A stretch of 64,000 nucleotides of DNA from Ruminococcus sp. UBA6407 (GTDB lineage: Bacteria > Bacillota > Clostridia > Oscillospirales > Ruminococcaceae), in the NCBI GenBank assembly GCA_002438605.1, contig DJPR01000006.1:64688-128687 (forward strand), read 5' to 3'. The translations under genes were made by a program, and so were the position numbers. Below the pieces are notes generated by a model, which made no database searches, was not told the origin of the DNA, and saw nothing but the letters and a program-made list of their open reading frames with translations. Positions 1-64,000 of this stretch are shown here, in pieces; the stretch's first letter is position 1; every line of letters begins with the position of its first letter.

Positions 1-431
1 TATCCGATTAAATGCTGGGCAGGCTGATTTTCACTGTACCTTACAGGAATTTCAAAAGAAACTGAATATATATTTTCATCAGCAGGGCATATGCTTTCAA
101 ATGCAAACGGTACTTTTTCTGAAGAAAGCTTATTAAATTCCGTTCTGTCTGAAGCTATGCTTCTGTATTTTGTTATATCTCCGTTGTTGGCAATTACTGT
201 TATATATTTAGACTTTTTATTAACAAGCGGTATAAAATTCCTGTCATATATAAGACCGTCTCCCGCATTGACTTTAACTGTATATTTCCCGTAATTCATA
301 GCTTTCTGTGCATATTCAGCCTTTGTTGCCAAATCAAAATACCTTAAAATAATAAAAGCTAAAACAGCAGTAAAAATAAACGCCATTAAAAAAATTCTTT
401 TGTCAAGAGGATAACGCTTAATTTTAATCAC
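1..431 (-). CDS. Penicillin-binding protein, N-terminal part (truncated by window edge)
   Basis: About 143 residues are visible, running off the left edge without a stop. After a short basic start there is one membrane anchor (about residues 14-30), then NAGDGLIYDRNFIPLVN, which matches the RGxIYDRNGxxLA signature opening the dimerisation domain of class B penicillin-binding proteins (FtsI/SpoVD type). Near the edge QPAQHLIGY matches the A.H.iGY motif that follows in the family. The transpeptidase domain with its Ser-x-x-Lys site would lie outside the window. The start is uncertain: GTG at 431 is in frame and just behind a promoter-like sequence, but the AAGGAG there overlaps it. The family role is septal or spore peptidoglycan cross-linking; which one cannot be told here. 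Confidence 0.75.
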   Translation of the reverse strand, partial: MIKIKRYPLDKRIFLMAFIFTAVLAFIILRYFDLATKAEYAQKAMNYGKYTVKVNAGDGLIYDRNFIPLVNKKSKYITVIANNGDITKYRSIASDRTEFNKLSSEKVPFAFESICPADENIYSVSFEIPVRYSENQPAQHLIG

Positions 432-449
432 TCCTTAAGCACTCAAATC

Positions 450-479
450 ATTATACAGCACCACACAAGTCACTTCCAA
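450..479 (-). promoter_or_regulatory. Putative sigma-A promoter of the penicillin-binding protein gene
   Basis: On the minus strand TTGGAA (479-474) and TATAAT (455-450) are separated by 18 nt, about 20 nt before the GTG at 431. The -10 is perfect and the -35 is 4 of 6. Confidence 0.5.
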
Positions 480-775
480 AAATTTTGTGCGCTTTATAAT
501 AATTTCCTCTTTTTTCAAAATTATACTTCATGAGATACAGAACGGACTTTTCGTATATCAAGAAAAAAGGCGAAAGCATGACTGCCGCAAAAAGTATAAT
601 AATTCGATTTTAACGCAAAATAAATCTGAAAAAATCTTATAACCTGTTTTCATTGATAAAATAATTAGCAGTTTAAATTATTATATCGTCTTAATGCATA
701 TTTTAAACCAGATATTTTGTCTAAAATGAATAAAAAAACAAGTTGAGATTGAGAATAATATTCAATTCAAAAGGA
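480..775. other. AT-rich divergent intergenic region
   Basis: This 296-bp stretch lies between divergent genes and holds no ORF with a ribosome site. The only structure seen is a palindrome GAATAATATTC at 753-763, just upstream of the adhE -35 box; its role is unknown. Confidence 0.5.
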
Positions 776-804
776 TTGACAAAAAAATAACAACGTTGTA
801 TAAT
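776..804 (+). promoter_or_regulatory. adhE promoter overlapped by a Rex-like operator
   Basis: TTGACA (776-781) and TATAAT (799-804) are both perfect sigma-A boxes with a 17-nt spacer. The same bases contain TTGACAA-AAAA-ATAACAA (776-793), which fits the Rex operator pattern TTGTTAA-N4-TTAACAA at 11 of 14 positions and covers the -35 box. Rex is known to repress fermentative alcohol dehydrogenase genes in clostridia until NADH rises, and a rex gene lies in this window at 44695-45339. Binding itself is inferred. Confidence 0.75.
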
Positions 805-825
805 TAATTACAGGAGATAATTAAT

Positions 826-936
826 ATGCATTTTCAACTGCATGTTTCCGAAAGGATAAGGGAAAGCCGAGAGGCAGAGCTCGCTCCTTCTTATAAGACT
901 GCTTTGAACGCATTTATATGTGTATTGCTGTCTTAA
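826..936 (+). CDS. Putative 36-aa leader peptide upstream of adhE
   Basis: ATG at 826 is preceded by AGGAG (813-817) at 8-nt spacing and opens 36 codons to TAA at 934. The peptide starts MHFQLHVSERIRESREAELA and ends in a hydrophobic FICVLLS. The region is visibly richer in GC than its flanks and lies wholly inside the adhE 5' leader, 50 nt before adhE. An 8-bp inverted pair (ATATGCAT near 824-831 and ATGCATAT near 943-950) could enclose the ORF in one RNA stem. It may be a regulatory leader peptide, or the conservation could be of an RNA structure and the ORF accidental. I recognise no homologue. Confidence 0.4.
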   Translation: MHFQLHVSERIRESREAELAPSYKTALNAFICVLLS

Positions 937-986
937 TTAATTATGCATATCGCAATATTATATATTATTGAATGGAGAGTATCTTT

Positions 987-3602
987 ATGAAAGAAGAAAC
1001 AGTAAAGAACACAGGCTTAATCGATACTGTTGAAGCACTTGAAGCTAAGCTTGCTGAGGTTAAGGCTGCACAAGCTGAATTCGCTACTTTTTCTCAGGAA
1101 AAGGTTGACGCTATCTTCAAGGCTGCGGCTATTGCTGCTAACAAACAGCGTATTCCTCTCGCTAAAATGGCTGTAGAAGAAACAGGTATGGGTGTTGTTG
1201 AAGATAAGGTTATCAAGAACAACTATGCTGCTGAATACATCTATAACGCTTACAAGAACTGCAAGACTTGCGGCGTTATTGAAACAGATTCAGCTTACGG
1301 CACAATGAAAATTGCTGAACCAATCGGCGTTATCGCTGCTGTAATCCCTACTACAAACCCAACTTCAACTGCTATTTTCAAGACACTTATCGCTTTAAAG
1401 ACAAGAAACGCTATTATCATTTCTCCTCACCCAAGAGCAAAAAAATCAACTATTGAAGCTGCTAAAATCGTTCTTGACGCTGCTGTGGAGGCAGGTGCAC
1501 CAAAAAATATTATTGCATGGATTGATGTACCAAGCCTTGAACTTACAAACACGGTAATGAAGGAAGCTGACATTATCCTCGCAACAGGCGGTCCGGGAAT
1601 GGTTAAGGCTGCTTATTCAAGCGGTAAGCCGGCTCTCGGTGTTGGTGCCGGAAATACTCCTGCTATTATTGACAGCTCTGCTGACATTCTTCTTGCCGTT
1701 AACTCAATTATTCACTCAAAGACTTTTGATAACGGTATGATTTGTGCTTCTGAACAGTCAGTAATCGTTGATAAGAAAATTTACGATAAAGTTAAAAAAG
1801 AATTTGAATACAGAGGATGCTATATTCTCAAGGAAGATGAAACTGAAAAGGTTAGAAAGACTATCCTTATCAATGGTGCTTTAAATGCCAAAATCGTTGG
1901 TCAGTCTGCATACACTATCGCAAAACTTGCAGGTGTAGATGTTCCTGAAGATACAAAAATCCTCATCGGTGAAGTTACTTCTGTTGACCTCAGTGAAGAA
2001 TTTGCTCACGAAAAGCTTTCTCCTGTACTTGCTATGTATAAGGCTGATGATTTCAGCGATGCTGTTGAAAAGGCTGACAGACTTGTTCAGGACGGCGGTT
2101 ACGGTCATACATCTTCACTCTATGTTAATGCAGTAACTGAAAAAGAAAAGATTGACACATTTGCTGCAAGAATGAAAACATGTCGTATTCTCGTTAATAC
2201 TCCATCTTCACACGGCGGTATCGGTGACCTCTATAACTTCAACCTTGCACCGTCACTTACACTTGGCTGCGGCTCATGGGGCGGCAACTCAGTTTCTGAA
2301 AACGTTGGTATCAAGCATCTGCTTAACATTAAGACCGTAGCTGAGAGGAGAGAAAATATGCTTTGGTTCAGAACACCTCAGAAGGTTTACTTTAAGAAAG
2401 GTTGTCTGCCTGTAGCTCTTGATGAATTGAAAACTGTTATGGGCAAAAAGAAGGCATTTATCGTTACAGACCAGTTCCTCTATCAGAATGGTTATACAAA
2501 GTGCATTACTGATAAGCTTGATGAAATGGGCATTAAGCATACTACATTCTTTGATGTTGCTCCTGACCCGACTCTTGCTTCTGCAATGGAAGGTGCAAAG
2601 GCTATGACTGCTTTCGGTCCTGACTGCATTATTGCTGTCGGCGGCGGTTCAGCTATGGACGCAGGTAAAATTATGTGGGTTCTTTATGAGCATCCTGAAG
2701 CTGACTTCATGGATATGGCTATGCGTTTCATTGATATCAGAAAGAGAGTTTACACATTCCCTAAGATGGGCGAAAAGGCTACATTTATTGCTGTTCCGAC
2801 ATCTTCAGGTACAGGTTCTGAGGTAACTCCGTTTGCTGTTATTACTGATGAAAAGTCAGGTACAAAGTATCCGCTTGCTGATTACGAACTCCTTCCTAAT
2901 ATCGCTATTATTGATGCTGATATGATGATGAATCAGCCTAAGGGTCTTACATCTGCATCAGGTATTGACGCTATGACTCATGCTCTTGAGGCTTATGCTT
3001 CTGTAATGGCTACTGATTATACAGACGGTCTTGCTCTTAAGGCTCTTAAAAATATCTTTAAGTATCTCCCGTCAGCATATGAGAACGGTGCTAATGATCC
3101 GATTGCAAGAGAAAAAATGGCTGATGCTTCAACCATGGCAGGTATGGCATTTGCAAACGCATTCCTTGGTGTTTGTCACTCAATGGCTCATAAGCTTGGT
3201 GCATTCCACCACCTCCCACACGGTATTGCAAACGCTCTCCTCATCAACGAGGTTATGAAGTTCAATATTGCTACTGCTCCAAGAAAAATGGGTACTTTCT
3301 CACAGTATCAGTATCCGCATGTTCTTGAAAGATACGTTGAATGTGCTAACTTTGTTGGCGTTACAGGTAAAAATGATATGGATACTTTCAATAAGTTCCT
3401 TGAAAAGATTGATGAACTTAAAGAAAGAGTTGGAATTAAAAAGACTATTAAGGATTACGGCGTTGATGAAAAGTACTTCCTTGATACTCTTGATAATATG
3501 GTTGAACAGGCATTTGATGACCAGTGCACAGGTGCTAACCCACGTTATCCGCTTATGAAGGAAATTAAGAAAATGTACCTTAAGGTTTACTACGGCGAAT
3601 AA
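987..3602 (+). CDS. adhE: Bifunctional acetaldehyde/alcohol dehydrogenase
   Basis: An 871-residue AdhE. The N-terminal half is a CoA-acylating aldehyde dehydrogenase (acetyl-CoA to acetaldehyde, NADH), with the catalytic Cys in the segment FDNGMICASEQ near residue 250. The C-terminal half, from about residue 455, is an iron-dependent alcohol dehydrogenase with the GGGSAMDAGK nucleotide motif and the metal-binding HALEAY and HSMAHKLGAFHHLPHG histidines. Together they reduce acetyl-CoA to ethanol and recycle two NADH; the enzyme forms spirosomes in other bacteria. ATG at 987 is chosen because GGAGAG lies 9 nt upstream; the earlier in-frame ATG at 972 overlaps that ribosome site. It stands alone between its own promoter and a terminator, with putative Rex control and a long leader. 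Confidence 0.97.
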   Translation: MKEETVKNTGLIDTVEALEAKLAEVKAAQAEFATFSQEKVDAIFKAAAIAANKQRIPLAKMAVEETGMGVVEDKVIKNNYAAEYIYNAYKNCKTCGVIETDSAYGTMKIAEPIGVIAAVIPTTNPTSTAIFKTLIALKTRNAIIISPHPRAKKSTIEAAKIVLDAAVEAGAPKNIIAWIDVPSLELTNTVMKEADIILATGGPGMVKAAYSSGKPALGVGAGNTPAIIDSSADILLAVNSIIHSKTFDNGMICASEQSVIVDKKIYDKVKKEFEYRGCYILKEDETEKVRKTILINGALNAKIVGQSAYTIAKLAGVDVPEDTKILIGEVTSVDLSEEFAHEKLSPVLAMYKADDFSDAVEKADRLVQDGGYGHTSSLYVNAVTEKEKIDTFAARMKTCRILVNTPSSHGGIGDLYNFNLAPSLTLGCGSWGGNSVSENVGIKHLLNIKTVAERRENMLWFRTPQKVYFKKGCLPVALDELKTVMGKKKAFIVTDQFLYQNGYTKCITDKLDEMGIKHTTFFDVAPDPTLASAMEGAKAMTAFGPDCIIAVGGGSAMDAGKIMWVLYEHPEADFMDMAMRFIDIRKRVYTFPKMGEKATFIAVPTSSGTGSEVTPFAVITDEKSGTKYPLADYELLPNIAIIDADMMMNQPKGLTSASGIDAMTHALEAYASVMATDYTDGLALKALKNIFKYLPSAYENGANDPIAREKMADASTMAGMAFANAFLGVCHSMAHKLGAFHHLPHGIANALLINEVMKFNIATAPRKMGTFSQYQYPHVLERYVECANFVGVTGKNDMDTFNKFLEKIDELKERVGIKKTIKDYGVDEKYFLDTLDNMVEQAFDDQCTGANPRYPLMKEIKKMYLKVYYGE

Positions 3603-3619
3603 TTATTTATAAATATATT

Positions 3620-3650
3620 GAGGCATGATTAATTTCATGCCTCTTTTTTT
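3620..3650 (+). terminator. Rho-independent terminator after adhE
   Basis: GAGGCATGA (3620-3628) pairs with TCATGCCTC (3635-3643) over a 6-nt loop and is followed by seven T. Confidence 0.92.
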
Positions 3651-3720
3651 GCTCCACCAATTAAATCTTGCATTAAGAGTTAGTTGTGGAGGAGCAATAT
3701 AACCTGTCCGCATAAATTGT

Positions 3721-4422
3721 TTACATACATAGCTTCTCAAGTTGGTTTCTCAGCTTTTTTATTATCTTTTTTTCAAGTCTTGATATATATGACTGCGAAA
3801 TTCCGATTATCTCAGCAACTTCTTTCTGCGTTTTCTCCTTTCCGTCTATAAGTCCGAAACGCATTTCCATTATTTCCCGCTCGCGTCCGCCAAGTTCACA
3901 AACAGCATTTCTCAGCATTTCACGCTCTGCTTCATTTTCGATGCCTTTATTGACAATATCCTCATCTGTTCCTAAAATATCCGAGAGCAAAAGCTCATTT
4001 CCGTCATAATCAATATTAAGTGGTTCATCAATAGAAAGTTCATTGCGATATTGAGATGACTTTCTCAAAAACATCAATATCTCATTTTCTATACATCTTG
4101 ATGCATATGTTGCGAGCTTTATTTTCTTATTCGGACAAAATGTATTTACTGCTTTAATGAGTCCGATAGTACCGATTGAAACCAGATCCTCTACTCCGAT
4201 ACCGGTGGACTCAAATTTCTTTGCAATATAAACTACCAATCTTAAATTATGTACAATAAGCTGTTCACGAGCATTGCTGTCATTTTGTTCAAGCATTTCA
4301 AATACTTTTGTTTCCTCTTCTCTTGAAAGAGGCGGCGGCAGTGTATCAGGCCCGTTTATATAGTGAACCTTTCCACTCATTATTTTTTTTATTTTTTTCA
4401 ATAATTCTGAAAATATCTGCAT
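3721..4422 (-). CDS. sigE: Sporulation sigma factor SigE (pro-form)
   Basis: A 233-aa sigma-70 family protein close to Bacillus SigE in length and motifs: the [17 protein letters not shown] segment typical of SigE, region 2 ([26 protein letters not shown] spans residues about 81-107), [14 protein letters not shown], and region 4 helix-turn-helix [19 protein letters not shown]. The first ~20 residues are basic and amphipathic and correspond to the inhibitory pro-sequence removed by SpoIIGA, slightly shorter than in Bacillus. It directs early mother-cell transcription during sporulation. It is downstream of spoIIGA in the same orientation (98-nt gap). AAGGAG is well spaced before the ATG. Confidence 0.95.
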
Positions 4423-4520
4423 TATAAGCTCCTTTCTGTCCTTCTTTTAAAATAAAATATTTATATTATACTTTTTAATGCAAATTTGCAAATAGCTCTA
4501 AAAAATTTTCAGACTATAAA

Positions 4521-5348
4521 TTAAACTTTTAAAAGCTTTGGATTAAAAATCGCCTCGCTCTCACTGCTTTTTATTCCAATAAGTACGTCTACGCCTTTTT
4601 TAAAAGCTGTATCCTCATTTACAATTATCACCTCATCAGGCATAAAAACAGGTATCATACCACTGTTTCCTATTGTTGAGTATGGTATTAAACGAAAACC
4701 TTTCGGAAGTTTTGCAGATTCATTTATACTGTTAACATTCAATATTGATGAAAGACTCTCAATACTGCAAATTATAACAGGCTTACCGCTGAAAAAATCC
4801 ACAAGAGAATTTCCTGTATCAGCAAGTCCATCTATTGACGTCATTCTCCCTTTATACTTTACATATATTTTATATTTTAAGCCAAGTGTTGAACTCTTGT
4901 CAATGAAAAAACGTGCTATACATAACGAAAAATAAAGCACAGCAGTTACAATTATCAAAAGCAGCAATGAAAAATCAATATAAAAATATGTATTATTAAA
5001 ATGAACAAATGACGGCTGCAGCCATATATATACTGCATAAATCACTCCTGCAAAAATGAAGTTTGACATGATAAAGCAAAAAAAGTTAATAAGCAGTCTT
5101 ATTTTATCATGAAATCCAAAGGCAGCAGCTACAATAGTCAATGCGGCAAAAAGTTTTATTATTATATTTACTGCACTATTTAACCTAGGCAGCAAAATCA
5201 TAAGTGAATATATGCTTCCATACGCTGATGTAAACAAACATCTTAGCATATTTATTCGGCTGTGAGTTACTTTTGCTGTTGTTCTAAGCAAAAAGAAATT
5301 AACATATATATTCAAAACTATTAAAATATCAATATATAACGTCTGCAT
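4521..5348 (-). CDS. spoIIGA: Sigma-E processing peptidase SpoIIGA
   Basis: A 275-aa membrane protease. The N-terminal ~155 residues form about five hydrophobic segments; the C-terminal domain carries GLADTGNSL, the DTG-type aspartyl protease motif of SpoIIGA (Asp at about residue 178). In the known system it dimerises in the mother-cell face of the asymmetric septum, is activated by the SpoIIR signal, and cleaves pro-SigE. The adjacent sigE downstream supports this. AGGCGG precedes the ATG. Confidence 0.92.
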   Translation of the reverse strand: MQTLYIDILIVLNIYVNFFLLRTTAKVTHSRINMLRCLFTSAYGSIYSLMILLPRLNSAVNIIIKLFAALTIVAAAFGFHDKIRLLINFFCFIMSNFIFAGVIYAVYIWLQPSFVHFNNTYFYIDFSLLLLIIVTAVLYFSLCIARFFIDKSSTLGLKYKIYVKYKGRMTSIDGLADTGNSLVDFFSGKPVIICSIESLSSILNVNSINESAKLPKGFRLIPYSTIGNSGMIPVFMPDEVIIVNEDTAFKKGVDVLIGIKSSESEAIFNPKLLKV

Positions 5349-5367
5349 TTCATCACCGCCTGTTATT

Positions 5368-5400
5368 ATTATAATGCAGAGCTTGTGCGATTTATGTCAA
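5368..5400 (-). promoter_or_regulatory. Putative long-spacer spoIIGA promoter with 0A-box-like sequence
   Basis: On the minus strand TTGACA (5400-5395) and TATAAT (5373-5368) are both perfect but 21 nt apart, and transcription would start about 15 nt before spoIIGA. Bacillus spoIIG has a comparable over-long spacer (22 nt) and depends on Spo0A. TGTCAAA at 5395-5401 is one base from the 0A box TGTCGAA and overlaps the -35. Spo0A control is inference. Confidence 0.5.
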
Positions 5401-5426
5401 ATTTATAATGTCAGAAATAATCCATA

Positions 5427-5489
5427 TTAAAGACAATTACACATCTTCCTGATGTGTTCAACCATTTCTATGCTTTGAAGCCATTTCAT
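5427..5489 (-). CDS. Possible 20-aa small ORF
   Basis: ATG at 5489 with AGAGAGG 5 nt upstream opens 20 codons (starting MKWLQSIEMVEHIRKMCNCL) ending in TAA. It sits downstream of the hairpin element at 5587-5672. No homology recognised; it may be part of the degraded mobile element or a chance ORF. Confidence 0.2.
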   Translation of the reverse strand: MKWLQSIEMVEHIRKMCNCL

Positions 5490-5586
5490 AAAATCCTCTC
5501 TTATATAGACAAATACGGATATACTTGATGAGCCTCTGTCTTGAAATCAAACTGTACAAACCACCGTATCTGCCTAATAATAACAG

Positions 5587-5672
5587 CCCACCAGATAATA
5601 AAACATCCCCGGGCTTTAGCTCGGGGATCAATAATTTTATGTTACTTTACAAATCGTTTGTTATCAGGTGGG
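5587..5672 (-). mobile_element. Nested inverted repeats, probable IS200/IS605-type relic
   Basis: An outer pair CCCACCAGATAA (5587-5598) / TTATCAGGTGGG (5661-5672) pairs with one mismatch. Inside it is a tight hairpin, TCCCCG...CGGGGA, at 5606-5627 with a TTTA-centred loop. Subterminal hairpins of this shape mark the ends of IS200/IS605 elements. No TnpA or TnpB ORF remains in 5401-5745, so this would be a non-autonomous copy or remnant; the assignment rests on shape only. Confidence 0.4.
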
Positions 5673-5745
5673 TAGATGATATGACAGAAAATTAGTCAGC
5701 AGATATTTCACAAGGCTGTCAGTCAGGCTTTACACAATGCTGTAT

Positions 5746-6999
5746 TTATTTGCTTTTATTCTTTTTGTCTTTAACAATTATACTTTTTTCTTCTGTAAAA
5801 TAATCATTTGTATTGGCAGAAAGTTGTTTCTTTACTAAACGACTATTAACAGTTTCTTTAAACATAGGATAAATAACTGCAAAGCATGGAACAGCTAAAA
5901 TCATTCCGACAAATCCAAAAAGTCCGCCGCCAATGACAATAGAGAATAAAATCCAAAATGCATTCATGCCCAATTGATTTCCCAATATTTTGGGTCCGAT
6001 TACATTACCGTCGAGCTGCTGCAATATAATTATCATTATTATAAACGCAACTGTTTTGCTTGGATTTGAAAGAAGAATTAAAAGTGCTGAAGGAACTGCA
6101 CCTATAATTGGCCCAAAGAATGGAATCATATTCGTTACACCAACTATTACACTTATAAGTACAATATATGGTAAATCCAAAACATTCATAGCAACGAAAC
6201 ATATCATTCCTATTATAAAAGAGTCCAGAGCCTTTCCTGATAAAAATGATATAAATTTTTCGTTTGCATCTCGACTGAAACTTAAAATTTTACTGCTTTT
6301 TTGTTCACTGAAAAAAGCATATACAACCTTTTTTGCCTGTGCTGTAAACAATTCCTTGCTGAACAATAAATAAACAGATACTATTGCACCTATTAAAAAG
6401 TCCTTCACTCCTGATATAAATGATAATGCACTTCCTGTAAGATTTGCAAGCAGTCCGCCCTTTGAAAAAAGATTTTCAAGCTGAGGCTGCAATGAGTTTG
6501 CCATAGACAGTGCAACAGATTCTATTGTATCCATTTGGTCATAAATAAATTTCTTTATTTCAGGATTTGCGTTTTTCAATTTCTCAAATTTATTTTCAAC
6601 AAAATGCTGTATGTTATCAAAGTAACTTTGCATATTATTCAAAATATTTTCAATACTTGATATTATTTCAGGAACTATACTTGCAATCAATGCGAAAATT
6701 GCTGCAAAGAATATTGTCATGGTTATCAGTATTGATATTGCTCTGGCTATTTTTTTATGCGGTTTCTTTCGATTAGTAAGCTTTGAAATATACTTTTCTA
6801 CAAACCTTAGTATTGGATTTAACAGATATGCAATGACAAGTCCCCATATAATAGGTGCTGTTACCTTTAAAAGCTTGTTGAGATAAACCTGTAAAATTGA
6901 TATTTTAAATATTGCTATTATTATCAGCAGACATATCGTAAAGGTTATTATAACATAGCCTGCTATAGTATTATACTTGGAATTAAATTTAAATTTCAT
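5746..6999 (-). CDS. AI-2E family transporter (PerM/YtvI-like membrane protein)
   Basis: A 417-residue polytopic membrane protein. Two or three hydrophobic helices at the N-terminus (ITFTICLLIIIAIF, APIIWGLVIAYLLNP) precede a long soluble segment (~110-200), then further helices with the family signatures LPYIVLISVIVGVTNMIPFFGPIIG and PKILGNQLGMNAFWILFSI. The family exports autoinducer-2 or other small molecules, or acts in Na+/H+ exchange; substrate cannot be told. ATG at 6999 is chosen because GGGAG lies 7 nt before it; the longer frame start at 7023 would overlap gatB. It is the last gene of the ligA-gatCAB run. Confidence 0.85.
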   Translation of the reverse strand: MKFKFNSKYNTIAGYVIITFTICLLIIIAIFKISILQVYLNKLLKVTAPIIWGLVIAYLLNPILRFVEKYISKLTNRKKPHKKIARAISILITMTIFFAAIFALIASIVPEIISSIENILNNMQSYFDNIQHFVENKFEKLKNANPEIKKFIYDQMDTIESVALSMANSLQPQLENLFSKGGLLANLTGSALSFISGVKDFLIGAIVSVYLLFSKELFTAQAKKVVYAFFSEQKSSKILSFSRDANEKFISFLSGKALDSFIIGMICFVAMNVLDLPYIVLISVIVGVTNMIPFFGPIIGAVPSALLILLSNPSKTVAFIIMIIILQQLDGNVIGPKILGNQLGMNAFWILFSIVIGGGLFGFVGMILAVPCFAVIYPMFKETVNSRLVKKQLSANTNDYFTEEKSIIVKDKKNKSK

Positions 7000-7015
7000 T
7001 AAATTACTCCCATTT

Positions 7016-8452
7016 TTAATCATTCAGATACTTTGTGATAATTTCCTTTACAATTCCAGGATTTGCTTTACCCTTTGAAGCTTTCATACATTGTCCTACC
7101 AAATAACCAAGTGCATTCGTCTTTCCGTTTTTGTAGTCATTTACAGATTTCTCATTTGCTGCAAGAATATCCTTTGCAAGCTTTTCAAGGAAGTCTGTAT
7201 CAGAATTTTGTGCAAGACCCTGTTCCTCTATTATTTGTGCAGGTTCTTTATCCTCATTAATTATAATTTCAAAAACTTTTTTAGCCGCAGAATTCGAAAT
7301 TGTTCCTTTTTCAACTTCTGCAATAAGTACGGCAAGTCTTTCAGCATTAAGAGGAGTATCAAGGATACTCTTTCCTGTATCATTCGTATATTTTGATATA
7401 TCTGCAAGTATCCAGTTGCTTATATTCTTTGCTGTACACTTGCCAAGAGCTGTACACTCATCAAAAAGCTTTGATTTGTCAATTGATTCTGCAATAAGTG
7501 TTGCGTCAACCTGAGAAAGTCCAAAGTCCTTTACATAGCGTGATATTTTCTTGTTAGGAAGCTCCGGTATGCTCTCTTTAAGTTTCTGTATCCTGTCCTC
7601 ATCAATAACAATAGTAAGCAAATCAGGTTCAGGAAAATAGCGGTAATCCTGTGCATCTTCCTTTGTACGCATAGTAAAGCTCATGCCCTTTGCATCGTCC
7701 CAGCGGCGTGTTTCCTGTATTACAGTACCACCTGCTTCAAGAACCTCAATTTGTCTTTTAGCCTCGTATTCAATTCCTCTTACTGCTGCACTGAAACTAT
7801 TTACATTTTTCATTTCGCAGCGTGTACCAAATTCTGATGAACCTTTTTCTCTAACAGAAACATTAACGTCACAGCGAATTGAACCCTCCTGCATTTTGCA
7901 GTCTGATATATTTATATATTGTAATATCGACTTTATTGTTTCAAGATATGCCTTTGCTTCCGCAGAACTTCTTATATCAGGCTCTGAAACAATTTCAATA
8001 AGCGGTACACCACAACGATTCAGGTCAACGAGTGAACCTGCAAAAGATTCATCATGCAAAAGCTTTCCTGCATCCTCTTCAATATGAATTCTTGTTACGC
8101 CAATTGTTTTTTCAATTCCGTCAACCATAATGTCCAGATGACCGTTTTCACAAAGCGGAACTTCTGCCTGTGAAATTTGATATGCTTTTGGCAAGTCAGG
8201 GTAAAAATAGTTTTTTCTGTCCTGCTTGCATACACTGTTAATCTTACAGTTTAAAGCATGTCCCATTTTTATTGCATAGTCCACAACCTTTTCATTTAAA
8301 GTCGGAAGTGTTCCCGGCATACCCATGCAGATAGGGCAAACCTGTGTGTTTACTTCAAGTCCGAAAGCATTGCGGCAGTCGCAGTAGATTTTCGATTCTG
8401 TATTAAGTTCAGCATGAACTTCAAGTCCGACTACTATTTCATAATCTTTCAT
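7016..8452 (-). CDS. gatB: Asp/Glu-tRNA(Asn/Gln) amidotransferase subunit B
   Basis: 478 residues from ATG 8452, the normal GatB length. Begins MKDYEIVVGLEVHAELNT, the family start, with zinc-binding cysteines in IYCDCRNAF and QVCPICMGMPG, and ends in a YqeY-like helical tail domain. It binds the mischarged Glu-tRNA(Gln) or Asp-tRNA(Asn), activates the acyl group with ATP and uses ammonia channelled from GatA. The frame is open to 8590 but the extra 46 residues are not family-like and derive partly from the adjacent repeat. GGGAG precedes the chosen ATG. It is separated from gatA by a MITE-like repeat. Confidence 0.96.
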   Translation of the reverse strand: MKDYEIVVGLEVHAELNTESKIYCDCRNAFGLEVNTQVCPICMGMPGTLPTLNEKVVDYAIKMGHALNCKINSVCKQDRKNYFYPDLPKAYQISQAEVPLCENGHLDIMVDGIEKTIGVTRIHIEEDAGKLLHDESFAGSLVDLNRCGVPLIEIVSEPDIRSSAEAKAYLETIKSILQYINISDCKMQEGSIRCDVNVSVREKGSSEFGTRCEMKNVNSFSAAVRGIEYEAKRQIEVLEAGGTVIQETRRWDDAKGMSFTMRTKEDAQDYRYFPEPDLLTIVIDEDRIQKLKESIPELPNKKISRYVKDFGLSQVDATLIAESIDKSKLFDECTALGKCTAKNISNWILADISKYTNDTGKSILDTPLNAERLAVLIAEVEKGTISNSAAKKVFEIIINEDKEPAQIIEEQGLAQNSDTDFLEKLAKDILAANEKSVNDYKNGKTNALGYLVGQCMKASKGKANPGIVKEIITKYLND

Positions 8453-8541
8453 TATTTTTAATTCTCCCTTTTTATTATTCTCCACCTCATTTTGCATTTC
8501 TATATAAATTAAATTTTTACTGTAATATTTCTGCTGAATTA

Positions 8542-8702
8542 CTGGGGCAAACCTTTCTGAAGAAAGGTTCTTCCCCAGACCCCTTTCCAAAGACTTTTAT
8601 ACTATTTTTTCAAATGGGCTTTTGCCCATTTGAAAAAATCATAGAAAGTTTTAGGAAGGGAGTTTGAGGGACAACCCTTTTTCAAAAGGGTTTCCCTCAA
8701 TT
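8542..8702. repeat. MITE-like palindromic repeat between gatA and gatB
   Basis: Three hairpins in series: CTGGGG (8542-8547)/CCCCAG (8573-8578) enclosing AACCTTTC/GAAAGGTT; a 15-bp perfect stem at 8605-8619/8624-8638; and TGAGGGA.../TCCCTCA at about 8665-8699 enclosing AACCC...GGGTT. The left arm (CCCCTTTCC...) and the right arm (GGAAGGGAG...) are themselves roughly inverted copies, so the whole 160 bp is one imperfect inverted repeat without an ORF. This is typical of small non-autonomous intergenic elements in Clostridia. It may attenuate or process the gat transcript. Confidence 0.75.
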
Positions 8703-8764
8703 ATTCTGCCGCAATGTTATTGCAAATTTCAATTTATATAAAAATATGCAAATTGAGATGCTGA

Positions 8765-10225
8765 TTAAAGCTTTTTAGTAATTACATCAAAGCCGCCGCA
8801 AAGCTTTTCATAAGCATTTGCTGCATCAAGCAAAGTTTGCTCCTTGAATTTATCTGCAATAAGCTGAAGTCCGAACGGCATACCGTCAGCATTTTTTCCG
8901 CATGGCAGACTTATTGCAGGAAGTCCTGCAATATTTACCGTTACTGTGCAGACATCATTGTAGTACATTTTTATCGGATCATTGATATTTTCTCCTATTT
9001 TAAATGCAGAAGATGGCACAGTCGGAGTTGCAATGACATCACAATCAGCAAATGCCTGTGTAAATTCAGCAGATATTTTTCTCTGTACGAGCTTAGCCTT
9101 TTTGTAGTAAGCATCATAAAATCCCGAACTAAGTACGAATGTACCGAGCATAATTCTACGTTTAACTTCATCTCCAAAGCCTTCGCTTCTGGTTTTTTCG
9201 TACATATCAATAAGACCGTCATAGTCTTTTGCACGATAGCCATATTTTACACCGTCAAATCTTGCGAGATTTGATGAAGCCTCGGCAGATGCAATTATAT
9301 AATAAGTATTGATAGCATATTCTGTGCTTGGCAGTGATATTTCTTTTACAACAGCACCATTTTCCTCAAGCATTTTTATTGCGGAATAAACAGATGCTTT
9401 CACTTCGCTGTCAATTCCCTCTCCAAAATATTCTTTTGGAACTCCTATTCTCAGTCCCTTTACACTGTCTTTAAGATTTGCAGCATAATCAGGATATTCA
9501 ATATTTTTTGAAGTTGCGTCCATTCTGTCGTGTCCGCAGATAAGTGACTGGAGCATTGCAACGTCCTTTACTGATTTTCCTAAAGGTCCAATCTGGTCAA
9601 GTGATGATGCAAAAGCAACAAGTCCGTAACGTGAAACACTTCCGTAAGTAGGCTTTAATCCGACTGCTCCGCAAAGTGCAGCAGGCTGACGTATAGAACC
9701 GCCTGTATCAGAACCCAAAGTCAAAATCGCTTCACCGGAAGCTATAGCTGCTGCTGAACCGCCTGACGAACCGCCCGGTACGCAATCAAGATTATTAGGA
9801 TTATGTGTAAGATGCATATATGATGTTTCAGTTGATGAACCCATTGCAAATTCGTCCATATTCATTTTGCCTGTTACAACCATATTTGCAGAAAGAACCT
9901 TGTCCATAACTGTCGCATTAAACGGAGGTACATAATTTTCAAGCATTTTTGAAGAACAGGTTGTTTTAAGTCCCTTAGTAGAGATATTGTCCTTAATTCC
10001 TATAGGTATACCGGCAAGCGGATGGAGCTGTTCGCCGTTTGCAATGGCTTTATCCACAGCCTCAGCCTGTTCTGTTGACTTATCATTTAAAGTAACATAA
10101 GCTCCTACCCTGTCTTCAACCTCTGAAATTCTTGAATTTACGTCATTAATAATTTCCACTGCACTGCATTCTTTATTTCTAAGCATTTGTGAAAGCTCAA
10201 AAACTGTTTTTTCATATAATCTCAT
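8765..10225 (-). CDS. gatA: Asp/Glu-tRNA(Asn/Gln) amidotransferase subunit A
   Basis: 486 residues, standard length. It is an amidase-signature enzyme: GIKDNI carries the catalytic Lys, and PGGSSGGSAAAIASG followed by GSDTGGSIRQPAA carries the Ser-cis-Ser pair. It hydrolyses glutamine and passes ammonia to GatB. GatC lies 12 nt upstream. The C-terminus ends PFGLQLIADKF...LLDAANAYEK, as expected. Confidence 0.97.
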   Translation of the reverse strand: MRLYEKTVFELSQMLRNKECSAVEIINDVNSRISEVEDRVGAYVTLNDKSTEQAEAVDKAIANGEQLHPLAGIPIGIKDNISTKGLKTTCSSKMLENYVPPFNATVMDKVLSANMVVTGKMNMDEFAMGSSTETSYMHLTHNPNNLDCVPGGSSGGSAAAIASGEAILTLGSDTGGSIRQPAALCGAVGLKPTYGSVSRYGLVAFASSLDQIGPLGKSVKDVAMLQSLICGHDRMDATSKNIEYPDYAANLKDSVKGLRIGVPKEYFGEGIDSEVKASVYSAIKMLEENGAVVKEISLPSTEYAINTYYIIASAEASSNLARFDGVKYGYRAKDYDGLIDMYEKTRSEGFGDEVKRRIMLGTFVLSSGFYDAYYKKAKLVQRKISAEFTQAFADCDVIATPTVPSSAFKIGENINDPIKMYYNDVCTVTVNIAGLPAISLPCGKNADGMPFGLQLIADKFKEQTLLDAANAYEKLCGGFDVITKKL

Positions 10226-10237
10226 TTTTTACACTCC

Positions 10238-10507
10238 TTATTCAACTGTTTTCGGAACAACAAGACAGCCAGCCTGAACCTCAGGAGCATTAGCTATTAA
10301 TTCATCTCTTGTAAACTTGTTCAATACTGCTTTATCTTTTCTTAATGTCATAGGATTTGAAGAATCAAGATTAAGCTCGTCCTTAATATCAGGAAGTTTA
10401 TCAACCATTGCAACGATTGATTCCATATCCTTTTCAAATTTTGCAAGCTTATCTTCTTCAATTCTAAGACGTGACAATTTAGCAATGTGTTTGATGTCAA
10501 TGCTCAT
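10238..10507 (-). CDS. gatC: Asp/Glu-tRNA(Asn/Gln) amidotransferase subunit C
   Basis: 89 residues starting MSIDIKHIAKLSRLRIEEDK and containing the family stretch SNPMTLRKDKAV (compare the usual MREDxV). GatC is the small subunit that wraps around and stabilises GatA in the complex. It lies between ligA and gatA with short gaps (14 and 12 nt), consistent with one transcript. Confidence 0.95.
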   Translation of the reverse strand: MSIDIKHIAKLSRLRIEEDKLAKFEKDMESIVAMVDKLPDIKDELNLDSSNPMTLRKDKAVLNKFTRDELIANAPEVQAGCLVVPKTVE

Positions 10508-10521
10508 AAAAAATCATTCCT

Positions 10522-12519
<1,998 letters not shown>

Positions 12520-12578
12520 TTAACTAACATTCTGACGGAAAATCCTTCTGCGGTGCTGTTCAAAACACATCCATTTTT

Positions 12579-12587
12579 ATTATAGCA
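12579..12587 (-). promoter_or_regulatory. Putative extended -10 promoter of ligA
   Basis: On the minus strand TATGCTATAAT contains a perfect -10 with an upstream TG (extended -10), about 70 nt before the ligA TTG. No convincing -35 is present. Confidence 0.4.
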
Positions 12588-12652
12588 TATTTAAGGTGTA
12601 TTACGCTAGTCTTTTTATATAAATTTTGCAAAAAAATATACCTTTTTATTTT

Positions 12653-13300
12653 TTAAAAAACAGATGAAGTAATAAAACCATCAGGTACAGCCCCCACAAT
12701 AATGTTTTCAGATAAAAGAAACTCAAACTCATTATGTGACGAAAATGTATATAAAGGAAGTGAGGATTCCATATTGACATTTATTACTGCTGAAATTCTA
12801 TGACATGTCTGATTCAATCCAGCAGACGAAAAGCTGCTTGTAAGCTTTACTCCTGCGTCACCTATAGGACATATACGAAGCGGAATACATGGTCCTTTCC
12901 CCGAAAGCAGATATGAATTAGTAAGAGAACCGATTGGAATTTCAGCAGTATTGAATCTGTTGTCGTATAGTGAATCATTTATTGATTGGGTCAATTCAGA
13001 CTGAACTTTATTTACGTTGCAGCTCATAACCTCTATTGATGCGACTTTACCGTTTTCATCATATAAAACTGCGGCAAAATCATTATATGTATACTGATTT
13101 TCCTCCAGATAATCATAAACACATTTGCTTATGATATTGCTTGCAGTAAGCTCAGAAAAATGCTGTCCCTGAAGTACAGCAACAGGTTTGACCGCTTTGT
13201 CAATTCTATAAGAAATAAAAACAATAATTACTATAATCAGCAATACAAATGCAATCAACTTCAATCTTTTTTTCTTTGATTTATAACTTCCGGTTCGCAA
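12653..13300 (-). CDS. yunB: Sporulation protein YunB
   Basis: About 215 residues. A basic N-terminus is followed by one membrane anchor (LIAFVLLIIVIIVFISYRI) and an extracytoplasmic domain with YunB features: IPIGSLTNSYLLSGKGP, SFSSAGLNQTCHRISAVINV and the closing ENIIVGAVP. YunB is a SigE-regulon mother-cell protein in Bacillus of unclear biochemical role. TTG codons at 13306 and 13300 are both possible; AAGAGGTG is spaced better for 13300. Confidence 0.85.
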   Translation of the reverse strand: MRTGSYKSKKKRLKLIAFVLLIIVIIVFISYRIDKAVKPVAVLQGQHFSELTASNIISKCVYDYLEENQYTYNDFAAVLYDENGKVASIEVMSCNVNKVQSELTQSINDSLYDNRFNTAEIPIGSLTNSYLLSGKGPCIPLRICPIGDAGVKLTSSFSSAGLNQTCHRISAVINVNMESSLPLYTFSSHNEFEFLLSENIIVGAVPDGFITSSVF

Positions 13301-13326
13301 TATCAATCACCTCTTAAATCAAAGAG

Positions 13327-13343
13327 GGCGGCACTTGGCCGCC
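13327..13343 (-). terminator. GC-rich hairpin between the Cys-rich gene and yunB
   Basis: GGCGGC (13327-13332) pairs with GCCGCC (13338-13343) over a 5-nt loop, just after the Cys-rich gene on the minus strand. The T tract is short in that direction, so termination would be weak or partial. Confidence 0.4.
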
Positions 13344-13363
13344 GCTGTTTTTAGAACTTGTTC

Positions 13364-14137
13364 TCACAGTTCTTCTAAATTGCATTTGTCACAATGATGA
13401 CTGCATCCGCATGAAGTGTCCGCTTCAAGCGTTACAGGTGAAAACTCCTCAGTAGGAAATTTTATCTTTTCAAATATTTCACATGGAGTATCATCTGCAC
13501 AGCACTCTTTTTTAGGTATTGTATAGTCATGCGTTGAAACCATTATCGTTACAGGTCGTGTAAGCTCCACAACCGAAAACAAGCCTAAAGTTAAAACAAC
13601 CTTTCTTTCCAATGCAGGCGAAGTTTCACAGCATGATGGATTTGCAGCCAGACATTCTATTTTTGTTTCAAGAACAATCGGTTCAACAATAGAAACGCTT
13701 GCAGTAGGCAGATTAATAGTCTGACAACAGCAATTAGTAGTACCTATACTTGTATCATCACTGAAAAATGTTTTTGTATTTGACTCACTTCCGTAAAGTA
13801 TACAATTTTTATTTGCATAAGCTGTACCGCAAAGTGGTATTGGAGTTTCACATGCTCTAATGTAACCAAGAAGTTCAACTTCAAATGTGTATGTTATATC
13901 TATGGAATAAAATCCCCGATTAAACGGCACTTGTTCAACATTGATGCATACATCTGATACGGAAATACATTTGCTTTTTACAAGATTAATGTTATTGGGC
14001 AGTTCGGAAGTCAAAGTAACCGAAATATTCTTCAGACAATCCTTATCGCTGCAGCTGTCAAAAACTCGATTTACTTTTATCGGAACAAGTTTTCCTGAAC
14101 ATGATTCTCCCATTGGAGAGCAGAATTCATCACTCAT
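13364..14137 (-). CDS. Cysteine-rich protein of unknown function
   Basis: 257 residues from ATG 14137, which has a perfect AGGAGG 6 nt upstream (the frame extends to 14182 without a ribosome site). It contains 22 cysteines spread along the whole chain, including a CCC at mid-length, CC pairs (SCCE, ECCAD) and a C-terminal cluster C-G-C-x2-H-C-x2-C. No signal peptide or membrane segment is visible, and there are many beta-prone Val/Thr stretches. I recall similar Cys-rich proteins from Clostridia but no characterised one. Lying beside yunB, and rich in cysteine like many spore-coat proteins, it could be a spore-coat or metal-binding protein; that is inference only. Confidence 0.7.
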   Translation of the reverse strand: MSDEFCSPMGESCSGKLVPIKVNRVFDSCSDKDCLKNISVTLTSELPNNINLVKSKCISVSDVCINVEQVPFNRGFYSIDITYTFEVELLGYIRACETPIPLCGTAYANKNCILYGSESNTKTFFSDDTSIGTTNCCCQTINLPTASVSIVEPIVLETKIECLAANPSCCETSPALERKVVLTLGLFSVVELTRPVTIMVSTHDYTIPKKECCADDTPCEIFEKIKFPTEEFSPVTLEADTSCGCSHHCDKCNLEEL

Positions 14138-14171
14138 ATTAATCCTCCTGAAAATTATTGGATTTTTCTGG

Positions 14172-14210
14172 GATAACACCACACAGTCTTTATGCGGTAT
14201 TATTTTAAAG
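14172..14210. repeat. Short palindromic repeat, diverged copy
   Basis: GATAACACCACA ... TGCGGTATTATTTT resembles the better preserved copies at 19344, 31311 and 35779 (consensus TTAAGGCAACACCGCA and its complement). Confidence 0.4.
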
Positions 14211-14231
14211 TATCAGAACCCGCTTTCACAA
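14202..14231 (-). promoter_or_regulatory. Putative promoter of the Cys-rich gene
   Basis: Minus strand TTGTGA (14231-14226) and TAAAAT (14207-14202) with an 18-nt spacer. The -10 lies inside a copy of the palindromic repeat at 14172-14207. Confidence 0.35.
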
Positions 14232-14316
14232 TCTGCCGGCATACGTCCTTTCAGCAAATCAGGTTCTATTTACTTCAATACATAATATTCAGGATATTAT
14301 TAAATTGTGACTGATT

Positions 14317-14655
14317 TTAACTGTTTTTATCTACCTGATGAAACTTTTTCAAATTTCCGATTTTTTCATTTCTTTCTTCAAGAACTTTCTCAACGTCTGA
14401 CCATTCAAGCCCCTGATTTGCACAAAGGACCATTACATGATACAGTAAATCATTTATCTCATTTTTAAGTTCATCATTATCTGCATTTTTAGCCGCAATA
14501 ACCGTTTCAGTTGCTTCTTCACCTATTTTCTTGCAGATTTTATCAACACCCTTATCAAACAGATAACAGGTATATGAGTTTTCCTGTGCAGTACCTTCGG
14601 TATACTGCTTTTTTCTCTCTTTTATTACTTCAAAAATTTCTTCATAAACTGTCAT
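14317..14655 (-). CDS. hisE: Phosphoribosyl-ATP pyrophosphatase
   Basis: 112 residues from ATG 14655, preceded by GAGGAG; the longer frame to 14739 overlaps hisI. MazG-like all-alpha fold with the metal-binding pattern KKIGEEATETVIAAKN and ELKNEINDLLYHVMVL. Converts PR-ATP to PR-AMP, step 2 of histidine synthesis. It is monofunctional, lies just after hisI (4-nt gap) and is the last his gene. Confidence 0.95.
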   Translation of the reverse strand: MTVYEEIFEVIKERKKQYTEGTAQENSYTCYLFDKGVDKICKKIGEEATETVIAAKNADNDELKNEINDLLYHVMVLCANQGLEWSDVEKVLEERNEKIGNLKKFHQVDKNS

Positions 14656-14659
14656 TTTT

Positions 14660-15022
14660 TTACTCCTCGCTATTATATATTTCATTAAAGAAACAGCTGT
14701 ATTCTCCTGTATGGCAGGCAACGCCGGTCTGTTCAACATTTACAAGCAATGTGTCATTGTCGCAATCGCCATAAATGGAAACAACTTTCTGTAAATGTCC
14801 TGAGGTTGCTCCCTTGTTCCAGTATTCCTGACGTGAACGGCTCCAGAACCATGTATACCCTGTTTCCAATGTTTTTTTAAGGCTCTCTTTATTCATGTAA
14901 GCAAGCATAAGAACTGTCTTTGTATTCACTTCATAGCAAATTGCAGGAATAAGTTCTCCCTTTGCAAAAAATTTATCAAGATTATTTAAATCTGTTTTTA
15001 TCATATTATTCACTTTATCCAT
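14660..15022 (-). CDS. hisI: Phosphoribosyl-AMP cyclohydrolase
   Basis: 120 residues with the family core [30 protein letters not shown] and [12 protein letters not shown], which supplies the zinc-binding cysteines. Opens the adenine ring of PR-AMP (step 3). Usual length for a stand-alone HisI; not fused to HisE. Confidence 0.96.
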
Positions 15023-15030
15023 TTGATATA

Positions 15031-15786
15031 TTACCTCACAATAATACCTTTATTTCTACAATGTTCCTTTACTTGCTGAACTGTAAGCTCTTTAAAATGG
15101 AAAAGTGAAGCTGCAAGTGCAGCAGTTGCACCCGTCTTTTCAAATACTTCTGAAAAATCATCAATTTTTCCTGCACCGCCGCTTGCAATTACAGGAATAT
15201 TTACAGCACCGCATACTGCTTTAAGCATTTCTATGTCAAAGCCCTCTTTAGTACCGTCTGCATCAATAGAGTTCAGACAAATTTCTCCTGCACCAAGGCT
15301 TTCAACCTTTTTAACCCATTCAATCAAGTCAAGCTGCATATCCACACGTCCGCCGTTTATATAAACAGTCCATTTCCTGTCTGCAATTTTTTTAGCATCA
15401 ATGCCAACGCATATACACTGACTTCCAAAAATATCTGCACCGTCCTTGATAAGCTGAGGATTTTTTACCGCCTGAGAATTAACTGATACCTTGTCTGCAC
15501 CTGCTCTGAGTGTTTCTCTTATATCGTCAACATTTTTTATGCCTCCGCCAACAGTAAGCGGTACGAAAACCTTTTTAGCAGTTTCTCTTACAACGTCAAG
15601 AAATACTCCTCTGCCCTCAAAAGATGCCGTTATATCATAAAATACTATTTCATCAGCACCCTGCTTATTGTATTCTTCCGCACATTCAACAGGGTCGCCT
15701 ACGTCACGTATTCCCTCAAAATTTACGCCCTTTACTACCTTGCCGTTTCTTACGTCAAGGCATGGTATTATTCTTTTTGCAAGCAT
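15031..15786 (-). CDS. hisF: Imidazole glycerol phosphate synthase, cyclase subunit
   Basis: 251-residue TIM barrel starting [20 protein letters not shown], with the first catalytic Asp in CLDVRNG and the second in VGIDAKK. Takes ammonia from HisH to form IGP and AICAR. AAGGAGG is well placed before the ATG. It should follow hisA directly but is separated from it by a 1.6-kb insertion. Confidence 0.97.
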
Positions 15787-15835
15787 TTTTCAGCCTCCTT
15801 TGCAATCGGGTAAGCGGCGAAACACGTCACTTACT

Positions 15836-15923
15836 CATGTTAGTTTTCACATATATTCATGTGTATTCGTTCATAGATAAACTGGAATTTGTCGATTTCA
15901 TTGCATCGACATAATTTCAATTT
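15836..15923. repeat. Repeat unit 1 of the his-operon insertion
   Basis: 15836-15890 (55 bp) matches 17009-17063 with three mismatches. It ends in TCATAGATAAACTGGAATTT, followed by a hairpin GTCGAT/ATCGAC (15891-15910) and a related ending, ATAATTTCAATTT, at 15911-15923. It lies between the zinc-ribbon gene and hisF. The zinc-ribbon stop codon is 12 bp from the repeat. Confidence 0.8.
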
Positions 15924-15934
15924 GCAGTTAACAC

Positions 15935-16234
15935 TTAACTTAACATTTCACCTATAATTTTTTCTGCTTCAGAATATATCTCAAGATTCTTATACTTGCC
16001 ACACAAAATCTTTTTTATCCCAAACTCTTTTGATATAAGTTCATTCATTGAAGTTATCGAGGCAATAATCTTCTCTCCCAAATATACATCACACGGCACA
16101 ATGGGACCAAAACCATAATCCGAGATAGAACCTGCACTTTTTTTGCAAAATGGACAAAATACAATCATATTTCCTGAAATTCCATGTTTAAACTCTTTGC
16201 CACAATTATTACATTTTAAAACCATACTGCTCAC
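15935..16234 (-). CDS. Small zinc-ribbon protein, unknown function
   Basis: 99 residues. Residues about 8-35 hold CNNCGKEF...VFCPFCKKS, a two-knuckle Cys4 zinc ribbon; the rest is a short alpha/beta tail ending in a helix. No membrane segment. The frame begins at GTG 16234 (AGGAGG 4 nt away); ATG 16225 is also possible. It is inserted in the his operon with two other small genes and is not a histidine-pathway protein. Function unknown; zinc ribbons of this kind bind nucleic acid or protein. Confidence 0.6.
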   Translation of the reverse strand: MSSMVLKCNNCGKEFKHGISGNMIVFCPFCKKSAGSISDYGFGPIVPCDVYLGEKIIASITSMNELISKEFGIKKILCGKYKNLEIYSEAEKIIGEMLS

Positions 16235-16288
16235 ATCTCCTCCTGTTCCTCATCTTGTGTTTCATCCTCAACCAAATCCTTTTGTTCA

Positions 16289-16359
16289 AAAAATTCCGTT
16301 TTGTCACTTTCATTAAATTAGAAGTTATCGAGTTCTTTGCATAGATAAAATTTCAATTT
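16289..16359. repeat. Repeat unit 2 of the his-operon insertion
   Basis: Left end AAATTCCG (16290-16297), right end GCATAGATAAAATTTCAATTT (16339-16359 in two parts: CATAGATAAA and ATTTCAATTT). Both ends resemble those of the unit at 16958-17063. The right end runs into the stop codon of the GNAT gene. Confidence 0.5.
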
Positions 16360-16910
16360 TATAGTTTTTCCCATTCATTTCTCAATAGTCGATATTCCAA
16401 TCGTGTTTTCATTTTTCCATCATGCCATTCATAATCGATATGTTCAGCTTCTTTAATAAACCCATTTTTTTGCATAACCCGCTCAGAGCCCTTATTCTCT
16501 GCTAAACACCCTGTTGTTACTCTGTAAACATTATTATCAGCAAACGCAAATTCCAATACTTTTCGCATCGCCTCCGATGTATAACCATTTCCCCAATACT
16601 TTGGATATGTAAAATATCCCATATGAACGATTTTTCCAATTGGCGTATCATCAATGACCGTATAGCCTATGCTCCCAACTTGTTCATGGGTATCTTTTAG
16701 CTCCATATGAAGAAAATAGAATTGGCGTTTTTCAGAATCTATATCTGATAATACAGTATCGAAATCCTTACGACCTTCTTCCAATGAATGCAGTTGTATA
16801 TCTTGAAGGTAATACATAGTTTGTGAATCCATTTTTAACCTACAATATTCATTTAAATCATCTTTGACATAATCTCTCAAAATAAGTCTATCTGTTTCTA
16901 AATAAACCAT
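16359..16910 (-). CDS. GNAT family N-acetyltransferase (RimJ/RimL-like)
   Basis: 183 residues. Begins MVYLETDRLILRDYVKDDL, the usual opening of RimJ/RimL-type GNATs, with the core YFTYPKYWGNGYTSEAMRKVLEFAF (acetyl-CoA pyrophosphate loop at YWGNGYTSEA) and the closing NKGSERVMQKNGFIKE. It would transfer acetyl from acetyl-CoA to an amino group of a protein N-terminus or small molecule; substrate unknown. AGGGAG precedes the ATG. It is part of the insertion between hisA and hisF. Confidence 0.88.
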   Translation of the reverse strand: MVYLETDRLILRDYVKDDLNEYCRLKMDSQTMYYLQDIQLHSLEEGRKDFDTVLSDIDSEKRQFYFLHMELKDTHEQVGSIGYTVIDDTPIGKIVHMGYFTYPKYWGNGYTSEAMRKVLEFAFADNNVYRVTTGCLAENKGSERVMQKNGFIKEAEHIDYEWHDGKMKTRLEYRLLRNEWEKL

Positions 16911-16938
16911 TTTTGATTCTCCCTACCAACCTAAAAAG

Positions 16939-17063
16939 CGGAATTTACAAACTCCACAAATTCCGATTTATCTATTAAAGTATTCAACTGCCTCACGCAA
17001 ATCAAATCCATGTTATTTTTCGCATACATTCATGTGTATTCGTTCATAGATAAACTGGAATTT
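16939..17063. repeat. Repeat unit 3 with a diverged copy of the hisA 3' end
   Basis: 16957-17005 matches the true hisA end (17401-17449) at 45 of 49 bases and still reads DLREAVEYFNR-stop against DLREAVEYSNR-stop: three of the four changes are synonymous. The copy is bounded by AAATTCCGATTTATCTAT (16958-16975) and, inverted, ATAGATAAACTGGAATTT (17046-17063), 16 of 18 complementary. A second hairpin, CGGAATTT/AAATTCCG, spans 16939-16965. Positions 17009-17063 are the direct repeat of 15836-15890. Confidence 0.85.
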
Positions 17064-17259
17064 AGTTCAACTGTTTTCGTATTTCCTTTTGTTCATCATC
17101 ACTCAATGTATCCATAAAAATACAATACTCATTTGGATAACCACCAACAAATATCATTCCTGGCATTTCAATTTGTTCAGGATTAAGAGTCCACAAAACC
17201 TCTTTACCATGAAAATCTTTTACATATCTTAATTTTTGCCCTTTATACTTCACTACCAT
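17062..17259 (-). CDS. 65-aa orphan protein
   Basis: MVVKYKGQKLRYVKDFHGKE opens a small soluble protein ending in an acidic/basic helix (LSDDEQKEIRKQLN). TTGGAGG lies 9 nt before the ATG, so it is probably translated. Its stop codon is inside the repeat unit at 17009-17063. No family recognised. Confidence 0.55.
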   Translation of the reverse strand: MVVKYKGQKLRYVKDFHGKEVLWTLNPEQIEMPGMIFVGGYPNEYCIFMDTLSDDEQKEIRKQLN

Positions 17260-17411
17260 TAAAATATAACCTCCAACTAGAAAATCAGAATCTATAAATC
17301 TTCTATCAATATAGCTTCATTTATATCTTTTGCTTTATTTAAGGCGTGCTCAAATATTGTCAAAAAAATCCTCTCCGTCACTTGTGACAAAATAATATGA
17401 CAAATTCCGAT

Positions 17412-18137
17412 TTATCTATTAGAATACTCAACAGCCTCACGCAAATCAAGTGTACCCTTGTATATGGACTTTCCGCAAATAGTACCGTAAAGTCCCATTT
17501 CCTTGCAGACAACTATATCATCCATTGTATGAACTCCGCCGCTTGCAATAATATTGCATTTACCGTAAGTTGCGTCAGCAAGCTTTTTTAACTGCTGTAC
17601 ATTAACTCCGGAAAGAGTGCCGTCCTTAGAGATATCAGTAAAGATAAAATACTTTACTCCTGTTTCAATCATTTTATTTGCAAGGTCAATGTAGTTTACG
17701 TCAGAACTTTCAAGCCAACCCTCCGTTGCGACCATTTCGTTCACAGCATCAATGCCTACAACTATTTTTTCACTGCCGAATTTCTCTACTGCATCACTTA
17801 CCAATTCAGGATTTTTAAGTGCAACAGAACCCAGAATTACTCTTGAAATTCCCATATTCAAATATTCTTGAATAGTTTCAAGATTTCTTATTCCGCCGCC
17901 TACTTCAACCTTTAAATTTGTTTTTTCAGCTACATCTGTATATATTTTAGCGTTTACAGGCTTACCCTCTTTTGCACCGTCAAGGTCTACCATGTGAATC
18001 CACTTTGCACCTGCGGCTTCAAAGCTCTTTGCAGTTTCAAGATAATCTGCGGCTACCTTTTCTACTGTAGAAAAATCTCCCTTAAAAAGTCTTACACAGT
18101 TTCCGTCTTTTATATCTATTGCAGGCAAAATTATCAT
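17412..18137 (-). CDS. hisA: Phosphoribosyl-formimino-AICAR-P isomerase
   Basis: 241-residue TIM barrel starting MIILPAIDIKDGNCVRLFKGD, with the catalytic Asp in AIDIKDG and the second in VVGIDAVN. Isomerises ProFAR to PRFAR (step 4). Its ATG overlaps the hisH stop by 4 nt. A diverged copy of its last 11 codons and stop occurs 440 bp downstream. Confidence 0.97.
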   Translation of the reverse strand: MIILPAIDIKDGNCVRLFKGDFSTVEKVAADYLETAKSFEAAGAKWIHMVDLDGAKEGKPVNAKIYTDVAEKTNLKVEVGGGIRNLETIQEYLNMGISRVILGSVALKNPELVSDAVEKFGSEKIVVGIDAVNEMVATEGWLESSDVNYIDLANKMIETGVKYFIFTDISKDGTLSGVNVQQLKKLADATYGKCNIIASGGVHTMDDIVVCKEMGLYGTICGKSIYKGTLDLREAVEYSNR

Positions 18138-18739
18138 TTTATCAGTCCTCCGAAATTCTTTAGAATTTTAAGTCCTGTTTCACCGCTTTTTTCAGGATGA
18201 AATTGTGCTCCGTAAGCAAAATTACCGTCATATACAAGTGCAGGAACTTTTCCGTCATATTCACAGTATGCTGAAATGTTTTTATCATCACATACAGCTT
18301 TATACGAGTGTACAAAATAAACATATGCATTATCTGAAAGTCCGTCAAGAAGCTTGCAGTCATTCAGAGTTTCAAGCTTGTTCCAGCCCATATGAGGTAT
18401 AATAAGTGATGAGCTGTCCATTTTTTGTACAGAACCGTTTATTAATCCAAGACCGTCACATTCTTCAAATTCATATCCTTTTTCAAACATAAGCTGCATA
18501 CCAAGACATATTCCAAGAAACGGCTTTATTTCAGCCTGCTCCTTGATTGTATCAACAAGTCCGCTTTTTTCCAGCATTCGCATCGCCTCGGGAAAAGCAC
18601 CAACTCCGGGAAGAATAACCGCATCAGAAGAAATAATTTCATCTTTATTTGATGTAAGAGTGCATTCAAGATTAAGATAATCCAAAGCATTTTTTACACT
18701 GAAAATGTTTCCTGCACCATAATCAACTATTGCTATCAT
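18134..18739 (-). CDS. hisH: Imidazole glycerol phosphate synthase, glutaminase subunit
   Basis: 201-residue class I glutamine amidotransferase. Nucleophile elbow FLGICLGMQLMFE gives the catalytic Cys (about residue 78) and FHPEKSGETG the His and Glu. Supplies ammonia to HisF. AAAGGAG precedes the ATG; it abuts hisB. Confidence 0.97.
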   Translation of the reverse strand: MIAIVDYGAGNIFSVKNALDYLNLECTLTSNKDEIISSDAVILPGVGAFPEAMRMLEKSGLVDTIKEQAEIKPFLGICLGMQLMFEKGYEFEECDGLGLINGSVQKMDSSSLIIPHMGWNKLETLNDCKLLDGLSDNAYVYFVHSYKAVCDDKNISAYCEYDGKVPALVYDGNFAYGAQFHPEKSGETGLKILKNFGGLIK

Positions 18740-19321
18740 TTATAAAACTCCTTTCGTTGAAAGTGTCTTGCCGTCTTTATTCAAAGCCACTGCCTGTTTA
18801 AGTGCATGAGCTGCTGCTTTAAAAATTGCCTCACATTTATGATGGTCATTGCTTCCGTAAAGCAGATTTATATGCAGAGTAATTCCCGCATTAAATGCAA
18901 ATGAACGGAAAAATTCTTCTGTAAGGCACACATCATATCCGCCTATCATATCATTTGTAAATTCAGCATTGAATACAAGAAATGGTCTGTTGCTTATATC
19001 AAGGCTTGCAAATGCGAGCGACTCATCCATTGGGATATATGCTGTACCATATCTTTCAATGCCGCTTTTGTCACCCAAAGCCTTTGCAAATGCCTGTCCC
19101 AGAACGATTCCTGTATCTTCTACTGTATGATGTCCGTCAACATGAAGATCACCTTTTACATTTATATCAAGACTTATTCCGCTGTGAGCTGACAAGGCAG
19201 TAAGCATATGATCAAAAAAGCCTATGCCTGTAGATATATTTGACTTTCCGCATTCATCAAATCTGACTTTTATCTTAATATCTGTTTCACGTGTTTTACG
19301 GCTTATTTCTGATTCTCTCAA
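18740..19321 (-). CDS. hisB: Imidazoleglycerol-phosphate dehydratase
   Basis: 193 residues with the metal-binding DGHHTVEDTGI and NDHHKCEAIFKAAAHAL motifs. Removes water from IGP (step 6). TTG at 19321 is chosen: it is 7 nt from AAAGGAG and gives LRESEISRKTRETDI, matching the usual family start. ATG at 19327 is 1 nt from the same ribosome site. Monofunctional, without a phosphatase domain. Confidence 0.96.
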   Translation of the reverse strand: MRESEISRKTRETDIKIKVRFDECGKSNISTGIGFFDHMLTALSAHSGISLDINVKGDLHVDGHHTVEDTGIVLGQAFAKALGDKSGIERYGTAYIPMDESLAFASLDISNRPFLVFNAEFTNDMIGGYDVCLTEEFFRSFAFNAGITLHINLLYGSNDHHKCEAIFKAAAHALKQAVALNKDGKTLSTKGVL

Positions 19322-19343
19322 AATCATGCTCCTTTCATTCGAT

Positions 19344-19379
19344 TTAAGACAACATCGCACAAAGGCGGTGTTGCCTTAA
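19344..19379. repeat. Short palindromic (REP-like) repeat, copy A
   Basis: TTAAGACAACATCGC pairs with GGCGGTGTTGCCTTAA over a short loop, between hisC and hisB. Same family as the copies at 31311-31363 and 35779-35837. Confidence 0.7.
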
Positions 19380-20440
19380 GAAACTATTTCTTTAAGTGCA
19401 GAAATAAGTTTTTCCATTTCTTCTGCTGTACCTATGCTTATTCTCAAATAATTGTTGATTCTCGGCTTATTCCAATACCTTACATAAATTTTTCTTGACT
19501 TTAATTCGTTAAATATTGTTTCTGCTTTAACTTTATCGTGAGCTGCAAACAGGAAATTACTTTTTGAATCTGTGAAAGTAAATCCAAGCTTTTTAAGCTC
19601 TTTTTTTGTATTTTCCCTGACGTCTGTTATCTTTTTTATCGTTTCAATGAAATATTCTTCATCTTCTACAGCTGCCGCACCGCAAACCTGAGTAACGTGA
19701 TTCATGGTGTATGAGTTAATGGAAAATTTAACATCGTTCATATACTTTATTAGTTTTTCATTGCCGATAGCATATCCTATTCTCATACCTGCCATTGAAC
19801 GTGATTTTGAAAATGTCTGCACTACAAGCAGATTGTCATACTTTTCTGTAAGACCTATACAGCTTTCTCCTCCAAAATCTATATACGCTTCATCAATTAT
19901 AACTATGGAGTTTTTATTTGCTTTTACTATTTCCTCTATCATTTCATTACTTTCATAAACTCCTGTCGGAGCATTCGGATTAGGGAAAATTATTCCTCCG
20001 TTTTCCTGAAAATAATCTGTTTTATTTATTCTGAAATTATCGTCCAAAGGCATCGTTTTATATGGTATTTTATAGACATCTGCCCATACATCATAAAATG
20101 AATATGTAATATCAGGAAAAAGAATTGGTTTATCTGAATTAAAAAAGGTCAGGAATGCCATTGAAATAACATCATCTGAACCAACTCCGACAAAAACCTG
20201 TGAAGGCTTTACTTTATATCTTTTTGCAAGACTGTTTACAAGAATATCAGAATTCGGATCAGGATAAAGACGCATTCTGCTGCAGTCAAAGCTTTTTAAA
20301 GCTTCAACTGCTTTTGGTGACGGCGGATAAGGATTTTCATTTGTATTAAGCTTTATTATATCATTTTCTTTAGGCTGTTCTCCGGGAACATAAGGTATAA
20401 CTTTTCTTATATTATTTTCCCAGCCTGTCAGATTACTCAT
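19376..20440 (-). CDS. hisC: Histidinol-phosphate aminotransferase
   Basis: 354 residues from ATG 20440 (AAGGAG 9 nt upstream; the longer frame to 20467 overlaps hisD). Fold type I PLP enzyme: NTNENPYPPSP at the start, IDEAYIDFGG for the cofactor Asp, and the Schiff-base Lys in QTFSKSRSMAGMRIGY. Transaminates imidazole-acetol phosphate with glutamate. Confidence 0.96.
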   Translation of the reverse strand: MSNLTGWENNIRKVIPYVPGEQPKENDIIKLNTNENPYPPSPKAVEALKSFDCSRMRLYPDPNSDILVNSLAKRYKVKPSQVFVGVGSDDVISMAFLTFFNSDKPILFPDITYSFYDVWADVYKIPYKTMPLDDNFRINKTDYFQENGGIIFPNPNAPTGVYESNEMIEEIVKANKNSIVIIDEAYIDFGGESCIGLTEKYDNLLVVQTFSKSRSMAGMRIGYAIGNEKLIKYMNDVKFSINSYTMNHVTQVCGAAAVEDEEYFIETIKKITDVRENTKKELKKLGFTFTDSKSNFLFAAHDKVKAETIFNELKSRKIYVRYWNKPRINNYLRISIGTAEEMEKLISALKEIVS

Positions 20441-20453
20441 ATTGAACCGCTCC

Positions 20454-21746
20454 TTAGTTTTCTTCAAATCTCACCTTTATCGCATTGGCGTGAGCTGTAA
20501 GTCCTTCCTTTTCTGCAACAAGAATAATATCATCTTTAGCTTCTCTGAGTGCATCTTCTGTATAGTAAATATAGCTTGAACGCTTTATAAAGCTTGATAC
20601 TCCAAGCGGTGAGAAAAATCTTGCTGTTCCGCTTGTCGGAAGTACATGGTTTGGACCTGCATAATAATCGCCAAGAGGCTCTGATGCATAATTTCCTAAG
20701 AAAATTGAACCTGCATTATCAAGTGAACCCAAAAGTTCCATAGGATTTTCCATTAAAACTTCAAGGTGTTCAGGAGCTATTTCATTTGCAAGTTCAACTG
20801 CACAGTGACGGCAGTCTGTAATAATAACTGCACCAAAATCATTGAGTGACTTTTCAATAATATCCTTTCTTGAAAGAGTCTGTACCTGACGTTCTATCTC
20901 CTTTATTGTTTCATCAGCTATTTTTTCGCTTGTTGTAACAAGGATAGATGATGCCAGAACGTCATGCTCTGCCTGTGACATGAGATCAGCCGCTGCAAAC
21001 TTCGGATTTGCAGTCTCATCTGCAAGTACAAGTATTTCACTCGGACCTGCAATCATATCAATATCAACAACACCGTAAAGAAGTTTTTTTGCTGTTGCAA
21101 CATAAATATTTCCGGGACCTACTATTTTATCTACCTTTGGAATTGATTCTGTTCCGTAAGCAAGTGCAGCAATTGCCTGAGCTCCGCCTGAAAGGAATAC
21201 TCTGTCAACGCCGCATATTGCTGCTGCTACAAGTATATCCTTATTTGGAGTACCGTCCTTACACGGAGGAGTTACCATTATAATTTCCTTTACTCCTGCT
21301 ATCTTTGCAGGAATTGCATTCATAAGTACACTTGAAGGGTATGCAGCAGTACCTCCCGGAACATAAAGACCGACTCTTTCTAGTCCTCTTATTCTCTGGC
21401 CGAGTATCACTCCGTTTTCTTTTGGATTTATAAAGCCCTGTTCTCTCTGTCTGTTGTGAAAATCAGCTATGTTTTCCATTGCGTTGAGAAGTGCATCTAC
21501 AAATTCCTGCTCTGCTTCATCAAGAGCGTCATTGATAACATCTCTTGGAACTTCATAATATTCAGGCAGACTGCCGTCAAATTTAAGAGTATAATCCTTT
21601 ACCGCTTTATCACCGTTTTCTTTTACATTTTCTATAATTTCAGATACGGTCTGTTCAACCTTTTTGCTTGTTTCTCCGCTGCGTTTTTTAAGTTCCTTTA
21701 AAAAATTTACCTCGTCTGTACCGTTTGCATAAATCTTCTTAATCAT
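20454..21746 (-). CDS. hisD: Histidinol dehydrogenase
   Basis: 430 residues, standard length. Signatures: VPGGTAAYPSSVLMN, GPGNIYVATAKKLLYG, DMIAGPSEILVLAD, LMSQAEHD and EIAPEHLEV, supplying the zinc-binding and catalytic Glu/His residues. Oxidises histidinol to histidine with two NAD+. It overlaps hisG by 8 nt. Confidence 0.97.
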   Translation of the reverse strand: MIKKIYANGTDEVNFLKELKKRSGETSKKVEQTVSEIIENVKENGDKAVKDYTLKFDGSLPEYYEVPRDVINDALDEAEQEFVDALLNAMENIADFHNRQREQGFINPKENGVILGQRIRGLERVGLYVPGGTAAYPSSVLMNAIPAKIAGVKEIIMVTPPCKDGTPNKDILVAAAICGVDRVFLSGGAQAIAALAYGTESIPKVDKIVGPGNIYVATAKKLLYGVVDIDMIAGPSEILVLADETANPKFAAADLMSQAEHDVLASSILVTTSEKIADETIKEIERQVQTLSRKDIIEKSLNDFGAVIITDCRHCAVELANEIAPEHLEVLMENPMELLGSLDNAGSIFLGNYASEPLGDYYAGPNHVLPTSGTARFFSPLGVSSFIKRSSYIYYTEDALREAKDDIILVAEKEGLTAHANAIKVRFEEN

Positions 21747-22377
21747 TTGCTATACACTCCTTTACAAGCTTTATCAAGTTTTCAATTTCTTCGTGACGCA
21801 TTTTTATGCTTACTGTATTTACTATCATTCTGGCTGAAATTGACGCAATATCCTCAATAACCTCAAGACCGTTTTCTTTCAGGGTTGTACCTGTTTCAAC
21901 TATATCAACTATTCCGTCTGAAAGTTCAAGAAGCGGTGCAAGCTCAACAGACCCCTCTATTTTTACGATTTCAACGTCCATTCCCTTTGACTCAAAAAAC
22001 GTTCTGGCTACATTTGGATATTTCGTTGCTATTGTTTTTACACCATGTCCGCTGTAAAAATCATATCCCTTTTTAGCTGCCAATGCAAAACGGCACTTTC
22101 CAAAACCCAGGTCAACAACTTCAAAAAACTTTCCATTCATCTCCATAATTGTATCCTTACCTACAACCCCCATATCACATACCCCATGTTCAACGTATGT
22201 AATAACATCATTTGCTTTAGCAAGTACAACTTCAAGATTTGCGTCAGGTACAGGCAGAATGAGTTTTCTTCCTTTTTCCCTAACTGCTGTACAGTCAAAC
22301 CCAAGTTTTTCAAAAAGTCCGACTGTATCCTTTTCAAGTCTGCCTTTAGTAAGTGCTATTCTTAAAGGTTTATTCAT
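21739..22377 (-). CDS. hisG: ATP phosphoribosyltransferase, short form
   Basis: 212 residues: the short HisG that lacks the C-terminal regulatory domain and needs HisZ. Begins NKPLRIALTKGRLEKDT and has the PRPP-binding GIVDIVETGTTLKENGL. Commits ATP and PRPP to histidine. The ATG overlaps the hisZ stop (TAATG), so translation is coupled. Confidence 0.97.
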   Translation of the reverse strand: MNKPLRIALTKGRLEKDTVGLFEKLGFDCTAVREKGRKLILPVPDANLEVVLAKANDVITYVEHGVCDMGVVGKDTIMEMNGKFFEVVDLGFGKCRFALAAKKGYDFYSGHGVKTIATKYPNVARTFFESKGMDVEIVKIEGSVELAPLLELSDGIVDIVETGTTLKENGLEVIEDIASISARMIVNTVSIKMRHEEIENLIKLVKECIAND

Positions 22378-23573
22378 TATAATACCTCCGTTCTGCTGCT
22401 GCCGTCAACAACTATGATTCTTGAGATTTTCTTTTCCTTTGCATAATCTCTTACAAGGTCAAGGTCATCAAATAATGCATTTTCCACTATTTCGCCTTTA
22501 TTTCTCAGCTTTTGTGCTAATTTTAACGCAGACACTTCGTATCCGGGTTCTGCATACACTATTGCATCCGGAACAGGAACTTTGATTTCATTTGCATTCT
22601 TAGAGGCAACTTTGGCTATTGCGTCTACATTTACTGCAAATCCTACAGCAGGAATATCATATCCGAACTCTGAGATAAGTTTATTATATCTGCCGCCTGA
22701 AAGCACCTCATCTCCATGTCCCTGAAGATAGCCTTTGATGATAAGCCCTGTATAATAGTCCGTTTTATTTACCAGACCTAAATCAACTGTAATTTCTATA
22801 TCCTTGCCGCATATATCAGAAACATCTTTATAAATTTCTTTAAGCTCATCAAGTATTTCTGTAATTTTTTCATCAGGCATAACCTTTTTAGCCTTTTCAA
22901 ATACTTCTTCTCCGCCAAACAGTGCAGGAAGCTTTTTAAGTGCTTCTGTCACATTTCCTGAACCGATAGAATCAAGCATATCGTTTAATGCAGGGAAATT
23001 TTTGGTTTCAATAAGCTGGCGGATATATTCCTTCTCTCTTTCTGAAACTTCAAGACGGCTTACAAGCTCTTTAAATACTCCTATATTGCCTATTTCCAGT
23101 GAGAAATTAAGTCCGCATGCTTTAAGTGCTGCAGCTGCCATTGAAATTACTTCCAAATCTGCTGTTTTCATTTGTGAACCAATAAGCTCGATACCGGTCT
23201 GACCTATCTCAACGCTTCGTCCTTTCAATGACGGTTCTGTTCTGTAAACATTCTGATTATAGAATATTCTCAATGGAAGTGTTGCGTCTTTCAGTCTTGT
23301 AGCAACTGCTCTTGCAATAGGCATTGTTGAATCAGGTCTGAGAACAAGCAGACGCCCCTTGCTGTCTGTAAGCTTATATAAATTTTCCTGCGGAAAATAG
23401 CTTGAATTGAGATTGAAAACATCATAAAATTCAAGTCCGGGAGTTATAAATTCGCAATATCCGCTTTTTTTAAATATTTCATGCAGATTATTCTCTATTT
23501 CACGCCTTACCATGCTTTCTTCAAAAAGCAAATCCTTAGTACCCTCAGGTGTAATCAAATCATAATTTTTCAT
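22377..23573 (-). CDS. hisZ: ATP phosphoribosyltransferase regulatory subunit
   Basis: 398 residues from ATG 23573 with GGAG 6 nt upstream. A histidyl-tRNA synthetase paralogue: MKNYDLITPEGTKDLLFEES, LRPDSTMPIARAVATRL, VEIGQTGIELIGS, GLIIKGYLQGHGDEVLSGGRYN. It forms the hetero-octamer with short HisG and carries the histidine feedback site. Position directly ahead of hisG argues for HisZ and not HisS. First gene of the his operon. Confidence 0.93.
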   Translation of the reverse strand: MKNYDLITPEGTKDLLFEESMVRREIENNLHEIFKKSGYCEFITPGLEFYDVFNLNSSYFPQENLYKLTDSKGRLLVLRPDSTMPIARAVATRLKDATLPLRIFYNQNVYRTEPSLKGRSVEIGQTGIELIGSQMKTADLEVISMAAAALKACGLNFSLEIGNIGVFKELVSRLEVSEREKEYIRQLIETKNFPALNDMLDSIGSGNVTEALKKLPALFGGEEVFEKAKKVMPDEKITEILDELKEIYKDVSDICGKDIEITVDLGLVNKTDYYTGLIIKGYLQGHGDEVLSGGRYNKLISEFGYDIPAVGFAVNVDAIAKVASKNANEIKVPVPDAIVYAEPGYEVSALKLAQKLRNKGEIVENALFDDLDLVRDYAKEKKISRIIVVDGSSRTEVL

Positions 23574-23638
23574 ATAAATCTCCAATCTGCAAACCCAAAT
23601 AAACAAGTCTGTTCACTTTAGTCTGCTAACATGTTACC

Positions 23639-23667
23639 ATAATACCATACTAATACGATAAAGTCAA
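23639..23667 (-). promoter_or_regulatory. his operon promoter
   Basis: Minus strand TTGACT (23667-23662) and TATTAT (23644-23639), 17-nt spacer, just after the polC stop and about 60 nt before hisZ. No T-box or his leader peptide is visible in the short 5' leader. Confidence 0.7.
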
Positions 23668-23668
23668 G

Positions 23669-26600
23669 TTAAAAGAAAGACATTTGTGTAGAATCAGGTA
23701 AACTGCCCAAAGCTCCCATGTTTTTCATAACTTCTATTATGGTTTTTGACGCACCGCTTTTAAGCTGAAATTCCTCTATTGAGATAAAATCTCCGCTTTG
23801 TGCGGCATCATATATGTTTTTCGCAGCATTTTCTCCTACTCCTGAAATCGCTCCGAATGGTATTCTTATTTTACCGTCCTCAATCAGATATTTTGACGCA
23901 TGAGATTTATACAGGTCAACAGGCAAAAATTCATACCCCCTTGAAAGCATTTCATTTACTATAAGCAAAATATCATACAGGTCAATCTCCTTTTTGCTCT
24001 TTTCATTTCCTTTTGCTTTCAGTTCCTCTATTTTTGCCCTTACAGCTGATTTTCCCTGAACTGCAAGCTCTGCATCAAAGTCCTCACCTCTTACAGTAAA
24101 GTATGTTGCATAAAATTCAAGCGGCTTATAAAGTTTGAACCAGCCAAGCTTTATTGCAGCTATAACATATGCAGCAGCATGAGCTTTCGGAAACATATAC
24201 TTGATTTTAAGACAGCTTTCAATATACCAATCAGGTACATTATGGTCTTTAAGCATTTGTATTCTTTCAGGGGTAAAAGTCTTTGGAGCTTTGCCTTTTC
24301 TGGTATCCTCCATAATCTGAAACGCCTGTTTTGGCTCAACATCCTTATACAGAAGATATGTCATAATACTGTCTCTTGTACCGATAACATCTGAAATTGT
24401 ACAAACTCCGTTATCAATCAAGTCTTTTGCATTGCCAAGCCAAACATCAGTACCATGAGAAAGTCCGGAAATCTGAAGAAAGTCACTGAACTTGGTCGGT
24501 TTCGCATCAAGAAGCATCTGAATAGTAAATCCCGTACCCATTTCAGGTATTCCAAGACTTCCTGTAGGACAGTAAATTTCCTCAGGAGTCACTCCCAATA
24601 CCTCTGCGGACGTACACATTTTTATTACCTCAGGATCTGCTCCAGGAACGTCCTTAATCTTTATTCCCGTCATATCCTCTAAGTGCTTGTAAAGAGTAGG
24701 AACGACATGCCCAAGCTCATCAAGCTTTAAAATTGTATCATGCAGAGAGTTAAAATCAAAGTGAGTTGTTATAACCTCTGAATTTGCATCATCAGCAGGA
24801 TGCTGAACAGGAGTAAAGTCATATACTTCATAATCAGAAGGTACAACTACCATTCCTCCGGGGTGCTGACCTGTTGTACGCTTAATTCCCGTACAGCCGA
24901 TAGCAAGTCTGTTTTCTTCAGCAGGATTCATATTAAGTCCGTTTTCTTCAAGATATTTTTTTGCATATCCATAAGCAGTTTTATCGGCAACAGAAGATAT
25001 AGTACCTGCTTTAAACACATTGTCCTTGCCGAAAAGCTCCTCAGTATATCTGTGTGCCCAGAATTGATATTCACCTGAAAAATTCAGGTCTATATCAGGA
25101 GCTTTGTCGCCGTCAAAGCCTAAAAACGTTTCAAACGGAATATCGTGTCCTTCTCTTATCATATCAGTACCGCATTCAGGACAGTCCTTCGCAGGCATAT
25201 CGTATCCCGAACCATAAGTTCCGTCCAATATAAATTCGCTGTGCTTGCATTTTGGACAAACATAATGCGGCGGAAGCGGATTTACTTCTGAAATTCCTGC
25301 CATAGACGCAACAAATGATGAACCTACCGAACCTCTTGAACCTACAAGATAACCATTTTCAACAGAATTCCATACAAGCTTCTGAGCAATTATGTAAAGT
25401 ACGGAAAATCCATGCTTGATAATTGAGGAAAGCTCTCTGTTAAGACGTTTTTCAACAATCTCAGGCAGCGGATCTCCATATATCTCACGAGCTTTTTCAT
25501 TTGTAATTCTTGTAAGCTCCTCCTCTGCACCGTCAATTGTCGGAGTAAATGTTCCCTTTGGAATTGCTCTTACAATTTCTATCTGGTCAGCAATTGCATT
25601 TGTATTTGTTATTACAACCTCTTTTGCTTTTTCCTCTCCAAGATACTCAAACTCCTTAAGCATTTCTTCGGTAGTTCTCAAATAAAGCGGAGGCTGAAAT
25701 TCTGCATCTTTAAATCCCATGCTTGCAAGAAGAATTTTGCGGAATATTGCATCCTTAGGGTCAAGAAAATGTACGTCACAGGTAGCACATACAGGTATTC
25801 CAAGCCTATCGCCCAGCTCAACGATTTTCTTGTTATAATTGATAAGGTCAGTATCATTATCTGCAATTCCTTCCCTTATCATAAATGCATTGTTCTGTAT
25901 AGGCTGAATTTCAAGATAATCATAAAATTTCGCAAGCTTTTCAAGCTCTTCATCTGATTTTCCGTCAACCATTGCTCTGAATAATTCCCCTGACTCGCAG
26001 GCACTTCCGAAAATAAGTCCCTCCCTATGAGCCTCAAGCACCGACTTTGGAATTAAAGGCTTTTTATAAAAATATTTCAGATATCCGTACGAAACAAGTT
26101 TATAAAGATTTTTCATTCCTGCCTGATTTCTTGCAAGAATTATCTGATGATAAGACTTCAGTTTTTTTACGTCGATTGAACCTGATTTAGTATTTAATTC
26201 ATCAAGAGTTGTCAGTTTTTTTTCTTTTATAAGCCGTCCGACCAGTTCAATGTAAATTTTTGCAAGCATTCTTGCGTCATCTGATGCTCTGTGGTGGTCA
26301 AACTTTCCAAGTTTAAGCTGTTTTGCCACAAGGTTAAGCTTGTGCCTACCCATTTCAGGGAGCATACACTGACATAATACAAGAGTATCAATCAGCGTAT
26401 ATTCAAATTTTATACCATGACGATTGCATGCAGCCTGTATAAATGAATCATCAAAACGTGCATTATGTGCAGCAAGTACGGCATTTTCTCCGCAAAACTC
26501 CATGAATTTCTTTACTGCCTCATCATCTTTTGGTGCATCTGCAACCATAGCGTCGGTTATTCCTGTAAGTTCAACTATTTTCTGCGGTATCGGCTTTTCC

Positions 26601-27994
26601 GGATTAACCATTATATTAAAGCTGTCGATAATCTGCATATTTTTCAGCTTAACTGCACCAATTTCTGTAAGACGCTCCCTTGCAGAATTTAAACCTGTTG
26701 TTTCAACGTCAAACACAATTATTTCATCATTTACACTTCTTGTATCTGCTTTATTTATTATTTTGGCTCTATCTAAATCATTTACAACGTAAGCCTCACA
26801 GCCATATATTATTTTAAAATTCTTAGGGGTATTATACATTGCATCAGGAAATGCTTGTACATTTCCATGGTCTGTTATTGCAATTGCCTGATGTCCCCAC
26901 ATATTTGCTCTGTCAATAAGCTTTGATGCTTCTGTTACTGCGTCCATTGCAGACATATTCGTATGGCAGTGCAGTTCAACTCGCTTTTCAGGATAATTGT
27001 CCATTTTCGGAGTACGCTTGACCTGAATTATTGAATCTGCTTTGATAACAATATCATGAGCGAACTGGTCAAAATCTATTTTTCCTGATACAAGAATTGT
27101 AGAACCTTTTTTCAGCTTTCCAAGCGGCAGCTCGTCTATATCTTTATTTGCTCCAAAAAGCTTGACTACAACTGAACCTCCGAAATCTGTTATACAGTAG
27201 GTTACTGCTTTTCTTTCATTTCTCAGTTCTTTAATTTCCGACATAAAAATGTCGCCAACTACTACAACTTTCTCACCAAGCATTTTTAATGCGTCAGATA
27301 TTGATATCGGATTTGTTCTTATTGCTTTTCCTTTGATTATCTCTGCAGATTCATGGTTAAAGTCAAGATTAAGTGCACTTATATCAATGGATTGTGTAGG
27401 AGTTGCTGCTTCAGCTGCTTCATGCTTCAAATCCTCGTTTGTTTTTTCAGGCATAAGCTGACTGCTGTAATCAGGCATATCTGCTGACGCTTGTTCAATC
27501 ATTTTATCATACGATTCACTTGAAACAAGAGCCTCACCAATCAATTCCACATCAATTTTAAGTCCAAACTGATTATATATCAGTTTTGAAAGCTCAGATT
27601 GAAAATTATGAGTTTGCAGAATTGAAAGTCCGCCATGATTCAGCTTAATTGTAAGTTTATTTTCTGACAGTGAGGTATCTGCACCGTCAAGAAATCCGTT
27701 TACAACTGACATTTCACGCCTTAACATATCAATGAGAGTTTTATAATAAACCATTGAAAACAGTTTTTCATCATATCTCGGATAAAGTCTGAAACGGTCA
27801 AGCTTTAATATAACCTCAAGATTTTTTTCAAAGCCTATTATCTCATTATATTCCAATAACGACGGAAAGACAGCATACATTGAAATGCTGTCCATTTTCT
27901 GCGTATATGTAATTTTATATATGTCGCCATTTTTTATTGACTCAGGAATTTCACTTGTAAATTCTTTTAAAAATTCTTCTAAGTTTACTTTCAT
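23669..27994 (-). CDS. polC: DNA polymerase III PolC (Gram-positive type)
   Basis: 1441 residues, full length. Order: N-terminal domain; OB fold (~225-325); split PHP domain opening VELHCHTNMSAMDAV; inserted DEDDh proofreading exonuclease starting IIVFDVETTGLNS with HNARFDDSFI and DARMLAKIY; second PHP part; zinc-binding CPKCKHSEF...DCPECGTD; palm with FDGDKAPDIDLNFSGEYQ, the catalytic aspartates; helix-hairpin-helix near the end. The replicative polymerase of low-GC Firmicutes. It is 4 nt downstream of ispG without a clear ribosome site, so translation is probably coupled. C-terminus ends in QMSFF, a likely beta-clamp-binding peptide. Confidence 0.97.
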   Translation of the reverse strand: MKVNLEEFLKEFTSEIPESIKNGDIYKITYTQKMDSISMYAVFPSLLEYNEIIGFEKNLEVILKLDRFRLYPRYDEKLFSMVYYKTLIDMLRREMSVVNGFLDGADTSLSENKLTIKLNHGGLSILQTHNFQSELSKLIYNQFGLKIDVELIGEALVSSESYDKMIEQASADMPDYSSQLMPEKTNEDLKHEAAEAATPTQSIDISALNLDFNHESAEIIKGKAIRTNPISISDALKMLGEKVVVVGDIFMSEIKELRNERKAVTYCITDFGGSVVVKLFGANKDIDELPLGKLKKGSTILVSGKIDFDQFAHDIVIKADSIIQVKRTPKMDNYPEKRVELHCHTNMSAMDAVTEASKLIDRANMWGHQAIAITDHGNVQAFPDAMYNTPKNFKIIYGCEAYVVNDLDRAKIINKADTRSVNDEIIVFDVETTGLNSARERLTEIGAVKLKNMQIIDSFNIMVNPEKPIPQKIVELTGITDAMVADAPKDDEAVKKFMEFCGENAVLAAHNARFDDSFIQAACNRHGIKFEYTLIDTLVLCQCMLPEMGRHKLNLVAKQLKLGKFDHHRASDDARMLAKIYIELVGRLIKEKKLTTLDELNTKSGSIDVKKLKSYHQIILARNQAGMKNLYKLVSYGYLKYFYKKPLIPKSVLEAHREGLIFGSACESGELFRAMVDGKSDEELEKLAKFYDYLEIQPIQNNAFMIREGIADNDTDLINYNKKIVELGDRLGIPVCATCDVHFLDPKDAIFRKILLASMGFKDAEFQPPLYLRTTEEMLKEFEYLGEEKAKEVVITNTNAIADQIEIVRAIPKGTFTPTIDGAEEELTRITNEKAREIYGDPLPEIVEKRLNRELSSIIKHGFSVLYIIAQKLVWNSVENGYLVGSRGSVGSSFVASMAGISEVNPLPPHYVCPKCKHSEFILDGTYGSGYDMPAKDCPECGTDMIREGHDIPFETFLGFDGDKAPDIDLNFSGEYQFWAHRYTEELFGKDNVFKAGTISSVADKTAYGYAKKYLEENGLNMNPAEENRLAIGCTGIKRTTGQHPGGMVVVPSDYEVYDFTPVQHPADDANSEVITTHFDFNSLHDTILKLDELGHVVPTLYKHLEDMTGIKIKDVPGADPEVIKMCTSAEVLGVTPEEIYCPTGSLGIPEMGTGFTIQMLLDAKPTKFSDFLQISGLSHGTDVWLGNAKDLIDNGVCTISDVIGTRDSIMTYLLYKDVEPKQAFQIMEDTRKGKAPKTFTPERIQMLKDHNVPDWYIESCLKIKYMFPKAHAAAYVIAAIKLGWFKLYKPLEFYATYFTVRGEDFDAELAVQGKSAVRAKIEELKAKGNEKSKKEIDLYDILLIVNEMLSRGYEFLPVDLYKSHASKYLIEDGKIRIPFGAISGVGENAAKNIYDAAQSGDFISIEEFQLKSGASKTIIEVMKNMGALGSLPDSTQMSFF

Positions 27995-27998
27995 AAGC

Positions 27999-29036
27999 TT
28001 AAAGCATTGAAATCTCCTTCAGGAGTTCAGATACTATTTCCTCCTCTTTGACTTTTCTGAGTACCTCGCCTTTTTTGAAAATCACAGCACAGCCGTCTCC
28101 GCCTGCTATTCCAATATCAGCTTCTCTGGCTTCTCCGGGACCGTTTACAACACATCCCATTACTGCAACTTTTATATCCTTGTCAATATCTTTAAGTGCA
28201 TTTTCTACTTCATTTGCAGCTTTTACGAGGTCTATTCGTGTTCTTCCGCATGTCGGGCATGAAACAAACTGAACTCCCTTTCTTTTTCCTATGCATTTCA
28301 AAATATCCTTTGCAGCTTCAATTTCCTTAACAGGATTATCGGTAAGTGAAACTCTTATGGTTTCACCAATTCCGTCACAAAGAAGTGAACCAATACCTAT
28401 TGCAGATTTGATAAGTCCCATACGCTCTGTTCCTGCCTCTGTAACTCCAAGATGCAGCGGATAATTGCATTTTTCAGCTGCAAGTCTGTAGCTCTGTATC
28501 ATTTTATTTACATCTGATGACTTAATTGAAATTACTATATTATCAAAATCAAATTGTTCAAGCATACGGGCATGATTCATTGCACTTTCAACAAGTGCTT
28601 CAGGAGTCGGAGAACCATATTTATTTATAAGTTCTTTTTCAAGTGAACCTGAATTTACTCCTATCCTGATAGGAATATTTTTTCCCCTGCATACATCCGC
28701 AACCATTTTTACTTTACTCATATCACCGATATTTCCGGGATTGATACGAATTTTATCAACACCTGCTGCCGCAGATTCAAGAGCAAGTCTGTAATCAAAA
28801 TGAATGTCAGCAACCAAAGGAATCGAAACCTTTTCCTTAATTGCAGGGATAAGCCTTACTGCCTCCATATTCGGAATTGCTGCTCTTATTATTTCACAGC
28901 CTGCTTTTTCAAGTTCAACAGCTTGATTTACACTTCCCTCTATATCATCAGAACGAGCGTTAAGCATCGACTGAATATATATATGTTTACCATCAAGTAC
29001 ACAATTTCCTACTCTTACAGGATGTAAATTTCTCAT
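27999..29036 (-). CDS. ispG: 4-hydroxy-3-methylbut-2-enyl diphosphate synthase
   Basis: 345 residues. TIM-barrel start (VADIHFDYRLALESAAAGVDKIRINPGNIG) and C-terminal 4Fe-4S domain with VSCPTCGRTRIDL and VMGCVVNGPGEA cysteines. Converts MEcPP to HMBPP in the MEP isoprenoid pathway. Lies downstream of dxr and rseP, a common firmicute grouping. Confidence 0.97.
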   Translation of the reverse strand: MRNLHPVRVGNCVLDGKHIYIQSMLNARSDDIEGSVNQAVELEKAGCEIIRAAIPNMEAVRLIPAIKEKVSIPLVADIHFDYRLALESAAAGVDKIRINPGNIGDMSKVKMVADVCRGKNIPIRIGVNSGSLEKELINKYGSPTPEALVESAMNHARMLEQFDFDNIVISIKSSDVNKMIQSYRLAAEKCNYPLHLGVTEAGTERMGLIKSAIGIGSLLCDGIGETIRVSLTDNPVKEIEAAKDILKCIGKRKGVQFVSCPTCGRTRIDLVKAANEVENALKDIDKDIKVAVMGCVVNGPGEAREADIGIAGGDGCAVIFKKGEVLRKVKEEEIVSELLKEISML

Positions 29037-29057
29037 TATATTCCCTCTTTTCTCCGA

Positions 29058-30119
29058 TTATCCCTTAATAAGACGCAGAATGTCATTATAAGTTGCAAAT
29101 ATCATTAATGCAAAAAGCAGCAGCATTCCTGCAAGATGAACGTATCCCTCATGTTCAGGCTTAACAGGTTTGCGTCTGATTGCCTCAATAAGAAGAAATA
29201 CAAAACGTCCGCCGTCAAGTGCAGGTATCGGCAGCATATTGCAGACGCCGACATTTATCGTTATGAAAATTGTTAAATTTATAAGTGAAAGTACGTTTTC
29301 TTTTATCGTATCACCCACTGATGCTGCCTCGCCTATCGTAGACACAATTCCGACAGGCCCTGATAATTCATTTACTCCGTATCTTCCTTTTATTAGGTCA
29401 AGCAGCGAAATCCATATAAGACGTGCTGTTGATATTGTGTCCTTAACAGAGTAGTTCAGGACATTTAACGGAGTTCGGTCAAGTCCTGTTAAATAGAAAT
29501 CAAGACGTCCGCCATTTTTTGTATCTTCAAATTTTACGTCATCAATAGTTATTTTTTTGCCATCTCTTATTACTTCAACGTCAAATGTTTCCTCATTGGT
29601 GCTTGAAAGCTTATATGAAAGGTCAGTAGCGGAAAAAATTCTAAGGCCATTCAATGAATGAATGACATCACCCTCTCGGAGTCCGCACTCATAGCTTGAA
29701 GAAGTGTATTCAACGATTTCTCCCTGTTCATTTTCAACTCTGTGAAAAGATGCAATCTTCATACTTGGTATATCACCATTCATTGAATTAAGAACTATAA
29801 GCAAAACAAACCCAAGAATTATATTCATTGCAGCACCTGCAACAACTACAAGCATTCGCTTCCATACAGGTTTATTGTTAAATGCACGGTCATCTTCACT
29901 TGTTTCGTCCTCACCCTCCATAGCACAAAATCCGCCTATAGGAAAAAGACGAAGTGAATATTCCGTTTCACCCTTTTGAAATTTAATCAAACGAGGTCCC
30001 ATGCCAATAGCAAATTTGTTTACCTTTACCCCACAAAGTTTTGCTACTGCAAAATGTCCAAATTCATGAATAGCAATAATCAACCCAAAAATCACAATTG
30101 CAATAAGTATACCAACCAT
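29058..30119 (-). CDS. rseP: RIP (site-2) metalloprotease RseP/RasP
   Basis: 353 residues. Zinc-binding HEFGH at residues 18-22 in the first membrane helix, a PDZ domain at about 120-200 (SYECGLREGDVIHSLNGLRI), and the second active-site motif NMLPIPALDGGRFVFLL. Cleaves membrane anti-sigma factors and signal-peptide remnants. AAAGGAG precedes the ATG. Confidence 0.94.
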   Translation of the reverse strand: MVGILIAIVIFGLIIAIHEFGHFAVAKLCGVKVNKFAIGMGPRLIKFQKGETEYSLRLFPIGGFCAMEGEDETSEDDRAFNNKPVWKRMLVVVAGAAMNIILGFVLLIVLNSMNGDIPSMKIASFHRVENEQGEIVEYTSSSYECGLREGDVIHSLNGLRIFSATDLSYKLSSTNEETFDVEVIRDGKKITIDDVKFEDTKNGGRLDFYLTGLDRTPLNVLNYSVKDTISTARLIWISLLDLIKGRYGVNELSGPVGIVSTIGEAASVGDTIKENVLSLINLTIFITINVGVCNMLPIPALDGGRFVFLLIEAIRRKPVKPEHEGYVHLAGMLLLFALMIFATYNDILRLIKG

Positions 30120-30144
30120 ATAGCTTTATACTCCTTTTTATGAA

Positions 30145-31284
30145 TTACAGAATACTCTTGACATATTCTCTTGCAGCCAAATCAGCTTTTATAACATCAT
30201 CATACGAAAGAATATCTGAATATGTAAATTTATCAGGTATTGACGATACAATCTCACCAATTTGTAAAAAGCTTATTTTTCTTTCGAGGAACAGTCTAAC
30301 AGCCTCCTCGTTTGCAGAATTAACAAGACATGGATAAGCTCCGCCCTTTTTAATTGATTCTATTGCAGCTGCAAGGCACTTGAATACATTATAGTCAGGT
30401 TTTTCAAATGTAAGTGTTCCATAATCTGTCAATGAAAGCTGTTTGGTAGGGCATTCCATTCTGTCAGGATAAAGCAGTGCATACTGTATTGGAATTTTCA
30501 TATCAGGTACACCCATTTGTGCTATAACAGAATAATCTTTATATTCAACGGCAGAATGAACTACACTTTGTCTGTGTACCACTATTTCTATCATTTCAGG
30601 CTCTAAGTCAAAAAGCCATTTTGCTTCAATAAATTCAAGTCCTTTGTTCATCAAAGTTGCTGAATCTATAGTAATTTTATTTCCCATACTCCAGTTAGGA
30701 TGATTTAATGCGTCCTCAACCGTAACATTTTTCAAGTCTTCATATTTTTTATTGAAAAATGGACCGCCTGATGCTGTCAGTATGACTTTATTCAGCTGTT
30801 CCCTTTTATTTCCCTGAAGGCACTGAAAAATTGCTGAATGCTCACTATCTACAGGAAAAATCCTTACACCTTTTTTTGCAGCAGCTTCCATAACAAGTTT
30901 TCCGCCTGCTACAAGTGTTTCTTTATTTGCAAGCGCTATATCGTTTCCTGCCTCAATTGCTGTAAGAGTGGGAAGAAGTCCAACCATTCCTACAACAGAG
31001 TTAAGCAGAATATCATAATTTCCTGCCGATGCTATAGTACAAAGTCCATCCATTCCCGTAAGGACTTTTACTGATGTATCTGAAAGTCGTTGCTTCAAAT
31101 CATTATAATATTTTTCATTATATATGCAAACGTACTCAGGATTATACTTACGTACCTGATTTTCAAGCATTTTCACGTTATTGGCAGCAGACAGTGCAGA
31201 TATTTTAAAATTATGCTTTTCTGCGACTTCCAATGCTTGAGTTCCGATTGAGCCTGTAGAACCTAAAATTGAAATAGTCTTCAT
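30145..31284 (-). CDS. dxr: 1-deoxy-D-xylulose 5-phosphate reductoisomerase
   Basis: 379 residues with the NADPH loop ILGSTGSIGTQALEV, ALANKETLVAGG, PVDSEHSAIFQCLQGN (metal-binding Asp and Glu) and TIDSATLMNKGLEFIEAKWLF. First committed step of the MEP pathway. Two other MEP/undecaprenyl genes (ispG, uppS) lie in the same run. Confidence 0.97.
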   Translation of the reverse strand: MKTISILGSTGSIGTQALEVAEKHNFKISALSAANNVKMLENQVRKYNPEYVCIYNEKYYNDLKQRLSDTSVKVLTGMDGLCTIASAGNYDILLNSVVGMVGLLPTLTAIEAGNDIALANKETLVAGGKLVMEAAAKKGVRIFPVDSEHSAIFQCLQGNKREQLNKVILTASGGPFFNKKYEDLKNVTVEDALNHPNWSMGNKITIDSATLMNKGLEFIEAKWLFDLEPEMIEIVVHRQSVVHSAVEYKDYSVIAQMGVPDMKIPIQYALLYPDRMECPTKQLSLTDYGTLTFEKPDYNVFKCLAAAIESIKKGGAYPCLVNSANEEAVRLFLERKISFLQIGEIVSSIPDKFTYSDILSYDDVIKADLAAREYVKSIL

Positions 31285-31310
31285 ATTAATTTCCTTTCTA
31301 TAGGAATGTA

Positions 31311-31363
31311 TTAAGGCAACACCACAGTAAACACATTAATCTCTTTGTGCGGTGTTGCCCTAA
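31311..31363. repeat. Short palindromic (REP-like) repeat, copy B
   Basis: TTAAGGCAACACCACA (31311-31326) and TGCGGTGTTGCCCTAA (31348-31363) face each other between the epimerase and dxr genes. Confidence 0.75.
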
Positions 31364-31364
31364 T

Positions 31365-32228
31365 TTAGATTAAGCTTTGAATATAAAAATCAATAAGACT
31401 AAATATCCACTCTTTAAGCGGTGTGAAATGAAAACCTATTGATTCGGCAAGCTCTGTATTAATGCTGTGTGATATTTCATCATTAAAAGGAGCAGGCTCG
31501 CCGTCATCAAGAAAAACTGCTTTTTTATTGACTGCTTTTTCAATGTAGTCCATAATCTCAGCTATAGATATTGTTTGCGAACCGGAACCATTTATTACAC
31601 CGCAAAATTCACTTTCACAAATGAATGATAAAAACTTTCCTGCTTCATCAGAATTTATAAAAGCAATTTGCTCGTTTAAATCATTAATATACATTGGTTT
31701 GCCGTTTATTATGTGTTCAACATAAAAAAGCAATCGCTTTGTATAGTCATCTCTGCCGAGTACATACGGAAATCGTACTGCTGCTGATTTAATGTGTGAA
31801 TATTTCTGAAACAATGCACACTCAGCCTGACGTTTTACCTCATCATAAGGGAAATCTGCTCTGCCGCACCAAACTAACTGCTTTTTTAACGGGTCAAATG
31901 AACTTTCCTTGATATCCATATGTCTGTCATAAACAGCAGCAGAAGATGTCATTACATATTTATGGCAGTTCACCACATCTAAAAGTAATTTAACATCATT
32001 TGAAGCATATGCAAGACTATCCAGAACAACATCAAACCTGTTTTTATCAAAAATTGATTTCAATGAATCCGAATCATAACGGTCAGCAATTACTCTGTCT
32101 ATGCTGTCACCAAAATTATCTTTAGTCAATCCACGAGTAGCAATGGTTACGTCATGACCGTTTTTAATAAGGTATTTTACCGCATGTTTTCCGAAGTAAC
32201 GTGTACCGCCTAAAACTAATATTTTCAT
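31365..32228 (-). CDS. NAD-dependent epimerase/dehydratase family protein
   Basis: 287 residues, Rossmann start MKILVLGGTRYFGKHAVKYL (GxxGxxG-type loop) of the extended SDR family. The YxxxK pair is probably YDEVKRQAE (about residue 124-128). Substrate unknown; related short SDRs act on nucleotide sugars or as RNA-binding CSP41-like proteins. The ATG overlaps the cdsA stop by 4 nt, so it is co-translated with lipid genes, although it is not a usual member of this cluster. Confidence 0.8.
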   Translation of the reverse strand: MKILVLGGTRYFGKHAVKYLIKNGHDVTIATRGLTKDNFGDSIDRVIADRYDSDSLKSIFDKNRFDVVLDSLAYASNDVKLLLDVVNCHKYVMTSSAAVYDRHMDIKESSFDPLKKQLVWCGRADFPYDEVKRQAECALFQKYSHIKSAAVRFPYVLGRDDYTKRLLFYVEHIINGKPMYINDLNEQIAFINSDEAGKFLSFICESEFCGVINGSGSQTISIAEIMDYIEKAVNKKAVFLDDGEPAPFNDEISHSINTELAESIGFHFTPLKEWIFSLIDFYIQSLI

Positions 32229-33049
32229 TTATATAAATCAAACATTGTCAGGAACATATAAAAAGTTGGCATAACAAATAATACGCTGTCAAATCTGTCC
32301 ATCATTCCGCCATGCCCCGGCATAATTTTACCGTAATCCTTTATACCGCACTGACGCTTAATAAGTGAAGCGGAAAGATCTCCCATTGTACCAATTACGG
32401 CACATACTGCACCTGCTATAAATGACACGATATAATTAACTTCAACGTCAACTTTTGATACATAATTTGAATATACATAATTATATCCGACAAAAACTAA
32501 GCCTGTTATTAATATTCCGCCAACAAACCCTTCAATTGTCTTTTTAGGACTGATTTCAGGACAAAGCTTATGTTTGCCAAGAAAAGTACCGGTAAAATAT
32601 GCACCTGAATCAGCAATCCAAGCTCCGCATAAGCCCAGTATCATAAGTGCAAGTCCATGGTTTTCACTTATTGCTTCCGTTTTTATTGTACATGTCATTG
32701 CAGACGGTACAAGAAGTGAAACTGCAAGTATAAATGTAATCTGTTCAAATTTAATTGTCTTATGTTTCATTATATACGTCAGGAATACAATAAATACCAA
32801 TGCAAGCCGATAGCATATACTGTAATCTGCTGCTTTTGTTCCAAATACAAGCGGTGACGACATTCCGTATACAATTGCTGCCGCTGAGGCAGGGTAAAAC
32901 TCCATACATGACGCTGCTTTTAAAAGCTCATAAATCATCAGTCCGATTATAAGTGAAACTGCAATAGGAAGTACAATAGTATTATGCATTAAAAATACTG
33001 CAACTGCTATCACAATTCCAACCGCAGCAGAAATAATCCTTACAGCCAA
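32225..33049 (-). CDS. cdsA: Phosphatidate cytidylyltransferase
   Basis: About 274 residues from TTG 33049, 6 nt after GGAGGTG and 1 nt past the uppS stop; this gives MAVRIISAAVGIVIAV, a normal CdsA start. Polytopic membrane enzyme with the C-terminal signature DLSASLIKRQCGIKDYGKIMPGHGGMMDRFDSV (positions ~220-255). Makes CDP-diacylglycerol for phospholipid synthesis. Confidence 0.95.
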   Translation of the reverse strand: MAVRIISAAVGIVIAVAVFLMHNTIVLPIAVSLIIGLMIYELLKAASCMEFYPASAAAIVYGMSSPLVFGTKAADYSICYRLALVFIVFLTYIMKHKTIKFEQITFILAVSLLVPSAMTCTIKTEAISENHGLALMILGLCGAWIADSGAYFTGTFLGKHKLCPEISPKKTIEGFVGGILITGLVFVGYNYVYSNYVSKVDVEVNYIVSFIAGAVCAVIGTMGDLSASLIKRQCGIKDYGKIMPGHGGMMDRFDSVLFVMPTFYMFLTMFDLYK

Positions 33050-33050
33050 A

Positions 33051-33788
33051 TCAAACACCTCCGAAACGACGCCCGCGATTAGCGAAGTCAATTAATGCCT
33101 TATCAAGCTCTTTAGGTGTAAAATCAGGCCACATTATATCAGTGAAATAATATTCGGCATAAGCGGACTGCCAAATCAAAAAGTTTGATAATCTCAACTC
33201 TCCGCTTGGTCGGATTATAAGGTCAACATCAGGAATTCCTTTGCTGTATAAATGCTCGTCAATGGTCTTTTCAGTAATATCTTCAGGATTAATAAGACCA
33301 TCCTTTGCTTTTTGAGCAAGCTGACGTGCTACATAAGCTATTTCATCACGTCCGCCGTAATTTACAGCCATAAGAAGATTCATTTCTTTGTAATCCTTTG
33401 TATCTTCTTCAAGCTTAATCATTTTTTCACGCAAATCATCATCAAATACACTTTTATCACCAAGAAATATCATTCGTGTATTTTCAGACAGGTGCTTGCG
33501 GACATCAACAATATATTCTCTGAATAAGTCCATTATTACGTCAATTTCTTCTTTGGGTCTTTTCCAGTTTTCGGTTGAAAAAGCATAGAATGAAATATTT
33601 TTTATACCTATGTCCTTACAATATCGAACTATTTTTTTAAAATTTTTTGCACCCTCACGATGTCCGAAGCTTCTTGGCAGACCTTTTCTTTTTGCCCACC
33701 TGCCGTTGCCGTCCATAATAAATCCAATATGTTCAGGAAGAACATCAGGAAGCTTGTTTTCAGTACTTTTTCTGCTTAAAAAAGCCAT
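33051..33788 (-). CDS. uppS: Undecaprenyl diphosphate synthase
   Basis: 245 residues. HIGFIMDGNGRWAKRKGLPR holds the catalytic Asp, FGHREG and SFYAFSTENWKRP the isoprenyl pocket, and IRPSGELRLSNFLIWQSAYAEYYF the C-terminal signature. Builds the C55 lipid carrier for peptidoglycan and surface polymers. Confidence 0.97.
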   Translation of the reverse strand: MAFLSRKSTENKLPDVLPEHIGFIMDGNGRWAKRKGLPRSFGHREGAKNFKKIVRYCKDIGIKNISFYAFSTENWKRPKEEIDVIMDLFREYIVDVRKHLSENTRMIFLGDKSVFDDDLREKMIKLEEDTKDYKEMNLLMAVNYGGRDEIAYVARQLAQKAKDGLINPEDITEKTIDEHLYSKGIPDVDLIIRPSGELRLSNFLIWQSAYAEYYFTDIMWPDFTPKELDKALIDFANRGRRFGGV

Positions 33789-33807
33789 ACTATCTCCAAT
33801 CCGTAAA

Positions 33808-34362
33808 TCAGATACTCATTATTTCTTTTTCTTTTGCTGCAATTTCCTTATCAACATCGGCACAGAACTTATCTGTAAGATCCTGAACCTTCTTTTCGCA
33901 GTCTTTCATATCGTCCTCAGTAATTTCTGAATTTTTCTTCATTGCCTTGAATTTTTCAATGCTGTCACGTCTTATAGAACGAATTGCTACCTTACATTCT
34001 TCACCGTATTTCTTGATTGATTTGCAAAGCTCCTTACGTCTTTCTTCTGTAAGCTGAGGAAAAGCAAGTCTGAGTGCTTTGCCGTCATTTGTAGGAGTAA
34101 TTCCGACATCTGAAGCAAGTATTGCCTTTTCGATTGCTTTAAGTGAAGTTGCATCCCAAGGCTGAATAACGAGTATTCTTGCCTCTGCTACAGAAATTGC
34201 TGCCATTTGATTGATAGGTGTAGGAGCACCGTAATAGTCTACCATAACCTTATCGAGTATAGCAGGATTTGCTCTGCCTGCTCTTATTGAAGCAAGCTCA
34301 TTTCCAAGGCTGTTAAGGCTCTTGCTCATTTTTTCTTTTGTGATATCTAACTGTTCTTTCAT
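33808..34362 (-). CDS. frr: Ribosome recycling factor
   Basis: 184 residues, standard length, with RAGRANPAILDKVMVDYYGAPTPINQMA and the helical bundle ending DKFCADVDKEIAAKEKEIM. Splits post-termination ribosomes with EF-G. Between pyrH and uppS, its usual place. Confidence 0.97.
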   Translation of the reverse strand: MKEQLDITKEKMSKSLNSLGNELASIRAGRANPAILDKVMVDYYGAPTPINQMAAISVAEARILVIQPWDATSLKAIEKAILASDVGITPTNDGKALRLAFPQLTEERRKELCKSIKKYGEECKVAIRSIRRDSIEKFKAMKKNSEITEDDMKDCEKKVQDLTDKFCADVDKEIAAKEKEIMSI

Positions 34363-34416
34363 AAAAAACTTCCTTTCAAATTATATGTTAATATTAACAC
34401 AGATAATGTCTGATGT

Positions 34417-35127
34417 TTATAATTCAGTTACAACTGTTCCGATTTCCTTGCCCATTGCTGCATCATAAATGTTATCCGGACGGCTGAGGTCAAATACAAG
34501 CATAGGCATTTTATTATCACGGCACATTGATGCTGCCGTACTGTCCATTACAGCAAGATTTTCCTGAAGTACCTTTGAAAATCCAAGAGTCTGATATTTT
34601 ACTGCATCTTCATACTTATGCGGATCCTTATCATAAACTCCGTCAACAAGAGTAGCCTTAAAGAGCATTTCTGCTTCAATTTCAACAGCTCTTAAAACTG
34701 CTGCGGTGTCTGTTGAGAAGAATGGATTTCCTGTTCCGCATCCAAATATAACAACTCTGCCTTTGGTAAGATGTCTGATTGCTCTGTTTCTGATATAAGG
34801 CTCTGCAACCTGCTGCATAGCAATTGCAGTCTGTACACGAACTTCAACGCCAAGCGATTCAAGTGCGTCTGCTAAAGCGAGAGCATTCATAGCTGTTGCA
34901 AGCATACCTATATGGTCAGCTCTTGTTCTGTCCATTTCTCCGCACGAACGTCCTCTCCAGAAGTTTCCTCCGCCGACTACTACACCTACCTGTACACCTG
35001 CATCAACACATTTCTTTATGCTTTTACAGATACTTGTAAGAATATCATAATCAAAACCTGTTTTTTTATCTCCTGCAAGAGCTTCGCCGCTGACTTTAAG
35101 TAAAATTCTTTTATATTTTGGTTCCAT
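34417..35127 (-). CDS. pyrH: UMP kinase
   Basis: 236 residues of the amino-acid-kinase fold: [56 protein letters not shown]. Phosphorylates UMP to UDP. First gene of the pyrH-frr-uppS-cdsA-epimerase-dxr-rseP-ispG-polC run. Confidence 0.97.
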
Positions 35128-35157
35128 ACTGCACCTCTTAAAAAATATTCTTCTATT

Positions 35158-35186
35158 ATTTTACACTAATTTTTTATTTGTGTAAA
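35158..35186 (-). promoter_or_regulatory. Promoter of the pyrH-polC operon
   Basis: Minus strand TTTACA (35186-35181) and TAAAAT (35163-35158), 17-nt spacer, about 30 nt upstream of pyrH. Confidence 0.6.
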
Positions 35187-35315
35187 GCATTTTTTTAAAA
35201 AACATTATTTTTTTGATTTTCCCAATTAAATTTTACGCAATTTTTCAAAGAAACATCATATAAAATTTGTGTGGTATTGATTTATTGAATTATTATAAAA
35301 ACTGTCCTCATAAAT

Positions 35316-35349
35316 AAAGTCACCTCTGATTATATCCAAAGGTGACTTT
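35316..35349 (-). terminator. Terminator after the DUF1292 gene
   Basis: AAAGTCACCT (35316-35325) and AGGTGACTTT (35340-35349) form a perfect 10-bp stem over a 14-nt loop. It can work in both directions; on the minus strand it follows the DUF1292 gene. Confidence 0.7.
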
Positions 35350-35414
35350 TAACCCTATCCACATAATAATTGTACGAAAAGGTAATTTCATACACATCAT
35401 GACGAATGCTGTTT

Positions 35415-35720
35415 TCAATCTTCAAAATCAAATTCGTCTGCATTTCTGTTTTTAAATTCTTCAAATACAGAAATAAGAATCTGCTCGTCCTCGATTGAAT
35501 TGTATTCATCATCTTCACCGTTATGAAAGACCTCTAAAATCACAACTTCATCATCTGTTTCATCAAACGGCAAAAGTACAATGTAATCCTTTTCATTATA
35601 ATTAAAGTAATCCAGAACCTCAAAGCTTACATCATTATTATTATCATCTATCAATGTAATAAAAGAACTGTTATCTTCAAGACCATCTTCAGGCAAAGTT
35701 AGTTTATCTTTTTCTTCCAT
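35415..35720 (-). CDS. DUF1292 domain protein
   Basis: 101 residues, strongly acidic. Starts FITLIDDNNNDVSFEVLDYF after a short leader and continues with YNEKDYIVLLPFDE and VVILEVFHNGEDDEYNSIEDE, the DUF1292 (YrzB-like) pattern. Family function unknown; soluble and cytoplasmic. AGGAGG precedes the ATG. Confidence 0.85.
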   Translation of the reverse strand: MEEKDKLTLPEDGLEDNSSFITLIDDNNNDVSFEVLDYFNYNEKDYIVLLPFDETDDEVVILEVFHNGEDDEYNSIEDEQILISVFEEFKNRNADEFDFED

Positions 35721-35778
35721 TATTTTTCCTCCTGTTGCATTTTTCTAATATTGTCATGCAGTTTTTAAACCCAAACCT

Positions 35779-35837
35779 TATAGACAGCATCGCACGAAAT
35801 ACAGCAACTACAATATATTTATGCGGTGTTGCCTTAA
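35779..35837. repeat. Short palindromic (REP-like) repeat, copy C
   Basis: TTATAGACAGCATCGCA (35779-35795) and TGCGGTGTTGCCTTAA (35822-35837) face each other between the DUF1292 gene and the EAL-domain gene. Confidence 0.65.
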
Positions 35838-35861
35838 TTATAACATAAGAAAATCAAAATA

Positions 35862-38309
35862 TCAACAGCATATTTTTTTCTTTAAATACTTATTTTCAAA
35901 TTCATCTACACAAATAGCTTTATCAAAAAGCCAACCCTGTGCAGAATCAAATCCGCACGCATTAAGAAATTCAGCCTGATCCTCAGTTTCAACACCTTCA
36001 AAAATAATTTCTTTTTTTGTTGTATTAATTAGAAGACACATTTGCCTTAGATATTCTTTATGAAGTGATGAGTTATCAATGCTGTCAACAAAGTATTTAT
36101 CAACCTTTACTACGTCAATCGGTGCATCAAGAAGTAAGCTTAATGAAGAGTAGCCTATTCCGAAATCATCAATATCCACCTTAAAACCTCTTTCACGAAG
36201 ATGTTTCATATTTAAAAGCAATGATTTGCTGTTTTCAGTAAATGCACTTTCTGTAATTTCCAGTTCAATATATTTGCGGTCAACGTTATACTTTTCGGCA
36301 AGGGATATAATTTTTTCCGTAAAACAAGTATCACTGTTATTTATACGGGAGAAATTCACAGAAATAGGAATAGGTTCATAACCTTCATCAAGCCATTTCC
36401 TGATAAGTCTGAGTGCAAGCTCATATATATAGAAATCAAGTTCGCCTATATATCCCGTTTTTTCAAGTATTCCTATAAATTCAGTAGGGAACTTATAGCT
36501 TCCATCAACATTTCTCCACCTTGACAACGCTTCAGCACCAATGACCTGTCTGGTTGTAATAGAAAACTTTGGCTGTAAAAACATTTCAATGAAGCCTTCA
36601 TCAATGGCTGTTCTTAACTGACTTATTATTTTCTGCTCCTGCTTTCTTGCCATTCTGAGCTGTTCATCATAAATGCATATTGAAGAATTATTGTCACGTT
36701 TAATATGACGTCTTGCAAGATTAGCATTATCCATAGCAACAGTTGCATCTATAGTATTATCTGTTATAAAGTATATACCGGTTGAAACACCTATTTCACA
36801 TTCAGGATACTTTTGCTTTTGCAGATTTATAAAATTACCGTTGCACCTGTCAACGCTGCTTATTACAGTTTCTCTATCCGGATTATTTATAATATAAGCA
36901 AAGAAATCAGAATTAATTCGACTTCCAATCATCATATTATCAAGTTTATTTAAAGAAGAACTAAAATCAAAAAGCATATTGTCGCCTGCGTCATATCCGA
37001 AATTTTCGTTTATATAAGAAAAATTATTTATATCAGAATATACGATTGCAAGAGAATCAATACCATTATGTTTTGAAATGATTTTATTTGCTTTTTCATT
37101 AAATGAATGTCTGTTAAGAAGTCCTGTAACATAATCAGTTGAAGAAAGACGCTTGATAGCCTCCTCACTTTCCTTGTTGTTCTGCATCCATTTCTTTTCA
37201 TTCTCAATATTTTTGATGCGTCCGTAAATGTGAGAAATCTTCCCTGATATATTCGGCAGACTTACATAATGTATCCTGTACCACTGCATATCTCCTGTAA
37301 AAGCATTTATTCTTATGTCAATATAATTTTTCTGAGGAGAAATCGAAGCAGAACGCAGAACCGTTATATACTTCCAATAATCACTTTTCTGTATGAAATT
37401 TCTTGCGAGATCATTTTTAAGATATCCATGAAAAACATTTCTGCCAAAGATATCTATGCATTTTACAGGCAGAGTAAAAATATCGTCAGCAACATTATAA
37501 TCAAAAAAGAATTCTTCCGTTGTTTCCTCAAGAATCTTATATTTTTCATTTTGCAGTCTTATAATATTTTCACGCACCTGATTTTCAGTTATATCAGTAT
37601 AAGCCAATTGAAGCTTTTTAGTGCCGTCGGGTGTAATATAGACTGCTCCGTTTATTTGAACGAATATTTCTGATTTATCAGACTTAAGCATTTCTGTACG
37701 AACGGAAAACTCAATTTTATCCTTAATTGACGCATAAATAATTTTTAAAACACGCTCACGTTCTTCATCACTGAAAAGCTGGTCTATATATCCGCCGTTT
37801 GTAGCGAGCTCATATTCCTCAGGGCTGTATCCGATTATATCATAAAATTTTTTGGTTGCATAAATCAAATGGAACGGATTTTGTGCGATATCACAAATAA
37901 CAATTCCACACGGAATATTTTCCAAAAGTGATTCGTAGTTAATTTTATCAATGCTGTTTATCAGATCCAGAATATTGCTGTATAGATGATCCGACTCCAT
38001 AATAATAAGCTCTATAATACTTTCTGTATATTTCGCACAACATATTACATCTAATTCAACATTATCTTTTCTTTTCAATTTCAGTTTGAATGTTTCTTCA
38101 AATTTTTCTTTTTTATCAGCACATAGCTTTGCCAAGAAAGAATCATCCGCATTAAAAATATCATTGAATTTAAGCTTATCATTTTCATAATCGTGTGTAT
38201 CATAGCCTGTCAATAAAGAAAAATTTTTATTGAAGTAAATGATAAAGTAATCTTTGATACTTATTTTACATCTTGCTACTTTAACTTTTTTCAGTAATTT
38301 ACTATTCAC
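35862..38309 (-). CDS. PAS-GGDEF-EAL protein, probable c-di-GMP phosphodiesterase
   Basis: 815 residues, no membrane segment. PAS-like domains at about 15-110, 140-250 and 265-375 precede a GGDEF domain (~390-545) and an EAL domain (~560-805). The signature loop reads SRINSDFFAY where active cyclases have GGDEF, so diguanylate cyclase activity is probably lost. EAL residues look intact: GAEALSRW, VSVNFSRIN, ELEITESAF, DIDDFGIGYSSL, EGVETEDQ. It should hydrolyse c-di-GMP under control of its sensor PAS domains; a degenerate GGDEF often acts as a GTP-sensing module. Start is GTG 38309. It lies alone behind repeat copy C. Confidence 0.9.
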   Translation of the reverse strand: MNSKLLKKVKVARCKISIKDYFIIYFNKNFSLLTGYDTHDYENDKLKFNDIFNADDSFLAKLCADKKEKFEETFKLKLKRKDNVELDVICCAKYTESIIELIIMESDHLYSNILDLINSIDKINYESLLENIPCGIVICDIAQNPFHLIYATKKFYDIIGYSPEEYELATNGGYIDQLFSDEERERVLKIIYASIKDKIEFSVRTEMLKSDKSEIFVQINGAVYITPDGTKKLQLAYTDITENQVRENIIRLQNEKYKILEETTEEFFFDYNVADDIFTLPVKCIDIFGRNVFHGYLKNDLARNFIQKSDYWKYITVLRSASISPQKNYIDIRINAFTGDMQWYRIHYVSLPNISGKISHIYGRIKNIENEKKWMQNNKESEEAIKRLSSTDYVTGLLNRHSFNEKANKIISKHNGIDSLAIVYSDINNFSYINENFGYDAGDNMLFDFSSSLNKLDNMMIGSRINSDFFAYIINNPDRETVISSVDRCNGNFINLQKQKYPECEIGVSTGIYFITDNTIDATVAMDNANLARRHIKRDNNSSICIYDEQLRMARKQEQKIISQLRTAIDEGFIEMFLQPKFSITTRQVIGAEALSRWRNVDGSYKFPTEFIGILEKTGYIGELDFYIYELALRLIRKWLDEGYEPIPISVNFSRINNSDTCFTEKIISLAEKYNVDRKYIELEITESAFTENSKSLLLNMKHLRERGFKVDIDDFGIGYSSLSLLLDAPIDVVKVDKYFVDSIDNSSLHKEYLRQMCLLINTTKKEIIFEGVETEDQAEFLNACGFDSAQGWLFDKAICVDEFENKYLKKKICC

Positions 38310-38490
38310 CCTACGCTCACCCCAATTTTATTTATTTTTTATATTATACTATAAGTTTTCGAGAAAATCAATATTTTTTTCTAAAATTATGTTAAAATTA
38401 TATTAAAAGTACAAAAAATAACATACTATAGCAAGTATATTGAAATTTTATGCGTTAATAATAATAATTAAGGAAAGAAGGTGAATCTGA

Positions 38491-38664
38491 TTGAACGAAA
38501 AAGAACTTCCCACTCTTGATGATGAATTGATTGAAAGCTGTCAGCCTGCATCTGTCGGAGATATGACAGGACTGATACCTTTTGCGGCAGGTGATGATGA
38601 AATAATATCCTACGAAGAATTATACCCATACCTTCCAAATAATTATGAAGATATAATTATATAG
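38491..38664 (+). CDS. 57-aa small acidic protein, unknown
   Basis: TTG at 38491 lies 7 nt after AGAAGGTG and opens 57 codons to TAG, followed 1 nt later by a strong terminator. The protein begins NEKELPTLDDELIESCQ and has one Cys, SVGDMTGLIPF at mid-length and an acidic, Tyr-rich end (YEELYPYLPNNYEDIII). A real ribosome site plus a dedicated terminator argues for expression as a separate unit. No family recognised. Confidence 0.6.
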   Translation: MNEKELPTLDDELIESCQPASVGDMTGLIPFAAGDDEIISYEELYPYLPNNYEDIII

Positions 38665-38665
38665 T

Positions 38666-38703
38666 AAAAATGTACCGTACAGAAAATTGTACGGTACATT
38701 TTT
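38666..38703 (+). terminator. Strong terminator after the 57-aa gene
   Basis: A perfect 16-bp stem (38666-38681 with 38688-38703) over a 6-nt loop; core TGTACCGTACA, ending in a T run. The flanking A and T tracts let it work both ways. Confidence 0.9.
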
Positions 38704-38972
38704 ATTCTGTAATATTCAACTAAATTAATACATATAGTATAAATTGCGTTTAATATCATTATCTTTATTGGAACAGACTAGTTTTCAGCAAATTGTAAAA
38801 TATAACCAATATTAAAATGTTAATATTGATGCATTTAAACAAAATTTAATTTAGTTCTTTATTTTTTAATTAAGTTATGCTATAATAATTAAAGAAACTA
38901 TTTTAAGGTAATAGTATACAGAAGTTTTATGGCAACTATATACATATTTTATATTGCATCGGGGTATGGAAA
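38704..38972. other. AT-rich region upstream of the LacI-type gene
   Basis: Noncoding. TATGCTATAAT ending at 38887 is a good -10; the -35 region is only T-rich. No clear operator palindrome was seen. Confidence 0.4.
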
Positions 38973-40001
38973 ATGAAAAATGGCGTAAAAATGATTGATA
39001 TCGCAAAAAAATTAAATGTCAGCGTTGTAACAGTATCAAACGCACTCGGCGGCAAGGACGGCGTCAGTGAGGAGCTTCGCAAAAAAATATGCAGCACTGC
39101 TGACGAACTTGGATATAAACCATCAAACACCAAACTTGAAAAAAACCGTATTTTTCGTGCAGAAGCAGGAAAAAGCGTTGGTATTTTAACGGCAGAATGT
39201 TTTGCAGGTGCAAGGGGGACTTTTTATTGGGAATTAACTGCAAATGTTTCAAACAAGCTGTCTGCACTTAATGTCTATACCGTTTATGAGTGTGTTACCG
39301 CAAAAAATGAAGCTGAACGTATTATGCCGAAAATGATTACTGAAAATAAAATTGACGCTCTTATTGTAATCGGACAAATAAAACGCAGATATATTGAAAT
39401 GCTGAGTCATATTAATATTCCAATGATTTTTGTTGACTTTTATGATAATCATTTTAATATTGACTCCATAGTTTCCGATAACTACTTCGGCGGATACATG
39501 CTGACAGATTATCTTGTCGATATGGGACATAAGAAAATAGGATTCTGCGGCACAGTTACCGCAACAAGCAGTATACATGACCGTTTTCTCGGATATGTAA
39601 AATGCTTAATGGAAAATAAGCTTGAATATCGCAGTGAATGGACTCTTGATGACCGTGATGAGTATGGAAACATCTTTTCTAAACTGGATTTTCCTGAAGT
39701 TATGCCTACTGCATTCGTCTGTAATTGTGATGAAACTGCATTCAGAGTTATCGCCGCACTTAAATCAAAAGGCTGCCGAATACCTGAGGATATATCCGTT
39801 GTTGGTTATGATAATTTTACAGTTTCAAATATATGCATACCTACAATTACTACTATAGAAGTTGATTTGGAAAAAATGGCTGCTGCTGCCGTTGAAATAA
39901 TTATGAAAAAACTGTCACAGCCTGACTATACTGAAGGTCGCCGTGTAATCGGAGGTAAGCTTATTCAAAAGAATTCGGTTCTTTATATAGGAAACAACTA
40001 A
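38973..40001 (+). CDS. LacI family transcriptional regulator
   Basis: 342 residues. N-terminal helix-turn-helix MIDIAKKLNVSVVTVSNALGG with hinge, then a periplasmic-binding-type sensor domain with VGILTAECFAGARG, IVSDNYFGGYMLTDYLVDMGHKKIGF and DISVVGYDNF. Family members bind a sugar or other small effector and control catabolic genes. The effector cannot be told; no sugar operon is adjacent. The next gene is DUF5662, 29 nt downstream. Confidence 0.9.
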   Translation: MKNGVKMIDIAKKLNVSVVTVSNALGGKDGVSEELRKKICSTADELGYKPSNTKLEKNRIFRAEAGKSVGILTAECFAGARGTFYWELTANVSNKLSALNVYTVYECVTAKNEAERIMPKMITENKIDALIVIGQIKRRYIEMLSHINIPMIFVDFYDNHFNIDSIVSDNYFGGYMLTDYLVDMGHKKIGFCGTVTATSSIHDRFLGYVKCLMENKLEYRSEWTLDDRDEYGNIFSKLDFPEVMPTAFVCNCDETAFRVIAALKSKGCRIPEDISVVGYDNFTVSNICIPTITTIEVDLEKMAAAAVEIIMKKLSQPDYTEGRRVIGGKLIQKNSVLYIGNN

Positions 40002-40030
40002 GATAATATCAGCTTTATTTAGGAGAAAAT

Positions 40031-40561
40031 ATGAGTTTTAAAAATTTTAAAGGTCATCTTGGCACAATAATCCGACACAAAAACAAAGTATTGTGTCACT
40101 GTATAAAAGCAGGTATAATATGGCGTGGAATTGTTCATGACCTCTCAAAATTTTCCCCGACAGAATTTATTCCGGGAGTAAAATATTTTCAGGGCACACG
40201 CAGTCCAAACGAGGCAGAACGTGAAAAATTCGGTTTTTCTAAGGCGTGGATGCATCATAAAGGCAGAAATCGTCATCACTTTGAATACTGGACTGACTAC
40301 AATCCTAAAACCAAACAGATTGAACCTGTAAAAATGCCGACTGTATTTGTTATTGAAATGTTTTGCGACAGAGTTGCTGCAAGCAAAACCTATAACAAGG
40401 ATAAATATACAGACGAATGTCCGCTTAATTATTTTCTTTCCGCCAAAAAAAGACGAATTATACATCCTGAAACATCAGATTTAATTGAGAAACTTCTTAC
40501 AATGCTGGCAGAAAAAGGTGAAGCCGAAACTTTTAAATATATTCGTTCTTTAAAAAAATGA
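40031..40561 (+). CDS. DUF5662 family protein
   Basis: 176 residues. Conserved features seen: HKNKVLCHCIKAGIIWRGIVHDLSKF, then FSKAWMHHKGRNRHHFEYW, rich in His and Asp in the manner of HD-type metal sites (HDLSKF, HHKGRNRHHFEYW). Function unknown; a metal-dependent hydrolase is possible. Cotranscribed with the LacI-type gene and closed by a terminator. Confidence 0.8.
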   Translation: MSFKNFKGHLGTIIRHKNKVLCHCIKAGIIWRGIVHDLSKFSPTEFIPGVKYFQGTRSPNEAEREKFGFSKAWMHHKGRNRHHFEYWTDYNPKTKQIEPVKMPTVFVIEMFCDRVAASKTYNKDKYTDECPLNYFLSAKKRRIIHPETSDLIEKLLTMLAEKGEAETFKYIRSLKK

Positions 40562-40575
40562 TAATTATCTACTGC

Positions 40576-40610
40576 AAGACAGCATTACCTCTCGTTAATG
40601 CTGTCTTTTT
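40576..40610 (+). terminator. Terminator after the DUF5662 gene
   Basis: AAGACAGCATTA (40576-40587) pairs with TAATGCTGTCTT (40596-40607), followed by T. Confidence 0.88.
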
Positions 40611-40695
40611 TAAGCTTAACTGTACGAAAACTTAAACTTTTTTCCGTTTCATCAGCTTTTTATGATGCTATCTTATATTTTATATTGTGAAATTC

Positions 40696-40725
40696 TTGAC
40701 AAATACTATGGTTTTGGTGTAAAAT
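40696..40725 (+). promoter_or_regulatory. Promoter of the aconitase operon
   Basis: TTGACA (40696-40701), 18-nt spacer, TAAAAT (40720-40725), about 30 nt before acn. Confidence 0.65.
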
Positions 40726-40757
40726 TATATTATCCAAGTTTGAAAGGAATGATTTAA

Positions 40758-42695
40758 GTGGGTTTAACGCTTACAGAAAAAATACTTAAAGCTCACCTCG
40801 TTGACGGTGAAATGGTTAAAGGACAGGAAATCGGAATTAAAATTGACCAAACACTTACTCAGGACGCTACAGGCACAATGGCATACCTTGAATTTGAAGC
40901 AATGGGCGTACCGAGAGTTAAAACAGAACGTTCAGTCGCTTATATAGACCATAATACACTTCAAAGCGGATTTGAAAATGCGGACGACCACCGTTTCATC
41001 GGCAGTGTTGCAAAAAAACACGGTATTTACTTCTCAAGACCGGGCAATGGTATCTGTCATCAGGTTCACCTTGAAAGATTCGGCATTCCGGGCAAAACTC
41101 TTATCGGTTCAGACAGCCATACTCCTACAGGTGGCGGTATCGGTATGATCGCTATCGGTGCAGGAGGACTCGACGTTGCTGTTGCAATGGGCGGTGGTGC
41201 TTATTACATTACATGCCCTAAGGTTGTTAAAGTAAATCTTACCGGAAAATTAAGCCCATGGGTTGCTGCTAAAGACGTTATTCTTGAGGTTCTCAGAAGA
41301 CTCTCTGTTAAAGGCGGTGTAGGCAAGGTTATTGAATACTGCGGCGAAGGCGTGAAATCACTTTCTGTACCTGAACGTGCTACCATTACAAATATGGGTG
41401 CAGAGCTTGGTGCCACAACTTCAATCTTTCCTTCAGACGAAATTACAAGAGAATTTCTTAAAGCACAATGCCGTGAAGAAGTATGGTCTCCCCTTTCAGC
41501 TGATGATGATGCAGTATATGATGAAATTGTTGAAATTAATCTTTCAGAGCTTGAACCTCTTGCTGCATGCCCTCATTCCCCTGACAATATCAAGAGCATT
41601 TCCGAAATCGGCAACATGAAAATAGATCAGGTCTGTATCGGATCTTGTACAAATTCATCACTACTTGACATGCTCAAGGTTGCACATATTTTAAAGGGAA
41701 AAACTGTTCATCCGGACGTATCTCTTTCAATTGCTCCGGGTTCAAAACAGGTGCTTAATATGCTCGCTGAAAACGGTGCATTGGCAGTTCTTATAGATGC
41801 AGGTGCAAGAATACTTGAAAGTGCATGCGGACCTTGTATCGGTATGGGACAATCCCCTAATTCAAAGGGAATTTCACTCCGTACTTTCAACAGAAACTTT
41901 GAAGGACGTTCAGGAACAAAGGACGGTCAGATTTATCTTGTATCTCCTGAAGTTGCTGCTGCTTCCGCTGTTGCAGGTGTCCTTACAGACCCCAGAACTC
42001 TCGGTGATATGCCCGAATTTAAGCTTCCTGAGGTGTTTACAATCAATGATAATATGATTGTTCCTCCTGTTGACGAAGCTGACATGGACAGTGTGGAAAT
42101 TCTCAGAGGTCCTAATATCAAACCTTTCCCTGAAACTGCTCCTCTTATGGAAACAATTGACGCTGCATGTTCATTAAAGGTCGGCGACAACATTACTACT
42201 GACCATATTATGCCTGCCGGTGCGAAAATTCTCCCTCTCCGTTCAAATATTCCTGCAATTTCTCAGCACTGTTTTGCAGTTTGTGATGAAAGCTTCCCGA
42301 CAAGAGCCAAGGAATTAGGCAAGAGTATTATTGTGGGCGGTTCAAACTACGGTCAGGGTTCTTCAAGAGAACATGCTGCTCTCGCTCCGCTTTATTTAGG
42401 AGTTAAGGCTGTTCTTGTCAAGTCATTTGCCCGTATCCACAGAGCAAACCTTATAAATGCAGGCATTCTGCCTCTTACCTTCGTTAACGAGTCAGACTAT
42501 GACAATATTTCTCAGGGTGACGAACTTCTCCTTGCTGATGTAAGAAAAGCAGTTGAGGACGGAAAGTCTGAACTTACTGTGATTAATAAGACAAACGGCA
42601 AGGAAATTCCTGTTCTCTGTGAACTCAGCGGACGTACAAAGGATATTATGCTTGCCGGCGGACTTCTTGACTACACAAGAGAAGCAATGAAGTAA
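40758..42695 (+). CDS. acn: Aconitate hydratase
   Basis: 645 residues, the shorter aconitase class common in Clostridia. 4Fe-4S cysteines in VCIGSCTNSS and ESACGPCIGMGQSP; SDSHTPTGGGIGMIAIGAGG and the swivel-domain GGSNYGQGSSREHAALAP match. Isomerises citrate to isocitrate. GTG start after GAAAGGA. First of acn-PARG-icd-rex; together acn and icd make 2-oxoglutarate for glutamate. Distinction from homoaconitase/LeuC rests on the full two-domain fusion and the icd neighbour. Confidence 0.95.
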   Translation: MGLTLTEKILKAHLVDGEMVKGQEIGIKIDQTLTQDATGTMAYLEFEAMGVPRVKTERSVAYIDHNTLQSGFENADDHRFIGSVAKKHGIYFSRPGNGICHQVHLERFGIPGKTLIGSDSHTPTGGGIGMIAIGAGGLDVAVAMGGGAYYITCPKVVKVNLTGKLSPWVAAKDVILEVLRRLSVKGGVGKVIEYCGEGVKSLSVPERATITNMGAELGATTSIFPSDEITREFLKAQCREEVWSPLSADDDAVYDEIVEINLSELEPLAACPHSPDNIKSISEIGNMKIDQVCIGSCTNSSLLDMLKVAHILKGKTVHPDVSLSIAPGSKQVLNMLAENGALAVLIDAGARILESACGPCIGMGQSPNSKGISLRTFNRNFEGRSGTKDGQIYLVSPEVAAASAVAGVLTDPRTLGDMPEFKLPEVFTINDNMIVPPVDEADMDSVEILRGPNIKPFPETAPLMETIDAACSLKVGDNITTDHIMPAGAKILPLRSNIPAISQHCFAVCDESFPTRAKELGKSIIVGGSNYGQGSSREHAALAPLYLGVKAVLVKSFARIHRANLINAGILPLTFVNESDYDNISQGDELLLADVRKAVEDGKSELTVINKTNGKEIPVLCELSGRTKDIMLAGGLLDYTREAMK

Positions 42696-42697
42696 CA

Positions 42698-43399
42698 TTG
42701 AATAATATTAAAATTAAATTGTCTAATGACAAGATATTCAGGAACAATAAATTTCCTGATATGTATTCTGAAACAATATTGAACTTTAATGAACCCATCA
42801 ATGTATTGCGTCAGAATAAATTTGAAGTTAAGAATAACATTTCTCCCATAACTACCTTAAAATGTATTCTTGATAATTATTCTGCCGATAAAAAAATTAT
42901 TGCACTTAATTTTGCAAATGCAATGTATGCAGGCGGCGGATATATTCTGGGAGGCAGCGCACAGGAAGAAAGCCTGTGCAGAGCCTCAATGCTGTATTAT
43001 ACCATTAAAACTCAAAAAAGGTTTTATATAAAAAACAGACTTCATCTACTGCCTGATTATACCGATACTATGATTTATTCGCACAATGTTCCCTTAATCC
43101 GTAATGAAAACGGCGAACTTCTCGATAAATTCATATCATGTGATTTCATTACCTGTCCTGCGGTAAATCGTACTTTTGCAAAATTTATATTTTCAGACAA
43201 AAATATAAACAACAAGATGTCAGTCAGAATAAAAAGGATAATTTCACTCGCTGTATCTGAAAATCCGGATATTATTATACTTGGTGCATTTGGCTGCGGG
43301 ACTTTCGGAAACAAACGTGAAACCATCTACAAAATATTTGAAGATACAATTAATGCATATATTCCTGATAACATAAAGGTTATATTTGCAGTTGTATGA
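42698..43399 (+). CDS. Microbial PARG-like (TIGR02452) protein
   Basis: 233 residues. NFANAMYAGGGYILGGSAQEE is the catalytic signature of bacterial-type poly(ADP-ribose) glycohydrolases (GGG-x7-QEE, with the catalytic Glu pair), and PDIIILGAFGCGTFGN is the second macrodomain loop. It would remove ADP-ribose from proteins or other acceptors. TTG start 2 nt after the acn stop with little ribosome site, so translation is probably coupled. It sits unexpectedly between two TCA enzymes. Confidence 0.88.
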   Translation: MNNIKIKLSNDKIFRNNKFPDMYSETILNFNEPINVLRQNKFEVKNNISPITTLKCILDNYSADKKIIALNFANAMYAGGGYILGGSAQEESLCRASMLYYTIKTQKRFYIKNRLHLLPDYTDTMIYSHNVPLIRNENGELLDKFISCDFITCPAVNRTFAKFIFSDKNINNKMSVRIKRIISLAVSENPDIIILGAFGCGTFGNKRETIYKIFEDTINAYIPDNIKVIFAVV

Positions 43400-43424
43400 A
43401 TATTAAAAATGGAGGCAGATACCC

Positions 43425-44639
43425 ATGTCAAAAATTAAAATGACTACTCCCCTCGTTGAGATGGACGGAGATGAAATGACCAGAATACTCTGGAAATGGA
43501 TAAAGGAAATTCTCCTTGAACCTTATGTTGAACTCAACACAGAGTACTATGATTTAGGTCTTGAACACAGAGAAAAGACAAAAGATAAAGTGACTTTTGA
43601 TTCTGCTGAAGCTACAAAGAAGTATGGCGTTGCAGTAAAGTGTGCAACAATAACACCTAACGCTGCAAGAATGCCTGAATATAATCTTACAGAAATGTGG
43701 AAGTCACCAAACGGTACAATAAGAGCTATCCTTGACGGTACTGTTTTCAGAACTCCGATCATTGTAAAGGGTATTGAACCATATATACCTACATGGACAA
43801 AGCCTATTACAATCGCACGTCATGCTTACGGTGATGTTTACAAAAATACGGAATTAAGAGTACAGAAAGGCAGTAAGGCTGAGCTTGTCGTTACTGATAA
43901 AGACGGAAATGAAACTCGTGAGCTTATTCATGATTTTACAAATTCAGACGGTATTATTCAGGGATTGCATAACCTCGACAACAGTATTGCAGGTTTTGCA
44001 AGAGCCTGCCTTAATTACGGACTTGATCTGAAGCAGGATGTATGGTTTGCAACTAAGGATACAATTTCTAAAAAGTATGACCATAGATTCAAGGATATTT
44101 TCCAGGAAATATATGATAATGAATATAAGGAAAAGTATGAGGCAGCAGGTATAGAATATTTCTATACACTCATAGATGACGCTGTTGCAAGAGTTATTCG
44201 TTCAAACGGCGGATACATATGGGCATGCAAAAATTATGACGGTGATGTAATGTCAGACATGGTTTCGACTGCTTACGGAAGCCTTGCTATGATGACATCT
44301 GTACTTGTTTCACCTGACGGAATTTATGAATATGAGGCTGCACATGGAACAGTTCAGCGTCATTATTATAAGTATCTCAAGGGCGAAGAAACATCTACAA
44401 ACTCTGTTGCAACTATCTTTGCATGGAGCGGTGCTTTACGCAAGAGAGGCGAGCTTGACAGCAACCCTGAACTTTGCGAATTTGCAGATAAACTGGAAAA
44501 GGCAACTATTCAGACTATTGAAGAAGGCGTTATGACAGGTGACCTCTATATGCTTTCAAAGCTTGAAAACAAGAAAAAGGTTGATTCAAAAACTTTCCTT
44601 GAAGAAATAAATAAAAGACTGGAAGCATTGGTTAAGTAA
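43425..44639 (+). CDS. icd: Isocitrate dehydrogenase (NADP+)
   Basis: 404 residues of the type II homodimeric IDH subfamily: [80 protein letters not shown]. The Arg-His in TVQRHY is the NADP-preferring signature of this subfamily. Oxidatively decarboxylates isocitrate to 2-oxoglutarate. GGAGG precedes the ATG. Confidence 0.96.
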
Positions 44640-44694
44640 TAAAAAGGCAGCATAAGCCGTAACGTTAATCATTGGAAAGGCGTGTTATTAATAG

Positions 44695-45339
44695 ATGTCC
44701 AAACAATCAGTATCTGCATCTGTAATCAGAAGACTTCCCAGATATTACAGATTTCTTGCCGAGCTTGAAACACAAAAAGTAGAAAGAATATCTTCAAGAG
44801 AACTTTCGGAGAGAATGGGGCTTACTGCTTCACAAATACGTCAGGACTTAAACTGCTTCGGCGGATTCGGTCAGCAGGGGTACGGCTATAATGTCAGAGA
44901 GCTTCATGCTGAAATAGGCAAAATCCTTGGTGTTATGTCAAACAGGCCTACTATTATAGTAGGTGCTGGTAATCTCGGAAAGGCTATCGCCACACATATT
45001 GATTTTGCCAAAAGAGGATTTAATTTAATCGGCATTTTTGATTCAAATCCTGATTTGAAAAATAAAAAAATCGGAAACTTGAATGTTATGCTGACCGACA
45101 CTTTAGATGATTTCTGCCGAACCGAAAAACCCATTGCAGCAGTTCTATGTATTCCCAAAACTGCTGCTGCCCAAGTTGCCGACAGACTTGTTTCACTTGG
45201 TATACATGCTTTCTGGAATTTCAGTCATTATGATTTAAAGATCAATCATTCAGATGTAATCGTAGAAAACGTACACCTTGGAGACAGCTTGATGACATTG
45301 TCCTTTGGATTAAACAATCTTAATCAATCAGAAGATTAA
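44695..45339 (+). CDS. rex: Redox-sensing transcriptional repressor Rex
   Basis: 214 residues. Winged helix (IRRLPRYYRFLAELE...SSRELSERMGLTASQIRQDL) followed by a Rossmann domain with the NADH-binding IIVGAGNLGKAIATH. Rex dimers bind TTGTTAA-N4-TTAACAA operators when NAD+ is high and release when NADH rises. A matching site covers the adhE promoter in this window. 55 nt after icd and ended by a terminator. Confidence 0.96.
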   Translation: MSKQSVSASVIRRLPRYYRFLAELETQKVERISSRELSERMGLTASQIRQDLNCFGGFGQQGYGYNVRELHAEIGKILGVMSNRPTIIVGAGNLGKAIATHIDFAKRGFNLIGIFDSNPDLKNKKIGNLNVMLTDTLDDFCRTEKPIAAVLCIPKTAAAQVADRLVSLGIHAFWNFSHYDLKINHSDVIVENVHLGDSLMTLSFGLNNLNQSED

Positions 45340-45341
45340 TA

Positions 45342-45380
45342 AAAAAACTGTATCAAGTATTTTTCTTGATACAGTTTTTT
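45342..45380 (+). terminator. Terminator after rex
   Basis: A 16-bp perfect stem (45342-45357 with 45365-45380, core ACTGTATCAAG) with A and T flanks. Confidence 0.92.
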
Positions 45381-45549
45381 ATAATAAAAACATGCATAAT
45401 AAATTCACGAACTCCATAATTTATATTTATAGCAAGACAACAAATATTAAAAAATTTGTTAATTTAAAAATTATACTTGAAAATATATTAAATATATGAT
45501 AAACTATTATAAACGGTATAATCCGTATATTTAGGAAAGGATGGATGTT

Positions 45550-45990
45550 ATGACATTATTCTGGGCGATTGCTTTTATTGTGCTTGTAATTGCAGAAGTC
45601 CTTACGCTTCAGTTGATATCAATATGGCTTGCAATTGGTGCATTATGTGCATTGATAAGCTCTCTTTTTACGACAAGTGTTTTGGCTCAAGCATTAATAT
45701 TTACAATCTCATCAGCTGCTTTACTCATTATTACTTTCCCGCTAATACGAAAAAATTCCAAGGCAAAAAAAACCGCCACTAATTCCGAACTCAACATTGG
45801 TGAAAACGCTACCGTAATTGAAGAGATTAATTCAGAGAACGGTACAGGACGTGTAAATTTAAACGGCGTTGACTGGATGGCTGTTTCAGACTGCATTATT
45901 CCTGCCGGTTCAACCGTTGTGGTTACTGAAATTGACGGTGCAAAGCTTAAAGTAATATTGAAACATAAAGAACAGCATATTAATTTATAA
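45550..45990 (+). CDS. NfeD family membrane protein
   Basis: 146 residues from ATG 45550 (AGGAAAGG 9 nt upstream; the in-frame ATG at 45541 abuts the ribosome site). Hydrophobic N-terminal half with three helices, then a small OB-fold domain (ELNIGENATVIEEI...GTGRVNLNGVDWMAVSD), the NfeD-C domain. NfeD proteins partner with SPFH proteins, and one follows 17 nt downstream. Confidence 0.9.
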   Translation: MTLFWAIAFIVLVIAEVLTLQLISIWLAIGALCALISSLFTTSVLAQALIFTISSAALLIITFPLIRKNSKAKKTATNSELNIGENATVIEEINSENGTGRVNLNGVDWMAVSDCIIPAGSTVVVTEIDGAKLKVILKHKEQHINL

Positions 45991-46007
45991 TATTGGAGGT
46001 ATTATTT

Positions 46008-46946
46008 ATGGACGCAAAAGCTTACATCATTATAGGTATACTTATATTTTTAATTATTATTTTTATAAGATGTATCAGAATTGTTCCTCAGGCATATGTT
46101 TTCGTAATAGAAAAATTTGGTTCATATCATTGTGAATGGCAAACAGGTCTTCATTTTATGTTCCCATTTATTTATCGTGTCGCCGGAAAAATCTCTCTCA
46201 AGGAAAAGGTTGTTGACTTTAAACCGCAGGACGTTATTACAAAAGATAACGTTACTATGAAAATAGATACTGTTGTCTTTTATCAAATTACAAATGCAAG
46301 ACAATATATATATGGTGTTGAACGTCCTCTTGCTGCAATTGAAAACTTATCCGCAACAACACTAAGAAATATTATCGGTGAACTTGAACTTGACGCTACA
46401 CTTACCTCAAGAGATGTAATCAATACTAAGATTACTGCCATACTTGACCAGGCTACTGACCGTTGGGGAATCAAGGTTAATAGAGTAGAACTTAAAAATA
46501 TCCTGCCGCCAAGAGAAATTCAGGACGCTATGGAAAAGCAGATGAAAGCTGAACGTGAACGCCGTGAAAAAATTCTTCAGGCTGAGGGTGAAAAGAAATC
46601 ACAAATTCTTGTTGCTGAAGGCGAAAAGGAGTCTAAAATTCTTAGAGCTGAAGCTGAAAAACAGTCAATGATTCTTCATGCTACAGCTGTTAAAGAGCAG
46701 AAAATCCTTGAAGCTACCGGTGAAGCACAGGCAATTGAGCTTGTTCAGCAGGCTCTTGCAGACAGCTTGATAAAGCTCAATAACGCTAATCCATCCGAAA
46801 AGGTAATTCAGCTTAAATCTCTTGAAGCATTTGGAAAAGCTGCTGACGGAAAAGCCACAAAAATTATTATTCCAAGCGAAATTCAGGGGCTTGCAGGTCT
46901 TGTTACAAGCATAAAAGAATCCGCATCGGATATTAAAAATCAATAA
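46008..46946 (+). CDS. SPFH/stomatin-like membrane protein
   Basis: 312 residues from ATG 46008, GGAGG 8 nt upstream. One N-terminal membrane helix (AYIIIGILIFLIIIFI), then the SPFH domain (VPQAYVFVIEKFGSYHCEWQTGLHFMFPF, VVDFKPQDVITKDNVTM, ATTLRNIIGELELDATLTSRD), then an Ala/Glu-rich coiled coil (~175-250). Organises membrane microdomains with its NfeD partner and often guards membrane protein quality. Confidence 0.93.
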   Translation: MDAKAYIIIGILIFLIIIFIRCIRIVPQAYVFVIEKFGSYHCEWQTGLHFMFPFIYRVAGKISLKEKVVDFKPQDVITKDNVTMKIDTVVFYQITNARQYIYGVERPLAAIENLSATTLRNIIGELELDATLTSRDVINTKITAILDQATDRWGIKVNRVELKNILPPREIQDAMEKQMKAERERREKILQAEGEKKSQILVAEGEKESKILRAEAEKQSMILHATAVKEQKILEATGEAQAIELVQQALADSLIKLNNANPSEKVIQLKSLEAFGKAADGKATKIIIPSEIQGLAGLVTSIKESASDIKNQ

Positions 46947-46966
46947 ATGTCGAATTTTGCATATTA

Positions 46967-47001
46967 AACAAAAAGAACAGGCTTTTCCTGTTCTTTTTGT
47001 T
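46967..47001 (+). terminator. Terminator after the SPFH gene
   Basis: AACAAAAAGAACAGG (46967-46981) pairs with CCTGTTCTTTTTGTT (46987-47001). Confidence 0.9.
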
Positions 47002-47047
47002 ATGTGATACAATTTTTTTAAAATAATAAAAAGTTGTTTTTTTTCTC

Positions 47048-47076
47048 TTGCATGAAACATAATGGTGGTGTATAAT
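47048..47076 (+). promoter_or_regulatory. Promoter of the MBOAT-DHHW-FkbH-ACP operon
   Basis: TTGCAT (47048-47053), 17-nt spacer, TATAAT (47071-47076). It predicts a very AT-rich leader of about 250 nt before the MBOAT gene. Confidence 0.65.
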
Positions 47077-47183
47077 AATAAAGTAATGTGTCATAGTTTT
47101 TAAAAATAATTAGCTTTTATCTTGAAATTTTATTTAACTAATTACACTTTTGCTAATTATATGACTTATTATATTCCATTATT

Positions 47184-47219
47184 TGTTAATCATCAATAAA
47201 AATAGAGATGTGATTAACA
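47184..47219 (+). promoter_or_regulatory. 9-bp inverted repeat in the MBOAT leader
   Basis: TGTTAATCA (47184-47192) and TGATTAACA (47211-47219), perfect, 18 nt apart. It could be an operator or a hairpin in the leader RNA. The rest of 47083-47330 is featureless AT-rich sequence. Confidence 0.4.
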
Positions 47220-47330
47220 TTTAATAAATTTAATATTTTTTCATTAATTGTTAGAACAAAAATTAAAAAGATATAAATATAAATTTTAATTTTAAGGAAC
47301 AAAGAACAAAAATCAAGGTGGTAACAAAAA

Positions 47331-48731
47331 ATGGTTTTTTCCAGGCTCTTCTTTCTCTATTTCTTTTTTCCGATCTGTCTTATTGCATATGCTGGTTCGG
47401 GAAATCTAAAGAACAAAAACACAGTATTGATTATTTTCTCGCTGATTTTCTATGCATGGGGTGAACCGTTCTATATTCTGCTTTTAATTCTGAGTTCATT
47501 TATAAATTACGTTGCAGGTTTGGTTATAGGACGATTTCAAGGTACTAAAATAGATATGGCTGCTACTGCTGTAACAGTAACATATGATATTCTTATGCTT
47601 GGTATTTTTAAGTACAGCGGTTTCATTGTTGAAAATATCAATGCTTTTTTTAATGCAGATTTTTCTGTCCCAAATTTAAAACTTCCAATCGGCATCAGTT
47701 TTTATACATTTCAGATTATTTCCTATATCATTGATTGCCATTGGGAAACAGTCAAACCTCAAAAGAGCTTCTTTAAATTCCTGATGTATGTTTCTCTGTT
47801 TCCTCAGCTTGTTGCAGGTCCGATTGTCCGTTACAGTACAATTGAAAAAGAAATTGACAACAGAAAAACTACAGTAAAGGATATATCATACGGATTTAAC
47901 AGATTAATAATCGGTCTGTCAAAAAAAGTTCTGATTGCAAATAATCTCGGAATCGTTGTGGATAATTTTTTAAAAATTCCTGAAAATTCCACATTTATAG
48001 GTACTTGGCTTGGTGCTGTATTATATGCTATGCAGATTTATTATGACTTTTCGGGATATTCAGATATGGCTATAGGTATGGGACGAATTTTTGGTTTCCA
48101 TTTTGATGAAAACTTTAATTATCCTTTCATTTGCAAAGATGTTACTGAATTCTGGCAAAGATGGCACATATCACTTGGTTCGTTTTTTCGTGACTACTTA
48201 TTATATGTTCCGATTTTTGGAAAAAGAAGAAAATACGGAGGTTTGTTTTTAGTTTGGTTTTGTACAGGCTTGTGGCATGGTGCAAGCTGGAACTTTATCA
48301 TCTGGGGGCTTTACTACGGAATGTTCATTTTCATTGAAATGAAAATCGGCAAAAAGAAAATGAAAAAAATACCTTTGGCTATACGGCATATATATAACAA
48401 GATTGTAATAGTTATCGGATTCGGAATATTCTATTTTGAAGATTTCGGAAAGCTTGGAAGATTCCTGAAAAATATATTCGGATTCGGTGGAAACGGATTT
48501 ATTGCTGAATATGACAAAATGACTATTGTAAATAACGAATACTTAATTTTGATTGCCTTAATTTTCTGTCTGCCTATAATTCCAATGCTTAAAAAGTTAT
48601 GTGAAAAATCATATCCTATCAAAACTGCTGCATCAGTTGCAGCAATGTGTATATGCAGTTTACTGCTTATTACAAGCAGTATTATGCTGGTTGATGCAAC
48701 AAACAATCCTTTCCTTTATTTCAGATTTTAA
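47331..48731 (+). CDS. MBOAT family O-acyltransferase (AlgI/DltB-like)
   Basis: 466 residues with about ten membrane helices. AlgI-type signatures: LPIGISFYTFQIISYIID, YVSLFPQLVAGPIVRY, FWQRWHISLGSFFRDYLLYVPI (from residue 274) and CTGLWHGASWNFIIWG with the invariant membrane His at about 316. MBOAT proteins pass an acyl group from a carrier (CoA or ACP) across the membrane to a surface acceptor. GGTGG precedes the ATG. First gene of a four-gene operon with DHHW, FkbH-like and ACP genes, which suggests the donor here is an ACP thioester (see findings). Confidence 0.93.
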   Translation: MVFSRLFFLYFFFPICLIAYAGSGNLKNKNTVLIIFSLIFYAWGEPFYILLLILSSFINYVAGLVIGRFQGTKIDMAATAVTVTYDILMLGIFKYSGFIVENINAFFNADFSVPNLKLPIGISFYTFQIISYIIDCHWETVKPQKSFFKFLMYVSLFPQLVAGPIVRYSTIEKEIDNRKTTVKDISYGFNRLIIGLSKKVLIANNLGIVVDNFLKIPENSTFIGTWLGAVLYAMQIYYDFSGYSDMAIGMGRIFGFHFDENFNYPFICKDVTEFWQRWHISLGSFFRDYLLYVPIFGKRRKYGGLFLVWFCTGLWHGASWNFIIWGLYYGMFIFIEMKIGKKKMKKIPLAIRHIYNKIVIVIGFGIFYFEDFGKLGRFLKNIFGFGGNGFIAEYDKMTIVNNEYLILIALIFCLPIIPMLKKLCEKSYPIKTAASVAAMCICSLLLITSSIMLVDATNNPFLYFRF

Positions 48732-48746
48732 GAGGTGTGCATTTTA

Positions 48747-50162
48747 ATGTCAAACGAAATAAAAAATGATAACTCTTCAATAGATATTAATGTTCCTAAA
48801 TCCAAGCCAAATCGCCGAAGAAAAAGAATAATCCTTGAAAGCAGAATTGCTGCAATAAATGTTATGCTCGTTGCAGGTATTCTGCTTACAGGCTCAGTTT
48901 ATTTTCTTTTCTTTAAGCGTGATACAGTATCTCATGAAGAAAACAGAAAATTAGCTGAATTTCCAAAGTTCAGCTTTGATGATTATTTCAGTGGAAAATA
49001 TACGGAGGAAATTGCAAATTATTATGATGATACTGTTCCCAACAGAAGCTTTTTCAAAAAGAAAGTTTCAAATCTTCTCTCTTTAAAAGGCAGAACATAC
49101 GGTGACGGTGATGATGCAATCGTATTTTATGGTCCTGCACTAGCACCTGAAAATAAATCAAATTCAGAAAAAGTAACAACTACCGCTAAACAAGCAACAA
49201 CAGCTCCTGCACAAACTGAAGCTGCCACAACAGTTACAACAACTATGCCTGATAATAAAAATCCTGCCGTTGATAACGGAATGATTTCAAATAACATTGT
49301 TGTTGTAAATCACAGAGGTCTTATGCTTTACGGCGGTGGCATGCAGAACGGTCAGGAATATGCAAACAGCTTAAATGAGTATAAGAAGGCTCTGGGTGAT
49401 AAAGTAAATGTATACTCTATGGTTTGTCCGACTGCTGTTTCCTACTATATGCCAGAAAATTACCTTAATATGACCGCAAGTGAAGAAGATAACATTAACA
49501 ATATCAATTCATTTCTTTCAAATGTAAAGCCTGTTGATGTATTTACCGCCCTTCTCTTCCATAAGTCTGAAGCTATTTATTCGAGAACTGACCACCATTG
49601 GCAGCCTTTGGGGGCGTACTATGCTGCACAAAAATTTGCTGAAACAGCAGGAGTAGAATTTGCCGAACTTAATGACCAGAACTATGAAACAGTTACACTT
49701 CCTGGATATGTCGGTACATTATACGGATATACTCAAAGTGCTGATCTTTTGAATAATCCGGAGGACTTCATTTACTATATTCCTAAAGCTGAATGTAAAA
49801 CTACACGATATGATACATCATTTACAAATGGTGTTGAGGGCAGCTTAACTCTTGATCCGACAAATATGTCAACATCAAGCTATTATATGGTATTCGGCGG
49901 AGATGAACAAATCACTCACATTGAAACGCAATGCAAAAATGGCAGAACTCTTGTAATATTCAAGGATAGCTACGGAAATGCTCTTGCTCCTGTCCTTACA
50001 GGTTCATTTGAAAATATTTATGTATGTGACATAAGATACTTCAATCTTAATGCTGTAAGTTTTATTCAGCAGGTTGGCGGTACAGATGTTTTATTTGCCA
50101 TGAATACTTACAGTGCTACAGGTCAAAATCATAATTATATAGAATCAATCAGAACTCAATAG
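48747..50162 (+). CDS. DHHW family membrane-anchored protein (AlgJ/DltD-like role)
   Basis: 471 residues from ATG 48747 (AGAGGTG upstream; the frame opens at 48735). Short basic cytoplasmic tail, one membrane anchor (~34-56), then an extracellular domain with a Thr-rich insertion (~143-170). The DHHW signature lies at about residues 282-285 in SRTDHHWQPLGAYYA, and LVIFKDSYGNAL near the C-terminus supplies the SGNH/GDSL-like serine. Such proteins work with AlgI-type MBOATs to place acyl groups on exported polysaccharide or teichoic acid. 15 nt after the MBOAT stop. Confidence 0.9.
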   Translation: MSNEIKNDNSSIDINVPKSKPNRRRKRIILESRIAAINVMLVAGILLTGSVYFLFFKRDTVSHEENRKLAEFPKFSFDDYFSGKYTEEIANYYDDTVPNRSFFKKKVSNLLSLKGRTYGDGDDAIVFYGPALAPENKSNSEKVTTTAKQATTAPAQTEAATTVTTTMPDNKNPAVDNGMISNNIVVVNHRGLMLYGGGMQNGQEYANSLNEYKKALGDKVNVYSMVCPTAVSYYMPENYLNMTASEEDNINNINSFLSNVKPVDVFTALLFHKSEAIYSRTDHHWQPLGAYYAAQKFAETAGVEFAELNDQNYETVTLPGYVGTLYGYTQSADLLNNPEDFIYYIPKAECKTTRYDTSFTNGVEGSLTLDPTNMSTSSYYMVFGGDEQITHIETQCKNGRTLVIFKDSYGNALAPVLTGSFENIYVCDIRYFNLNAVSFIQQVGGTDVLFAMNTYSATGQNHNYIESIRTQ

Positions 50163-50171
50163 GAGGTTTGA

Positions 50172-51983
50172 ATGAAAGAATTATCCTATCCTTTCGATAG
50201 TCATTATATAATGCGTTACAGAAAAAAACTAAAAAAAACGCTGCTCAATGATTCAAGTTCAAGAATCAAAAAGAAAATTGCCGTATTGGGCGGTTCAACA
50301 ACTGATGACATTATTTTTGCCCTTGAGCTTTTTCTGCTTAACACAGGTATAGAACCGATATTTTACAAGTCTGAATATAATAAATGTTGGGAGGACGCTG
50401 TTTTCGGCAATCCTGAACTGGATGCGTTTGTTCCGGATATTGTATTTATCCACACTACTTATAGAAATATAACAGAGTTTTCCCATAATATTTCCGATAC
50501 AGAAAATGAAATTGAAGAAAAAATAAATTCACAATTTTCTCATTTTAAAAACATGTGGACTTCAATATCAGAAAAATTTTCATGTCCTATTATTCAAAAT
50601 AACTTTGATATTCCTCTTTGCCGCAATTTAGGCAATTCAGACTGTTGGAATATTCACGGACAAACTTATTTTATCAACCGACTAAATGAAATGATGTCAG
50701 ATTATGCAAGAAAGAACAATGGATTTTATATAAATGATATTAATTATCTTTCTGCATGTATTGGTCTTGAAAAATGGCATAACTCAGAAGCATGGTATAT
50801 GTATAAATATGCTTTAGGTCTTGACTGTATTCCTGAGCTTGCATATAATATTTCATGCATTATAAAATCTATATATGGAAAAAACAAAAAGGTCATTGCT
50901 CTTGACCTTGATAACACTCTTTGGGGAGGCGTTATCGGCGATGACGGTCAGGAAGGCATTGAAATAGGTCAGGAAAACCCTGTAGCTCAATCCTACAGTG
51001 AATTTCAGTCTTACCTTAAAAATTATAAAGACCTCGGAATACTTCTTACCGTTTGTTCAAAAAACGAAGAAGAGAACGCTTTGCTTGGTTTGAGTCACCC
51101 TGAAAGTATCCTGAAAAAAGATGATTTTGTTTTGATTAAGGCAAATTGGGAAAGTAAAGACAGAAATATCTCAGCTATGGCTGACGAACTTTCGCTTTTA
51201 ACCGAAAGCTTTGTTTTTGTTGACGATAATCCGGCTGAATGTGAAATTGTCGGTTCTCAGCTGCCTGACGTAAGTGTTATAGGATTTCAAAATGTTCATG
51301 AAGCTATGTACAAGCTAAGCAGAAGCGGTTACTTTGAGATTACATCCTTATCAGAGGACGACCTGAAGCGCAATGATATGTACATTGCCAATGCAAAAAG
51401 AGCTGAACAGAAAAAAACTTTTGAAAATTACGATGACTACTTGCTCAGTCTTGAAATGAAAGCTGAAATTGAACCGTTTCGTCCTGTATATATCAAAAGA
51501 ATTGCTCAGCTGACAAATAAAAGCAATCAATTCAACCTTACAACAAGGCGTTATACTGCTGAAGAAATCGAAAAAATCAGTTCATCTGAAAATCATATCT
51601 GCATTTATGGCAAGCTTGAGGACAAGTTTGGTGATAATGGTGTTGTTTCTGTTGTAATAGGAGAAAAACATGGTACAAAGCTGGATATTATCCTTTGGCT
51701 TATGAGTTGTCGTGTTTTAAAGCGTGATATGGAGCTTGCAATGCTTGACAGGCTTGCAGAATATGCAGCAAATTCAGGAATTACCAAATTGGTCGGCACA
51801 TATATACCTACAGCTAAAAATAAAATGGTAAAGAATTTTTATGATGAAACTCTTGGTTTTTCAGCCGTAAACAGTCTGCCTGATGGTACAGCCGTATTTG
51901 AACTCGACATTCAGAACTACAAAAAGAAAAATAAAGTTATTGACGTAATGGAAAGTGAGTGTTTATATAATGAACAGAAATGA
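50172..51983 (+). CDS. FkbH-like HAD-IIIC / GNAT fusion protein
   Basis: 603 residues. N-terminal SGNH-like domain (~30-230; KIAVLGGSTTDD). HAD phosphatase domain with ALDLDNTLWGG (Asp245, Asp247), CSKNEEE and FVFVDDNPAE. C-terminal GNAT-like domain with QLTNKSNQFNLTTRRYT and LMSCRVLKRDME (Cys ~513). In polyketide pathways FkbH-type enzymes take 1,3-bisphosphoglycerate, dephosphorylate it and load glyceryl onto an ACP. An ACP gene overlaps the end of this gene by 14 nt, so the same carrier-loading job is likely. No polyketide synthase is near. GGAGG precedes the ATG. Confidence 0.9.
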   Translation: MKELSYPFDSHYIMRYRKKLKKTLLNDSSSRIKKKIAVLGGSTTDDIIFALELFLLNTGIEPIFYKSEYNKCWEDAVFGNPELDAFVPDIVFIHTTYRNITEFSHNISDTENEIEEKINSQFSHFKNMWTSISEKFSCPIIQNNFDIPLCRNLGNSDCWNIHGQTYFINRLNEMMSDYARKNNGFYINDINYLSACIGLEKWHNSEAWYMYKYALGLDCIPELAYNISCIIKSIYGKNKKVIALDLDNTLWGGVIGDDGQEGIEIGQENPVAQSYSEFQSYLKNYKDLGILLTVCSKNEEENALLGLSHPESILKKDDFVLIKANWESKDRNISAMADELSLLTESFVFVDDNPAECEIVGSQLPDVSVIGFQNVHEAMYKLSRSGYFEITSLSEDDLKRNDMYIANAKRAEQKKTFENYDDYLLSLEMKAEIEPFRPVYIKRIAQLTNKSNQFNLTTRRYTAEEIEKISSSENHICIYGKLEDKFGDNGVVSVVIGEKHGTKLDIILWLMSCRVLKRDMELAMLDRLAEYAANSGITKLVGTYIPTAKNKMVKNFYDETLGFSAVNSLPDGTAVFELDIQNYKKKNKVIDVMESECLYNEQK

Positions 51984-52215
51984 AGTATTAAAAAAGTTAA
52001 ATGTAATATTCAGAGATGTGTTTGATGATGATTCAATTGTTATTAACGATAGAACAACTTCAAACGATATTGAGGAATGGGACAGTATTGAACATATTAA
52101 TCTTATCGGTGCTGTTGAAGATGAATTTTCAATGCGTTTTAAAATGAAAGAGGTTTCAGGAATGAAAAACGTAGGTGAAATGGTTGACATTATATGTGAA
52201 AGAGGAAAATTTTAG
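51970..52215 (+). CDS. Acyl carrier protein
   Basis: 81 residues from ATG 51970, overlapping the FkbH-like gene. Acidic four-helix ACP: NDIEEWDSIEHINLIGAVEDEF holds the phosphopantetheine Ser (about residue 39, in DS-I). It would carry the group loaded by the FkbH-like enzyme. It is too far from fatty-acid genes to be the main AcpP. No PPTase gene is visible in the window. Confidence 0.92.
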   Translation: MNRNEVLKKLNVIFRDVFDDDSIVINDRTTSNDIEEWDSIEHINLIGAVEDEFSMRFKMKEVSGMKNVGEMVDIICERGKF

Positions 52216-52287
52216 TCCTCTTTCTATTATATATAAGGTTTATTAGTCATTAATCTATCTTAATTGACAATACATCTGAAAAAAGCT

Positions 52288-52316
52288 ATTGTTTTTTTCG
52301 CTTAATTATGATACAA
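52288..52316 (+). promoter_or_regulatory. Putative rlmB promoter
   Basis: TTGTTT (52288-52293), 17-nt spacer, TACAAT (52311-52316). A second, weaker set starts with TTGACA at 52263. Confidence 0.45.
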
Positions 52317-52355
52317 TTGATAAAGAAATAAAATGAACAAAAGGAGTTCGGCAAA

Positions 52356-53132
52356 ATGCCAGCTAAAATAAAAGATAATTTTAATGATGACAATTTTGTC
52401 AGCGAAAATATTATTGCAGGACGCAATCCTGTAATTGAAGCTTTGAAATCAGATTCAGACATTGATGCCGTATACATCAGCGGCGGAGGCGGAAGTTTAA
52501 ATCTTATACGAAAGCTAGCTAAGGATAAGGGTATAGTTGTTAAAGATGTTCAGGACAGCAAGCTTACTCAAATGTGCAGCGGTGCTTCACACCAAGGTGT
52601 TGCAGCTGTAGGTGCCTGCGGAAAATATGTAACTGTTGAGGATATTTTGAATATATCCAAAAATAAAGGAACTAAGCCTTTTATTATTATTTGCGATGAA
52701 ATTGAAGATCCTCATAACCTCGGTGCAATTATTCGTACTGCTGAATCAGCAGGTGCAGATGGAGTTATTATTCCTAAACGCCGCAGTGCTTCACTTAACG
52801 CAACAGTGTTTAAAACATCAGCAGGTGCTGCAAGCTGGCTGCCTGTTGCAAAGGTATCAAACCTCGCAAATACTATTGATATGCTTAAAGAAAACGGCGT
52901 GTGGATTTATGGCACTGATGCAAGCGGCTCAGATTACTCCAAAACAGACCTGACCGGCAGTATGGCTCTTGTTATAGGCTCTGAAGGCTTTGGAATAAGC
53001 AAACTTATCCTTAAAAAATGTGACTTCCTTTTAAAACTTCCTATGTTTGGGAAGATTACATCGCTTAATGCATCTGTTGCTGCCGGAATTTTCATGTATG
53101 AAACTGTAAGGCAGAGAAATGTAGAAAATTAA
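52356..53132 (+). CDS. rlmB: 23S rRNA (guanosine-2'-O-)-methyltransferase RlmB
   Basis: 258 residues of the SPOUT/TrmH family: N-terminal substrate-binding domain (IIAGRNPVIEALKSD), then DEIEDPHNLGAIIRTAESAGADGVIIPKRRSA, ALVIGSEGFGISKL and LPMFGKITSLNASVAAGIFMYE, which build the knotted SAM site. Methylates a guanosine in the 23S peptidyl-transferase region. AAAGGAG precedes the ATG. Confidence 0.94.
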   Translation: MPAKIKDNFNDDNFVSENIIAGRNPVIEALKSDSDIDAVYISGGGGSLNLIRKLAKDKGIVVKDVQDSKLTQMCSGASHQGVAAVGACGKYVTVEDILNISKNKGTKPFIIICDEIEDPHNLGAIIRTAESAGADGVIIPKRRSASLNATVFKTSAGAASWLPVAKVSNLANTIDMLKENGVWIYGTDASGSDYSKTDLTGSMALVIGSEGFGISKLILKKCDFLLKLPMFGKITSLNASVAAGIFMYETVRQRNVEN

Positions 53133-53151
53133 ATAAGGAGTAGTAGATACT

Positions 53152-55668
53152 ATGTCTAAACAAAAGCTTTCTCTTGAAGACATTTTGGACGAGTATTCTA
53201 CTGATGAAAAGAACAGTCAGTCTAAAACTACAGGAAACAGACTGGAAACTGAAAAAATCTTGAATTCAGCAGATAAAATAAATGCTCCTCCTGATAGTAA
53301 AGAAGAAAAAGTTAAACGAATTATTCGCAATCATACAAAATCTCCAAAAATCGGTGACGGAACGCTGAGACGTCCAAATCCTGCCAATGACGTTAAGCCG
53401 GCTGATTTGGCACGTTCAAAAGTATCTTTTGTAAATTCTTCAGCTTTAAGTCAGCTGAGAAGCTCTAAGGCGGATAATCAATCCGGATATGACAACGCTG
53501 TTGTGACTAATACTGTGGATAGTGATTATACACCTAAAATCAGAAGAATGTCTGATTCCACAAGAGCTAAAGAAATCGAAAAAATAAAAAAGAAGCATAA
53601 AAAAGGCAGGAAACTCAATAAAACCTATAAAAAGGAACGTCCTGAGGGCGAATATCTTTATGCTCCTCCAAAGGTTAAAAAGCGAAAACGCACTGAATCA
53701 GTTGAAGAAGAAGCTATGAGACCTGAAAATCAGCGTCTTATCACTGATATTGTTCCCTCACCTAAAGCCGTTGAAGCTGCAAAACCTGTTACGCCAGCAC
53801 CAAGAGCTGAAAAAACAAGTATTGATTTAAGCTCAGAAAACAATCTTCAGGCGGAAGAACTTGATATACATATCACACAGGAAACTGACTACAGCAAAAA
53901 AAATAAAACTAAACGAACAAAAAGACTTGTTGATTTTAATTATTACGGTGATGTTGAAGACGTTGGACGTGACATTTTTGAACTTAAAAGCACCATATCC
54001 GTAAGAGTCTTTATTATGATTCTCACTTCGTTTATGAGTGTTTACCTTACTCTTGCGGCACAATTCAAGCTTCCTATAATAGATTATCTGAATCAATCAC
54101 TGCATGTCAGATTTTTCATAGCCGCACAAATTATTATCGGACTCATTTCAGCCGTTTGTTCGCTTTCAGTTTTCACAAACGGATTTAGAAAACTATTTAC
54201 ACTAAAAGCAGACTGTGACAGCATGACTGCATTGACCTCTGCTTCATGTATTATTGCGGCACTGTTTTCATTGACTACTCCGGAACTTGTCATGAACAAT
54301 AAAGTACACATTTATATGCCGGTTGGTGTCTTGTCACTGCTTTTCAATGCTCTTGGAAAAAATCTGATTATCACACGAGCCGCACGAAATTTCAATTTTG
54401 TTTCAAAAAATTTTGACAGACATGGCATTGTTTTTGTAAGTGATGAAACAAAAGCAGAATCACTTACACGAGGTACGTTGGGTGACTTTCCTATTCTTGC
54501 TTCAATGCGGAAAACAGATTTTCTTACTGACTTTTTAAGGTACACTTATTCTTCAGACATTGCAGATAAATTCTGCAAACGTGCTGTTCCGCTTTGCTTT
54601 ATTGCCTCGCTGGGTGTATCAGGAGTGTTGACATACATACGAAGTGAATCAATAAGCTTTGGCTTTTCGATTTTTTCACTTCTTATTTGTGCTTCTTCCT
54701 GTATGGCCATGTCTTTAGTTGTAAATCTTCCGCTTGATAATGCGTCAAGGAAGTTTATAAAGAATAAAGGCATCATGCTTGGCTATCAAAGTGTTGATGA
54801 TTTCTTTGACACAAACTCAATATTGATAAATGCTGATAAGCTCTTCCCTACCGGTTCTATTAATTTAAGCGGAATCAAGGTTTTCTCAGATACAAAAATT
54901 GATGAAGCTTTGCTTGAAGCAGCAAGTCTGACTCATTATGCAGGAAGCGTTATGCAGGAACTTTTCAATGACGTTATTGCAGGAAACAAAGATATATTAT
55001 ATCCTATTGAAAATTTCTCATATGAAGATTCTATGGGAATCGGCGGCTGGATTAATAATAAACGAGTTCTTTTCGGTAATCGTGAGCTTATGACCAGTCA
55101 CTATATTGAGGGAATGCCTACAAAAACCAAAGAAACTGAATTTACTTCCAATGGACAGGAAGCTGTTTATCTTTCAATTTCAGGCAATTTATCAGCAATG
55201 TTCATTGTTGACATCAAAGCTGACAAGGAAGTTAAATCATGGATAAAACAATTAAGCAAACGTAATATTTTCCTGATAATAAAAAGTGTTGACGCTTGTA
55301 TAACTTTAAAAAAGATTTCTTCGATTTTCAATGTACCTGAAGAAATGATGAAGGTTATTCCAAGCAAGCTCCACAAAGAATTTGACGAAGAAACTTCAAA
55401 GGCAGTAAGATTAAGTGCATCTATGGCATGTACAGGAAAGTTCACTTCATTAGCTCAGCTTATAAACGGAACTAAGAATGTTTATTCCGCTTCAATTATA
55501 GGCCTGATTTTTCAGACTGCCTCTATTCTTCTCGGATTTGCATTGTGTATTCTGCTTATTCTATCAAGAGATTTCAGCTATGACTATATGTCAGCAACTT
55601 CTTTGATTGCATATAATATAATTTGTACATGCGTTACATACTTTGCCGTCAATATGAAGCAAATGTAA
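53152..55668 (+). CDS. Large membrane protein resembling a degenerate P1B-type ATPase
   Basis: 838 residues. Residues 1-270 are disordered and very basic (KKKHKKGRKLNKTYKKERP). Six predicted helices (~285-303, 319-341, 357-375, 386-404, 479-496, 503-525), a cytoplasmic part, and two more at ~779-804 and 814-834 give the eight-helix P1B layout. After helix 6, ASRKFIKNKGIMLGYQSVDD matches the P1B segment before the phosphorylation site, and SYEDSMGIGGWINNKRVLFG matches the nucleotide domain. However the CPC motif is CASSC and the DKTGT site reads DKLFPTGS (~562-569); no TGE or GDGxNDA is seen. ATP-driven transport is therefore doubtful. Lies 19 nt after rlmB. Confidence 0.75.
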   Translation: MSKQKLSLEDILDEYSTDEKNSQSKTTGNRLETEKILNSADKINAPPDSKEEKVKRIIRNHTKSPKIGDGTLRRPNPANDVKPADLARSKVSFVNSSALSQLRSSKADNQSGYDNAVVTNTVDSDYTPKIRRMSDSTRAKEIEKIKKKHKKGRKLNKTYKKERPEGEYLYAPPKVKKRKRTESVEEEAMRPENQRLITDIVPSPKAVEAAKPVTPAPRAEKTSIDLSSENNLQAEELDIHITQETDYSKKNKTKRTKRLVDFNYYGDVEDVGRDIFELKSTISVRVFIMILTSFMSVYLTLAAQFKLPIIDYLNQSLHVRFFIAAQIIIGLISAVCSLSVFTNGFRKLFTLKADCDSMTALTSASCIIAALFSLTTPELVMNNKVHIYMPVGVLSLLFNALGKNLIITRAARNFNFVSKNFDRHGIVFVSDETKAESLTRGTLGDFPILASMRKTDFLTDFLRYTYSSDIADKFCKRAVPLCFIASLGVSGVLTYIRSESISFGFSIFSLLICASSCMAMSLVVNLPLDNASRKFIKNKGIMLGYQSVDDFFDTNSILINADKLFPTGSINLSGIKVFSDTKIDEALLEAASLTHYAGSVMQELFNDVIAGNKDILYPIENFSYEDSMGIGGWINNKRVLFGNRELMTSHYIEGMPTKTKETEFTSNGQEAVYLSISGNLSAMFIVDIKADKEVKSWIKQLSKRNIFLIIKSVDACITLKKISSIFNVPEEMMKVIPSKLHKEFDEETSKAVRLSASMACTGKFTSLAQLINGTKNVYSASIIGLIFQTASILLGFALCILLILSRDFSYDYMSATSLIAYNIICTCVTYFAVNMKQM

Positions 55669-55704
55669 TCAGTTTTTATGGTATTAAATATACATTTATT
55701 TTAC

Positions 55705-55731
55705 AGGACGGATTCTTTTATCCGTCCTTTT
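55705..55731 (+). terminator. Terminator after the P-type-ATPase-like gene
   Basis: AGGACGGAT (55705-55713) pairs with ATCCGTCCT (55720-55728) over a 6-nt loop, followed by T. Confidence 0.85.
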
Positions 55732-55806
55732 CTATAAACGAGCAAATATAAAGCTATTATCTATGCTTTGTACAGTATTGCTCCAACTGTGAAAGGAAGG
55801 AATTTC

Positions 55807-57378
55807 ATGCAAAATAAAGACAACAGATACAGATATAATTCAGACCTGCCTCGCCCATCTTCTTATAACAAAAGAAAGCAGACTGGTCAGCCTTTAGATA
55901 AAAATTCTGACAATGAACAAACTCAATATATCGGTAATATGGACAGTTTTTCAGATACGGCTGAAATCCCGTATTATGAAGACAGCCGCCCAACTGAAAC
56001 AGATAATATGTATCGATCACAGAGTACAGGAAACCGCAATAATATGAGAAATTCTTATTATGGCAGACCTCAAAGTACGGCTCGGAATAATTATAATAAC
56101 CAACCAAACCACAATAACAACGGTCAGGCACATCAAAGGTCAAATGGTGGAGTATACAGAAATGAAACACCACATCACCAAGAAAGAAGGAATACCGTTC
56201 CGCAAAATCATCAAAAACAAATGCGTTCTGAATATGAACATCATCCAAGAACAGCATCAACAGAACATGAACGACGTCCAAGACCTGTGGCACAAGAAAA
56301 TAAGTACCGTCAAAGAACTCTGCCTGATGATGAAAGTCGTAAAAATACACAAACAAAGAAGAAAAGACCACCACAGCAGCCTCCTGTTCAATATAAGAAA
56401 AAGAGAAAAAAGAAAAGACGTTTCGGTCTTGTTTCACGCATTATCCTTTCAATTGTTACTCTTGTTGTTGTTATTTTTGCAATTTATTCAGCTGTTTCAT
56501 TGGCTCTAATTAAAAAAATACACTACGTTGAAAGCAATATAACAAGCTATTCCGGACTTCTTGATGAAAGCTATGTCAAAAACGTTCTGTTAATCGGAAC
56601 AGACGGCAGAACTGCCTCAGACAGAGGACGCTCAGATACAATGATACTGCTTTCAATCAACAGTAAAACAGACGAAATATTCCTGACATCATTAATGCGT
56701 GATTCCTATGTAGATATATCAGGCTACGGCTGGAACAAGCTTAATGCCGCTTATTCATTCGGCGGCCCTGAACTTTTGATTGACACTATACAGCGTAACT
56801 TTGACGTTAAAGTAACAGACTACATTGCAGTAAACTTTAATGCATTTGCTGCTGTTGTTGACGCTGTTGACGGAGTTGAAATAAATGTTTCAGACAGCGA
56901 AGCAGAGGCTATAAACCAAATTCTTCATGATGAAGTAAATGAGCTTATGGGTGATGCTATTGATTCAGATTACCTTAGCAGCGGAGGTAAATATAAACTT
57001 AACGGAAAACAGGCTCTTTCATATGCAAGAATAAGATATGTCGGAAATGCTGATTTTGAAAGAACAGAACGTCAAAGAGAAGTCCTCTCAAAAATTGCTG
57101 ACAATATGAAAACCTTTAACCCTAAAAAGCTTACGGGAGTTATGAAAGCTGCACTTCCTGAAATGACTACAAATATGAAAACCCGTGAACTGTATTTATT
57201 ATCACTAAGACTTCCATTTTTACTCAGATATGACATTGAACAGCTGAGAGTTCCTGCTGATGATACATGGACAGGCAATAACGTATATATTGGTGATGAT
57301 TTATCATCTGTATTGGAAGTTGATTTTAATGCAAACATAGATATGCTGAAACAAAAGGTGTTTACTGACAAAAAATAA
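55807..57378 (+). CDS. LytR-CpsA-Psr (LCP) family protein
   Basis: 523 residues from ATG 55807, AAGGAAGG 6 nt upstream. A long hydrophilic cytoplasmic tail (~1-200), rich in Asn, Gln, His and Arg, ends in a Lys/Arg patch before one membrane helix (~213-235). The extracellular LCP domain follows: VLLIGTDGRTASDRGRSDTMILL, LTSLMRDSYVDI and YARIRYVGNADFERTERQRE, with the conserved Arg/Asp residues for pyrophosphate-lipid binding. LCP enzymes attach teichoic acid or capsule polymers to peptidoglycan. The unusually long tail is odd for the family. Confidence 0.93.
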   Translation: MQNKDNRYRYNSDLPRPSSYNKRKQTGQPLDKNSDNEQTQYIGNMDSFSDTAEIPYYEDSRPTETDNMYRSQSTGNRNNMRNSYYGRPQSTARNNYNNQPNHNNNGQAHQRSNGGVYRNETPHHQERRNTVPQNHQKQMRSEYEHHPRTASTEHERRPRPVAQENKYRQRTLPDDESRKNTQTKKKRPPQQPPVQYKKKRKKKRRFGLVSRIILSIVTLVVVIFAIYSAVSLALIKKIHYVESNITSYSGLLDESYVKNVLLIGTDGRTASDRGRSDTMILLSINSKTDEIFLTSLMRDSYVDISGYGWNKLNAAYSFGGPELLIDTIQRNFDVKVTDYIAVNFNAFAAVVDAVDGVEINVSDSEAEAINQILHDEVNELMGDAIDSDYLSSGGKYKLNGKQALSYARIRYVGNADFERTERQREVLSKIADNMKTFNPKKLTGVMKAALPEMTTNMKTRELYLLSLRLPFLLRYDIEQLRVPADDTWTGNNVYIGDDLSSVLEVDFNANIDMLKQKVFTDKK

Positions 57379-57434
57379 TTATAACCATTCGCTAATATAT
57401 TTCAAAAAGTCTCAAATAAATATTAAATCACCTA

Positions 57435-57463
57435 TTCACATTCATGTCGCTTTATGCTAAAAT
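57435..57463 (+). promoter_or_regulatory. Promoter of the DUF6514 gene
   Basis: TTCACA (57435-57440), 17-nt spacer, TAAAAT (57458-57463). Confidence 0.5.
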
Positions 57464-57532
57464 ACATTAAGGCAGTGCGGTAGGAAGCTTTATCCCCTAT
57501 TGCCATCAACTTGAAAGGAGCGGCTTTTTGAC

Positions 57533-57835
57533 ATGTTTGGAATTGTTAGTAAAAGAAAGAAAGAGGTTGTTGATAAATCAGTATATCTTGAAGTATTCGG
57601 CGATAACTGCGTTGCGTACAGAGTAACAACAGGTACTATCAGCGGACTTGGCTATCCGATTATTACATACGGCGTTGAGGCAGAGGATTTCAATAACGGA
57701 ACTATTGAAACTATTCCCGATTTTTCAAGAAATATTGAGGATGCTGTAGATTTTACCGAAATGATGATCAATAAAAAATCCAAACCAAGCCAAATGTATT
57801 CATTAGCCTTAAATTATTTATATTTTTCTATTTAA
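57533..57835 (+). CDS. DUF6514 family protein
   Basis: 100 residues: VYLEVFGDNCVAYRVTTGTI, then YPIITYGVEAEDFNNGTIETIPDFSRN and a helical end with MINKKSKPSQMYSLALNYL, the DUF6514 pattern. Function unknown; small and soluble. AAAGGAG precedes the ATG. Confidence 0.75.
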   Translation: MFGIVSKRKKEVVDKSVYLEVFGDNCVAYRVTTGTISGLGYPIITYGVEAEDFNNGTIETIPDFSRNIEDAVDFTEMMINKKSKPSQMYSLALNYLYFSI

Positions 57836-57840
57836 AATAG

Positions 57841-57869
57841 TAGACAAATCTTTCTGTTTATGGTAAAAT
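57841..57869 (+). promoter_or_regulatory. Promoter of the PC4/YdbC-like gene
   Basis: TAGACA (57841-57846), 17-nt spacer, TAAAAT (57864-57869). Confidence 0.5.
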
Positions 57870-57936
57870 AATATGGTTGCCTGCTTTATGTCGGATCTCC
57901 GCATAAGTGCAATACCCAAAAGAAAGGAAGATTTTT

Positions 57937-58170
57937 ATGGCAGAACTTAAATTTGAAATTACAGAACAATTGGGCATTTTAGCAACAAATGCAAAAGGTT
58001 GGAACAAAGAACTCAACCTTGTAAGCTGGAATGAACGTGAACCCAAATATGATATTCGTGAATGGTCACCTGATCACACTAAAATGGGAAAAGGCTGCAC
58101 ATTAACCATTGATGAAGTTGCCGCATTAAAAGATATTCTCAATGACCTTGACCTTGATTCATTTGAATAA
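57937..58170 (+). CDS. YdbC family PC4-like single-stranded DNA-binding protein
   Basis: 77 residues from ATG 57937 with AAAGGAAG upstream. Core: LGILATNAKGWNKELNLVSWNEREPKYDIREWSPD, then GKGCTLTIDEVAALKDIL, the beta-strand-helix pattern of the bacterial PC4 (YdbC) family. Family members bind ssDNA as dimers; cellular role unsettled. Confidence 0.88.
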   Translation: MAELKFEITEQLGILATNAKGWNKELNLVSWNEREPKYDIREWSPDHTKMGKGCTLTIDEVAALKDILNDLDLDSFE

Positions 58171-58174
58171 TAAT

Positions 58175-58215
58175 AAAGGCTTGAAGTTTGTAGTAAACAA
58201 ACTTCAAGCCTTTTT
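58175..58215 (+). terminator. Terminator after the YdbC-like gene
   Basis: A 16-bp stem (58175-58190 with 58198-58213, core GGCTTGAAGTTTG) followed by T. Confidence 0.93.
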
Positions 58216-58329
58216 AAATGCAACAGATTGTTTTTTTGTAAATATGTCAAATAATTACCACATTCATCAATAAAATGATATAAATTACTGCAACATTGTG
58301 TTAAAATATGCTCAAAGGAGATGATTGTT

Positions 58330-59283
58330 ATGCTTAAAGAGCGTGGATTTTATAAGGGTATAAACTTCGGCGGTTGGTTTTCACAGTGTTCCTATGATGA
58401 AACACATTTTGATAAATTCATAACAGAAACTGATTTTGAAAAGATTGCATCATGGGGACTTGACCATATAAGACTGCCTATTGATTACAATATTGTAGAA
58501 AATTCTGACGGAACTTTTAATGAAAAAATTATTTCAAAAATTGACCGTATTTTTGAATTATGTCAGAAATACTCCTTGAATGCTGTACTCGACCTACATA
58601 AAACAGCAGGATTTTCATTCGATGACTATTCTGAAAATGAACACGGTTTCTTTGAAAATGAACATTATCAGGAACATTTCTATCAGCTTTGGGAAAATAT
58701 TGCCAAAAGATATGGTAAATTCTCTGACAGAATTGCGTTTGAACTTCTTAATGAAGTCACTGACCCGGAATATATAACTGCATGGAATAAAATTGTAAAA
58801 AAATGTATTGCAAGAATTCGTAAATTTGCTCCTGAAACCTTAATTCTGGTAGGAAGCTATCAAAATAATGACGCTAAGGCTGTAAAAGACCTTGATGCAC
58901 CTTTTGACAGCAACGTTATATATAATATGCATTGCTATGAACCTTTGCAGTTTACACATCAAGGAGCTTACTGGACTGATAAAATTGACCCAAATGCACG
59001 CTGCTCATTTGAAGAAAGCGGAATAACTACAGAATTATTTGAAAGTCTTTTTGAGTCTGCCATAAAAAAAGCAAAAGAAAACAATACTGAATTATACTGC
59101 GGAGAGTATGGTGTAATTGACTGCATTTCTCCTGAAGATAGTATAAAGTGGTACAAAACCATTAACTCCGTATTTGAAAAATACGGCATAGGACGTTGTG
59201 CATGGACATATAAAAATATGGACTTTGGTATTTCTGACAGTAGACTTGATAATATCCGCCATGAACTTCTTAATTATTTTTAA
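58330..59283 (+). CDS. Glycoside hydrolase family 5 enzyme, no signal peptide
   Basis: 317 residues from ATG 58330 (AAAGGAG 9 nt upstream; the in-frame ATG at 58321 abuts it). GH5 (clan A) barrel: RGFYKGINFGGWF, HIRLPIDYNIVE, VLDLHKTAGFSF, acid/base Glu in FELLNEVTD (~139) and nucleophile Glu in ELYCGEYGVID (~261). Family members cut beta-1,4 or mixed-linked glucans, mannans or their fragments. Without a signal peptide or dockerin it should act inside the cell on imported oligosaccharides. Confidence 0.93.
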   Translation: MLKERGFYKGINFGGWFSQCSYDETHFDKFITETDFEKIASWGLDHIRLPIDYNIVENSDGTFNEKIISKIDRIFELCQKYSLNAVLDLHKTAGFSFDDYSENEHGFFENEHYQEHFYQLWENIAKRYGKFSDRIAFELLNEVTDPEYITAWNKIVKKCIARIRKFAPETLILVGSYQNNDAKAVKDLDAPFDSNVIYNMHCYEPLQFTHQGAYWTDKIDPNARCSFEESGITTELFESLFESAIKKAKENNTELYCGEYGVIDCISPEDSIKWYKTINSVFEKYGIGRCAWTYKNMDFGISDSRLDNIRHELLNYF

Positions 59284-59319
59284 TACAAAGCCACACAAAT
59301 ATTGTGCATTTTTGTATTA
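59281..59319 (+). terminator. Terminator overlapping the GH5 stop codon
   Basis: TAATACAAA (59281-59289) pairs with TTTGTATTA (59311-59319) and encloses a smaller CACAA/TTGTG hairpin. Confidence 0.65.
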
Positions 59320-59358
59320 ATTAAGTGTCATAATCTGACATTTTCCTAAATCAGCCTC

Positions 59359-59387
59359 TTGCAGTTTATCATGAATCGTGATAAAAT
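59359..59387 (+). promoter_or_regulatory. AraC-gene promoter with overlapping inverted repeat
   Basis: TTGCAG (59359-59364), 17-nt spacer, TAAAAT (59382-59387). The inverted repeat TTATCA (59366-59371) / TGATAA (59379-59384) overlaps spacer and -10, a likely operator for autoregulation. Confidence 0.5.
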
Positions 59388-59406
59388 AATTGCAGGAGGC
59401 GATTTT

Positions 59407-60153
59407 ATGGACTTTGAAACTGAAAGAAAAATTGCAGAACATTTATTTTCTCAGCGTGAGGAAAACTTTGAACATGCTTCATTTGACCGTGAAATAGCTT
59501 TTTATGAAAGTATATGCTCAGGCAACATGAAACTCGTAAAGGTTTTTATGAAGCCCCTTTTTAGTGAAGGCTGCGGTATTTTGAGTGAAAATCATCTGCA
59601 AAACCTTAAGTATCATATGGTTGTACTTGCTGCACTCATAGCCCGCTACTGTATAAAAGGCGGAATGACTCCTGAAGAATCTTACAGTCTGAGTGACTTT
59701 TATATTCTGAAAACCGATAAATGTGCAACAGAAGCTGAGATAAGAGTAATTCATTATGAAATGATTGAAAGTTATACAAATAAAATGCGTCAGATAAAAC
59801 TTATCGGTGTTTATTCAAAACAAATAGTCCGTGCGGTTGATTATATAATATGTCATCTGCATAGCCGTATTTTGCTTGAGGAAGCTGCCGAGTACCTTAA
59901 AATAAGTCCTGCTTATCTTTCCAGATTATTCAAAAAGGAAATTGGAATTTCATTCGGCGAATATGTAAATAAAATGAAGATTGAAGAAGCTGCCTCACTT
60001 TTGCTGTATACAGAGTATAACGATACCGAAATAAGCAATCTTCTTGCATTCAGTTCTCAAAGTTATTTTATAAAGGTATTCAGAAAATATATTGGCACAA
60101 CTCCAAAGAAATACAAAAAGCAATATAATATCCCTGACTTTTCAAACCGCTGA
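59407..60153 (+). CDS. AraC family transcriptional regulator
   Basis: 248 residues from ATG 59407 with GGAGG 7 nt upstream (the frame opens at 59359). The N-terminal domain is helical, not the usual cupin. The C-terminal double helix-turn-helix begins near ICHLHSRILLEEAAEYLKISPAYLSRLFKKEIG and ends IRKY-like in SYFIKVFRKYIGTTPKKYKK. Placed between GH5 and GH9 genes, it is the obvious candidate regulator of the fibre-degradation genes. Confidence 0.92.
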   Translation: MDFETERKIAEHLFSQREENFEHASFDREIAFYESICSGNMKLVKVFMKPLFSEGCGILSENHLQNLKYHMVVLAALIARYCIKGGMTPEESYSLSDFYILKTDKCATEAEIRVIHYEMIESYTNKMRQIKLIGVYSKQIVRAVDYIICHLHSRILLEEAAEYLKISPAYLSRLFKKEIGISFGEYVNKMKIEEAASLLLYTEYNDTEISNLLAFSSQSYFIKVFRKYIGTTPKKYKKQYNIPDFSNR

Positions 60154-60170
60154 ATACAGCGGTTTATTTC
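60145..60170 (+). terminator. Weak terminator overlapping the AraC-gene stop
   Basis: AACCGCTG (60145-60152) and CAGCGGTT (60157-60164) form an 8-bp stem followed by TATTTCTT. Confidence 0.6.
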
Positions 60171-60209
60171 TTATTTAAAATATCATTATTTTACCATTTT
60201 TGTCATAAA

Positions 60210-60298
60210 AATAGTATATAAATTTACAGAAGTATACTATTATAAATTTAAGCAAAATTTAATTTGCAATGTACTTTTCATATACGTTGCATTGCAAA
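60210..60298 (+). promoter_or_regulatory. Two inverted repeats upstream of the GH9 gene
   Basis: AATAGTATA (60210-60218) faces TATACTATT (60233-60241); TTTGCAATG (60263-60271) faces CATTGCAAA (60290-60298). Both are perfect 9-bp repeats with 14- and 18-nt spacing. A TATAAT at about 60299-60304 could be the -10. Plausible operators for the neighbouring AraC-type protein; not proven. Confidence 0.5.
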
Positions 60299-60321
60299 AT
60301 ATAATTGAGAGGGAAATGACT

Positions 60322-63300
60322 ATGAAAACAAAAAAAATCAGGAGATTTGCAGCAGCCATTGCAGCTTGTACAGTTATGGCATCAGCTATGCCGGTAATTC
60401 CGACAACCTCACTGGCTGCCGGAAACATCATCAGCAATTCAACCTTTGAAACAGGCACTTCCGGTTGGGGAACTTACAAAGAAAGCGGTGGAGTTTGCTC
60501 ATTAAAAACTGAGAACGGAAAGCTTGCTCTGACTGTAAGCAATGTCGGTAAGGTTAATTATGCAGTTCAGGTATTCTATGATATCATTCCGCTTTATCAA
60601 AATGGTGTATATCGTCTGAAATATGATATTTCATCAACAACAGACAGATATATAGAAGCTATGATTCAGCAAAATGGCGGAACTTATCAGGCTTATACAT
60701 GGAAAGGTCTTGAACTTACTTCCACTCCTCAAACAGTTAATTACGAATTTACCATGGAAGCAGAAACAGATATTATGTCCAAACTCGTTTTTAACTGCGG
60801 TATACAGGAGAAACATGAGGGTGCACTCCCTGAACATAAAATTTACATCGACAATGTTTCTCTTGAGCTTGTTGATGACAGCAAGGTGGATTATTCTTCA
60901 AACAGAACTTATGAACCACCTATAACGACTAATCAGGTCGGCTACAGAACAGACAGCAAAAAAACTGCCGTTTTCCGTAATACAAATGAAAGTGAATTTT
61001 CTGTTGTAAATGCAGCTACAAATAAAGTTGTATACACAGGAAAACTCTCAGATGAAATAAATAATACTTCAGCAGGAGAAGTAAACAAAACAGGTGATTT
61101 CTCATCTGTAACCGAACCGGGAAAATACTACATAAAGTGTGGAAGTCTTGATAATTCCTATACTTTTGAGATTTCAGATAATGTTTATTCAAATTTGCTT
61201 GACGACAGTGTAAGAATGTTGTATTTGCAGCGATGCGGTACTACAGTACAGGACAGTGACTTTGGTCATAAGGCTTGTCATACAGGACTTGCAACAGTTT
61301 ATGGCACAAATGAAAAAATTGATGTTTCAGGCGGTTGGCATGATGCAGGAGATTACGGAAGATATATAGTTCCTGCTGCAAAATCTATTGCAGATCTTCT
61401 TTATGCATATCAGGCAAATCCTGCTCTTTATACAGACAGCATCGGTATTCCTGAAAGCGGAAACGGTACACCGGATATCCTTGATGAAGCACGTTATGAA
61501 CTTGAATGGATGAAGAAAATGCAGAGATCAGACGGAGGTGTATACCACAAGGTTACTTGTGAAAACTTCCCGGGATATGTTGCTCCTCAGGAGGAAACTG
61601 CTCCGCTTATTGTTACACCTGTTTCTACTACTGCAACTGCTGATTTCTGTGCATCTATGGCTCTTGCCTATGAATTCTACAAAGACATTGACTCTGATTT
61701 TGCTAAGGATTGTTTGAATCGTGCCGAGCGTGCATGGAGTTACCTTGAAGCAAATCCAAACCTTATCTTCAGCAACCCTGAGGATATTTCTACAGGAGAA
61801 TACGGTGATACATCAGATAAAGATGAGCGTTACTGGGCTGCTGCACAGCTTTATCGTGCAACAGGAAACAGCAAGTATGAAAGTGCATTAAACAGCATGT
61901 CGGCTTCAAAAGGACTTGACTGGTCAACCGTTGGCGACTATGGAAATATTGCAATTCTTACATCAAAAAATATAGACAGCAGTTCAAAAATCTATTCAAA
62001 AGCAAGAACAGCTGTTATCACTCAGGCAGATAAATTTGCATCTGCTTCTAAAATTTCACCTTATGGTGTTGCACTCACAAAGTTTGACTGGGGCAGCAAT
62101 ATGACTGTAGCAAATGCAGGTATCATACTAAGTACTGCATATAATCTCACAAATGACGAAACCTATCTTAACGCTGCAAATGCTCAGATTGATTATCTCC
62201 TCGGAACAAATCCTAATGGTGAATGCTACTTCACAGGTTATGGAACGGTATCACCTGAAAATCCTCATCACAGACCTTCAATGGCTGTTGGAAAAGCAAT
62301 GAAGGGAATGCTCGTAGGCGGTGTAAACTCAAATCTTGAGGATAGTGCAGCTAAAGCTTATTGTCAGGATCTCCCTGCTGCAAAGCGTTATGTTGACAAT
62401 TCAGAAAGCTATTCTACAAACGAAATAACAATATACTGGAATTCTCCTCTTACATACCTTATTTCTCTTACTGATAATGCAGAACATGGTGATTATAAAT
62501 TCATTCTTGGTGATGTAAACTGTGACGGATATATTGACTGCTTTGATATGGCCTCAGCAAGAACTGGACTTATAAAAGGTTCATTTAATGATGATAATTC
62601 ATCTAAGGCTGCTGATGTAAATCAAGACGGAAAATTTGATGTTTCAGACGCAGTTCTTCTTAGCCAATACATTATTGGAAAAATAAAAACTTTCCCTAAG
62701 GCTGATACCCCTGTTACTCCAACTGAACCAAGTAATCCGAGTAAAATAAATGATTATGGTACTCCTATGAACGAAAATGCATCTGTAATAGCTGATTTCA
62801 GAAAAGGTCAAACACCTGTATTCTTTGCTTCTGACGGCTGGACAAACGGCAGCTGTTTCGACTGCGGATGGTATAAGAAAAATACATCATTTGATGATGG
62901 TGTATTAAATCTGACTATTGATAAAGATAATTCAGGTAAATACAATTATTCAGCTGCTGAGTACAGAACAACTGATTTCTATCATTATGGATACTATGAA
63001 ACATCAATGCAGGCTATAAAAAATGATGGTGTTGTTTCATCATTCTTCACTTATACAGGTCCTTCGGATAACAATCCTTGGGATGAAATAGATATTGAAG
63101 TTCTTGGTAAAGATACCACTAAAGTACAGCTCAATTACTATACAAATGGTGTTGGCAATCACGAATATATGTATGACCTTGGCTTTGATGCTTCTGAAGG
63201 TTTTCATACATACGGTTTTGACTGGCAGGCTGACCATATAACATGGTATGTTGACGGAAAAGCTGTTTATACTGCATACAACAACATTCCTTCAACACCT

Positions 63301-63414
63301 GGAAAAATAATGATGAATGTATGGCCTGGTACGGGTGTTGATGAATGGCTTAAACCATTCAATGGCAATACACCTCTTACAGCCCGTTATCAGTGGGTAA
63401 CATACAATAAGTAA
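60322..63414 (+). CDS. Secreted bifunctional cellulosomal enzyme: CBM-GH9-dockerin-GH16
   Basis: 1030 residues from ATG 60322 (GAGAGGG upstream). Signal peptide 1-32; CBM4-like domain (~35-185, [16 protein letters not shown]); Ig-like CelD_N domain (~197-285); GH9 catalytic domain (~290-720) with [13 protein letters not shown] (Asp341, Asp344), PENPHHRPS and catalytic Glu near 701 in [12 protein letters not shown]; type I dockerin (~728-788) with two repeats, [13 protein letters not shown] and [13 protein letters not shown]; Pro/Thr linker; C-terminal GH16 (~815-1030) with DEIDIE (921-926). GH9 cuts cellulose, GH16 of this type mixed-linkage glucan. The dockerin is internal, between the two enzymes. 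Attachment to a cellulosome scaffoldin is expected. Confidence 0.95.
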
Positions 63415-63449
63415 TTATAAGCTGATTCCCTCCCTTTATAATAGAATAG

Positions 63450-63483
63450 AAAGGAGCAGAGAAAATTTTTCTCTGCTCCTTTT
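63450..63483 (+). terminator. Terminator after the GH9-GH16 gene
   Basis: AAAGGAGCAGAGAAA pairs with TTTCTCTGCTCCTTT across a short A/T loop, ending in T. Confidence 0.9.
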
Positions 63484-63622
63484 GCCTTTTCAAATATTGC
63501 TGAACTGTAAAAATTTGACCAGTTATTGCTATTCGTTAAATGTTATTACATTATATTTCCCTTAGAATATAGCCAAATTGTAAATGAACTATAAATTTTG
63601 TTCATTTTCTTTTAATAAACTA

Positions 63623-63650
63623 TTGACTTTTAAATTTTAAGTGATATAAT
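63623..63650 (+). promoter_or_regulatory. Promoter of the GH11 xylanase gene
   Basis: TTGACT (63623-63628), 16-nt spacer, TATAAT (63645-63650), then GGAGGTG at 63661. Confidence 0.7.
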
Positions 63651-63674
63651 AAATTTAAAAGGAGGTGTTCTCAT

Positions 63675-64000
63675 ATGAAGAACAAATTTAAAAGCAAGTT
63701 CTTAAGCAAAATTGCCGGTTGCTTAACTGCATTGATTGTTTGCGGTACAAATCTTCCCTCACTAAATGCTGATGCTGCTACAGTAATTACAGAAAATAAA
63801 ACCGGTACAGAAGACGGATATGCTTACGAACTTTGGAAAGACAGCGGAAATACAACAATGACTCTCACAGGAAACGGAACATTCACTTGTGAGTGGAATA
63901 ATATTAATAACTGTCTTTTCCGTAAAGGACAAAAGTTTGACTGTACACAAACATATCAGGATTTAAATGGTGTTTATATTGACTATGGTGTTGATTATAA
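63675..64000 (+). CDS. GH11 endo-1,4-beta-xylanase, N-terminal part (truncated by window edge)
   Basis: About 108 residues visible, no stop before the edge. Signal peptide 1-33 (basic start, hydrophobic LTALIVCG, cleavage near NADAA). The mature start GYAYELWKDSGNTTMTLTG, then TCEWNNINNCLFRKG and IDYGVDY, is the opening of a GH11 jelly roll; both catalytic Glu residues lie beyond the window. Further modules such as CBM22, dockerin or a second enzyme could follow. GGAGGTG lies 7 nt before the ATG. Confidence 0.93.
   Translation, partial: MKNKFKSKFLSKIAGCLTALIVCGTNLPSLNADAATVITENKTGTEDGYAYELWKDSGNTTMTLTGNGTFTCEWNNINNCLFRKGQKFDCTQTYQDLNGVYIDYGVDY

Follow-up and report, generated by a model that had tools for sequence, protein, structure and literature searches.

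A four-gene operon of Ruminococcus sp. UBA6407 looks like a Dlt relative whose carrier is loaded by another kind of enzyme

INTRODUCTION

FkbH-type enzymes such as OzmB make glyceryl-acyl carrier protein (glyceryl-ACP). What would such an enzyme do beside a membrane acyltransferase? In polyketide clusters, FkbH is assigned to glyceryl-ACP formation (excerpts of PMC7489565). The window that we analyzed, a 64,000-nucleotide stretch of the Ruminococcus sp. UBA6407 genome, has an FkbH-type gene in a run of four intact open reading frames (ORFs), all on the plus strand between 47331 and 52215, in the order MBOAT, DHHW, FkbH-like, ACP.

47331..48731, plus strand: MBOAT acyltransferase, 466 aa
48735 (GTG) or 48747 (ATG)..50162, plus strand: membrane-anchored DHHW/AlgX-type SGNH protein, 475 aa from GTG, 471 aa from ATG
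50172..51983, plus strand: FkbH-type enzyme, 603 aa
51955 (GTG) or 51970 (ATG)..52215, plus strand: dedicated acyl carrier protein, 86 aa from GTG, 81 aa from ATG

A preliminary description had read these genes as tightly packed, and the ORFs were found where it had placed them. The intergenic gaps of 15, 9, and -14 nt that it gave hold only with the ATG starts of the DHHW and ACP genes, for which GTG alternatives exist. There is no further plus-strand ORF of at least 70 aa in the operon, a listing length below which a microprotein the size of DltX falls. A promoter/terminator scan gave 36 promoter-like sites versus 26.5 in shuffles and 9 terminator-like sites versus 2.6; both plus-strand terminator-like sites lie inside genes.

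RESULTS

Identity and conserved residues of the four proteins. The names given to the first three genes were confirmed by profile matches over cut-off (PF03062, PF14286, PF21211, and TIGR01686), and the motifs named with them, as well as the carrier Ser (Ser44), are all present: HAD DLDNT at 245-249, Cys513 of SCRVL, and His316 of WHGAS. The MBOAT matches PF03062 with 91 bits, but its score against the NCBIfam DltB equivalog is 140 bits with a cut-off of 375, so it is DltB-like only. Its model, of moderate confidence (pLDDT 77), has DltB (6bug_C) as the best fold match. His279, His316 of the WHG motif, and Tyr463 are present in 44/44 ACP-linked MBOATs and in 15/15 unlinked relatives. Tyr463 lies in the C-terminal FLYFRF, an instance of the acyl-shuttle motif FXYXXF, whose last F is kept in 43 of the 44 ACP-linked proteins; the Tyr of this motif is the acetylated residue of PatA (excerpts of PMC12148441).

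The DHHW protein matches PF14286 (DHHW) with 143.8 bits and PF16822 (ALGX) with 32.8 bits. Its DHHW motif lies at 286-289, and the SGNH-like Ser expected of it is there, as Ser412 of a KDS motif. Asp286, His287, His288, and Ser412 occur in 30 of 32 aligned rows, and the other 2 rows are gapped at these positions. The two proteins together have what marks an MBOAT-SGNH pair, namely, a catalytic His and a C-terminal FXYXXF Tyr in the MBOAT and an adjoining SGNH protein with Ser and Asp-His.

The third protein scores 277 bits against TIGR01686 (cut-off, 147), is over the cut-off of PF21211, and comprises an FkbH_N domain, an HAD-IIIC domain (Asp245, Asp247, Lys297, and Asp351/352), and a GNAT-like domain with Cys513; by fold, its N-terminal part matches 3slr, and GNAT enzymes are matched as well. 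The HAD DxDxT and conserved Cys of an FkbH glyceryl-ACP enzyme are thus both there. The preliminary reading depended on the active-site residues being conserved among homologues, and seven of them are invariant in 110/110 rows of our alignment; Thr249 of the DxDxT motif is kept in 108 of the 110. The host genome has one FkbH. Mad7/Mad8 and Mad14/Mad12 likewise combine a TIGR01686 domain, the HAD residues, and the conserved Cys with their own adjoining ACP (excerpts of PMC7489565).

The small fourth protein has no Pfam match at an E value of 0.001, and both its NCBIfam ACP matches and a PP-binding match (15.5 bits with a cut-off of 20.8) are below cut-off, but a phmmer match to the solved carrier protein 2lml (68.7 bits, 3.5e-18), its closest solved carrier by sequence, supports its naming as an ACP. 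We take 2lml to be GmACP3 of Geobacter metallireducens, for which a role in lipopolysaccharide synthesis has been suggested. The phosphopantetheine Ser expected of a carrier is present as Ser44 in the GTG numbering (Ser39 from ATG), and W42, D43, and S44 are among the positions conserved in at least 94% of a 32-row alignment. The host genome encodes a PPTase.

Proposed mechanism. As far as sequences can tell, the parts, their conserved active-site residues, their co-conservation, and an altered putative docking segment (both described below) fit together, and we think it probable that the four genes form a self-contained envelope-acylation cassette that passes a glyceryl group by way of the ACP, the MBOAT, and the SGNH protein to an envelope polymer. 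The FkbH-type enzyme would move the phosphoglyceryl group of 1,3-bisphosphoglycerate, the presumed source, to Cys513; its HAD domain would strip the phosphate, and the dedicated ACP would receive the glyceryl group on its phosphopantetheine. The ACP would then bind the MBOAT from the cytoplasmic side, in the way that DltC docks on DltB. The MBOAT would in turn hand the acyl group to its own Tyr463, in the C-terminal tail, at the outer face. Finally, the DHHW/SGNH protein would take the group onto Ser412 and esterify a hydroxyl of the envelope polymer. That the group is glyceryl, that the ACP contacts the MBOAT, that transfer runs in this direction, and that a surface polymer is the acceptor are all predictions of this scheme.

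Relation to the Dlt and PatA/PatB systems. A carrier with a phosphopantetheine Ser, a DltB-like MBOAT, an SGNH-type outer protein, and an FXYXXF Tyr are shared with Dlt. The differences are that the loader is an FkbH/HAD enzyme and not the adenylating DltA, that the shuttle motif, which in Dlt is on DltX, is fused to the C terminus of the MBOAT, and that a DHHW/AlgX-type protein stands in place of DltD. The host genome has no DltA over cut-off (the best TIGR01734 match is 129 bits, with a cut-off of 560) and the MBOAT is far below the DltB cut-off, which rules out a strict Dlt operon. The Dlt-like logic of the preliminary description is supported by the fixed-order gene set, the catalytic residues, the shuttle Tyr, the putative docking segment, and the other MBOAT pairings, but not in the sense of Dlt sensu stricto.

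The nearest mechanistic kin is a PatAB-type MBOAT-SGNH pair, here fitted with a carrier. PatA/PatB likewise join an MBOAT with a C-terminal FXYXXF to a separate SGNH protein, and O-acetyltransferases of this type use acyl-CoA and are described without a carrier in the excerpted text of PMC12148441. In contrast, the cassette has a dedicated ACP and a loader, and its docking segment is unlike that of the carrier-free relatives.

Co-conservation of the gene set. The preliminary reading also rested on the four genes being conserved together. Around FkbH matches over cut-off we defined 107 family loci (97 plus 10; 8 further matches were left out), and in 34 of them, from 17 genus groups, MBOAT, DHHW, FkbH, and ACP lie in one order on one strand, with the carrier beside the MBOAT and the outer acyltransferase as in Dlt. 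All four genes are also found in 6/17 named loci. Any other neighbor family is present in at most 7 of the 39 cassette loci (ORFs of at least 100 aa; the overlap filter can hide genes), and a fixed glycan locus as the target is therefore not supported. One neighbor in the window is a LytR-CpsA-Psr gene:

55768-57378: LytR-CpsA-Psr gene, which recurs beside the cassette in only five close relatives

FkbH does not imply MBOAT: for 50 of 83 FkbH-ACP pairs, the stretch analyzed, in some cases cut by a contig end, lacks an MBOAT on the same strand, and a broader MBOAT profile added none to these 50 loci. Thus, the FkbH-ACP pair has other uses and does not by itself imply the cassette. At six Pseudobutyrivibrio loci, both the ACP and the MBOAT are missing beside FkbH. 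Among ten FkbH loci of the same phylum but of other families, an MBOAT accompanies FkbH-ACP only at L193, and the rest are in PKS/NRPS-like or unread settings. An MBOAT was found in 3/10 of the plasmid organisms examined, and FkbH is absent from 2 of 4 other sampled genomes of the host's genus. When the surroundings of 15 FkbH loci lacking an ACP match were searched by motif, no overlooked ACP was found. In gene listings, the overlap filter concealed some genes, including FkbH.

These counts bear on the idea that the operon combines two functions, an acetyl-CoA-fed MBOAT-DHHW envelope O-acetyltransferase and an FkbH-ACP pair serving a cytoplasmic pathway. Besides the many FkbH-ACP pairs that lack an MBOAT, it is favored by the 13 of 20 MBOAT loci in which MBOAT-DHHW has no ACP match, by FkbH-ACP pairs with MaoC-, SDR-, and GNAT-like neighbors, and by the suomilide NRPS cluster, whose FkbH-like domain and MBOAT are each given a role of their own (excerpts of PMC13122637). 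However, the order is fixed across the 34 loci and 17 genus groups. In addition, four loci of one genus (g108) keep the ACP beside MBOAT-DHHW although FkbH, there of a more distant type, is encoded elsewhere in the genome, and MBOATs of other types accompany FkbH-ACP in further Firmicutes families and in Alphaproteobacteria. Together with the docking segment, these observations leave the two-function explanation rather improbable.

The putative docking segment of the MBOAT. The segment in question aligns to helix HC of DltB, which is named as the DltC-docking helix on the basis of the DltB residues that contact DltC (excerpts of PMC11035591):

48189..48242, plus strand: MBOAT residues 287-304 (RDYLLYVPIFGKRRKYGG), aligned to DltB helix HC

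It is of an FGKR type in 44/44 ACP-linked MBOATs and in 7 of 8 unlinked MBOATs from FkbH-bearing genomes. It is of a GGN type in 8/8 unlinked MBOATs from FkbH-free genomes and in 20/20 further controls, 8 of which are second MBOATs of FkbH-bearing genomes. AlgI and PatA have a GGNR-type segment. The L193 MBOAT has a GGS-type segment despite its linkage to FkbH-ACP. Five MBOATs near FkbH without an ACP match were not counted as carrier-fed because their segments are GGN or GGS (L112, L119, L124, and L062) or of another form (L123). The change in this segment argues for a carrier, not acyl-CoA, as the donor of the MBOAT, and against the two-function explanation. Because the boundary between FGKR and GGN mostly coincides with clades in a single tree, the split may reflect one evolutionary event, with a single origin of the FGKR form.

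The group that is transferred. The same carrier-fed MBOAT-SGNH machine might transfer something other than glyceryl, such as a D-lactyl, O-methylglyceryl, or other hydroxyacyl group derived from the FkbH-type enzyme or from glyceryl-ACP. Glyceryl-ACP of polyketide clusters is in fact oxidized and methylated afterwards (excerpts of PMC7489565), and some relatives have SAM methyltransferases or VOC proteins beside FkbH-ACP. The four-gene cassette, though, has no recurrent fifth enzyme, and consequently, unmodified glyceryl is the simplest product; moreover, the HAD residues are intact in every aligned row, as expected if phosphate removal is needed. We therefore consider a non-glyceryl group unlikely, if less so than two separate functions.

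A further possibility is that the glyceryl-ACP supplies a polyketide, tetronate, or NRPS-like metabolite encoded elsewhere in the genome, as FkbH enzymes of published clusters do (excerpts of PMC7489565 and PMC13122637) and as the Methylosinus FkbH, by its position, may do. Two host contigs (C25 and C1) carry small clusters of ACPs with ligase- and ketosynthase-like genes, named by reading, but these clusters have their own ACPs, and none lies near the FkbH gene of the window. The earlier statement that no PKS is near held when we read the translations, mostly without domain search, of ORFs of at least 200 aa at 1-40000 and at least 70 aa at 40000-60000. Unlike FkbH glyceryl-ACP systems, the cassette is thus without PKS or tetronate genes among those seen, and its partner is a membrane acyltransferase pair. 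With FkbH beside MBOAT-DHHW in nearly a third of the family loci (34/107), supply of such a metabolite is very improbable.

DISCUSSION

Glyceryl transfer to an envelope polymer is the reading that we prefer, and on their sequences the four genes look like a Dlt-related system in which another enzyme loads the carrier, with a predicted chemistry. Among the matches listed in the literature searched, a scope that left out most subscription journals, we found no description of the four-gene set; none of them paired HAD-IIIC with an MBOAT, and one, on aeruginosins, joined FkbH with an MBOAT and an acyl carrier protein.

It is possible, and we put it forward tentatively, that such operons represent a second carrier-fed class of MBOAT-SGNH systems, in which FkbH draws on glycolytic 1,3-bisphosphoglycerate so that, in Ruminococcus-like Firmicutes and some Alphaproteobacteria, surface polymers come to carry glycerate esters. 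With an added VOC epimerase-like protein, which is absent from the window, the product would be an L-glycerate ester, and this might bear on the L-glycerate of gellan. If true, FGKR versus GGN would be a possible sequence signature separating carrier-fed from carrier-free MBOATs, and the predicted chemical mark would be a base-labile glycerate ester. Surface decoration would then be tied directly to glycolytic flux, and FkbH enzymes would gain a role outside polyketides and peptides.

Conserved residues of the four-gene cassette

The preliminary description had recognized four adjacent genes here, and these were confirmed:

47331–52215, plus strand, four genes: MBOAT, DHHW/AlgX-type SGNH protein, FkbH-type enzyme, and ACP

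The gaps first reported are obtained if translation begins at the ATG codons at 48747 and 51970; GTG codons upstream of these are what the ORF tool selects. The cassette is flanked by a gene for an SPFH protein on one side and one for a SpoU-type methyltransferase on the other. The ACP, which is too divergent for Pfam, has a sequence match to the solved carrier protein 2lml.

Asp245, Asp247, Lys297, Asp351, Asp352, Cys513, and Arg514 of the FkbH-type enzyme were invariant in all 110 rows of an alignment (the window's protein, 97 from the survey, and 12 others). Its predicted structure (39-row alignment, pLDDT 84) matched the fold of 3slr over the N-terminal part, and also GNAT enzymes. Asp286, His287, His288, and Ser412 of the DHHW protein were present in 30 of 32 rows, with gaps in the other two. 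All 44 ACP-linked and all 15 unlinked relatives share His279, His316, and Tyr463 of the MBOAT. The MBOAT ends in FLYFRF, an FXYXXF acyl-shuttle hexapeptide, whose last Phe is replaced by Trp in one relative. In PatA, as described in PMC12148441, the Tyr of this motif accepts an acetyl group from acetyl-CoA before serving the SGNH partner. In Dlt the motif is carried by the microprotein DltX (PMC12148441), whereas in the cassette it is at the MBOAT C terminus.

Co-conservation of the four genes

Of 297 genomes sampled from the family, 109 had a match to the FkbH profile TIGR01686 above its cut-off; at the phylum level this was so for 10 of 249, the window's own included. Counted by hand, there were 116 such matches in the family, one of them the window's. 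Surroundings were taken for 107 of the other 115 (97 survey loci plus ten more); five of the eight left out were the second or third match of a genome or lay at a contig start.

Table. Genes near FkbH in 97 survey loci; ten further loci in parentheses. Survey counts include loci at contig ends, so absences are upper bounds.
All four genes, same strand: 31 (3)
FkbH-ACP, neither MBOAT nor DHHW: 46 (FkbH-ACP, 5)
FkbH alone: 9
FkbH-ACP-DHHW, no MBOAT: 4 (one truncated by a contig end)
FkbH and another MBOAT type, no ACP: 4
FkbH-ACP and another MBOAT type: 2 (2)
FkbH and MBOAT-DHHW, no ACP: 1

The full cassette was thus found at 34 of 107 loci spanning 17 genus codes, including the window's own genus, and by the listed coordinates the gene order was always that of the window. 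By our own arithmetic, given about three MBOAT genes, an FkbH gene would fall by chance within 7 kb of one of them and on its strand in about 1% of genomes. Short DHHW proteins occur at L108 (221 amino acids [aa]) and L135 (285 aa), and at L088 the protein is split over two ORFs. The named relatives of the window's FkbH are mostly Ruminococcus MAGs; six of the 17 named loci (L003 to L007 and L014) have all four genes, the MBOAT of L006 being truncated by the contig start. Two (L002 and L016) are truncated by contig ends, FkbH-ACP is accompanied by a different MBOAT in three (L012, L013, and L015), and the six from Pseudobutyrivibrio have FkbH only. In these six (L008 to L011, L017, and L018) FkbH is closely related (55% identity), and neither an ACP nor an MBOAT was matched in its vicinity; at L008, read gene by gene, FkbH has a 655-aa membrane protein on one side and an ABC-exporter permease on the other.

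No other neighbor family recurred in more than 7 of 39 cassette loci (within 6 kb, ORFs of ≥100 aa). This suggests a self-contained cassette, the target of which, as for dlt, is probably synthesized elsewhere. Downstream, at 55768–57378, is a LytR-CpsA-Psr family gene (PF03816), and members of its family also lie close to the cassette in five near relatives; it could point to wall-polymer attachment or may be merely local synteny.

Proposed association of the ACP with the MBOAT

Four lines of evidence suggest that the ACP serves the MBOAT: gene order, the loci of one genus (g108), a putative docking segment, and recurrence with other MBOAT types. In the four opened g108 genomes with this MBOAT (L158 to L161), the ACP directly follows MBOAT-DHHW. 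The g108 FkbH is elsewhere in the genome (L060, L062, L066, and L094) and is of a more distant type, scoring about 380 to 410 bits versus 850 to 1,090 for most cassette members.

In DltB, Met302, Val305, Ile306, Met309, Lys312, and Arg317 of helix HC are described as contacting DltC (PMC11035591). By alignment, with residues counted by hand, MBOAT residues 287 to 304 were assigned to this helix. The segment has an FGKR form in 44/44 ACP-linked MBOATs of the subfamily and in seven of eight without an ACP match in FkbH-bearing genomes. One of the seven, L167, has an FkbH fragment at a contig start, in a genome outside the FkbH survey list; the eighth, at L062, belongs to a genome that has an FGKR copy besides this second MBOAT. 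L168, truncated at a contig end and left unassigned for linkage, has FGKR too. The eight MBOATs taken from genomes lacking an FkbH over the cut-off all show a GGN form, as do 20/20 further controls (17 by script, 3 by eye), of which 12 are from such genomes and 8 are second MBOATs of FkbH-bearing genomes. On an MBOAT tree of 61 rows, hand-picked (partly by FkbH presence) and with some genomes incomplete, the label ACP+FkbH required 6 changes versus 17.7 in shuffles. The label is thus clustered, and a single origin of the FGKR form is possible.

MBOATs of other types also accompany FkbH-ACP in uncultured Bacilli MAGs (L012, L013, and L015), family members (L097, L098, L203, and L204), another family of the class (L193), Sinorhizobium meliloti (L179 and L180), a Rhodobacteraceae plasmid (L181), and, with the MBOAT on the opposite strand, Tistrella (L184). 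These MBOATs end in F/Y-x-Y-x-x-F, except that of L013, which ends in Ile; among them the GGN/GGS form is confined to L193, with L013 and L184 judged by eye. Loci read gene by gene have nearby a protein that looks secreted and contains a GxS-type motif, by reading a putative SGNH-like protein; no Pfam domain was recognized in the three tested. In S. meliloti 1021 (L180, pSymB), FkbH is spread over two ORFs, and in RCAM1750 (L179) it is one; both have the MBOAT and ACP ORFs.

A VOC protein accompanies FkbH-ACP at L012, L013, L015, L097, L193, L204, L181, L179/L180 (weak profile score), L189, and L228, eight of these places also having an MBOAT; it is absent from the window. For both of the two tested, the best match was methylmalonyl-CoA epimerase, below its cut-off. 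Possibly it epimerizes the alpha-carbon of a 2-hydroxyacyl-ACP, giving L-glyceryl.

FkbH-ACP pairs without an MBOAT

Among the 97 survey loci, 50 of 83 FkbH-ACP pairs had no MBOAT. When ten FkbH loci were taken from elsewhere in the phylum, outside the family, one (L193) had FkbH-ACP with an MBOAT; so did three of ten plasmid organisms opened from 117 matching records (S. meliloti, the Rhodobacteraceae strain, and Tistrella), the other seven having none. An ACP-only search matched 46 plasmid records, 39 from Sinorhizobium (two opened); five of the other seven have FkbH adjoining the ACP or one gene away (Mesorhizobium left out), and Smac51 has no annotated FkbH adjoining its ACP. The odds of a carrier-fed MBOAT are left unchanged by these pairs and by the phylum, plasmid, and suomilide counter-results, as the argument is built on the cassette with its subfamily of MBOATs rather than on FkbH-ACP at large.

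At L058, L067, L083, and L101, FkbH-ACP precedes MaoC-like, SDR-like, and GNAT-like genes with no MBOAT, perhaps a different recurrent use in cytoplasmic acyl transfer; the L067 MaoC-like protein, the sole neighbor tested, matched PF01575. A Paroceanicella profunda plasmid (L228) has an ACP-FkbH-methyltransferase-VOC set with an mprF-annotated gene nearby and no annotated MBOAT.

The genome of the window

The window's genome, of a low-GC Firmicute (2.14 Mb, 46 contigs), has one FkbH, one PPTase (ACPS family), and no DltA over the cut-off. A second MBOAT-DHHW pair is at C43:53419–55407; its MBOAT (L154:434–1816), about 9 kb before the window, has neither the His of WHG nor the shuttle Tyr at its C terminus, and so looks nonfunctional or changed in role. 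Unlinked to the cassette, on contigs C25 and C1, are two small clusters (L155 and L156) of several ACPs with ligase-like and ketosynthase-like genes, named by reading, which are possible metabolite clusters.

The acyl group

FkbH of polyketide clusters is assigned the formation of glyceryl-ACP from 1,3-bisphosphoglycerate (PMC7489565). The intact HAD residues fit phosphate removal, which is unneeded for acetyl or alanyl loading. The group loaded by the cassette would be glyceryl; lactyl or a modified glyceryl is possible. Native gellan is described as bearing L-glycerate (PMC9737242), and thus glycerate esters on bacterial polysaccharides exist; a named gellan glyceryltransferase gene was not found in the literature searched. 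The Dlt-like reading first proposed, loading and export of a glyceryl-type group, is strengthened: the cassette is a variant of the MBOAT-SGNH kind, with its glyceryl group and its acceptor as predictions.
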